Assembly (NCBI GenBank): GCA_012270305.1
Contig: JAAXIO010000041.1
Location: forward strand, 1-35,001
DNA: 35,001 nucleotides
Reading direction: 5' to 3'
Source: Candidatus Saccharimonadota bacterium
Lineage (GTDB): Bacteria; Patescibacteriota; Saccharimonadia; Saccharimonadales; Saccharimonadaceae
Positions within the stretch are counted from its first letter, which is position 1. Each line of letters starts with the position of its first letter. The translations under genes were made by a program, and so were the position numbers. This document shows, in pieces, positions 1 to 35,001 of the stretch. The notes beneath the pieces are model-generated. The model ran no database searches and was not told the DNA's origin. It worked only from the letters and a program-made list of their open reading frames with translations.

Positions 1-346
1 GACCAGCCGTACGTGCGAGCTGGTTCGGTAAATCGTTATGGCGATCAAGTAGCCGCGACATAGCGACGGCAGCACTTGGCCTAGGCTTCGGGGCAAGCAA
101 CCGATCGTGTTGCGTTCGTTGTACCACCTGCTTCTTTTTGTGCACCGCGTGCGACGTGACCGGCTGGTGTGACTGCTTTGGTTTTTTTGCGGTAGCAACG
201 GTTGGGTTCGCTTTAGCCGGCACATTAACAATAGGCGACACAGCGCCAGCCTGTCGCATAGTTCGATCAGGCACCACATCACGACGATATTCTTTTATAT
301 CTTGAATGGTCGCCCGTCTGCTTGGTGCTGTTTTCGCTACTGGCAT
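1..346 (-). CDS. Unknown basic protein, 5' part only (runs off left edge)
   Basis: An open frame of 115 codons begins at the ATG complementary to 344-346 and continues past base 1 without a stop, so the C-terminus is missing. An in-frame TAG lies four codons upstream (356-358), which makes this ATG the first possible start. The visible part starts MPVAKTAPSRRATIQDIKEY and is rich in Lys, Arg, Pro, Ala, Gln and His, with no hydrophobic segment. It looks like a disordered, cytoplasmic, nucleic-acid- or membrane-facing N-terminal tail, perhaps ahead of a membrane domain further left. I recognise no family. It follows the ligase-like gene on the same strand after a 105-base gap, which contains a small inverted repeat (GTTTAC-C-GTAAAC, 368-380). 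No clear Shine-Dalgarno motif is seen. Confidence 0.6.
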   Translation of the reverse strand, partial: MPVAKTAPSRRATIQDIKEYRRDVVPDRTMRQAGAVSPIVNVPAKANPTVATAKKPKQSHQPVTSHAVHKKKQVVQRTQHDRLLAPKPRPSAAVAMSRLLDRHNDLPNQLARTAG

Positions 347-451
347 ATGTTTTTTCTACAAACGGTGGTTTACCGTAAACGTAGTACCTCTTTATTTTCT
401 ACAATGTATATGGTAATGATACGCCAGTATTACACCAGAAGCAATAGCGTT

Positions 452-1753
452 TTACAAACGGGCTTTTACCTTAGACCGCGCCGGGAGTGCAACCACCGCG
501 CCAACGAGCCCCCACCATATTATCGATACGGTGTCATCAGCCCACACAGGCAGCAGCAGACCAATCGCAGCTAGTCCTATGCCGCCAGCAAATAGGCCTA
601 GCGCCAGCCACTGCGTTCGTCGCATGTACAATTGGCGTAGCAAATACACAAAAAGTGTTACGAACGTCGCTAAACCTATCCACCCGGCTTCATGCGCAAT
701 AAAGAAGTAATGGTTCTCAATAATAATATTATTCGTGCCATCACTGTCGTATAGGGAGGCCGACCCCGTTGACCCAACCCCTCTACCTAACGGCTCTGTT
801 ATCATCCGCTCAAACCCAACCTTCAGTGATCGTATGTGCTCGTCGTTCGACTTAGTCACTACCGTTGATTCAGGGTCTTCGTGTAAAATTACATTCGACA
901 CCCAGTCCGATTGCACGCTCAGCAGCGTTAGTCCAGTAATCCAAATTGCGAATAGCCCACCGACTATCAACAGCCGTTTGCTGATGTTGCTCGCTACAAC
1001 CAGTACAGTCCCCGCTGCCAATACCGCCGCTACGTAGGCACTACGCGAGTACGTTGCAAACAACACAGCAACGCTTGCTGCGCCCGATAATACGCTCAGC
1101 GTGCGTTGTTGCACGTTTTTACTTCGTAGCAAAAAAGCCAGCGCGACTGCACCATACACAACCAATAACGCCCCCGATGAGTTCGGCCCCCTGAGGGTAC
1201 TATTAATGCGTACAAAGTCAGGGTTTTGATCAATAGTAATAAATGGCGCGATGGTATTTTTTGAATACCCAATCGACGACAGAATATTATCTGGTAGTAC
1301 AGTTATTTGCAGCAAGCCAAACACTAGGACGATTACTGCCCCGATGGCTGAAATTTTTAGCACTTTTGGAAAAATTGTTGGTTGCAGCAAAACCAACGTA
1401 TACATCAATACAAACATCACAATAAATCGCAGATCAATCATCAAGCCCGATACGATCGATGGCAGCTCACCACCCAGCAAAGCTGCGAGTGCTAAATGAA
1501 TTACGATATATAACAGGCTCAGCTGAATACCCACATTACCTAGTACTTTCGGCCATAGCTTACGACGCGACACCAACACTACTGCAATAATCGAAAGCAC
1601 AGCAAGTAGTAGTTCTTTCCAGGCTTTCAATACTAATGACTGCTCAGGGAGTAGCGTTCCGAGCCACACTACCAATGGTGCATGCACCACAATCAACAGC
1701 AGTATAGCCAACAGTCCACCGCTATATACTCCCATAAGTGACAAAGACTTCAT
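452..1753 (-). CDS. O-antigen ligase / Wzy polymerase-like membrane protein
   Basis: 433 residues, almost entirely hydrophobic, with roughly 11-12 predicted membrane spans. The segment ATYSRSAYVAAV near the middle matches the SRSA signature of the Wzy_C / O-antigen ligase superfamily (PF04932). A long polar loop follows, then ENHYFFIAHEAGWIGL, as in the periplasmic-loop to next-helix junction of that family. Members either polymerise undecaprenyl-linked repeat units or ligate glycans to an acceptor, and the sequence alone does not tell which. With the adjacent divergent sugar-1-P transferase and the Wzx flippase at 10.7 kb it would complete a Wzx/Wzy-type route. The start at 1753 has a TATACT hexamer ending 7 bases upstream, which predicts a leaderless transcript. 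The AAAGGGA between them would then be untranscribed. Confidence 0.8.
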   Translation of the reverse strand: MKSLSLMGVYSGGLLAILLLIVVHAPLVVWLGTLLPEQSLVLKAWKELLLAVLSIIAVVLVSRRKLWPKVLGNVGIQLSLLYIVIHLALAALLGGELPSIVSGLMIDLRFIVMFVLMYTLVLLQPTIFPKVLKISAIGAVIVLVFGLLQITVLPDNILSSIGYSKNTIAPFITIDQNPDFVRINSTLRGPNSSGALLVVYGAVALAFLLRSKNVQQRTLSVLSGAASVAVLFATYSRSAYVAAVLAAGTVLVVASNISKRLLIVGGLFAIWITGLTLLSVQSDWVSNVILHEDPESTVVTKSNDEHIRSLKVGFERMITEPLGRGVGSTGSASLYDSDGTNNIIIENHYFFIAHEAGWIGLATFVTLFVYLLRQLYMRRTQWLALGLFAGGIGLAAIGLLLPVWADDTVSIIWWGLVGAVVALPARSKVKARL

Positions 1754-1797
1754 TCCCTTTAGTATAGCCGAAAATGCTATACTTTTAGGGAACCATT
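1754..1797. promoter_or_regulatory. Divergent promoter with palindromic -10 boxes
   Basis: Two TATACT hexamers face apart: one on the minus strand (1761-1766) 7 bases before the ATG at 1753, one on the plus strand (1778-1783) 14 bases before the ATG at 1798, the latter preceded by TG one base upstream (extended -10). Together they form the inverted repeat AGTATAG-9 nt-CTATACT (1761-1783). Both hexamers are followed by an A/T stretch and AGGGA. Confidence 0.6.
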
Positions 1798-3234
1798 ATG
1801 CCAAGCCGTAATACAAAATTTTATAGCCTTCTTCTCTTATTCGCCGATGTGGCCGTGTTAGTCCTGGCATTTACTGTTGCCTACGTACTTCGCGTGCAAA
1901 ATGACCCCAGGCCACTACTCGTACCCGTCTACGCACAAACCTACCTACTGACTTTTCTCGCCATTCTGCCATTTTGGATCATCACCTTTGCATCACTGGG
2001 GCTATATAGCAGCACTACCTACAATCGACGCCTCGTAGAGTGGACCAAGGTAGCAATCGGTTCACTAATTGGTATATTACTGGTGATTGGCTGGGAATAC
2101 CTTTCTGGCGAACGTGTCTTCCCAGCACGACTGGTAGCAGCCTACGCACTAGCCGGGTCATTCTTATTACTCATTCTAGAACGCGAACTTATGCGCACCT
2201 TACGCACCCTGGCGTTTCGATTTGGTCGTGGCGTCAGCCGTGTACTCATTATTGGTAACTCAGGTGCCACTAAAGATATCGCACGCGAGCTCGCCCAAAC
2301 GACAAAAAGTGGCTATCGAGTGGTTGCAATGAACTGCCCCGCTAAATTAGTGCCAAAGCAGCTCACGGTTGAACAGTTCACGAACACCGATGAAGCATTG
2401 GCTGCAATTGATCGGCTCAACATCACCACCATCATCCAAACCGACCTGTACGATTCAAGCGAGCGAAACCAGCGCATTATGAGTGCCGCTCAGGTGAAGC
2501 ACATTAACTATAATTTCATCCCAGGTGAGGCTGAGTTTTACAGTGGCAAAAACACCGTCGATGTTTTCTTAGGCTACCCAATGATCTCAGTATCTCAAAC
2601 CCCCCTTATCGGCTGGGGTGCCATTACGAAGCGTATCTTTGATACATTTGTATCATTCGCACTCCTAGTCATACTAGCCCCTGTGTTCGTGCTGCTCATC
2701 CTATTGCAGAAAATCTTTAACCCCGGCCCTGCCTTCTACCTATCGAACCGCCTCAGTCAATTCTCAAAACCAATTCGTTTAATTAAATTCCGCACCATGT
2801 CTGCTAAGTACGGCTCAAAAGATGCCGCTGAGGAATTCCGGGACATGGGCCGAGAGGACCTTGCTAAAGAATATGAACTCCATCGAAAAGTATCTAACGA
2901 CCCTCGCATTACAAAGTTCGGAAACTTCCTTCGCACCACATCATTAGATGAGCTCCCGCAAGTACTCAACGTATTAAAAGGCGACCTTAGCTTAGTTGGG
3001 CCACGGCCAATTCTGCCACAAGAGGTGAAGTTCTCTAAAGGTAAAGCTGCACTGTTGCACAGTGTAAAATCGGGTGTCACTGGCATTTGGCAGGTATCGG
3101 GGCGCAGCGAACTTAGCTTCGATGAACGCATTGAGCTCGAGACGTTTTACGCACAAAACTGGAGTTTTTGGTTAGATATTAAAATCCTATTCAAAACCAT
3201 TATGGTGGTGATTCGAAGGCAAGGCGCAAAATAG
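1798..3234 (+). CDS. Polyprenyl-phosphate sugar-1-phosphate transferase (WbaP/CpsE type)
   Basis: 478 residues. Four or five N-terminal membrane helices (to about residue 130) are followed by a Rossmann-like region (about 145-250; VLIIGNSGATKDIA) and a C-terminal bacterial sugar transferase domain (PF02397) starting at Lys278. Signature pieces are KRIFDTFVS, LIKFRTM, DPRITKFGNFLR, LDELPQ, LVGPRP and SGVTGIWQVSGRS. The family transfers a hexose-1-phosphate from a UDP-sugar to undecaprenyl phosphate on the inner face of the membrane, the first committed step of a lipid-linked glycan. The length is typical for the WbaP/EpsL group. Its stop codon TAG shares its last base with the GTG start of the next glycosyltransferase, so the two are translationally coupled. 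The sugar transferred cannot be read from sequence. Confidence 0.9.
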   Translation: MPSRNTKFYSLLLLFADVAVLVLAFTVAYVLRVQNDPRPLLVPVYAQTYLLTFLAILPFWIITFASLGLYSSTTYNRRLVEWTKVAIGSLIGILLVIGWEYLSGERVFPARLVAAYALAGSFLLLILERELMRTLRTLAFRFGRGVSRVLIIGNSGATKDIARELAQTTKSGYRVVAMNCPAKLVPKQLTVEQFTNTDEALAAIDRLNITTIIQTDLYDSSERNQRIMSAAQVKHINYNFIPGEAEFYSGKNTVDVFLGYPMISVSQTPLIGWGAITKRIFDTFVSFALLVILAPVFVLLILLQKIFNPGPAFYLSNRLSQFSKPIRLIKFRTMSAKYGSKDAAEEFRDMGREDLAKEYELHRKVSNDPRITKFGNFLRTTSLDELPQVLNVLKGDLSLVGPRPILPQEVKFSKGKAALLHSVKSGVTGIWQVSGRSELSFDERIELETFYAQNWSFWLDIKILFKTIMVVIRRQGAK

Positions 3235-4361
3235 TGGCCGCTAACAAAAAGCCAAAAGTGGCGATCGTGGCCGACTGGCTCACTAATATGGGTGGGGCCG
3301 AAAATGTGGTGCTAGCACTCGCCGAAGCCTTTCCTGGTGCACCCATATATACCTCTGTTTACACACCGAGCACTATGCCTGCATTCAAAAAGTACGATGT
3401 GCGCACAACCTATTTACAGAGCCTACCGAAGCCCTTTCGAAAGCTACACAAGTTCTTCCCCATGCTGCGCGTGGCGGCTTTTCGACAACTTGATTTAAGC
3501 GAGTTCGACATCATAATCAGTAGCTCGAGTGCCGAAGCGAAGCAAGTTCGCAAAACTCGGTCTGGCCAAGTACATATATGCTACTGTCATACTCCAATTC
3601 GCTACTACTGGAGCCATTACGATGAGTATAAAAAAGACCCAGGCTTTGGCAAATTAAACTGGCTGGTGCGAGCTGCCATGCCATTAATGGTGCCAGGGCT
3701 CAAACGGGCCGACTACGAAGCCGCGCAGCATGTAGATGTGTTTGTAGCGAATTCTAGCGAAGTACAAAAACGCATTACCAAATATTATGGCCAACCAAGT
3801 ACGGTTATTCACCCGCCCGTTAATGTAGACCGGTTTGAACCCAAAAAAGACCGTGCGGACTACTACGTCACACTCGGTCGCCAAGTCCCGTATAAGCACC
3901 ACGACCTCGCCGTACAGGCAGCAACGAAGCTAGGCATCAAATTAAAAGTATTCGGTAACGGTAGTGAGCACGAGCGCCTAAAAGCCTTAGCGGGGCCAAC
4001 CATAGAATTCTATACCGATCGATATGGTGATGCCTCCGATGCGGCCGTACAGCAGGCGCTGAACGAGGCAAAAGGCTTTATATACCCGGCCGAGGAAGAT
4101 TTTGGCATTGTGCAAGCAGAAGCCTTAGCTGCCGGCGCACCAGTAATTGGCTATGCCCGTGGTGGCACGGCTGACATAGTCCAGCACGGTGAAAGCGGCA
4201 TACTATTTGATGAACAAACGGTTGATGCAGTAGCCAGCGCTATTACTCAAGCCGAACAAACCAGCTTTCACCCCGCCACGCTTCGCCGAAAAGCCCGCCG
4301 CTTTGACAAAGGACTGTTTATTAGCAAAATTCGAACAGTGGTTCTAAAATCAACCAATTAA
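3234..4361 (+). CDS. GT4 family glycosyltransferase
   Basis: 375 residues starting at a GTG that overlaps the stop of the sugar-1-P transferase by one base. It has a two-Rossmann GT-B fold: the N-terminal nucleotide-fold strand IVADWLTNMGGAENVV contains the Gly-rich acceptor loop typical of GT4 enzymes, and the C-terminal half carries YVTLGRQVPYKHHDLAV and the donor-binding E-x7-E element EDFGIVQAE (from about residue 288) followed by AGAPVIGYARGG. By its position it probably adds the second sugar to the lipid-linked primer made by its neighbour. Donor and linkage are unknown. It is related to the WbaZ/mannosyltransferase-like group by general appearance only. It ends 5 bases before the convergent end of glmS. 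Confidence 0.85.
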   Translation: MAANKKPKVAIVADWLTNMGGAENVVLALAEAFPGAPIYTSVYTPSTMPAFKKYDVRTTYLQSLPKPFRKLHKFFPMLRVAAFRQLDLSEFDIIISSSSAEAKQVRKTRSGQVHICYCHTPIRYYWSHYDEYKKDPGFGKLNWLVRAAMPLMVPGLKRADYEAAQHVDVFVANSSEVQKRITKYYGQPSTVIHPPVNVDRFEPKKDRADYYVTLGRQVPYKHHDLAVQAATKLGIKLKVFGNGSEHERLKALAGPTIEFYTDRYGDASDAAVQQALNEAKGFIYPAEEDFGIVQAEALAAGAPVIGYARGGTADIVQHGESGILFDEQTVDAVASAITQAEQTSFHPATLRRKARRFDKGLFISKIRTVVLKSTN

Positions 4362-4366
4362 TGTAG

Positions 4367-6193
4367 CTACTCAACTGTTACGCTTTTTGCTAGATTCCGC
4401 GGCTGATCAACATCATTGCCGCGCTCTAATGATACATAGTAGGCGAACAGTTGCAGTACTACGTTAAACAATAGTGGTACAAACACAGTAAGGTCGGTGT
4501 TTAGTTGCACTACTGCCTCGGCTTCGATTGGTTTTTGGCTATTGGTAATCGCTATCACATGCCCGCCGCGAGCGTTCACTTCAATCAAATTACTCAGTGA
4601 CTTTTCATATAGCCAGTTATCGGCTATCAATGCCACTTCAAAAAAACTATCATCAACTAATGCAATCGGACCATGCTTTAGTTCACCTGCCGCATGCCCC
4701 TCGGCTTGAATATAACTTATTTCTTTAAGCTTTAATGCTCCCTCTAAGGCAACTGGGTACAGCGTATCTCGGCCCATATACAGTGCATGCTCATAGCTGG
4801 CATACTCTTTTGCAAGATGCGCCACAGAATCTTCGACCGTGTTGATCACCTTTTCTATTTCAAACGGTAGCCTATCCAGCTCCTGTACGTACTCAGCCAG
4901 CTCCTTGGCACCTATACCCTTAGCCTGTGCAACCACTAGGCCAAACAATACCATCGCTGCCACCTGCGAGGTAAACGCTTTGCTACTTGCCACTGATATT
5001 TCTGGCCCAACGTGAACATACACACCACCATCAACCTCGCGGGCAATACTGGAACCTACCGCATTAACAATACCTAAACAGCGTACGCCCCGCCGCTTCA
5101 GCTCACCAAGGCAGGCTAGCGTGTCGGCCGTTTCACCACTTTGCGATACAATAAGTGCCACCGTATTATCGGCCACATGAAACGATCTATAGCGTAGCTC
5201 TGAAGCTATCTCAACACGCACCGAAATATCGTCGGTAAATTGCTCTATAAAGTAACTAGCTAACTGTCCAGCATAATTTGCAGTACCACAGCCAACAATC
5301 ACAATATTTTTGACAGCGCGCAGCTCTTCTGCGGTCATATTTATACCACCCAAGCTGGCTGTCATTGTATCTAGGTGCAAACGACCAGCCAATGTTGCTC
5401 GCAAGGTATCTGGCTGCTCATGGATTTCTTTTAACAAAAAGTGCTCGTAGCCTTCTTTTTGGATAGCTTGCATGTCAGCCTCAAGCGTTTCAACAGCAGC
5501 CGACAATGGATTTGCCTTGATGTCATACAGCTGTACGTCACCCGCCTTACACACTGCCACTTCACCCTCTTTTAGGTACAGCACTTGGTCGGTATGGCCA
5601 ATTAATGCCGAAGCGTCACTTGCAATAAATGTTTCTTCATCATCTAAACCAATGATTAATGGACTTCCACTTCTAGCAACAATAATTTGGTCTGGAGTGT
5701 CGTGAGCAATTACAGCCAGTCCGTACGCCCCCACGACTAGTCTTAGGGCGCCGAGTACGGCGTCTAGTAAGTTTGTGTCGTCGCTGTAGAGCGAGTCAAT
5801 CAATCCGGCAAGCACCTCGGTATCTGTATCGCTCTGGAACTCGTAGCCCTTATCTACTAATATATGCTTCAAATCTTGGTAATTCTCTATAATTCCATTG
5901 TGCACTAGCGTAATACGGCCAACAGTGTGCGGGTGAGCATTTTTTACACTTGGTGCACCGTGCGTTGCCCAACGAGTATGACCGATGCCTATGCTGTCTG
6001 TTTTTCGATTTTTTACCTGTAACTCAGCTAGCTGCGCAACTTTACCTTGTGCCCTAATATTAGTTAACTCACCAGTTGAATTTAATGTTGCTACTCCGGC
6101 TGAGTCATATCCACGGTACTCTAATCGTTTTAACCCACCAATCAAAATACCCTGAGCTTCACGATTTCCGATATAGCCTACTATGCCGCACAT
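4367..6193 (-). CDS. glmS: Glutamine-fructose-6-phosphate aminotransferase
   Basis: 608 residues, the usual full length. It makes glucosamine-6-phosphate from Fru-6-P and glutamine, the entry to UDP-GlcNAc for peptidoglycan and glycans. The class II glutaminase domain begins with the catalytic Cys2 (MCGIVGYIG) and includes RGYDSAG, HTRWATHG, HNGIIENY and DTEVLAGL. Two SIS isomerase domains follow: IVGCGTANYAGQLA, VSQSGETADTLA and SVASSKAFTSQ in the first, LEGALKLKEISY and GELKHGP in the second. It ends with the conserved DQPRNLAKSVTVE. A Shine-Dalgarno AAAGGTGA lies 7 bases before the ATG. It stands alone on its strand between the glycosyltransferase and the sulfotransferase. No glmS ribozyme-like leader fits in the short upstream region. 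Confidence 0.98.
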   Translation of the reverse strand: MCGIVGYIGNREAQGILIGGLKRLEYRGYDSAGVATLNSTGELTNIRAQGKVAQLAELQVKNRKTDSIGIGHTRWATHGAPSVKNAHPHTVGRITLVHNGIIENYQDLKHILVDKGYEFQSDTDTEVLAGLIDSLYSDDTNLLDAVLGALRLVVGAYGLAVIAHDTPDQIIVARSGSPLIIGLDDEETFIASDASALIGHTDQVLYLKEGEVAVCKAGDVQLYDIKANPLSAAVETLEADMQAIQKEGYEHFLLKEIHEQPDTLRATLAGRLHLDTMTASLGGINMTAEELRAVKNIVIVGCGTANYAGQLASYFIEQFTDDISVRVEIASELRYRSFHVADNTVALIVSQSGETADTLACLGELKRRGVRCLGIVNAVGSSIAREVDGGVYVHVGPEISVASSKAFTSQVAAMVLFGLVVAQAKGIGAKELAEYVQELDRLPFEIEKVINTVEDSVAHLAKEYASYEHALYMGRDTLYPVALEGALKLKEISYIQAEGHAAGELKHGPIALVDDSFFEVALIADNWLYEKSLSNLIEVNARGGHVIAITNSQKPIEAEAVVQLNTDLTVFVPLLFNVVLQLFAYYVSLERGNDVDQPRNLAKSVTVE

Positions 6194-6200
6194 GAGTGTG

Positions 6201-6229
6201 TCACCTTTCTACTATAGGTATTTTACCTA
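6201..6229 (-). promoter_or_regulatory. glmS promoter region with perfect inverted repeat
   Basis: Reading on the minus strand, TAGGTA-AAA-TACCTA (6215-6229) is a perfect 6+3+6 inverted repeat that overlaps two possible -10 boxes (TAAAAT complementary to 6220-6225, TATAGT complementary to 6211-6216). The Shine-Dalgarno AAAGGTGA (6201-6208) follows. It could be an operator. No regulator is known to me for this site. Confidence 0.4.
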
Positions 6230-6341
6230 CGCTATGTGGGCCTAATTTTAACTTATTCGTAAAACAGGGTAAAGTAGAGATAGCACATGCCACCAAAACG
6301 ACATAAGTTAATTTTAAGTTAGAAGTATCAATATAAACTCT

Positions 6342-7247
6342 ATGCCCAAGACATTAGATTTTTTATGCATCGGTGCCGCTAAGTCAGCTACTACCACTCT
6401 GCATGAACTACTAAAAGATCACCCAGATATTAGCCTCCCCGCTAGTAAAGAGGCGCCTTTTTTTAGTGATAACCACACCTACCATAAGGGTCTAACCTGG
6501 TATATTAGAACCCATTTTAGCGCACATCCAAATAAACTACTCGGGACAGTTACCCCCCATTATATGTTTGATCAAAGCGACGTAACCGTTGAAGAAACTG
6601 CGAAACGCATTCATGCCACAATTCCAGATGTAAAAATCATCGCACTCCTACGTAACCCGGTAGATCGTGCCTATTCTCACTATAAAATGCTTCGCCAGCG
6701 TGGTTACGAACACCGCTCTTTTGAGCAGGCTGTCACGGATTTGCAGGCGGGCAAAAACACGATTAAAAATTATAGCGAACCCGACAGTGACTACCTGGCA
6801 CTTAGCCGATATGGTGAAATATTGGCTCACTATTACAAGCTATTCCCTAAAAAGAACATTCTTGTTATTACAACTAATGAACTTTCTAAAGACCCTGTTG
6901 GCACTATAAGCAAAGTCCTAAAATTTATCGGCGCTTCACCTAATGCGTATAGCCCACCCGCAGATACTGTTGCCAGAAAAGGCGGCACGAAGCCGCGCGT
7001 TAAACAGTTATCTCCTGGGTTTTTGTACAGCATACCCCTGGTTAAAAAAACTTGGCAAACAACTATGCCGTATAGCCTACGGCGCTCAATTGAGTACCGT
7101 ATAAACCTATGGAACACGGCAGGTGATGATGATCGCCTGGACAAAGAAAGTAAGTTTTATAAAGATCTCGTAGATTATTTCAAAAAAGATGCCGCTCAGA
7201 TTAAAAAGCTGAGCGGCCACACGATGCCTTGGAGCAAAGAACGATAA
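6342..7247 (+). CDS. PAPS-dependent sulfotransferase
   Basis: 301 residues, no signal peptide or membrane segment. The N-terminus has the 5'-phosphosulfate-binding loop (GAAKSATTTL, Lys14, Thr17-Thr19), followed by SKEAPFF as in heparan N-sulfotransferase-like members, and the 3'-phosphate-binding motif RNPVDRAYSHY (Arg104, Ser112). These are the defining elements of PF00685. Such enzymes move sulfate from PAPS to a hydroxyl or amino group of a glycan or other acceptor, in the cytoplasm. Within this island the likely acceptor is a lipid-linked or nucleotide-linked sugar. No PAPS-synthesis genes are in the window. It is a single-gene unit, divergent from glmS and convergent with manC. A TATAAA lies 4 bases before the ATG, so the promoter is less clear than at its neighbours. 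Confidence 0.88.
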   Translation: MPKTLDFLCIGAAKSATTTLHELLKDHPDISLPASKEAPFFSDNHTYHKGLTWYIRTHFSAHPNKLLGTVTPHYMFDQSDVTVEETAKRIHATIPDVKIIALLRNPVDRAYSHYKMLRQRGYEHRSFEQAVTDLQAGKNTIKNYSEPDSDYLALSRYGEILAHYYKLFPKKNILVITTNELSKDPVGTISKVLKFIGASPNAYSPPADTVARKGGTKPRVKQLSPGFLYSIPLVKKTWQTTMPYSLRRSIEYRINLWNTAGDDDRLDKESKFYKDLVDYFKKDAAQIKKLSGHTMPWSKER

Positions 7248-7258
7248 TCTAATCTTTA

Positions 7259-8293
7259 CTACTGCTGTAGCTTCTTAGCTATATCACCTACCTTATGGCT
7301 AATGTCTTTTCGTGCTACTAGAATGCCGTCTTTAGTGTTTATAACTACAACATTATCTAGCCCAATCAGCGCTATGGGTTTTTCAGGTTCTTCATTACGA
7401 ACATACGAATTTTCAATTTCAATGTCGTGAATGTTATCTCCCATACGGAAATTGTTCGTTTCATCAAGTTGGTTTGCTTCGTGAACATCGTTAAAGTTGC
7501 CTACATCGCGCCAGTCAAATGAAGCAGGTATCACCTGCAGGTTGCTTGTGCGTTCCATTAAAGCATAGTCAATCGCGTCGTTTTCACTTGCTAGATATGC
7601 CTCTTCATACGCTTCTGATGACTCAGCAGCAAGCAGAGCATTGTAGTCTGCAACACGTTGAGGGTTGTGCTCTTCAAGCTCCGATAAAAAGCTTTTGCCG
7701 GTGCCAACAAAGTACCCACAGTTCCATACAAACTTACCAGAGGCAATGAACTGTTTAGCAGTTTCAAAATCTGGTTTTTCTTTAAACTGCTTAACTAACC
7801 ACATGTGACCCTCTTCAACCGCATCACCTTTTTCGATATAACCAAATCCGGTTGCTGGGTAGGTTGGCTCAATACCTATAAGTGTAATTCGATTGTGTGC
7901 TGTGGCATAGTTTGCCGCTACGTGAAACGACTGTATAAACCCATCAGTATCTCTAATGTGGTGATCAGCGTGTACAAACGCAATTGGCGTGTCTTCCCCG
8001 TGACGTTTTACCACGTGGGCGAGTGCAGCCACGATACAACTTGCTGTTCCCCGCCTGCCTGGCTCAACAACAAAATTATCTTCATTCAGCTCAGGTAGTT
8101 GAGCCTTTAAAGCATCAGCATGGGATATATCAGGCACCACATATACTGCTTCCGACATCGATTTTACGCGGTCGTAGGTATTCTGGACCATTGTTCGGTC
8201 GTTAGTAAGTTTAAGTAGTTGCTTTGGGTTGCTTGATGTCGAGAGTGGCCATAACCTAGTGCCAGACCCTCCAGCGATAATAACGGTAATCAT
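7259..8293 (-). CDS. manC: Mannose-1-phosphate guanylyltransferase
   Basis: 344 residues. It starts with MITVIIAGGSGTRLWPLS and NPKQLLKL, the GTP-binding and pyrophosphorylase signature of GDP-mannose pyrophosphorylases, and contains FVHADHHI, GFGYIEKG, FKEKPD and WNCGYFVG. The reaction is Man-1-P + GTP to GDP-mannose + PPi in the cytoplasm. The protein stops after the nucleotidyltransferase domain and its short C-terminal extension. It lacks the fused type II phosphomannose isomerase domain, which is encoded separately at 30296-30841. GDP-mannose then feeds GMD (29181-30218). The start is preceded at 6 bases by TATAAT (8300-8305, minus strand) with TG one base upstream, predicting a leaderless mRNA. 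It is divergent from the UDP-sugar dehydrogenase. Confidence 0.95.
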   Translation of the reverse strand: MITVIIAGGSGTRLWPLSTSSNPKQLLKLTNDRTMVQNTYDRVKSMSEAVYVVPDISHADALKAQLPELNEDNFVVEPGRRGTASCIVAALAHVVKRHGEDTPIAFVHADHHIRDTDGFIQSFHVAANYATAHNRITLIGIEPTYPATGFGYIEKGDAVEEGHMWLVKQFKEKPDFETAKQFIASGKFVWNCGYFVGTGKSFLSELEEHNPQRVADYNALLAAESSEAYEEAYLASENDAIDYALMERTSNLQVIPASFDWRDVGNFNDVHEANQLDETNNFRMGDNIHDIEIENSYVRNEEPEKPIALIGLDNVVVINTKDGILVARKDISHKVGDIAKKLQQ

Positions 8294-8340
8294 AGACCGA
8301 TTATAGCATCACAGTGAGCCGGTAGCGTATAATGGCTATC
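8294..8340. promoter_or_regulatory. Divergent leaderless promoters of manC and ugd
   Basis: Minus strand: TATAAT at 8300-8305, extended by TGC, ends 6 bases before the manC ATG. Plus strand: TATAAT at 8328-8333 ends 7 bases before the ATG at 8341. Transcription would start at or next to the A of each start codon. An in-frame ATG at 8332 lies inside the plus-strand -10 box, so it would not be transcribed. Confidence 0.65.
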
Positions 8341-9690
8341 ATGCAACCATCTACCATTACCGTCTTGGGAGCGGGGTATGTAGGACTTACTACAGCCGCC
8401 CTATTGGCACATGCCGGCTATACAGTATACGCACTCGAACCAAACAAAGCGCGACTTGATGTCATTAAGCAGGGTCGTTCATTCTTTTACGAAGCCGGTC
8501 TCGACCCTGTAATTAAAACCGCGCTTGAATCAGGTAAATTCATCCCAACCAATTCATACGAAGACAGCGTGCCCGGTAGCGACGTAGTATTTTCCTGCGT
8601 AGGTACTCCAGATAATCCTGATGGTAGCTCAAATCTTAGCTATGTTTTTTCGGCAGCAGAGCAAGCTGCAAAACTCATGAAGCAATCAGCAGTATTTGTT
8701 CAAAAGAGCACCGTACCCGTGGGAACAGGTGCTAAAATTCAAGAACTTTTCAGTACAATTAACCAGTCTTTACACTATGTCTCAAATCCTGAATTTCTTC
8801 GTGAAGGCACCGCTCTTGAAGATACTCTATTTTTTGACCGTGTTGTTGCCGGCGGTGACCATACTGAATCAGTTCAAACAGTCTTGAGTCTTTATCACCA
8901 ACTAGAAGCACAACGTGACTCAATTGCAGCGATCGCTGCTATTACTAGCACCGAAGCTAAAGGTGAGTACATTGCAACTGGCCTAGCCAGCGCAGAGCTC
9001 ATCAAAGTCACCGCAAATGCGTTCTTGGCACTTAAAATATCGTTCGCTAACTCAATTGCAAAACTCGCCGATAAGTCAGGTGCCGATGTTGTTGAAGTTA
9101 TGGATGCAGTTGGTGCCGATAAGCGTATTGGTCGCGCATTCTTAAACGCAGGCCGTGGCTATGGCGGCGGTTGCTTCCCTAAAGATGTAAGTGGGTTAAT
9201 TTCTAGTGGGTTAGACTACGGTGTAGATCTTGAAATCATGCAAGCAGCCCAAGGTGTAAATGGCAGCATGCCTGGCTATGTTGCCGAAAAGCTCCTGCAA
9301 GCACTTAATGGAAACCTTGAAGGTGCAAGCATCGCCATACTCGGGCTAGCCTTTAAAGCCGGTACAAGCGATAGTCGTAAGTCACCAGGTGTTGCCATTG
9401 CTAATATACTTTCAAAAGCGGGTGCAGTAGTAACCGCATACGACCCTAAGGCGAACGAAGAAGCCAAAGAAGATCTTCTTAGCAATATAACGCTCGTTGA
9501 TTCATTAGATGATTGTGTTCAAAACGCCACAGCAGTTGTTATTGCTACCGAATGGTCAGAATTTGCAAGCTTACCTGTCACATTCTACCAACAAATAAAC
9601 TCCTCGCTCATTATTGTAGATGCGGTGAATAAATTAGATAAACACGCGCTCGCTCAATCCAACTTACAATACATTGGCATAGGGCGTTAG
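8341..9690 (+). CDS. UDP-glucose/GDP-mannose dehydrogenase family (probable UDP-glucose 6-dehydrogenase)
   Basis: 449 residues from the ATG at 8341. That start is chosen because the -10 box TATAAT covers the upstream in-frame ATG at 8332. The N-terminal NAD-binding fold is TVLGAGYVGLTTAALL, followed by CVGTPDNPDG, QKSTVPVGT and NPEFLREGTA. The central helix LIKVTANAFLALKISFANSI precedes the catalytic Cys278 in GYGGGCFPKD. The C-terminal UDP-binding domain contains GLAFKAGTSDSRKSP. The family oxidises a nucleotide sugar C6 to the acid with two NAD+, most often UDP-glucose to UDP-glucuronate. UDP-GlcNAc or UDP-ManNAc as substrate cannot be excluded from sequence. It supplies a uronic acid for the island. 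It is followed after 21 bases by a GT2 gene with its own promoter. Confidence 0.93.
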   Translation: MQPSTITVLGAGYVGLTTAALLAHAGYTVYALEPNKARLDVIKQGRSFFYEAGLDPVIKTALESGKFIPTNSYEDSVPGSDVVFSCVGTPDNPDGSSNLSYVFSAAEQAAKLMKQSAVFVQKSTVPVGTGAKIQELFSTINQSLHYVSNPEFLREGTALEDTLFFDRVVAGGDHTESVQTVLSLYHQLEAQRDSIAAIAAITSTEAKGEYIATGLASAELIKVTANAFLALKISFANSIAKLADKSGADVVEVMDAVGADKRIGRAFLNAGRGYGGGCFPKDVSGLISSGLDYGVDLEIMQAAQGVNGSMPGYVAEKLLQALNGNLEGASIAILGLAFKAGTSDSRKSPGVAIANILSKAGAVVTAYDPKANEEAKEDLLSNITLVDSLDDCVQNATAVVIATEWSEFASLPVTFYQQINSSLIIVDAVNKLDKHALAQSNLQYIGIGR

Positions 9691-9698
9691 ATAAGCTG

Positions 9699-9704
9699 TA
9701 TACT
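9699..9704 (+). promoter_or_regulatory. -10 box of the GT2 gene (leaderless)
   Basis: TATACT ends 7 bases before the ATG at 9712, directly after the stop codon of the dehydrogenase gene. The spacing predicts that transcription starts at the start codon. Confidence 0.55.
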
Positions 9705-9711
9705 AGTCCAT

Positions 9712-10662
9712 ATGAAAGTCTTTATTCAGATACCCTGCTTAAACGAGGCCGAAACGCTACCGCTAGTCTTTGAAACTATGCCAAAAACACTCCCTGGAGT
9801 TGATTCGGTAGAATGGCTCATCATTGACGACGGCTCAACCGACAACACCATTGAAGTTGCCAAAAAGCTTGGCGTTAAGCACATCGTACGACACCGCCGT
9901 AACATGGGGTTAGCTCGTAGCTTCCGTGATGGCGTTGACTATGCTCTTGCTCACGGCGCAGACATCGTAGTTAATACCGATGGCGACAACCAATACCCGC
10001 AAGAACGTATTAAGGATTTAGTTGCGCCCATTATTAGCGGCGAAGCAGATATTGTTATTGGTGATCGACAAACAGCTACTATCGCTCATTTTTCGGGCTT
10101 TAAAAAACAAATGCAGCAATTCGGTAGCTGGGTAGTCAACCAAGCGGCTGGCACTAATCTACCCGATGCCGCCAGTGGGTTCCGGGCTTATTCCAAGACT
10201 TCACTTATAAAACTCAATATTGTTACACCGTTTAGTTACTGCATGGAGACAATTATTCAAGCTGGCAATAAACGTCTACGAATCGCTAGCGTGGCCATTG
10301 AAACTAACAAAAAAACCCGTGAATCACGCTTGTTTAAAAACATTTGGCAACATATGGGTAAGTCCGGCCAAGCCATTATGCGAAGTTACATCATGTTCAA
10401 GCCACATGTCGTATTTGTTACTCTGGGTATCATATTTGGCTTAGCAGCAGCAATTCCATTCATACGCTTTTTCTATTTCGTGCTCATTGGTCAAGGGGAG
10501 GGTCATTTACAGTCGCTCATTTTTGGTAGTGCAATGCTTGTTGGCTCACTTCTCTCATTCGCGTTGTTAGTAATAGCCGATTTACAAAAGACTAATCGAA
10601 TACTTCTCGAAGATCAGCTAGAGCGAATTAAAGAGATTCAGTACCTCTCAAAAAGCAAATAA
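9712..10662 (+). CDS. GT2 family glycosyltransferase, polyprenyl-phosphate (DPM-like) type
   Basis: 316 residues. The GT-A domain (1-220) shows IPCLNEAETLP, the nucleotide-binding IIDDGSTDN (Asp39-Asp40), the metal-binding NTDGDNQ (Asp90, Asp92) and the acceptor-loop region SGFRAYSK. Two C-terminal membrane helices (about 232-257 and 267-290) follow, with a charged coiled tail. This layout is that of dolichyl/undecaprenyl-phosphate hexose synthases and ArnC/GtrB-like enzymes. These make a polyprenyl-P-sugar on the cytosolic face for use by a membrane transferase outside. The GT-C-like membrane protein at 14.7-16.2 kb is a possible user of such a donor. Donor sugar unknown. The Wzx gene follows after 5 bases, so the two are probably one operon. 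Confidence 0.88.
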   Translation: MKVFIQIPCLNEAETLPLVFETMPKTLPGVDSVEWLIIDDGSTDNTIEVAKKLGVKHIVRHRRNMGLARSFRDGVDYALAHGADIVVNTDGDNQYPQERIKDLVAPIISGEADIVIGDRQTATIAHFSGFKKQMQQFGSWVVNQAAGTNLPDAASGFRAYSKTSLIKLNIVTPFSYCMETIIQAGNKRLRIASVAIETNKKTRESRLFKNIWQHMGKSGQAIMRSYIMFKPHVVFVTLGIIFGLAAAIPFIRFFYFVLIGQGEGHLQSLIFGSAMLVGSLLSFALLVIADLQKTNRILLEDQLERIKEIQYLSKSK

Positions 10663-10667
10663 TACCC

Positions 10668-12050
10668 ATGACTAGCCACCCAAGAAAAAATAAAGCCGGA
10701 AAACGCATACGTGTTCCGAAGCTTTTTTCAACTTCAGATGTTAACTTCGTCGAAATTCTTCGACATTCATCTAAAGCATTTTTGATACTTGTTGGAGCTA
10801 CCGCACTTCAGTTTATTTTTGACCTTTTGCTCGCACAACGGTTCGGGGCAGATGGGTACGGAATTTTTTACCTATGCTTTTCAGTTGTCATGGTACTTGC
10901 CCTTATCGGAAGGTTGGGTATAGATCGAGCTGTTATAAAATTTATTCCCGCTTATATGACTGAAGGGCGTATCAATGCCGCTCGCGGAGTTAGTAATATA
11001 TCAGTTAAAACCTCCCTACTGTTTACGGTACCTATGGCGATTCTTCTATACATATCATCGGACACACTTGCTAGATCTATTTTTAACGAACCAAGTATAG
11101 CCTCTTACCTCAAGATATTTGCATTCGCTATACCCCCATTTGCCCTGTCTTACATATACTCTGGTATTTTAAAGAGTCTTAAAAAAACTGGGCCTTCTCT
11201 TTTTCTTGAAAGAATATCAATTTACTTTGTTGGAATATTATCGGTACTATTACTATCGTCCGGCTGGGGGATTGGCGCTATTATTACCGCCTTCACCCTT
11301 GCTTGCTATGGAACCGCTCTTGCAGGTGCCCTATTAACTTCAAAGTATCTTTATACAGTCACTCCAGCTATTTCCTTTAGTAGGCGCAAACTCCTGCTTA
11401 TATCAGGGCCATTACTTTTTGTTATGTTTGCAACTCAAATGAATGGCCAAGCGAGCGTTCTATTACTTGGTGTATTTGGATCTACGGTTGATGTAGGCGT
11501 ATTTAACGTTGCGTTAAAAATATCCATGCTAATGAGTATTGTCTTGGCGGCTATTACAACCATATCTGCCACAAAAATATCCGAACTTTACTACAGTAAT
11601 CAAATTAAAGAGCTTGAACTAGTACTCAGTAAATCTAGTGCCCTGGCGGTTATCTTGGCCCTGCCGCTACTATTACTCATGACCTTATTCCCAAATTTCT
11701 TACTTGCATTATTCGGCTCTGAGTTCTTACCTGGGCGTGAAGCTTTAGTATTACTTGGCATTGCGCAGTTTATTAATGCAACACTAGGTGCATCAATTTT
11801 TGCACTCGGACTAACAGGTGGAGAGCGTAAATTAGCACTAGTAGTGGGAACATCGCTACTCGTAAATATTTCGCTCGGCTTTTTACTCATACCATTGTTT
11901 GGGGTTATTGGAGCGGGCATTGCCACTAGTTTAACTATTACCCTAAGCAACGTGATACTTGTTATCGTAGTTAAACGTACACTTGGAGTATGGCTTTTGC
12001 CGTTTGTAGCGCTAAGGTCATGGGCACGAAGCGCACTAGCCCTCAAGTAA
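10668..12050 (+). CDS. Oligosaccharide flippase (Wzx-type, MOP superfamily)
   Basis: 460 residues, with about 12-14 hydrophobic spans after a basic 35-residue N-terminal tail. The first helix pair (LILVGATALQFIFDLLLAQRFGADGYGIF) and the following LIGRLGIDRAVIKFIP match the start of polysaccharide biosynthesis/Wzx proteins (PF01943/PF13440). The role is to flip undecaprenyl-PP-linked oligosaccharides across the membrane. It works with the sugar-1-P transferase at 1.8 kb and a Wzy/ligase-like protein. It begins 5 bases after the GT2 gene. Its 3' end overlaps the end of the convergent glycerophosphotransferase gene by 15 bases (12036-12050). Confidence 0.88.
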   Translation: MTSHPRKNKAGKRIRVPKLFSTSDVNFVEILRHSSKAFLILVGATALQFIFDLLLAQRFGADGYGIFYLCFSVVMVLALIGRLGIDRAVIKFIPAYMTEGRINAARGVSNISVKTSLLFTVPMAILLYISSDTLARSIFNEPSIASYLKIFAFAIPPFALSYIYSGILKSLKKTGPSLFLERISIYFVGILSVLLLSSGWGIGAIITAFTLACYGTALAGALLTSKYLYTVTPAISFSRRKLLLISGPLLFVMFATQMNGQASVLLLGVFGSTVDVGVFNVALKISMLMSIVLAAITTISATKISELYYSNQIKELELVLSKSSALAVILALPLLLLMTLFPNFLLALFGSEFLPGREALVLLGIAQFINATLGASIFALGLTGGERKLALVVGTSLLVNISLGFLLIPLFGVIGAGIATSLTITLSNVILVIVVKRTLGVWLLPFVALRSWARSALALK

Positions 12051-13199
12051 TTGTTTTAGACGCTTGAAGTATCGCTCCGTCGCACGACCATCAAGGGTGT
12101 CGCCGTAAGCAACTTTTTTTATATGATCAATAGAATCTTTGTTCTCCTCAATATAGGACGATGGGGTGTCCAGGTACCTTTTGATAATGTCTTTAAATAT
12201 GCCAATGTCACTTACTATTGGTCCAAACCTATTTGCTGGTGTACAACGCGTACTTAACTCTTTCCCCACAAATGGCGGCTGGCCGTCAATAAACACAACA
12301 GGTCGTTCAGTAACCATAAAATCGAACGCAATTGACGACCAGTCGGTCACTACTATGTCGGCAATCGATATTATCTCTTCCGTATCTGGATAATCATGTG
12401 ATGATAAAGCGGTTATATTACTACTTGCCGCACTCAAATCATCGCTTAACATATGCGCCCTAAATACAACATGGCTATTCGTAGCATCGGCTAATGCATT
12501 TAATTCACTTATGAAATCAGTTGACGTAAGCCCAAAGGGAAGTTCACTTCTATCCGGGTTATTATGCTTCCAAGTAGGTGCAATTAGTATGATTTTTTTA
12601 TCGAGTGGTAAGCCATATTTTTGGCATACAGAAACTTTATTATACCCACCCATAACAAGCTTATCTACTCGGCCATATCCAGTTACTTCTAAATGAGAGC
12701 GTAGCTTGTAACGTTCACGGTAGAAGTCTTTCATCGCAGGTGAAGACACCCAAATTTCTGAATAGTTGTTTAAATAATTCATTATCATAGGTGTTTGGTT
12801 CTTAAGCATTGGTAAGCCATGCCACACATCAACAAGTTTCAAGCTTGTCCATTTGGCATAGTACCGTAAGGTTAGCGAACCGTAATTCGTAACTATCACA
12901 TCACTCTGAGCTACTCGTATCATGTCGATGGGATTAAGCATACTTAGAGTTGGTAATTTATGCTTTCCGTCATATATCTTTAGGTACTCAGGGAAGGCCA
13001 AAAAATACATTTCAATTGATGAGTCATGGAGCTGTATATATTCCATCAACGCCTGACTGTTGCCATGCATCTGATAAAAGAATACAACACGTTTTGTGCG
13101 TTTTGGTTTAAAAAATCGAAATGGAATTGAAAATATAATATTTATGCCGCTAATAAGCAGCATAATCCAGTGTGACAAGTTATCTTTTTCAACCTTCAT
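12036..13199 (-). CDS. CDP-glycerol:glycerophosphotransferase family protein (TagB/TagF-like)
   Basis: 387 residues, last gene of a four-gene minus-strand operon. It belongs to PF04464 (Glyphos_transf): DVWHGLPM with the probable catalytic His127, APTWKHNN (about 208), FRAH (His249), TDWSSIAFDF (about 285-294) and the terminal GRATERYF. A hydrophobic stretch (about 11-28) can anchor it at the membrane. Family members add one (TagB) or many (TagF) glycerol-phosphate units from CDP-glycerol to a lipid-linked or glycan acceptor. The length, close to TagB and lacking the N-terminal domain of TagF, favours single or limited addition. Its ATG overlaps the TGA of the tagD-like gene (ATGA), so donor synthesis and use are coupled. 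The 3' end overlaps the Wzx gene by 15 bases. Confidence 0.9.
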   Translation of the reverse strand: MKVEKDNLSHWIMLLISGINIIFSIPFRFFKPKRTKRVVFFYQMHGNSQALMEYIQLHDSSIEMYFLAFPEYLKIYDGKHKLPTLSMLNPIDMIRVAQSDVIVTNYGSLTLRYYAKWTSLKLVDVWHGLPMLKNQTPMIMNYLNNYSEIWVSSPAMKDFYRERYKLRSHLEVTGYGRVDKLVMGGYNKVSVCQKYGLPLDKKIILIAPTWKHNNPDRSELPFGLTSTDFISELNALADATNSHVVFRAHMLSDDLSAASSNITALSSHDYPDTEEIISIADIVVTDWSSIAFDFMVTERPVVFIDGQPPFVGKELSTRCTPANRFGPIVSDIGIFKDIIKRYLDTPSSYIEENKDSIDHIKKVAYGDTLDGRATERYFKRLKQLLEG

Positions 13200-13597
13200 G
13201 ATCTATCATTTACATTTTTATGAATATCTTTAATTGCCGTTGATGATATGTTGGGCGTGCGCGGTAAATATACAAGTTCACATATGCTGGCTAAGTTATC
13301 GAATTCGCCTTGCCAATCATTGCCCATAACAAAAACATTGATATTATGTAATTCTATATCTTTTTCTTTCTGATTCCAATCGTTTTCGGATATAATTTCA
13401 TCTACGTATGTAATAGCTGAAAGCATCTCTTTGCGTTTTTCATAATCAAAATACGATGTCTTCCCTTTGGCTTTGTTAAATTCATCAGACGATAGGCCAA
13501 CCACTAAATAATCTCCGTGCTCTTTAGCACGCCTTAGCAGTTCTAAGTGTCCATAATGCAAAAGATCAAATGTGCCGTAGGTTATAACTTTTTTCAT
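13196..13597 (-). CDS. tagD: Glycerol-3-phosphate cytidylyltransferase
   Basis: 133 residues from the ATG at 13597, close to the usual 129-132 of TagD/GCT. It begins MKKVITYGTFDLLHYGH with the HxGH nucleotidyltransferase motif at residues 14-17. VVGLSSDEFN, the YVDEII strand and TPNISSTAIK near the end (the TxGxSTT-like loop) are all family positions. The reaction is glycerol-3-P + CTP to CDP-glycerol + PPi. An upstream TTG (13627) would add ten residues unlike any TagD, so the ATG is preferred; GGTGAAG lies upstream of it. It ends in an ATGA overlap with the CDP-glycerol glycerophosphotransferase, its obvious partner. Confidence 0.93.
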   Translation of the reverse strand: MKKVITYGTFDLLHYGHLELLRRAKEHGDYLVVGLSSDEFNKAKGKTSYFDYEKRKEMLSAITYVDEIISENDWNQKEKDIELHNINVFVMGNDWQGEFDNLASICELVYLPRTPNISSTAIKDIHKNVNDRS

Positions 13598-13619
13598 AAA
13601 ATACACTTCACCACACCGG

Positions 13620-14714
13620 TCATTCAACCATACTTTTCATAGAAGCAATATACTGCTTTGCAACCGCTTCCCAGCTGAATTTTTTTATAGTATAAGACCG
13701 AGCAGCTACACCAAATTGATGCTTTGTTGTATCAGTACACACGTTGATAATCGTATCAATATAGCATGAAGCATCCTTTGGCTGGACCAGTATTCCGTTC
13801 TTTCCATCCGTAATTGCATCTTGGATTCCTTCGAGCTTTGATGCTATCACGATCCGTTCAGCGGAAGCGGCCTCAAGCGCCACCAGACCAAAGCCCTCCA
13901 TGTCGCCCGGCACTGGAATGTTTGGCATTACATAAATATCAGCACAATTATACAGAGCGTGCAGCACATCATCGTTAATCCTACCAAGCATGTGCACCAC
14001 TTCTTGAAGCCCATGTCTTTTAACCGCTTCTCTCACGTTATCCAAGTCAGGACCAGTACCGGACACAAAGTAGACTACGTCTCTATTCATTTTTTTAACT
14101 AATTCCGGCAATACGGCATCAATAAACCACGCTACACCTTTACGCTTTACCAGTCTTCCGCCGCTATGTACAATTAATGATTTCTCCAAGTTTGCTACGT
14201 GCATACCTGTTGCGGTTGCGATTACGTCAAGCTGCTGCTTACGTGGCTTCGAGGAATAGAATTTATCCTCAACGCCATTATTTATTACCTCAACTGCTAT
14301 ATCTCCCAAACTTTCAATAACGGCAGCTTTAGATTCTTCACTAACAGCTATAATTTTGCCCTGCCTTTTTATGCACGGTAATATTATCTTTCTATAAAAT
14401 GTATTTTTATAAGTCACTTCTAACCCATGAATAGTTACGACCGTCTTGGTCTTAAATAAAAACCTAAGCACTACTCCGATTGGCGCCATAAGCCCATCTT
14501 GCAAATATATTGTGTCATATTTGCCAAACATCAGTTTGCCGCATGCGCGCAGAAACAACCATGGATATATTAAGGGAAGCCATTTATTGTCGCCTCCCCA
14601 TTTTATTAACGCAACTTCTTCATGCCGAATCAATTCACCATACAGATTGACTGCCATGTTCTCCATGCCGCCCGTACTTGGTGGATATTTTCTAGTAATG
14701 AATAATATCTTCAT
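13620..14714 (-). CDS. GT4 family glycosyltransferase
   Basis: 364 residues. GT-B fold: the N-terminus FITRKYPPSTGGMENMA has the GG acceptor loop of GT4 enzymes, VVTIHGLEVTYKN and VSEESKAAV follow, and the C-terminal half has HSGGRLVKRKGV and the donor-binding EGFGLVALEAAS (intact E-x7-E). It resembles PimA/PimB-like mannosyltransferases in general layout. The donor is unknown, with GDP-mannose or GDP-rhamnose both available in this locus. Second gene of the operon: it starts 8 bases after the stop of the multi-span membrane protein and its stop lies 22 bases before the tagD ATG. It may build the acceptor that the glycerophosphotransferase decorates. Confidence 0.85.
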   Translation of the reverse strand: MKILFITRKYPPSTGGMENMAVNLYGELIRHEEVALIKWGGDNKWLPLIYPWLFLRACGKLMFGKYDTIYLQDGLMAPIGVVLRFLFKTKTVVTIHGLEVTYKNTFYRKIILPCIKRQGKIIAVSEESKAAVIESLGDIAVEVINNGVEDKFYSSKPRKQQLDVIATATGMHVANLEKSLIVHSGGRLVKRKGVAWFIDAVLPELVKKMNRDVVYFVSGTGPDLDNVREAVKRHGLQEVVHMLGRINDDVLHALYNCADIYVMPNIPVPGDMEGFGLVALEAASAERIVIASKLEGIQDAITDGKNGILVQPKDASCYIDTIINVCTDTTKHQFGVAARSYTIKKFSWEAVAKQYIASMKSMVE

Positions 14715-14722
14715 GTACGCAG

Positions 14723-16201
14723 CTAGTTTTCTTTGATAAATGGCTCAATTACTTCAGCAGCCTGATCATTTATACTATAGTTGTCGCGATCCCAGTATAT
14801 ATTTTCGGGAGTTGTGAGCAGATAGGTAGTGATGCCAGCTCCTTGACTCAGTGATAGTAAAACGATAGTCCCGAGAACAAGCTTTAAATACTTACGAGCT
14901 CCAAGCAGTAGACTGATTGAATAAACCGCAAGTGCAATGAATATTGGTAATACTGGCACTAGATATCTTGCTCGGACGCCAACCAACTGTCCGTATTTTA
15001 CATATGAGCTATACTCACTGGAGATCAAAATTGCTACATAGCCCACCGTCACTGCTACTAATAAAATCTTAGCTCGATCAGTAAGTATTTCTCTTAAGCA
15101 GACCAATATCAATAGTATTGCTATCGGAAAAAGCCATGCATAAAGTTTAATAACTATTGGCAGTTGGGTTGCGGATCCTTTTTCCAATGTATTCGTCATA
15201 GTATTGGTCATGGTAGGCATCCACATAGTCACAATGTAATTTATGTATCCAACTGGTTGAAACTCTGAACTTTTATTTTCTCTTATACGCTCATAGATCG
15301 AGTAGTCAACAAATTTCCGGCACCTATCGAGACTCATTGTATTTTCGCATGACGTGGATGGTCTACCGTATAGTATTGTATTTGTCACAGGTCGCTCAAG
15401 AAAAAAACCTAGTGACACTACTAAACATAGGCCGATCAGCACTCCATGTAGTGGCTTAATCCGCTTAGCGTCATTTATGAGTATCTTTGGCAGGCGCTTT
15501 CCGTGGGTTGTAATTAGACTATATGCAAGATAGGCAAATAGAGGGACAACTAGTGCAAGGGAGGTGTACTTGATGAGTGACACTAATAAACCAAGTATCA
15601 ATAGATAAAGGAGTTTATCAATGCGCACTTTGTCACGATTTTTAATAATTGTCACTGAAAGTGACAGCATTATTGCAAACAGCAGAAACGCGGCATTATC
15701 ATAATTAATAATCCCAGCAAGTAGCGCGGCTGCGGGGGTAAGTGCAAAAATAAGTAACGAAAAGTTAACTATTGATGCTGAAAAACCCGACACTTGTATG
15801 AGTGCCTTTCTCATAAAAATAACAGCACCAACAAACATTGCTATATTAATGAATCTTAGACCTATTATTTGAAAACCTTGACTATCGCTTACTGCCTGCA
15901 GTAGTCTAAGCGGCCAGCTCATTAAGTAGTAATACATGTAGGATCCACTTCTCGTGATGTTACCTAGACGATCCCACTCCGGTTTTTGTTCACCCAAAAT
16001 TGGACTTAGTTGCTCTGTGTAAATTTCGATATTTTCAAAGTGACGAAATTCATCATAAATAGTCGGCTTAAAGTTAAAAGCGTACCAAAGAGCCTGGGTT
16101 ACTACTATTGCAAGAATAATGTAAAAAAATTTATTTCCAGAAAGAAAGCCCATCAAGAGAGAGTACTTGCTGTCAAAATACTTTTTCATTTTTGCGTTCA
16201 T
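14723..16201 (-). CDS. Multi-span membrane protein, GT-C / DUF2142-like
   Basis: 492 residues with about 10-12 hydrophobic segments. The first extracytoplasmic loop follows the first helix and carries the acidic cluster TIYDEFRHFE. INYDNAAFLLF appears later. Acidic residues in the first loop and such a NxD motif are features of GT-C polyprenyl-phosphate-sugar transferases and of the DUF2142 family. I call it GT-C-like with moderate confidence. It would use a polyprenyl-P-sugar, such as the one predicted for the GT2 at 9.7 kb, to add sugars outside the membrane. First gene of the operon with GT4, tagD and the glycerophosphotransferase. TATATT (16208-16213, minus strand) ends 6 bases before its ATG, predicting a leaderless transcript for the whole operon. 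Confidence 0.65.
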   Translation of the reverse strand: MNAKMKKYFDSKYSLLMGFLSGNKFFYIILAIVVTQALWYAFNFKPTIYDEFRHFENIEIYTEQLSPILGEQKPEWDRLGNITRSGSYMYYYLMSWPLRLLQAVSDSQGFQIIGLRFINIAMFVGAVIFMRKALIQVSGFSASIVNFSLLIFALTPAAALLAGIINYDNAAFLLFAIMLSLSVTIIKNRDKVRIDKLLYLLILGLLVSLIKYTSLALVVPLFAYLAYSLITTHGKRLPKILINDAKRIKPLHGVLIGLCLVVSLGFFLERPVTNTILYGRPSTSCENTMSLDRCRKFVDYSIYERIRENKSSEFQPVGYINYIVTMWMPTMTNTMTNTLEKGSATQLPIVIKLYAWLFPIAILLILVCLREILTDRAKILLVAVTVGYVAILISSEYSSYVKYGQLVGVRARYLVPVLPIFIALAVYSISLLLGARKYLKLVLGTIVLLSLSQGAGITTYLLTTPENIYWDRDNYSINDQAAEVIEPFIKEN

Positions 16202-16207
16202 TGCTTA

Positions 16208-16213
16208 AATATA
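16208..16213 (-). promoter_or_regulatory. -10 box of the GT-C/GT4/tagD/glycerophosphotransferase operon
   Basis: TATATT on the minus strand ends 6 bases before the ATG at 16201, the spacing seen at the other predicted leaderless starts. The 150 bases between here and the next promoter (16214-16362) are AT-rich and show no gene. Confidence 0.5.
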
Positions 16214-16362
16214 ATATCACTCTTAAATCTCTAACGTAAAATAACAACTTATTTAAACAACTAAATTAATATATGATTTATGTTTTTAAAATAGCCATCC
16301 AAATGTTACTTCAAATTGATAGCCCAGTATCTTTATTTGGCATTTTTTCACTTTCAAGCAAA

Positions 16363-16392
16363 TTGACTAAACATAAGTATGTTTGCTACAAT
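16363..16392 (+). promoter_or_regulatory. Promoter with palindromic spacer (candidate operator)
   Basis: TTGACT (-35, 16363-16368) and TACAAT (-10, 16387-16392) are separated by 18 bases, with TG one base before the -10 box. The spacer contains the perfect inverted repeat AAACATA-AG-TATGTTT (16369-16384). A protein bound there would block RNA polymerase, so this is the best operator candidate in the window. It drives the 178-182 residue membrane protein and the large secreted protein. Confidence 0.65.
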
Positions 16393-16404
16393 TAATGTAA
16401 TGTG

Positions 16405-16950
16405 ATGCAAATAGAAAAAAATAAAAATAGCAAAAAACGATACATCGTACTAGGCGCAATTATAGCGCTCGCCACGGGTTCGTTTGCCGTCTATTATTTC
16501 TTTCAGCATTCAAAGCAAGAAAATTATATCAACTTAGAGTCTCCAACGAATGAACAGATTAAAGCGGGATCAAACTCAAAAAATGCCACAGTTAAAGGAG
16601 AGCCAAGGGATACCGGTAATCTTGAGAGCGATCAAGATAACACGAACACCGCCGCCGGTAAGACTCCTCAAATACTAATTACAGCAGCGTCACAAAACAA
16701 TAATATAATACAAGTTCGATCAATAATTCAAAAAGTAACCACTGAAGGTTCATGCACACTCACACTTACAAAAGACCAAACTATAATTCGTAAGTCAGCA
16801 TCTGTTCAAGCACTCGCCGATAGTTCAACTTGCAAAGGTTTTGATATTAGCATAAGTGAATTTCCTGACAAAGGTACTTGGTTGGCAACAGTGTTATACG
16901 AAGACGCTAACGGACGATCGGAGGCATCAAAAAATGTTGTCATTAATTAG
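16405..16950 (+). CDS. Membrane-anchored small extracellular protein, unknown function
   Basis: 181 residues from the ATG at 16405 (a GTG at 16402 is directly in front and could also be used; both lie 9-12 bases after the -10 box, so the leader is only a few bases). A Lys/Asn-rich N-terminus (IEKNKNSKKRY) is followed by one membrane helix (about residues 13-31). Then comes a low-complexity Asn/Ser/Asp/Thr linker (about 35-80), then a compact domain of about 95 residues with two Cys and alternating beta-type segments that could be an Ig-like fold. The orientation rule predicts the domain outside the cell. I do not recognise a family. Its last 17 bases overlap the start of the large secreted protein gene, which points to joint expression. 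Confidence 0.75.
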   Translation: MQIEKNKNSKKRYIVLGAIIALATGSFAVYYFFQHSKQENYINLESPTNEQIKAGSNSKNATVKGEPRDTGNLESDQDNTNTAAGKTPQILITAASQNNNIIQVRSIIQKVTTEGSCTLTLTKDQTIIRKSASVQALADSSTCKGFDISISEFPDKGTWLATVLYEDANGRSEASKNVVIN

Positions 16951-19924
16951 CTTAAAACTACCATTCGAGAAGATTAATTCATTTATGCCTACTGGTCAAT
17001 TCTTTGCAATTGTACTTTTATCCCTATTTTTTGCGTTAATAGCTGTAAGTAACCCCGTGCACGCACAAGCATGGAGAGCCGGAAAAATCATCGACGATTA
17101 TACATTTGCCAATACCTCAACGATGAGTTCTGCACAAATACAAACATTTCTAAACAGTAAAGTATCAAGCTGCGACACAAATGGCCAACAGAATTCAGAA
17201 TTCGGCGGACCAGACCTTAATAAAGATGGCCGTGTGCAGCGCTGGGAATGGGGTAAAGCGAATTATAATCAGACCACTTTTCCCTGCTTAAAGGATTATA
17301 CTCAGGGCGGCAAAAAAGCCTCGCAAATTATCTACGATGTTGCTCAAAAATATCAAATTAATCCTCAAGTTTTAATAGTACTACTACAAAAAGAACAAGG
17401 GCTTATAACCGACACGTGGCCTTTGAACATTCAATATCGCTCCGCAACAGGCTACGGCTGCCCAGACACTGCACCATGCGATAGCCAATACTATGGCCTC
17501 ACCAATCAACTCGACTGGGCCGCAAAAATGTTCAGGGCTATTCTAAATGCAAGTCCAAGCTGGTATACCCCATACGTACTGGGCAACAACACTATTCGCT
17601 TCAACCCAGATGCATCATGCGGCAGTTCAGTTGTCAATATTGAAAATAGAGCAACTCAAGCGTTGTACAACTACACTCCATATCAACCAAACTCTGCAAC
17701 AATAGCCGCACCGATGGGCGCTACAGTAAGTTGCGGAGCATATGGTAATATTAACTTTTTACGATACTTCAATGCTTGGTTTGGAGTAACATACAATCTT
17801 GGATATGCCACTACATGGACTGGGCAATCCAGCCACCCAACTCTGAATCCAGGCCAGTCATTTACAGGCTTCGTAACGTATCGAAATAGCGGCAGTGTTG
17901 CTTGGTATGACAATAATAGCAATCCTGTGCGCATTGCAACCGATGAGCCGATCAATAGAGCAAGCGACTTTGCCTTGAATGATACTTGGGGGGGAGACAA
18001 AAACAGACTTTCGCTACTATTTGATACTGTTTACGATAAAGATGGAAACGAATACTCTTCTAACCCTCATGTTGTGAAGCCTGGTGAAAGCGTTAAATTC
18101 AGCTACACAATAACCGTCCCGGAGAACTATCCAGCTGGTACATATAAAGAGTTTTTTAAACCTATTGCAGAAGGTTCAAAAAGCACAATACTCACCAGTC
18201 CATCAAAGGCATGGATTAATATAACAGTTAACACGGCACGTAAATCTCAATATGTAAGTCAATCGAGCAACCTAACCCTCCGTGGCGGCGAACAGAAAAG
18301 CTCATATATCGACTTCAAGAATACTAGTAACTTCACTTGGTATGACAATATAACGGCGGGGAAAAACGGCGGAACTCCAGTGAGACTTGCCTCCGTTAAT
18401 TCTTCAGCCAATACCAACCAGTCTTCCCAACTTGGTGATAGCGCATGGGGCACTGATCGCAACAGGCCAAGTGGCGTATTTTCTGCAGTTTTCAATAAAA
18501 GCGGTCAGCAGTACGCATCCAACCCACATGCAGTAGCACCTGGAGAAACTGCTCGTTTTAGCTTCACGATGACGGCACCAGGTAACGCTAGTCCAGCATC
18601 AGTGCGAACATATTTTGCACCTGTCATTGACGGAGGAGCTGGTATCATTCCGGTTACTAATAGCTTAGGCTCACCGATTAGCGTTTGGACTGACACCTCT
18701 ATCATAGCTGGCTCAGCGCTTAGGCCACAGCAAGATTCTATCAATCTTACTATCAATCCACGCACTCAGTCTTCAATAAACTATCAGTTCAAGAACACAG
18801 GCTCGACGACACTGAGTCAAGCAAATACTACACTAAATATTGTTTCTGGGAGCGCTTCCGCTCTAAAGGATACCTCTTGGCCAAGCGATTCAATTATCGG
18901 CCGCCTTAACCAAACTCAGGTAGCTCCGGGTGAAATCGCAACTTTTACAGCAATATTTAATGCACCGTCAACAAAGAGTAGTAGCACATTCTCTGTTAGC
19001 CCATACGTATCCGACTCACAAATAGGACTGGGTGATATTAAAACAAGTATCTCAACGCCCAACCCGATATACTCTGCAACCTACGCAGGACAATCTAGCT
19101 ATCCGACAATTAATCAAGGTTCAAGTACCCGCTCGGTACTTCTTTACCGAAACTCAGGTAATACCCCTTGGTACGATGTAACCTCTGTACCCAGTGGCGC
19201 ACAGCCTACTGTCCTGGCAACGACCAATGCCATCAATCGCAAAAGTGTATTCAGCGCTGGATTTGCAACGAACAACCGAGCAAGTATAGAATTTAGCGCA
19301 GTTTACAAAGCTGACGGTTCACCCGCTTCAAATCAGCACATAGTACAGCCAGGTGAAATAGCCGAGTTTACCTTTAATCTTGCCGCAAGTCAGAGAGTCA
19401 AACCAGGTGTGTATCGTGAGTTTTTCCAGCCCATTGTCGAAGGTGGTAATCCGTGGAACATGGGCGGTGTCGCCTGGACCAACGTAACGGTTAAAAAAGC
19501 GACTTTCAGTGCATCTTGGGTGAAACAGTCGAATTACCCAACAGTCACTAAAGGGGCTTCTGCTCAAGTTGACTTTTACTATAAAAACACAGGCACTGCC
19601 GTATGGTATGATGCTACAGCTGTACCCCAGGGACTAAACCCAATCACGTTTGCAACAGTGAACCCTATTAATCGATCAAGTATGTTCCTGCCAAGTAATC
19701 GTCCAAATGTTGTCTTTTCTGCCGTGTACGAAGCAGACGGTACAACACTAGCTGTAGATCAACACACCGCATTACCGGGACAGGTCGTTCAATTTAGCTT
19801 TACTTTAAATGCCCCAGCCTCGTTACAGCCAAGCATATACCGCGAGCACTTCCAGCCAATTCTGGAAGGTGGCAGTACTTGGAATATCGGAACCCTTTCA
19901 TGGACCGATATTACAGTTAACTAG
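16934..19924 (+). CDS. Secreted surface protein: lysozyme-like N-terminus plus five NBR1-type Ig-like repeats
   Basis: 996 residues. The ATG at 16934 is chosen because GGAGG (16920-16924) lies 9 bases upstream; the frame is open further up without such a site. A signal-type hydrophobic segment (22-38) ends at PVHA, with cleavage likely after Ala44. An EF-hand-like 12-residue loop follows at 94-105 (DLNKDGRVQRWE). Residues about 130-290 contain INPQVLIVLLQKEQGLITD (Glu154) and GCPDTAPCDSQYYGL, which I know from many secreted actinobacterial proteins and which look like a lysozyme/transglycosylase-type fold. Six Cys lie in this region. Five repeats of about 120-155 residues follow, with YRNSGSVAWYD, INR, VxPGE and FxPIxEGG motifs as in NBR1-type Ig domains. 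No sortase motif or membrane anchor is seen at the C-terminus. Enzymatic activity is inferred, not shown. Confidence 0.85.
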   Translation: MLSLISLKLPFEKINSFMPTGQFFAIVLLSLFFALIAVSNPVHAQAWRAGKIIDDYTFANTSTMSSAQIQTFLNSKVSSCDTNGQQNSEFGGPDLNKDGRVQRWEWGKANYNQTTFPCLKDYTQGGKKASQIIYDVAQKYQINPQVLIVLLQKEQGLITDTWPLNIQYRSATGYGCPDTAPCDSQYYGLTNQLDWAAKMFRAILNASPSWYTPYVLGNNTIRFNPDASCGSSVVNIENRATQALYNYTPYQPNSATIAAPMGATVSCGAYGNINFLRYFNAWFGVTYNLGYATTWTGQSSHPTLNPGQSFTGFVTYRNSGSVAWYDNNSNPVRIATDEPINRASDFALNDTWGGDKNRLSLLFDTVYDKDGNEYSSNPHVVKPGESVKFSYTITVPENYPAGTYKEFFKPIAEGSKSTILTSPSKAWINITVNTARKSQYVSQSSNLTLRGGEQKSSYIDFKNTSNFTWYDNITAGKNGGTPVRLASVNSSANTNQSSQLGDSAWGTDRNRPSGVFSAVFNKSGQQYASNPHAVAPGETARFSFTMTAPGNASPASVRTYFAPVIDGGAGIIPVTNSLGSPISVWTDTSIIAGSALRPQQDSINLTINPRTQSSINYQFKNTGSTTLSQANTTLNIVSGSASALKDTSWPSDSIIGRLNQTQVAPGEIATFTAIFNAPSTKSSSTFSVSPYVSDSQIGLGDIKTSISTPNPIYSATYAGQSSYPTINQGSSTRSVLLYRNSGNTPWYDVTSVPSGAQPTVLATTNAINRKSVFSAGFATNNRASIEFSAVYKADGSPASNQHIVQPGEIAEFTFNLAASQRVKPGVYREFFQPIVEGGNPWNMGGVAWTNVTVKKATFSASWVKQSNYPTVTKGASAQVDFYYKNTGTAVWYDATAVPQGLNPITFATVNPINRSSMFLPSNRPNVVFSAVYEADGTTLAVDQHTALPGQVVQFSFTLNAPASLQPSIYREHFQPILEGGSTWNIGTLSWTDITVN
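17801..19921 (+). repeat. Five tandem Ig-like repeats within the surface protein gene
   Basis: Approximate units: 17801-18234, 18235-18708, 18709-19062, 19063-19492, 19493-19921. Units 1, 2, 4 and 5 share a Trp-Tyr pair (AWYD, TWYD, PWYD, VWYD), an INR-type turn in three of them, PGE/PGQ and an F-x-P-I/V-x-x-G-G element. Unit 3 lacks the Trp-Tyr pair and is shorter. The repeats are diverged at DNA level, so they are old, not a recent tandem expansion. Confidence 0.75.
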
Positions 19925-19941
19925 GCTCTGAACCTAGTTAA
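19917..19941. terminator. Hairpin shared by two convergent stop codons
   Basis: TTAACTAGG-CTCTGAA-CCTAGTTAA is a perfect 9-bp stem with a 7-base loop. The TAG stop of the plus-strand surface protein (19922-19924) lies in one arm and the TAG stop of the minus-strand glycosyltransferase (19934-19936) in the other. It is probably a bidirectional terminator or RNA-end stabiliser. No U-run follows on either strand, so the mechanism is open. Confidence 0.6.
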
Positions 19942-22309
19942 GAATACGCTTAATATCTTCTTTCGAACTTCCGGCTCGTAGTGCTGTGGCTACCTCGGCA
20001 TTAAGCCCCTTAGCCGCTTGCGACTTGATAATATACTCGTGAATCCTCTTAGCATATTCCTCATGCGTGAAGTCTTCTGAGGTAATCAATCGGCTCTTTT
20101 CGCTCCTGACTTGTCGTAAATCATCGTCATAGCAAAGCTCGTGTAGAGCAGGAATAATATCCGTAATGTCATCAACCTTAACCACGGCATCGTCAGGTAG
20201 CTCGTCATACCATCCGATGCGGCGTACAATCGGCACAACGCCAAGCCGCATAGCTTCAAGTGTAGATGCAGACGCTTCACCATTATAGTCAGGGCGGTAG
20301 TTAACTAAAATATCGACATTAGCTAATTGGGATTGAAATTGGAAATCTGTAAGATCCGTAACAATTGTTACATTATGCATCGCTCCGATACGTTGCAGTT
20401 CTGCTTCATCAATCAAAGGAATACCAAATATATATATATCAACTTCATCAAATAGCCCGGATGCTTGGATGTCATCAAGCACCTTCAAACCCTTAGCGGG
20501 ATGAATTATACCAGCAAATCCAATTGTTATACGATTGCTAATTTTATTTTTTCTTAGCTGTGGTGTCGCTACTGGTAGATTTGCTCTATATACAGGTACT
20601 TCTTTGGGGGCTACTGCGCGCAGACTATCGGCGCTAAACTCCGAGTGAGCAATCAGGGCAAGTTGTGCGTTAGCAATAGTTGTCGTATAGGAGGTAGTCT
20701 CTACACCTGATAACTCATTGAGATACTTTTCTGCCGCGAACCTCTCCTTTGATATAAAGCCTCGTTTGACAAGGTCGCCGTCAAATATGCCACCCAAATT
20801 TATATCATGCATGACCGCCACACCTGGGAGGTAAAATGCGTTCTTAATTGTTTCAAGATGGAACTCGCTATTCCCTATGTGGTATAAAACTCCTGCATAC
20901 TTTTGATATGATTTGGCACCAAATGTCCGCGCATCTTTCACGGTTGCAATCGCAGGAAGGTAACTTGGGCGCACAGGTGGTCGGCCACCGACACCCTTTT
21001 CTACATAATAATCAATGTCAAAGTACTCACTCAGCGCTGGATGTAGGTGCATATTAAACTTACCTATAGCCGAATACCCTGCTGGATCAGGTAAAAACAC
21101 TGCAATTTTCTGCTTCGCCTTATCCAATCTGGGCTTTTCTATTGAGTCGACCAAGCTCCTTAATGCATCTTTAGCGGAAATCTCCCACGTATACCTACGC
21201 AGAATCTTAGGGTATTCTCTCTTCTTCTTCGAAAAGTCATTACCTTGTATTGCGTGCTTAATGGCCTCCGCGATTGAAGCTGGCGAGAACTGATTAGCGT
21301 AGTAAAATGCCGTCGAAGACAGCTCATTAAATCCCGTCAAATTCGACCAAATAATTGGCTTATTAGCTTCAACACCCTCAAGTATTGGCAGGCCAAGCCC
21401 CTCATACTCAGGTACGAAAAGTATCCCTATGGCATTTTGGTATAACCAAAGCAACTCACCTTCAGAAACATTGCCCGTAAACTGAATATGCTTTGATCGC
21501 CGCCTAAGATTGTTCCTTGTATCTTCATCAAAATGCGACGTAATGAGGAGAGTTAGCGGTGCTTCAGGATTTTGATGATTATACGTAGCCAAGCCATCCA
21601 CTGCACGCTCATTATTTTTCCGAAGGTCATTACCCGAAGGCATAAGTAAGAAACGTTTTGGCACTTCAATGCTTCCGGGCTTCTGAGTATTCTGCTGAGC
21701 CCTTGGAATCGGTGCACCGTTTATGTTAGTCAATTTACTCTTATTAATACCCGTATATACCATCAAATCATCCGCAACCGTCTGTGAGATAGTCCAGATT
21801 CTGTCGGCTTCAAGGATAACCTTGAAACGCCGCAAATAATTTTCATAACTATGAAACAACCCGTATCTTTCCGAGTATTGAAGCGGAATAAGATCATAGA
21901 AAAGCAGTATTTTACGGACGTTAGCAGGAAAGACACTGCAAACTTGATCAATAAACAATGATAATATAATGAAATCAACGGCAGTATTATTGATATGTTC
22001 GCTGATAAACTTATTAAGAGTCACCTTGTTTTGTCGCATAATCTGCTCAATTGAACGATGATCGTGAATATTGGGCACCTTCAAGTCAAGAAATACCAGT
22101 TCTACACCCGGAGCAGCACGCCTGATAGCTGCTTCTGCAGCAGCTTCGAGCTTCAGGTTTTTTGTAAAAAAGATAGATGTCTTTTTGTAATTATACTGGT
22201 CGTCTTTCAGAAGCGCCTCAAGCAAACTGAGCGAATACTTGCCCATGCCTCGATCCCACGCGGCACTCTGAAAAACCTGTCCGTCAAATACAATTTTTCT
22301 GTCACTCAC
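19934..22309 (-). CDS. Two-domain GT4-GT4 glycosyltransferase
   Basis: 791 residues, about twice a normal GT4, with two GT-B units in tandem. Unit 1 (about 1-385) begins IVFDGQVFQSAAWDRGMGKY and has LMPSGNDLRKNNERAVDG and EGLGLPILEGVEANKP (intact E-x7-E). Unit 2 (about 395-780) has the NFM/HLHPALSE start, VLYHIGNSEFH, VAVMHDINLGG, IGFAGIIHPAKGLKVL and GEASASTLEAMRLGVVP. Such double enzymes often add two successive sugars of a repeat. The start is GTG with AAGGAGA 4-6 bases upstream, overlapping the TGA of the upstream FkbM gene (GTGA). It is the last gene of the Wzm-Wzt operon. Its stop is inside the hairpin it shares with the convergent surface protein gene. Confidence 0.88.
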   Translation of the reverse strand: MSDRKIVFDGQVFQSAAWDRGMGKYSLSLLEALLKDDQYNYKKTSIFFTKNLKLEAAAEAAIRRAAPGVELVFLDLKVPNIHDHRSIEQIMRQNKVTLNKFISEHINNTAVDFIILSLFIDQVCSVFPANVRKILLFYDLIPLQYSERYGLFHSYENYLRRFKVILEADRIWTISQTVADDLMVYTGINKSKLTNINGAPIPRAQQNTQKPGSIEVPKRFLLMPSGNDLRKNNERAVDGLATYNHQNPEAPLTLLITSHFDEDTRNNLRRRSKHIQFTGNVSEGELLWLYQNAIGILFVPEYEGLGLPILEGVEANKPIIWSNLTGFNELSSTAFYYANQFSPASIAEAIKHAIQGNDFSKKKREYPKILRRYTWEISAKDALRSLVDSIEKPRLDKAKQKIAVFLPDPAGYSAIGKFNMHLHPALSEYFDIDYYVEKGVGGRPPVRPSYLPAIATVKDARTFGAKSYQKYAGVLYHIGNSEFHLETIKNAFYLPGVAVMHDINLGGIFDGDLVKRGFISKERFAAEKYLNELSGVETTSYTTTIANAQLALIAHSEFSADSLRAVAPKEVPVYRANLPVATPQLRKNKISNRITIGFAGIIHPAKGLKVLDDIQASGLFDEVDIYIFGIPLIDEAELQRIGAMHNVTIVTDLTDFQFQSQLANVDILVNYRPDYNGEASASTLEAMRLGVVPIVRRIGWYDELPDDAVVKVDDITDIIPALHELCYDDDLRQVRSEKSRLITSEDFTHEEYAKRIHEYIIKSQAAKGLNAEVATALRAGSSKEDIKRILN

Positions 22310-23442
22310 TTTAGTCTCCTTGCCTGTATTGCCCGGCGAGCCCTCTTCATGCCCTTTAATGGAGTTCTCGTAGCTTGTCGGTATATACCGTTCGCAGCAC
22401 GATAAAGCATCCGCTCACCCGAACCGTTGCCATATAGTGACATAAAATCGTATAGACGAACTCTCCGAAGAGTTTCGTCCAAGCTTGCATTTTTTGTAAT
22501 ATCGAGTTGCTTTGTCTTCACAACCTTTGGTTTATTTAACTTGGCAATATACACAGCCGCAGCTCGATCCACTGCACGAGCGACGCTTTTAACCGAACCT
22601 TTAATCCCACTAGTTCTTGCAATCTCATGATGCAGCCTCGTTACTTCGCTTACCAAGTGAGCCCGCTCGACGTCAAAGTTTGCTATTCGTGTTGCAAGAT
22701 TACCGTTACTCTTCTGGAGCTCTTTGACAAACATAGCTGCTTGCCTTGTGAGAATCGGTGTAGGGAAGATCGTCTTTGCGTACGAAAAAGATTCAATAAT
22801 TTCAGAATGCTCATTTGCAACGTAGTAATTATTGAGTCCGTCAAACAGCAGTAACACGTAGTCTTGTTTCTGCAAATATTTATCCCATTCGTGCTGGATA
22901 TGTGTTGCCTCTATGCAAATTACCCATGGTCGAAACTTCTTCCAGTCATTGCCACGCAGAACCTCGTATTCAAAACCTTCGACGTCAATCTTCATAAAGT
23001 GAATATTCTTTGGAGCATGTTCCTTCAAAACCTCAGACAACGTCTCGATCTGCACTTCGCTATCTTCATACGTATCCGTATGTACGTCATGATTCTTGCT
23101 ATACTCCTCCATCATGCCAGGAGAAAATGTCGACAAACCATCGCCGTTCTTATAATAGCGAAATTTCCTTCGCTCTTTCTTAGCGCCCATACCGATATTC
23201 AAATTAATATCTCTTGGTCGCGCTGCAATAATACCCTCGAATAAGTCAGGGCTTGGTTCAACATTAATACCGCGCCAACCTTTGTCGTAAAAAAGCTTTG
23301 TCACCGAATCGAGCGTTGCATGGTTTGCACCCACATCAACATAGAAGCCCTCCTCTATGTTTTTTAGCATACCCTCGAGTAAAATATCTTCTCGGTTTTG
23401 GGCGTATGATACCTTAAACGGCATCGTCACATCATCTCGCAT
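22306..23442 (-). CDS. FkbM family methyltransferase with C-terminal coiled region
   Basis: 378 residues. The start at 23442 is preferred over the ATG at 23448 because AGGAG ends 6 bases before the former and directly abuts the latter. The N-terminal part starts VSYAQNREDILLEG and contains the SAM-binding FYVDVGANHATLDS, GINVEPSP, and FMKIDVEGFEYEVLRG, all standard for FkbM/Methyltransf_21 (PF05050). These are O-methyltransferases often found in glycan loci. From about residue 235 a heptad-like stretch (MFVKELQKSNGN through HLVSEVTRLHHEIA) suggests a coiled coil, followed by a basic tail. The 5' end overlaps the upstream GT4 gene by 11 bases and the 3' end overlaps the next gene by 4. Acceptor unknown. 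Confidence 0.88.
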   Translation of the reverse strand: MRDDVTMPFKVSYAQNREDILLEGMLKNIEEGFYVDVGANHATLDSVTKLFYDKGWRGINVEPSPDLFEGIIAARPRDINLNIGMGAKKERRKFRYYKNGDGLSTFSPGMMEEYSKNHDVHTDTYEDSEVQIETLSEVLKEHAPKNIHFMKIDVEGFEYEVLRGNDWKKFRPWVICIEATHIQHEWDKYLQKQDYVLLLFDGLNNYYVANEHSEIIESFSYAKTIFPTPILTRQAAMFVKELQKSNGNLATRIANFDVERAHLVSEVTRLHHEIARTSGIKGSVKSVARAVDRAAAVYIAKLNKPKVVKTKQLDITKNASLDETLRRVRLYDFMSLYGNGSGERMLYRAANGIYRQATRTPLKGMKRARRAIQARRLK

Positions 23443-24562
23443 TATCATCTCCTACTATATCAGTTAATGAAATAATTTTCTTTGCCGTCTCTTTCCATGT
23501 ATAGCCAGGGTGTGCTTTGGCCACATACTGCTTAGCATCCGCCTGCTTCATGGCAGCTGCAATAGATGAACTATCCTGTGAATTAACAAGATATCGGCCA
23601 ATACTACTAGCAACCTCTCTAAGCACCGGTATGTCGGACACTATCACCGGAGTGCCACACGCCTGAGCCTGCACTACAGACAACCCAAATCCTTCATGAA
23701 GAGATACATGAACTAGCGCTTTAGCACCACTATATAGTGCTGGTAGCAAGTCATCCTCTACGTAGGTATTTGGCCGTACGATGCCATAACCAGCAGCACG
23801 TAAAACCTCAATATGCTCGTTAATCGTGTCGTTTTTCCAGCCATCTCCACCAATCAACACAAGCTTTGAAGCAGTCTGTACACTGTCCGCGTACAACTGG
23901 TAAGCCTCAAGGAGTACCATGATGTTTTTTCGAGGCTCAATATTGCCTACGTAAATAAAATAATCGCCATCGATACCAATCTTTTTGCAGACTAGAGTAA
24001 TTTCATCAACCGATCTTTCATAGAACATATTTGTATCAACACCCAGGGGTACTAGCTGCACCTTTTCTTTATATTCTGGAAAAAGCTCCGTTATTTCGTC
24101 TGCTGAAGCTTGCGATATTGTAGCCAGTACTTGCGCCCGCTTCATCCAACGTGTCATATTTGCATTCAAATACAAGAGGTTCTTGGGGTGAATTGTCTCA
24201 GGAAAAATTTTATACGCTACATCGTGCACAAAAGTTATCGACTGAGAAAACGGAACATACCAGTTTTTGTAATTAGGAAATATATAAACACCCCTGCCGA
24301 AAAACACATCAACAGGAATGGGAAGTGAGGTTCTGACCAGTAAACGATTAACGTACCTGTAGCCTGGCAGTAATGTGCGCACCTTCACGTCAATTAGATT
24401 ATACTTTTCCAGTTTCGACTTAGTACCAAATGGAACCACAACTACAATCTGATCATTTGTGTTTTTCTGAAGTGATAGAGCACGAATAATCTCGAGTGTG
24501 GCGTGACCAATCCCGCTCATTCTATCAGTTGCAATTGAGTCAGCCTCAATAACAATACGCAT
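23432..24562 (-). CDS. GT4 family glycosyltransferase with altered E-x7-E motif
   Basis: 376 residues, GT-B fold. It starts IEADSIATDRMSGIGHATLE, the N-terminus usual for WbdA/MtfB-like mannosyl or rhamnosyl transferases; FVHDVAYKIFPE, SQASADEI, YVGNIEPRKNIMVLLEAY and HEGFGLSVVQAQACGTPVIV follow. The second Glu of the donor-binding E-x7-E pair is Gln here (codon CAG), an unusual change at a position normally kept. All other motifs are intact, so it may be active with altered donor use. It starts 5 bases after the stop of the upstream FkbM gene and overlaps the next one. GDP-D-rhamnose or GDP-mannose are plausible donors by context only. Confidence 0.86.
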   Translation of the reverse strand: MRIVIEADSIATDRMSGIGHATLEIIRALSLQKNTNDQIVVVVPFGTKSKLEKYNLIDVKVRTLLPGYRYVNRLLVRTSLPIPVDVFFGRGVYIFPNYKNWYVPFSQSITFVHDVAYKIFPETIHPKNLLYLNANMTRWMKRAQVLATISQASADEITELFPEYKEKVQLVPLGVDTNMFYERSVDEITLVCKKIGIDGDYFIYVGNIEPRKNIMVLLEAYQLYADSVQTASKLVLIGGDGWKNDTINEHIEVLRAAGYGIVRPNTYVEDDLLPALYSGAKALVHVSLHEGFGLSVVQAQACGTPVIVSDIPVLREVASSIGRYLVNSQDSSSIAAAMKQADAKQYVAKAHPGYTWKETAKKIISLTDIVGDDNAR

Positions 24563-24567
24563 ACAGC

Positions 24568-25593
24568 CTACTTCTCGCCGTGGTCAATAATGGCGGCTCG
24601 ATATGCGTCTATGAGAATTTGTAAATCATCCTCGTATGTTCGAAAGAGCGCCGCATCAGTGTGATTAATGCTAGTATCGACAGTAAAGTCCTTGTCACGC
24701 TCATCGAAAGACGCAACGATTAACCCATCTCCACTGAAAGATTCTGGAATTGTATGGCTAGATATAATGTGCCCGCCGCGCTTTTTAATAAAAGTTAAGC
24801 AGTCGGCATGCGTATTTACCGATCGAGAGAAAAGGTAGTGGTGTGTTGACACAAAAAGGAATCGCAGCTTGCCGCTTTTAATTGTCTCTTCCACACCTTT
24901 CAGAGTTTCAAGCTCAAATCCTTGGACGTCCATATGCAGAAGATCAAGTTTTTCAATTTTCTTCATCTTCATTATACCGTCAACCGAAAATGCCGGGATA
25001 TCAACCACCTTGCTAGGGTTCGAATCAAGTGAAATCGGAATAACACCACCTTGTTGCGAACTGATTGCACCCTTCAGGAAATCAATCCCACTATTACCAT
25101 TGAGTTTTGCGTTTCGTTTTCCAAGAGCAATATTTTTTGGATCCGGTTCTAGGCAGATATTTCGAGCGTTTTTAATCCGCTTTGAGAACCAGAGGCTGTA
25201 GTATGCCCAGTACGAGCCAAGTTCAATCATCGTCGCGCCTGAATCAATTCGCTCAAATACTTCATAAAAAGCCTTTTCTTCATGAGGCTCATGGTGGCCG
25301 CGCAAATCTTTGATAATCTCAGTCATCCATTCACCGACATATCCATCAGCTTCTACAACAATACCGTTGTGTAGCACCTGGATGTCCTTACCCTTGCGAC
25401 GAATAACCTGACCAGCATTCTCAACCTTAGGAATATAATCTGTGTCATGACAAGATGTTGTCATTGCTTTTCGCTGCTCATTGGTCATCCGACCGATATT
25501 TGGAGCACTCAGCAATATATCCACTGGGTCAACCACAGCCACGGCATCATTTTCGGTGTTTTTAGTGCGTATTTTTTTAAACATTTTTTTCAT
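24568..25593 (-). CDS. FkbM family methyltransferase
   Basis: 341 residues, no membrane segment. After an N-terminal region of about 110 residues without recognised motifs comes the SAM fold: MIELGSYWAYYSLWFSKRI (motif I), NICLEPDPKNIALGKRNAKL, and LDLLHMDVQGFELETLKG, all FkbM/PF05050 elements. FVSTHHYLFS and GGHIISSHTIPESFSGDGLIVAS close the fold. It most likely O-methylates a sugar of the exported glycan. It starts with GGAG upstream and the junction TAATATG after the ATPase stop, and ends 5 bases before the GT4 start. It differs clearly from the second FkbM gene of this operon, so the two are not a recent duplication. Confidence 0.86.
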   Translation of the reverse strand: MKKMFKKIRTKNTENDAVAVVDPVDILLSAPNIGRMTNEQRKAMTTSCHDTDYIPKVENAGQVIRRKGKDIQVLHNGIVVEADGYVGEWMTEIIKDLRGHHEPHEEKAFYEVFERIDSGATMIELGSYWAYYSLWFSKRIKNARNICLEPDPKNIALGKRNAKLNGNSGIDFLKGAISSQQGGVIPISLDSNPSKVVDIPAFSVDGIMKMKKIEKLDLLHMDVQGFELETLKGVEETIKSGKLRFLFVSTHHYLFSRSVNTHADCLTFIKKRGGHIISSHTIPESFSGDGLIVASFDERDKDFTVDTSINHTDAALFRTYEDDLQILIDAYRAAIIDHGEK

Positions 25594-25594
25594 A

Positions 25595-26773
25595 TTACTC
25601 CCTCTCCAATACTATCGGTGGTGTTACCATGAAAGATGTTCTATCCTGTAAGCGCACGTCAAAGCTAAGTTCCTCATCCCTCCAATCGAACACGACCCCA
25701 TCACCTTCAAGAGCAAAAGCAATATCATACGACCCATCAGAAAATATATTAGGCACTTTCCAAACAAGCGTCACTGTCTCATCCGTGGTAACGCCAAATG
25801 ACTGCCCCTGCATAACATTATTCGTTCCCAGTACCGGAACACCCGCAGCGTTTTTAATCGAAAAGCCACATGTAATCATATCAACGTTCTTTTTTGCCTT
25901 TATTTTTGTGGTAATGACCAACTCTGGCACATCCTCGGTGAGTACACTGCTATTTAGCTGGATAGCATCAAAGCCAACCTCACCAGTTCCCCACTTACCC
26001 TCAGATTCAACACTTTTGGAGGACTCCATGAATAGTTTTGAGTATTCGCTCGCCACCTGACTACTTAAACCTTCAAGAATAAGATCGCCTCGATCAATCA
26101 ATACAGCCCTGTCGCAATACTCTCGCACTGCATTCATATCATGACTAACAAAAACAACAGTTGTTTTTGCCTTCTTGAGTCGCTTAAAGTATTCAAAACA
26201 CTTCCGCTGGAAATCAGCATCACCTACAGCGAGCACTTCATCAATCAAGAGAATGTCAGCCTTCGCACGCGTCGCCACAGAGAATGCCAAACGAACCTGC
26301 ATTCCAGATGAGTAGTTCTTTAATTGTTGATCCATAAAGTTTTCAAGTTCAGCAAATTCAACGATGTCACCGTACATCTCATCGACTTCTTTTTCGCTAA
26401 AGCCATTTAACGCGCCGCTCAAGTATACGTTTTCGCGGCCCGTTAGTTCAGGATTAAATCCAACACCAAGCTCAATGAATGGCACCAAACGGCCTTTTAC
26501 ACTAACTTCACCGCTAGTGGGCTGGTAAATCTCGGCGAGAATTTTAAGCATCGTGCTCTTGCCACTTCCATTGCGACCAACGATGCCAAAGAACTCACCT
26601 TCTTTTATATCGAAGCTTATGTCATTTAGCGCATGCTGAACTTCGACGGCTCTACTACCGCCCAGTGCTTGGAGTGGACGAACAAATACGTCTTTTATGG
26701 AAGATGTTTTTTGGTGTGGAAGCTTAAAATTCTTTGAGACATTTTTTACCGAAATTGCAATTGGATTGTTCAT
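25595..26773 (-). CDS. wzt: Polysaccharide ABC exporter ATPase with C-terminal glycan-binding domain (Wzt type)
   Basis: 392 residues from the ATG at 26773; GGAGG lies 9 bases upstream, so the longer open frame is not needed. The ABC domain has Walker A GRNGSGKST (66-74), the family-specific GVGFNPELTGRENVYLSGAL (about 103-122), signature YSSGMQ (154-159), Walker B ILLIDEV (174-180, Glu179) and His211. Residues about 262-388 form a separate beta-rich domain (VGFDAIQL, GTNNVMQGQS, WKVPNIFSDGSYDIAFAL) that fits Wzt_C (PF14524). In E. coli O9a/O8 type systems this domain reads the modified non-reducing end of the polymer before export. TagH-type ATPases have other C-termini. It is coupled to the permease (TAATATG). 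Confidence 0.92.
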   Translation of the reverse strand: MNNPIAISVKNVSKNFKLPHQKTSSIKDVFVRPLQALGGSRAVEVQHALNDISFDIKEGEFFGIVGRNGSGKSTMLKILAEIYQPTSGEVSVKGRLVPFIELGVGFNPELTGRENVYLSGALNGFSEKEVDEMYGDIVEFAELENFMDQQLKNYSSGMQVRLAFSVATRAKADILLIDEVLAVGDADFQRKCFEYFKRLKKAKTTVVFVSHDMNAVREYCDRAVLIDRGDLILEGLSSQVASEYSKLFMESSKSVESEGKWGTGEVGFDAIQLNSSVLTEDVPELVITTKIKAKKNVDMITCGFSIKNAAGVPVLGTNNVMQGQSFGVTTDETVTLVWKVPNIFSDGSYDIAFALEGDGVVFDWRDEELSFDVRLQDRTSFMVTPPIVLERE

Positions 26774-26774
26774 A

Positions 26775-27596
26775 TTAAATATCCTCCGCAAACGACGGTG
26801 CCTTCCGTCTAAAGTAAATTGCCGATACTGCAATAATCAGTGCAACAAGTGCAAATGGTATCAGCCAGTAATAGCTGCCGGCAAATACTTTATACACAGT
26901 ATCGGTTTCCGTTGACACCAAGACGTAGCGTGCATCCTGAATAATTTGCGCCATGGGGTTGAGTAGCAGAAACTTACTGGCAAATTCCGAAAACGTCGCA
27001 ACCATCGACAGCGGATATAAAATTGGCGTTAGATAAAAGCCTGCCTGCACTAATACTTCCCATACGTAGTTAATATCACGGAATCTTACATACAGCGCAC
27101 TCAGAAGGAAGCTCATACCGAGTGCTAAAACAAATAGTTCAATAATTATAAGCGGTAGCCATACAATATTCCACGTTAAATCAACGCCGTTTATAAGTAT
27201 AAATACCATTACCACGAATAGATTTATAGCAAGATTGATAAGCGCTGATACTGATCCAGCGATGACAATTACGTATCGCGGAAAAAATAGCTTTCGCATA
27301 ATGTCACCCTTACTTACAATGGACGTAACACCATTTACTGTCACTTCAATAAAGTAATTCCACAGCACCACACCGAGAAGAAGATACACGGGATAGTGTG
27401 GAATTCCATCACCGAACCGCAGGAAATTTACGAACACTATATACAACACAGCAAACAACGCCAAAGGACGAAGTAGTGTCCAAAAATAGCCTAAAATTGA
27501 ACCTTTATAGCGAAGCTTGAAGTCGGTAACAACCAGTTGCTTTAGGATTATCGCAGAGTAGCGATATCGATCTTTTATACGATTAAGTGTGTTCAC
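26775..27596 (-). CDS. wzm: Polysaccharide ABC exporter permease (Wzm/TagG type)
   Basis: 273 residues with six hydrophobic segments, the layout of ABC-2 permeases (PF01061). Signature parts are DFKLRYKGSILGYFWTLLRPL near the N-terminus, GVVLWNYF, the SLIxKxxFPR-like GDIMRKLFFPRYV and a final short cytoplasmic tail. It forms the channel for an undecaprenyl-PP-linked polysaccharide or teichoic-acid-like chain together with the ATPase that follows. It is the first gene of a six-gene operon (permease, ATPase, FkbM, GT4, FkbM, GT4-GT4). The start is GTG with TATAAT 10 bases upstream, so the leader is about three bases. Confidence 0.92.
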   Translation of the reverse strand: MNTLNRIKDRYRYSAIILKQLVVTDFKLRYKGSILGYFWTLLRPLALFAVLYIVFVNFLRFGDGIPHYPVYLLLGVVLWNYFIEVTVNGVTSIVSKGDIMRKLFFPRYVIVIAGSVSALINLAINLFVVMVFILINGVDLTWNIVWLPLIIIELFVLALGMSFLLSALYVRFRDINYVWEVLVQAGFYLTPILYPLSMVATFSEFASKFLLLNPMAQIIQDARYVLVSTETDTVYKVFAGSYYWLIPFALVALIIAVSAIYFRRKAPSFAEDI

Positions 27597-27657
27597 GCTA
27601 CGGCCTATTATACCGGAGTACGCTCCCTAATGTCACCAATATTGTTATACTGATTAC
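27597..27657. promoter_or_regulatory. Divergent promoters of the ABC operon and the RMD gene
   Basis: Minus strand: TATAAT (complementary to 27607-27612) 10 bases before the GTG at 27596. Plus strand: TATACT (27646-27651), extended by TGT, 6 bases before the ATG at 27658. The latter predicts a leaderless mRNA. Confidence 0.6.
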
Positions 27658-28572
27658 ATGAATATTGTTGTTACTGGAGTAAATGGATTTGTTGGCAAGC
27701 ATTTAACACGAATACTTATTGAAGCGGGCCATGCAGTTATTGGGGTGAGCCAAGAAGACACCCCACATGAGCAAATTAAGAACCAATTAACTGAATACGC
27801 GGGATGTGATCTGGCAAAGCGGTGGCCAGAGCTTACAACCAACGTTGATGCCATTATCCATCTTGCAGGCATGGCGGCGGTTGGACCATCTTTTGATAAA
27901 CCCCAGCTATACATAAATACAAACAGCTCAATTGTTACTAATTTATGCGAATATTACCTGCACCAAGAAAACAAGCCAAGAATTGTTTTGGTGAGTAGCG
28001 GCGCGGTATACGGCCCCCGCCAATCAATGCCAATCAATGAAAGTGGTGATGTGCAATTTGGTTCACCCTATGCAGTAAGTAAAATACTGAACGAAAATCA
28101 AGCAGCCTACTACCGTTCACGCGGGCTTGATTGCGTAGTTGCACGGCCATTTAACCACATTGGGCCCGATCAGCTCCCTGGCTTTTTGGTTCCAGACCTA
28201 ATTAGTAAGATCGCTAGCCGCCAGAATGAAACCGATCCAATTAGTGTTGGTAACTTAACGAGCAAACGCGATTATACCGACGTTCGTGATGTAGCAAGCG
28301 CATACATGCTTTTAGCTACACATAGCCAGAAGCCTAAGCAGCTAATTTACAACATATGTTCTGGTGTAAGCTTAAGTGGTGAAGAAATCCTGAGTACAAT
28401 TGCAAACGCCATGAGAATCCAGACCCCAGCAACCAAGGTTGATGAATCTTTAATTCGCCCCAACGAAGTGATGGATATTCGAGGTGACAACTCAGCACTA
28501 ACTAGTGAATTTGGATGGAAGCCAACTATTGGCATCGACATTACTATTGAGGACATAGTAGCTACCGCTTGA
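27658..28572 (+). CDS. rmd: NAD-dependent epimerase/reductase, probable GDP-4-keto-6-deoxy-mannose reductase
   Basis: 304 residues, short-chain dehydrogenase fold. VVTGVNGFVGKHL is the NAD(P)-binding loop, HLAGMAAVG and VSSGAVYG follow, and the catalytic Tyr-x3-Lys is PYAVSK. RPFNHIGPDQLPGF is the substrate region that I associate with RMD rather than with GDP-fucose synthase. With GMD in the same window the expected reaction is GDP-4-keto-6-deoxy-D-mannose to GDP-D-rhamnose. Other 4-keto reductases or epimerases of the extended SDR group remain possible. The ATG lies 6 bases after its -10 box, and the Nudix gene follows after 3 bases. Confidence 0.75.
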   Translation: MNIVVTGVNGFVGKHLTRILIEAGHAVIGVSQEDTPHEQIKNQLTEYAGCDLAKRWPELTTNVDAIIHLAGMAAVGPSFDKPQLYINTNSSIVTNLCEYYLHQENKPRIVLVSSGAVYGPRQSMPINESGDVQFGSPYAVSKILNENQAAYYRSRGLDCVVARPFNHIGPDQLPGFLVPDLISKIASRQNETDPISVGNLTSKRDYTDVRDVASAYMLLATHSQKPKQLIYNICSGVSLSGEEILSTIANAMRIQTPATKVDESLIRPNEVMDIRGDNSALTSEFGWKPTIGIDITIEDIVATA

Positions 28573-28575
28573 TCT

Positions 28576-29106
28576 ATGAAAAAGTGGCGTCGTATCGACT
28601 CAACTACTCTATTAGACCATACACGGCTAACGGTTGTTGAGGATAAAGTTGAGTTACCTAACGGCATAGAAACAAAATATCTTCATTTTAGTGAAATAGC
28701 CGATGCGGCTATGGTGCTTGCTTGCAACTCCGGTGGTAAGTTTTTAGTTCAAAAGGAATATAGTTATCCACCTGATGAGTTTTTACACCAACTCCCTGGC
28801 GGAGAAATTAATCAGGTTGAATTGCCTGAGGCCGGAGCTGCACGCGAACTAGCGGAAGAATCCGGCTACGCGGGTGAACTTACTGCGCTCGGCTGGTTTT
28901 ACCTCAATAATCGGCGATCTCGCCAAAAAATGTACGTGTATCTTGTGACAGATCTTTATGAGGTTGCAAAACAACCCGATCCCGAAGAGTTTATACAGGA
29001 TTTCTGGTTTACCGAAGATGAAATCGATACTATGATTCGTGAAAATGAAATATATAATTACACACTTTTGGCTGGATGGGCCCTCTATAAGTCAAAGCGG
29101 GCCTAG
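28576..29106 (+). CDS. Nudix hydrolase (ADP-ribose/nucleotide-sugar pyrophosphatase-like)
   Basis: 176 residues. It has a complete Nudix box fitting G-x5-E-x7-R-E-U-x-E-E-x-G-U: GEINQVE, then LPEAGAARELAEESGY (about residues 76-98). The flanking parts (FLVQKEYSYPPDEFLHQLPGG before, ALGWFYLNNRRSRQKMYVYL after) are those of the ADP-ribose/sugar pyrophosphatase branch. It cleaves a nucleoside diphosphate linked to another group. The substrate is unknown. It is the second gene after the RMD-like reductase, 3 bases from its stop, so a link with GDP-sugar turnover is possible. A strong terminator follows. Confidence 0.9.
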   Translation: MKKWRRIDSTTLLDHTRLTVVEDKVELPNGIETKYLHFSEIADAAMVLACNSGGKFLVQKEYSYPPDEFLHQLPGGEINQVELPEAGAARELAEESGYAGELTALGWFYLNNRRSRQKMYVYLVTDLYEVAKQPDPEEFIQDFWFTEDEIDTMIRENEIYNYTLLAGWALYKSKRA

Positions 29107-29130
29107 GTTTACTTGCCAGACTATAGCTTA

Positions 29131-29162
29131 AAATAAGACCGTCTATGCTACGGTCTTATTTT
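29131..29162. terminator. Bidirectional rho-independent terminator
   Basis: AAATAAGACCG and CGGTCTTATTT form a perfect 11-bp stem with a 9-base loop. U-rich tails follow on both strands. It closes the rmd-nudix operon (plus) and the gmd gene (minus), which converge here. Confidence 0.85.
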
Positions 29163-29180
29163 TAAATTACCCCAATAGCT

Positions 29181-30218
29181 CTATGAGTTATCAGCTAGAT
29201 CGTGTTCCACCATAAGCTTAACTAAACCAGGGAAGTCAACTTTGCGCTCCCAGCCAAGCTCTGTTTCGGCTTTTGAGGGGTTACCCAGTAGGATATCTAC
29301 CTCGGCCGGCCTAAAGAATTCTGGATTAATACGAAGCACTACCTTACCAGTTGCAACATCTGTTGCCGTCTCATTTACGCCTTCGCCGTCCCATGAAAGC
29401 TCAATACCCACTTCTTTAAACGCAAGCTCTACAAACTCACGAATGGTATGCGTTTCACCAGTAGCAAGAACGTAGTCGTTTGGATTGTCTTGCTGCAATA
29501 TGCGCCACATACCCTCTACGTAATCACCCGCATATCCCCAGTCACGCTTACTGTCCAGGTTACCCAGTTCAAGAAGTTCTTGTTTACCTAGCTTGATACG
29601 TGCCACTGCTTTAGAAATCTTGCGTGTAACAAACTCAGGGCCTCGACGCTCACCCTCGTGATTGAATAAGATACCACTTACCGCGTACATACCGTAACTT
29701 TCACGGTAGTTCTTTGTGATCCAGTAACCATATAGTTTAGCTACACCATACGGACTTCTTGGATGGAATGGCGAATCTTCGGTATAGCCGTCGCCAGGGC
29801 GGTTATAGTCTAGGCCACCAAACATTTCTGATGTAGAGGCCTGGTAAAAACGCGCCGTTTTTTCTAAGCCTGCTAAGCGAATCGCCTCAAGGACATTTAA
29901 TACGCCCTTGCCGGTTAAGTCGGCAGTAAGTAGTGGGTCACGGAATGAGTATCCGACATGGCTGATTGCAGCTAGGTTGTACACTTCATCTGGCTGAATT
30001 TCAATCATAGCGCGAGTGAGCGCACTGATATCGGTCATGTCTGCAAGCACAATATTTACATATGGCATCTCTTCTTTAATTGCTTGATACCGAGGGTGGC
30101 TTGCTTCTAGTTGACCACGTAATGTGCCGTATACTTCGTATCCCTTCTCGTGAAGCAATTTCGCTAAATGGCCACCATCTTGACCGGCTACACCGGTAAT
30201 TAGTGCTTTCTTCGACAT
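29181..30218 (-). CDS. gmd: GDP-mannose 4,6-dehydratase
   Basis: 345 residues, the standard length. KALITGVAGQDGGHLAKLL gives the NADP-binding loop. YNLAAISHVGYSF, the catalytic STSEMFG (Thr-Glu pair) and SPYGVAKLYGYW (Tyr-x3-Lys) follow, and then GILFNHEGERRGPEFVTRK and LGNLDSKRDWGYAGDYVEGMW, which are diagnostic of GMD. The product is GDP-4-keto-6-deoxy-D-mannose, the branch point to D-rhamnose and fucose sugars. Upstream, AAAGGGAG lies 11 bases from the ATG, and an extended -10 box TGC-TATAAT (30272-30277) is about 54 bases away. This gene therefore has an ordinary leader, unlike many of its neighbours. It follows the cupin isomerase gene on the same strand with 77 bases between. Confidence 0.97.
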   Translation of the reverse strand: MSKKALITGVAGQDGGHLAKLLHEKGYEVYGTLRGQLEASHPRYQAIKEEMPYVNIVLADMTDISALTRAMIEIQPDEVYNLAAISHVGYSFRDPLLTADLTGKGVLNVLEAIRLAGLEKTARFYQASTSEMFGGLDYNRPGDGYTEDSPFHPRSPYGVAKLYGYWITKNYRESYGMYAVSGILFNHEGERRGPEFVTRKISKAVARIKLGKQELLELGNLDSKRDWGYAGDYVEGMWRILQQDNPNDYVLATGETHTIREFVELAFKEVGIELSWDGEGVNETATDVATGKVVLRINPEFFRPAEVDILLGNPSKAETELGWERKVDFPGLVKLMVEHDLADNS

Positions 30219-30271
30219 ACTGGTTAAAACTCCCTTTTTCTGATCTTTGAGTAGATAGTGTTTATAGACTA

Positions 30272-30277
30272 ATTATA
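30272..30277 (-). promoter_or_regulatory. -10 box of gmd
   Basis: TATAAT on the minus strand, preceded by TG at the extended position, in the gap between the cupin gene and gmd. The predicted leader is about 48 bases and includes the Shine-Dalgarno AAAGGGAG. Confidence 0.55.
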
Positions 30278-30295
30278 GCAGATTACAGATACCGA

Positions 30296-30841
30296 CTAAC
30301 GTGCGTAATCGTCGCTTACACGTACAATGTCATCTTCGTCTGACGGTTCGCTTGATTCAGTGTGTTGCCAGATTTCAGCTACGAGCACTACTTGATCCGG
30401 CATGCCTTCTAAACGATGTCGTTCACCTTTTTGAAACTGAACAACTTCACCAGCCGATGCGATCAGTCGCTCGCTTTCTTCATCGGTCTCACTTTTACGA
30501 TAGGCACCTTCGGTTAAAAATCTCCAACGCTCCGCACGTCGGTGGTGATACTGCCAGCTGAGGCGCTGACCAGGCCGTACTACTAAAAACTTCGGGCTTA
30601 GCTCGGCACCATTTACACCAAGTCGGGCATCAGCCGGTGCTAGCCCAGCAAAGACCGCACTAATAACTGCACCCGCCTGCTGCGAGGCTAGTCGCATATA
30701 TGCACCCCACGGTTTATCGGCATTCAGCTCAACAATGCTGTACTTTTTGCTCACTAAGTTTGATAGGTCGTTTATTAGCTTCGAAAAGTCAGAATGCTCA
30801 TCTTTTGTACGAGTAACAAGATTTACTTCAAGTTCAGCCAT
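30296..30841 (-). CDS. Mannose-6-phosphate isomerase, cupin type (type II PMI domain)
   Basis: 181 residues. A cupin with the signature of the isomerase domain of type II PMI/ManC proteins: KPWGAY, LSPKFLVVRPGQRLSWQYHH, RRAERW, GEVVQFQKGERHRLEG and a closing IWQH...EDDIVRVSDDY. His and Glu residues in the QYHHRRAE and GERH parts are the expected metal ligands. The reaction is Fru-6-P to Man-6-P. The nucleotidyltransferase half found in many bacteria is separate here (manC, 7259-8293). The N-terminal 45 residues carry an extra helix-like segment without motifs. GGAG lies 5 bases before the ATG. A phosphomannomutase linking it to ManC is not in the window. Confidence 0.85.
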   Translation of the reverse strand: MAELEVNLVTRTKDEHSDFSKLINDLSNLVSKKYSIVELNADKPWGAYMRLASQQAGAVISAVFAGLAPADARLGVNGAELSPKFLVVRPGQRLSWQYHHRRAERWRFLTEGAYRKSETDEESERLIASAGEVVQFQKGERHRLEGMPDQVVLVAEIWQHTESSEPSDEDDIVRVSDDYAR

Positions 30842-30873
30842 GATTTCTCCAGATTAGAATTATGTATCACTAC

Positions 30874-30897
30874 CAGTGTACCGTATTTGGTACACTG
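30874..30897. promoter_or_regulatory. Palindrome spanning divergent -10 boxes
   Basis: CAGTGTACC-GTATTT-GGTACACTG is a perfect 9+6+9 inverted repeat. Each arm contains a TACACT hexamer. The plus-strand one (30891-30896) ends 7 bases before the ATG at 30904. The minus-strand one could serve the cupin gene, although a CATAAT closer to it is an alternative. Confidence 0.55.
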
Positions 30898-30903
30898 AGA
30901 ACT

Positions 30904-32016
30904 ATGCATATAGCTATCGATGCGCGAATAATCAACTCTTCAACTGGCCGTTACGTTGAACGCCTGCTACATTATTTACAAAAAATTGATGCTACCAACC
31001 GCTACACTGTGCTGGTTCGAAAAAAAGACGAACACTACTGGCGACCAACTGCAGTTAATTTTAGTGTAAAGGTGGCTGATTTTGCCGATTATTCATTTGC
31101 CGAGCAGGTAGGCTTTAAAAAATTACTTGATGAATTACGCCCGGATTTAGTACATTTTTGTATGCCGCAGCAGCCAGTTTTATATACCGGAAAAACGGTT
31201 ACTACTATTCACGACTTAACGCTATTAACTACCTATATGTCAGATAAAAACTGGCTTATTTACCACGCCAAGCAGCTAGTGGGCAAATTTGTATTTAAGC
31301 GAGTCGCAAAAAAAAGTCAGATAGTTATTACTCCAACTGAATATGTAAAAAATAGCCTTGTTAGCTTTGCTGGCATTAACCCCGAAAAGGTAACCGTTAC
31401 GCTAGAAGCCGCAGAAAAGGTGAGTAGCGGTCCATCAGAAGCATACCTACCAATGCAAGGTAAAGACTACATTATGTATGTAGGCAGCCAGAGCGACTAT
31501 AAAAACATCCGTAGATTAATTGAAAGCCATCAGCGACTCCTCGCCAATCACCCGCATTTAGAATTAGTATTAGTCGGTAAAACCACCGGCAAGGCAGGTG
31601 CACCGGCTGGCAGAAATAAAGCTTGGAGTGAAGGCCAGGGGCACACAAACGTTACGTTTACTGGTTTTGTGCCCGACGAGCAACTTGCATGGCTCTACGA
31701 AAACACCAGAGCGTACGTATTCCCATCTTTCACTGAAGGGTTTGGCTTACCCGGCCTAGAAGCTATGGTGTACGGCGCACCGGTAGCAAGCAGTAACGCC
31801 ACCTGTTTGCCAGAAGTATATGGCGATGCCGCTGAATACTTTGATCCGAAAAGCGTAGAAGACTTCACTCGTGCAATCAATCGCATATTAAACGATGAAA
31901 ATCTACGAGAGAAATTAATTGAACGTGGCTATGAGCGAGCAAAGCTATACTCGTGGCGACGCATGGCCGAACAAACACACGCCGCGTACCTGCGCATCTT
32001 ATCTGGTGAAGACTAA
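30904..32016 (+). CDS. GT4 family glycosyltransferase
   Basis: 370 residues from the ATG at 30904. That start is chosen because the -10 box ends 7 bases before it; an upstream in-frame ATG at 30862 lies before the promoter and adds residues foreign to the fold. It begins MHIAIDARIINSSTGRYVER, and VTTIHDLTLLT, ITPTEYVKNSL, YVGSQSDYKNIRRLIE and EGFGLPGLEAMVYGAPVASS (intact E-x7-E) follow. This is the common mannosyl/rhamnosyl-type GT4 layout. It stands alone, divergent from the cupin gene. A GDP-sugar donor is plausible because it sits next to the GDP-mannose genes, but this is not shown by sequence. Confidence 0.87.
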   Translation: MHIAIDARIINSSTGRYVERLLHYLQKIDATNRYTVLVRKKDEHYWRPTAVNFSVKVADFADYSFAEQVGFKKLLDELRPDLVHFCMPQQPVLYTGKTVTTIHDLTLLTTYMSDKNWLIYHAKQLVGKFVFKRVAKKSQIVITPTEYVKNSLVSFAGINPEKVTVTLEAAEKVSSGPSEAYLPMQGKDYIMYVGSQSDYKNIRRLIESHQRLLANHPHLELVLVGKTTGKAGAPAGRNKAWSEGQGHTNVTFTGFVPDEQLAWLYENTRAYVFPSFTEGFGLPGLEAMVYGAPVASSNATCLPEVYGDAAEYFDPKSVEDFTRAINRILNDENLREKLIERGYERAKLYSWRRMAEQTHAAYLRILSGED

Positions 32017-32028
32017 CCGTCTCTTTGA

Positions 32029-32054
32029 TATATTCAACCTTTTAGTTGAATATA
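32029..32054. terminator. AT-rich hairpin between convergent genes
   Basis: TATATTCAAC-CTTTTA-GTTGAATATA, a perfect 10-bp stem with a 6-base loop, lies between the ends of the GT4 gene (32016) and jag (32106). A second inverted repeat, GTATGTT-8 nt-AACATAC (32085-32106), reaches the jag stop codon. No long U-run follows, so the terminator role is tentative. Confidence 0.45.
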
Positions 32055-32105
32055 CCTTTGACATTTCAATAATTTGATTTTTACGTATGTTTATTACGTA
32101 ACATA

Positions 32106-32567
32106 CTACGAGCTTTTTTGAGCGATGATGATGCGGCGATCACGCCCCTCCCCTTCGCTGAAGGTTTCGATATCCTCAAATTCAGTGGCCACTTGGTGTA
32201 CCACTCGGCGATCGGCAGCGTTAAGGTTCGCGACATGGCTGTCGCCAGTAGATCGAACCGCCTCCATCCACCCTCTTGCCTGTTCGGCTATCTTGTCGGC
32301 ACGCTGCTTTTTGTAGTCGGCAATATCAATATTCACACGTACCAAAGCAGCGTCTTTATTACGAAGTACCGTAGAAACAGCGTACTGCATACTGCGGAGT
32401 GTTTCGGCACCACGGCCAATCAAAATACTATTATGTTCAGTCGATGGTACCATTAGTTCGATTACATCGCCTTCAACGTGTGCATCGATTGTCACATTTA
32501 CTTCAAAAAAACTTAGCAGATCTTCAAGGTATTTCTTTGCGTAGGCTAGGCTTGCTTCGTGGTCCAT
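32106..32567 (-). CDS. jag: RNA-binding KH/R3H protein (Jag/KhpB)
   Basis: 153 residues from the ATG at 32567, with AAAGGGGAAG upstream and 4 bases after the yidC stop. The longer open frame would run into yidC. It lacks the Jag_N domain of firmicute proteins. The KH domain (about 30-90) has ILIGRGAETLRSMQ, so the GxxG loop reads GRGA, with the second Gly replaced by Ala. The R3H domain (about 95-150) has the Arg-x3-His motif (RRVVH) and ETFSEGEGRDRRIII. Jag/KhpB proteins bind RNA in the cytoplasm and affect envelope growth in Gram-positive bacteria. The position after yidC is the ancestral one. Confidence 0.92.
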   Translation of the reverse strand: MDHEASLAYAKKYLEDLLSFFEVNVTIDAHVEGDVIELMVPSTEHNSILIGRGAETLRSMQYAVSTVLRNKDAALVRVNIDIADYKKQRADKIAEQARGWMEAVRSTGDSHVANLNAADRRVVHQVATEFEDIETFSEGEGRDRRIIIAQKSS

Positions 32568-32571
32568 CGTA

Positions 32572-33525
32572 TTACTTCCCCTTTGTGTCTTTCGCCACAA
32601 TTCGTGTTACTGTTGCCCCACCGCTTTTTGTAGTATTAGATTTTTTTGTTGACATATGTTTAGATGCTTTTGGTTTGGCGGTTTTAGCTGGCGCCTCTTC
32701 AGCGATCTCTTCCAGCTCTTCTTCATCTTGACGCAGCAAGTAGGCTTGCTGCCCCACTGCAACAATGTTTGATACTGCGTAGTACAACGCCAACGCACCT
32801 GGCACGCTCACCATAATAAAGAACATAAAGAATGGCAGAATCTTACCCATTCGTTGCATTACGATGGCGTTCATTTCAGCCTGGTCAGCCTGCTTACCCT
32901 CGGCAGCTTCGGCCATAATGTCGCGAATACGTCGCTTGCTTTCGGTTTGCGGCATAGTTTGCTTAGTCATAATGTATTGGGTGATACCCGCGATTACGGC
33001 AAGTAGTACAAGGAAAATATTAATTTGCCCATTTGCAAAGGCAGATTGCGTAAGGTCGATAAACCCAAATAGTTTTTCATTAAAGCTAGATGGGTCTTGA
33101 ATGATCTGCTTGATTGAATCGATACCAGCCAGGAAGCTATAGGTGTACTGTTCGATTTGCGCCCGGTTGTTTGTAAAAATCTGAATTACTTGGAACAAGG
33201 CAATAAAAATCGGTAACTGAATTAACAAAATACCAATAGAGCGAAATGGGTTAACCCCATGCTTTTTATACAGCTCCATCATGGCCAGGCTTTCAGCCTG
33301 CTTATTACCCTTTGACTGCTTTTTAATTTTCGCCAATTCTGGCTGCAATTTTCGCATAGCCTTTGACTGGTGCAGCATACTACGCGTTAATGGGTACAAC
33401 AGGAACCGAACGATAACGGTAAATACAATAATCGCAATACCAAAATCTTGCCCTGGCAAGATAGCATATAGCCCAATTAAAAGGTTGAATATAGGCTGAA
33501 CGACAACAAGCTCAAAAATGTTCAT
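32572..33525 (-). CDS. yidC: Membrane protein insertase YidC/Oxa1
   Basis: 317 residues with five main membrane helices. The first (VQPIFNLLIGLYAILP) is followed by FTVIVRFLLYPLTRSMLHQSKAM with the conserved positively charged groove Arg, a cytoplasmic helical hairpin (LQPELAKIKKQSKGNKQ), GVNPFRSIGILLIQLPIFIALFQVI, and the final helices near residues 205-265. The C-terminus is a Lys-rich tail of about 40 residues that can bind ribosomes. There is no lipobox and no large periplasmic domain, as in Gram-positive-type YidC. It inserts and folds membrane proteins, including the many membrane proteins of this island. A -10 box in the rnpA-yidC gap and an AAGGG before the ATG give it its own start. 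Confidence 0.96.
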   Translation of the reverse strand: MNIFELVVVQPIFNLLIGLYAILPGQDFGIAIIVFTVIVRFLLYPLTRSMLHQSKAMRKLQPELAKIKKQSKGNKQAESLAMMELYKKHGVNPFRSIGILLIQLPIFIALFQVIQIFTNNRAQIEQYTYSFLAGIDSIKQIIQDPSSFNEKLFGFIDLTQSAFANGQINIFLVLLAVIAGITQYIMTKQTMPQTESKRRIRDIMAEAAEGKQADQAEMNAIVMQRMGKILPFFMFFIMVSVPGALALYYAVSNIVAVGQQAYLLRQDEEELEEIAEEAPAKTAKPKASKHMSTKKSNTTKSGGATVTRIVAKDTKGK

Positions 33526-33560
33526 AACACGCCCTTAACTATGTAACTAATATTCCCTTT

Positions 33561-33566
33561 AGTATA
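33561..33566 (-). promoter_or_regulatory. -10 box of yidC-jag
   Basis: TATACT on the minus strand, extended by TGA, sits directly after the rnpA stop codon and is followed by AAAGGGA. The predicted leader is about 27 bases. Confidence 0.5.
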
Positions 33567-33926
33567 TCAGTTTTTAATTTTGTTGTAGAGGCTAGCCTGC
33601 GCTAAACTACGCCGCACCGCCGCCTGTAAATCGGTGTGTGAAGCTAGTAGTACATCTGGTGATATCACAATAAATACGATGTCAGTCTGCTGAACAAGTG
33701 CAGGCATCTCTAGACGAATAAGCTCATATAATCTACGGCGAATTCGATTACGCTTTACAGCAGATTTCATAACTTTTTTACTCACCACTACAGCAACTCG
33801 CGGCTGCTTACGGCGCGGGTTGTGAGTGTACTTAGTAATGAATAGTTTCGATCGGACCACTTGCCCGCGACTGTACACAAACTTCAAACTGCCATGGCCA
33901 TGGAATCGATACTTTTCTGCTAACAT
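33567..33926 (-). CDS. rnpA: Ribonuclease P protein component
   Basis: 119 residues, usual length, very basic. It begins MLAEKYRFHGHGSLKFVYSRG and has the RNP signature AVKRNRIRRRLYELIR together with VVVSKKVMKSA. It binds the P RNA and helps 5' maturation of tRNAs. It follows rpmH on the same strand but is separated from it by a rho-independent terminator. Its ATG lies 6 bases after a TATACT box, so it appears to have its own leaderless promoter. Confidence 0.96.
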   Translation of the reverse strand: MLAEKYRFHGHGSLKFVYSRGQVVRSKLFITKYTHNPRRKQPRVAVVVSKKVMKSAVKRNRIRRRLYELIRLEMPALVQQTDIVFIVISPDVLLASHTDLQAAVRRSLAQASLYNKIKN

Positions 33927-33932
33927 CCCTTT

Positions 33933-33938
33933 AGTATA
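33933..33938 (-). promoter_or_regulatory. -10 box of rnpA (leaderless)
   Basis: TATACT on the minus strand, followed by AAAGGG and directly by the ATG of rnpA. Same arrangement as at 1761-1753. Confidence 0.6.
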
Positions 33939-33953
33939 CCCAAGTACTTAGTA

Positions 33954-33984
33954 CAAAAAAACTCCCTTACGGTAAGGGAGTTTT
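33954..33984 (-). terminator. Rho-independent terminator of rpmH
   Basis: AAAACTCCCTTA and TAAGGGAGTTTT form a 12-bp stem with a 3-base loop (33958-33984). On the minus strand it is followed by a run of seven U (33954-33960). It separates rpmH from rnpA. Confidence 0.88.
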
Positions 33985-34007
33985 GGTTGAGTGGCGTGAA
34001 AACGCTA

Positions 34008-34145
34008 CTAAATCGCCAAACGGGCGCGGCCCTTGGCGCGGCGACGCTTCAACACAGCGCGACCAGCCTTGCTGGAAACACGAGCGCGGAAGCCATGCGT
34101 TTTAGCACGGTGCCTAGTGTGTGGTTGATGGGTTCGTTTTGGCAT
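34008..34145 (-). CDS. rpmH: 50S ribosomal protein L34
   Basis: 45 residues, very basic: [20 protein letters not shown], then [20 protein letters not shown]. This is the complete L34 signature (MRT in place of RT mutation). It is a small structural protein of the large ribosomal subunit. It lies in the classical position beside the origin, divergent from dnaA. The ATG is 11 bases after a TATAAT box (34157-34162, minus strand), so the leader is about four bases. The terminator at 33958-33984 follows. Confidence 0.96.
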
Positions 34146-34156
34146 ATCAATGTGTC

Positions 34157-34162
34157 ATTATA
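34157..34162 (-). promoter_or_regulatory. -10 box of rpmH
   Basis: TATAAT on the minus strand, 11 bases before the rpmH ATG. Confidence 0.55.
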
Positions 34163-34177
34163 CTGTAATTTGCTTCA

Positions 34178-34372
34178 TTTCTCAAGTGGTAGTGGTTGAG
34201 AAACTATTCATTTCATTGTGTGATTGGTGAGCATTGTCCACACAAACGCCTTAGTTATCCACAGTATTACAGATAGAAGGATAGGTTGTGGATAACTACT
34301 CACCTGTTTATGTAAATCACCGCGAGTTCAAATTACACCAGATAGAACATTGTGGAAAACTTTTTTGTTAGC
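34178..34372. other. oriC: Probable chromosomal origin (oriC) with DnaA boxes
   Basis: The 299-base gap between rpmH and dnaA has no gene. It holds two perfect DnaA boxes, TTATCCACA (34255-34263) and TGTGGATAA (34287-34295), and two near matches, TTGTCCACA (34234-34242) and TGTGGAAAA (34351-34359). An inverted repeat TTTCTCAA-10 nt-TTGAGAAA lies at 34178-34203. The rpmH-dnaA gap is the origin in many bacteria. A clear AT-rich unwinding element is not obvious; the dnaA-gyrB side is outside the window. Confidence 0.75.
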
Positions 34373-34378
34373 TATAGT
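34373..34378 (+). promoter_or_regulatory. -10 box of dnaA
   Basis: TATAGT, with TGTGGAAAA 13 bases before it, which would allow DnaA to repress its own gene. The predicted leader is about 60 bases and contains CAGCT-7 nt-AGCTG. Confidence 0.5.
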
Positions 34379-34444
34379 AAAGGTACTACCAACGCAGTGC
34401 AGCTAGTGAGCAGCTGTTACCTGCTTTTAATTAGGGGATGTTTC

Positions 34445-35001
34445 GTGAGTCAGTCGTTGTGGCAAAGTGTCTTAGGTGAAATCGAGGTATCGGTATCGCA
34501 CGCCACATTTATGACATGGTTTAAAAACACCGAACTTGTAGAATCAACTGATGATAGTGTTACTATCGCCGTCCCGAACATTTTCGCTCAGCGACAATTC
34601 GAGGTGAAGTTTAACAGCCAAATAAAATCTATCCTCGAGAAAAACGGTGTGTCACCAGAGTCAATCCACTACATTGTAAAAACGAGCCAGAAAAAGGGTG
34701 TAGTCTCACGTGAAACAACACGCACCCAGGCCAGCGCCCCTTCACCTGCTGATCGTTTAACCGCCCCGGTGCCAAAACAAAAGGCTAACACGAACGGGCT
34801 TAATCCTCGCTATACATTCAAAAACTTTATTGTTGGCTCAAGTAACGACCTCGCCTACAGCGCCTGCCAAGCAGTCGCAAAAACTCCCGGTACAAAATAT
34901 AACCCGTTATTTCTTTACGGCGGTGTAGGGCTTGGTAAAACCCACCTCATGCAAGCGGTAGGTAATGAAATTACTGCCAAAAACCCAGAAACAAGCGTGC
35001 T
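34445..35001 (+). CDS. dnaA: Chromosomal replication initiator DnaA (5' part, cut by right edge)
   Basis: 185 codons are visible. The start is GTG at 34445, with AGGGGATG 5-13 bases upstream; [20 protein letters not shown] is the usual domain I beginning. Residues 1-about 80 are domain I, about 85-115 a Pro/Ala/Thr/Gln linker (domain II), and the AAA+ domain starts at [20 protein letters not shown] with Walker [10 protein letters not shown] (Lys165). The ATPase remainder and the DNA-binding domain lie beyond the window. It opens the origin by binding the boxes upstream. It is divergent from rpmH. Confidence 0.97.

Follow-up and report, generated by a model that had tools for sequence, protein, structure and literature searches.

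Saccharibacteria have few genes whose function at the cell surface is understood, and the systems closest to the two-gene locus described here come from several separate settings. For its enzymatic part these are the GH23/SLT family (PF01464) and the GH73 glucosaminidases such as AtlE and LytB (PF01832); for its C-terminal part they are the NBR1-type Ig domain (N_BRCA1_IG, PF16158) and the wall-anchored proteins of Gram-positives that bear CWB2 or LGFP modules. CWB2 binds a surface polymer of its own cell, the anionic polymer PSII (PMC4973711). In a cultured Saccharibacterium, lysozyme homologues adjoining virB4 are reported to be essential for epibiotic growth (PMC12102498).

The window, i.e., the whole stretch of 35,001 nucleotides that was analyzed, contains both open reading frames of the pair recognized in a first-pass annotation, with the features listed below.

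16363–16392, + strand: promoter-like site TTGACT-18-TACAAT with an extended -10 (consensus scan; 10/12 matches, TG before the -10)
16405–16950, + strand: anchored partner, 181 aa, one transmembrane segment near the N terminus (ORF list, translation)
16934–19924, + strand: secreted lysozyme-like multidomain protein, 996 aa (best start ATG 16934)
16934–17065, + strand: signal peptide region, residues 1–44, ending in VHAQA (inspection of the translation)
17066–17809, + strand: predicted N-terminal lysozyme-superfamily domain, residues 45–292 (AF2, Foldseek against PDB and BFVD, hhalign, alignment A1)
17213–17248, + strand: EF-hand-like loop DLNKDGRVQRWE, residues 94–105 (homologue alignment)
17393–17395, + strand: codon of Glu154, the predicted catalytic acid (hhalign to SLT; alignment of 79 homologues)
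17786–18217, + strand: Ig-type repeat 1 (R1), residues 285–428 (leave-one-out HMM)
18218–18673, + strand: Ig-type repeat 2 (R2), residues 429–580 (leave-one-out HMM)
18707–19024, + strand: Ig-type repeat 3 (R3), diverged and shorter, about residues 592–697 (leave-one-out HMM, Pfam)
19046–19483, + strand: Ig-type repeat 4 (R4), residues 705–850 (leave-one-out HMM)
19481–19912, + strand: Ig-type repeat 5 (R5), residues 850–993 (leave-one-out HMM)

The 3' end of the frame for the anchored protein overlaps the start of the secreted one by 17 nt, and the genes flanking the pair lie on the opposite strand. Since the promoter-like site ends 12 nt before the first ATG (16405), the two genes look like a single transcription unit whose leader is very short. 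The signal peptide agrees with the earlier view that the large protein is secreted. Its N-terminal domain recurs in the genomes of 36 of 41 relatives, with identities of up to 75%, which places the observation far beyond chance. SLT was found in 13 and GH73 in 7 of the same 41 genomes, and the N-domain family is the most widespread of the three lysozyme-like families tested in these relatives.

The AF2 model of the 248-aa N-domain reached a pLDDT of 94.5 and a pTM of 0.91. Its Foldseek matches in the PDB were mostly GH73 enzymes, g-type lysozyme, SLT and phage lysins, and the functionally named best matches in BFVD were mostly transglycosylases, glucosaminidases or muramidases (probability ≤0.97). 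No match in either database reached E ≤ 0.001 and the TM-scores were low, so the domain appears to be a remote branch. In profile comparisons by hhalign, SLT was matched with an E-value of 1.8e-4 and with its catalytic Glu aligned to the Glu in 'INPQVLLVLLQKEQ', vs. 0.67–0.94 for six unrelated control families. This residue, Glu154, is invariant in 79 of 79 aligned homologues from several classes and two phyla, as are the Gln of GLxxQ and the Tyr-x-Tyr-Thr-Pro motif (YxYTP). The layout corresponds to that of SLT-type catalytic domains, with the Glu ending the first core helix and followed by the GLxxQ-type motif and then the Tyr motif, the Glu having been aligned by hhalign and the second and third motifs placed by eye. 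Fold and profile comparisons thus point to membership in the lysozyme superfamily, as the first-pass annotation had proposed.

Within this superfamily, GH23/SLT is the best profile match, and SltB, MltF, MltC and MltE are among the fold matches. However, the N-domain is longer, contains a Cys-rich GYGCPDTAPC segment and a YxYTPYxPN motif, and is missed by the Pfam SLT model, with no PF01464 match listed for the 996-aa protein or for the members of alignments A2, A3, and A4; in addition, the C-terminal modules are particular to the present protein, and a membrane-anchored partner accompanies it. The profile match to GH73 is weaker than that to SLT (E 2e-3), and although AtlE (4pi7) had the top probability (0.84) among the PDB matches listed, the TM-score to it is low (0.33) and a Pfam match to the domain is lacking. 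Sequence searches of PDB, Pfam, and NCBIfam gave no match, and no description of the family was found among the papers listed for Saccharibacteria in combination with lysozyme, peptidoglycan hydrolase, LGFP, Leucobacter, or Microbacteriaceae. The N-domain family appears to be a branch of the lysozyme superfamily that carries no label so far, without a model in the libraries searched. The EF-hand-like loop is carried by the 996-aa protein and only about 8 of 33 homologues and is absent elsewhere, and therefore represents a lineage-specific insert.

The five NBR1-type Ig repeats of the initial description were recovered as well. When each repeat was searched with a model built from the others, E-values ranged from 1e-39 to 4e-34 for R1, R2, R4, and R5 and reached 2e-7 for R3. 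N_BRCA1_IG matches the protein above its curated cut-off (E 2.3e-13; 51 bits vs. a gathering threshold of 28), with the best-scoring stretch at residues 606–682 inside R3; in contrast to the described domain, five copies stand here in tandem after a lysozyme-like domain, and most of them are picked up by a repeat-specific profile, not by the Pfam model. R4 shows a weak similarity to a Wzt-type domain through its phmmer match (E 0.012) to 5hno, a chain of known structure from an ABC-transporter ATP-binding protein. Other Saccharimonadia homologues end in B_lectin, DUF5648, or Ig modules, and those of Microbacteriaceae bear LGFP and CWB2, in whose place the window's protein has its Ig repeats. 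Judged from these sequences, the C-terminal modules of the family are of variable wall- or glycan-binding types. More distant homologues are fused to a D-Ala-D-Ala carboxypeptidase (peptidase S11) and PG_binding_1 (L233), or to a PcsB coiled coil (CC_PcsB). An open frame of 24,404 aa in homologue G201 proved to be an artifact of bases read as N, and a Pfam match of one homologue to the lysozyme inhibitor PliI could not be placed and was not seen again when ten homologues were scanned one at a time.

The anchored partner consists of a basic cytoplasmic stub, a transmembrane segment at about residues 13–32, a low-complexity linker and a C-terminal Ig-like domain (residues 86–181) with an invariant pair of cysteines, Cys117 and Cys143. 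AF2 predicts this domain as all-beta (pLDDT 97.5), and Foldseek relates it to generic Ig-like, carbohydrate-binding and adhesin domains. The partner has no Pfam match, and comparison of its profile with PDB sequences gave chance-level matches only. It lies directly upstream of the enzyme gene in 44 of 49 Saccharimonadia loci and was never found elsewhere in the loci searched. Among 22 Microbacteriaceae copies, four are preceded directly by a partner and the other 18 have no recognizable one, so the partner is not always required.

The pair is embedded in a surface-glycan cluster, identified by Pfam scan and inspection of translations:

1798–30218, strand not assigned: the surrounding surface-glycan cluster
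10668–12050: flippase
12036–13199: CDP-glycerol glycerophosphotransferase
13196–13627: cytidylyltransferase-like protein
13620–14714, 19934–22309 and 23432–24562: glycosyltransferases
22306–23448 and 24568–25593: FkbM methyltransferases
25595–26833: Wzt
26775–27596: Wzm

A Wzm homologue occurs in 19 of 49 Saccharimonadia loci, within the stretches read, and in 16 of 20 Microbacteriaceae loci, vs. 0/10 and 1/10 control regions, respectively (Fisher p 0.013 and 0.0004), these controls being few at 10 per group. The enzyme gene sits in ABC-exported surface-glycan clusters in both phyla. The association with Wzm is not universal in Saccharimonadia.

We consider it somewhat probable that the two genes form a surface module in which a tethered peptidoglycan glycosidase acts on the producer's own wall, remodeling it where glycan is borne. 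The large protein would be exported, and its N-domain, as a glycosidase or lytic transglycosylase, would cleave peptidoglycan using Glu154 as the acid/base. The adjacent Wzm/Wzt system would export a surface glycan to which the variable C-terminal modules of the same cell, here the five Ig repeats, may bind, and such binding would place the cutting where the polymer crosses the wall or is attached to it. The small protein, co-translated with the enzyme and consisting of a membrane-tethered Ig-like domain, might dock it at the cell surface or control it there. A role of this nearly universal surface gene of Saccharibacteria in wall biology or in parasite–host contact is directly testable, since its active site is predicted and both its partner and its genomic context are known.

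The first-pass annotation had instead suggested a possible hydrolase of the host wall or an adhesin. In a host-directed reading, the enzyme would be secreted onto the actinobacterial host, the C-terminal modules would bind the host envelope, the N-domain would breach the host wall to permit attachment or uptake, and the partner would tether or silence the enzyme before contact. The near-universality of the N-domain in an episymbiotic class and the resemblance of its variable lectin- or wall-binding C-termini to phage lysins are consistent with such a function, as are the virB4-adjoining lysozyme homologues reported as essential (PMC12102498), if these belong to the N-domain family. However, the enzyme is also encoded in 139 of 150 Microbacteriaceae genomes, often in multiple copies (1–6 per genome). 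Microbacteriaceae are, as far as is known, free-living, and both this near-universality and the position within own-surface glycan clusters in the two phyla weaken the host-directed reading, while the homologues with fused peptidoglycan-maturation enzymes give the impression of acting on the wall of their own cell; we therefore regard a host-directed function as rather unlikely.

A role of the partner as a dedicated inhibitor that protects the producer's own wall, forming an immunity-like pair rather than a tether, appears unlikely to a slightly greater degree. Proteinaceous lysozyme inhibitors are beta-rich, and a small anchored beta domain that is tightly coupled to, and co-occurs with, a lysozyme-like enzyme would fit this picture. 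But the best 50 Foldseek matches of the partner include no lysozyme inhibitor, its fold being generically Ig-like, and most Microbacteriaceae copies of the enzyme do without it; of the earlier proposal, the conserved anchored partner itself is real, and its role as inhibitor or chaperone is hypothetical. A catalytically inactive N-domain, whose lysozyme fold would serve a surface adhesin only for binding or as a structural element, could be proposed from its lack of detectable sequence similarity to characterized enzymes, but it is very improbable given the strict conservation of Glu154, the Gln of GLxxQ, and YxYTP described above, a pattern typically seen in active sites.

LQKEQGL and GYGCPDTAPC are both present; the first-pass annotation had regarded LQKEQGL/GCPDTA as a signature of secreted actinobacterial proteins and had considered that the domain could come from a host. 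Close homologues do exist in Actinobacteria, but they are not general there: only 4 of 296 sampled genomes contain them, all from Microbacteriaceae. In the enzyme tree, the Microbacteriaceae copies form a single clade nested within Saccharimonadia (UFBoot/SH-aLRT 100/99 and 99/92), a separate placement of Saccharimonadia is rejected by the AU test (p 0.02–0.03), and the deeper branches are held by other Patescibacteria. Acquisition from the host finds no support in this topology, which suggests the reverse: most likely, the enzyme originated in Patescibacteria, and Microbacteriaceae received it from Saccharimonadia. In the partner tree, which is too short to test co-transfer (AU p 0.31), the partners from Microbacteriaceae are placed within the group of Saccharimonadia that also contains this family's copies in the enzyme tree. 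Overall, the earlier interpretation is partly supported. It is conceivable, though we would place it below an even chance, that a tethered peptidoglycan cutter guided by glycans evolved in Saccharibacteria, and that an ancestor of Microbacteriaceae took it up from them, multiplied it and built the module into its own surface-glycan clusters. Gene flow would then seemingly have run from small parasites into an actinobacterial family, and the branch now occurs in most sampled Saccharimonadia and Microbacteriaceae. Phage and plasmid records gave no match to the window's or the Microbacterium version of the N-domain, so no origin from phage lysins is seen; among viral contigs, a single 40% fragment matched the domain.

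The source genome comprises 0.91 Mb in 55 contigs, of which the window is one (C39); the closest relatives that bear a name are Saccharibacteria. On its + strand the window carries two overlapping genes, flanked by genes of opposing orientation:

Ending 12 nt upstream of the first ATG: promoter-like site, TTGACT-18-TACAAT with extended -10, recognized in the sequence
16405-16950, + strand: partner gene, 181 aa, one transmembrane segment
16934-19924, + strand: large gene, best start ATG 16934 (17 nt before the end of the partner gene), 996 aa with signal peptide
17213-17248: EF-hand-like loop of the large protein, an insert in about 8 of 33 homologues only

The features named in the first-pass annotation are all present in the large protein, namely the EF-hand-like loop (residues 94-105), the LQKEQGL/GYGCPDTAPC signature and five Ig-type repeats, the third of which is diverged. 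Owing to its restricted occurrence, the loop is placed outside the core fold. A perfect 9-bp hairpin (TTAACTAGG-CTCTGAA-CCTAGTTAA; 19917-19941) extends across the large gene's stop codon and the short interval before a convergent glycosyltransferase gene, and has no T-run on either strand.

Searches of the N-domain (residues 45-292) against Pfam, NCBIfam and PDB sequences returned zero matches. The structure model built from an alignment of 33 homologues is confident (pLDDT 94.5, pTM 0.91). Foldseek found nothing in the PDB at E ≤ 0.001, and the PDB list beyond this threshold consists mainly of GH73 glucosaminidases, goose-type lysozymes, lytic transglycosylases and phage lysins. When viral models were searched, transglycosylases, glucosaminidases and muramidases made up most of the leading matches that carry a functional name, at probabilities reaching 0.97. 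The Pfam model of the GH23 lytic transglycosylase domain (SLT; PF01464) does not match the N-domain, which by that model is not a GH23 member. In an independent profile test, a deep profile of the N-domain family was aligned with SLT domains drawn from Actinomycetota (E 1.8e-4); in this alignment the 'LQKEQ' Glu coincides with the SLT catalytic Glu. The value for GH73 was 2.3e-3, and six profiles unrelated to the family (Wzm, Wzt, the partner and three enzyme families) scored 0.67-0.94. All 79 of 79 rows share Glu154, a Gly, the GLxxQ Gln and, from YxYTP, both Tyr, the Thr and the Pro. We conclude that the N-domain belongs to the lysozyme superfamily as a remote branch that carries no label, and that it is probably enzymatically active. 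The libraries and literature searched contain no description of this branch, of its fixed Ig-like partner or of their setting in glycan clusters.

Of the 41 genomes in the relatives search, 36 carry the N-domain, mostly as one copy, versus 13 with SLT and seven with GH73, which makes the N-domain family the most widespread of the three lysozyme-like families tested. Many further Patescibacteria have it at lower similarity, for a total of 148/380. Outside this phylum, 139 of 150 Microbacteriaceae genomes carry one to six close copies. An Actinomycetota-wide sample (296 genomes) yielded close copies in four, every one Microbacteriaceae, and distant copies in six others; the distant homologues L257, L258 and L259 stem from 1.8-Mb actinobacterial genomes. 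No N-domain homologue was detected in the phage and plasmid records searched.

Queried with the window's partner sequence alone, phmmer places homologues immediately upstream of the enzyme gene in most Saccharimonadia. A partner profile, which was built with most of the sequences later found (L035, L045, L047 and L271 were left out, yet recovered), matches in 44 of 49 Saccharimonadia loci, one of which (L051) scores weakly, and nowhere else in the stretches read around the loci or in control regions. Four of the five remaining loci encode an anchored protein of similar size at the same position. Partners were found for 4/22 Microbacteriaceae copies, with a transmembrane segment (L239) or a lipobox-like sequence (L250, L252, L253). 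The partner domain has an invariant Cys pair and a confident all-beta model (pLDDT 97.5), whose PDB neighbours are generic Ig-like structures (CBMs, adhesins, RbmA, CTLA-4).

The window is a surface-glycan cluster encoding the Wzm/Wzt export system, a flippase, CDP-glycerol glycerophosphotransferase, a cytidylyltransferase-like protein, glycosyltransferases and FkbM methyltransferases. Within the stretches read, a Wzm homologue is present in 19/49 Saccharimonadia loci versus 0/10 same-genome control regions (Fisher p 0.013), and in 16/20 Microbacteriaceae loci versus 1/10 (p 0.0004). At least three glycan-gene matches occur in 30/49 versus 1/10 and 15/20 versus 0/10, respectively; the association is much rarer in distant Patescibacteria outside Saccharimonadia, where the stretches are shorter. 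The adjacency of the glycerophosphotransferase and the cytidylyltransferase-like protein (12036-13627) suggests that the cluster makes a teichoic-acid-like glycerol-phosphate polymer at the surface of this Saccharibacterium.

The enzyme C-termini differ among homologues: N_BRCA1_IG (8/34), B_lectin (4), DUF5648 (3) and LGFP (1) in relatives, LGFP (7/22) and CWB2 (2) in Microbacteriaceae, and D-Ala-D-Ala carboxypeptidase with PG_binding_1, PcsB coiled coil, dockerin or subtilase in distant homologues. In L233 (4275-6683; distant Patescibacteria), one protein combines the lysozyme-like domain, the carboxypeptidase and PG_binding_1, and the PcsB-type coiled coil of L257, slightly below the Pfam cut-off, recalls regulated autolysins. 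A 24,404-aa open frame at one homologue (G201:C1 736337-736942) was discarded as an artefact of bases read as N. CWB2 reportedly binds PSII, an anionic polymer of its own cell (PMC4973711); from this and the module types we infer that the C-terminal modules bind the cell's own glycan.

Beyond the observed gene pair, fold class, invariant residues, neighbourhood and modules, we propose a tethered enzyme that would dock with its partner and be positioned by its C-terminal modules on a surface polymer of the same cell, their presumed ligand. There it would cut its putative substrate, peptidoglycan, locally, possibly letting the polymer through or creating attachment sites. Action on the host, as in the host-wall hydrolase or adhesin proposed previously, seems less likely to us; in its favour, a paper on another Saccharibacterium states that lysozyme homologues near virB4, possibly of this family, are essential for its epibiotic growth (PMC12102498).

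The first-pass annotation also suggested that the domain could have been acquired from a host, but the N-domain tree (77 rows, with other Patescibacteria and a pair of distant copies from Actinobacteria as the root) points the opposite way. All 22 Microbacteriaceae copies form one clade (97/83) nested within Saccharimonadia, a set of 31 unites them with nine Saccharimonadia (100/99), and constraining Saccharimonadia together, apart from Microbacteriaceae, is 24 log-likelihood units worse (AU p 0.028). Because of this nesting and the worse constrained tree, we favour gene transfer from Saccharimonadia to Microbacteriaceae, with AU values being moderate and sampling limited. One of these nine Saccharimonadia copies, L042 (G022, 7728-9176), groups with the Microbacteriaceae clade (99/92) and lacks an upstream partner; it could represent a back-transfer or a misassigned contig, and leaving it free in the same constraint gave AU p 0.02. 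Its genome also carries GH73 genes.
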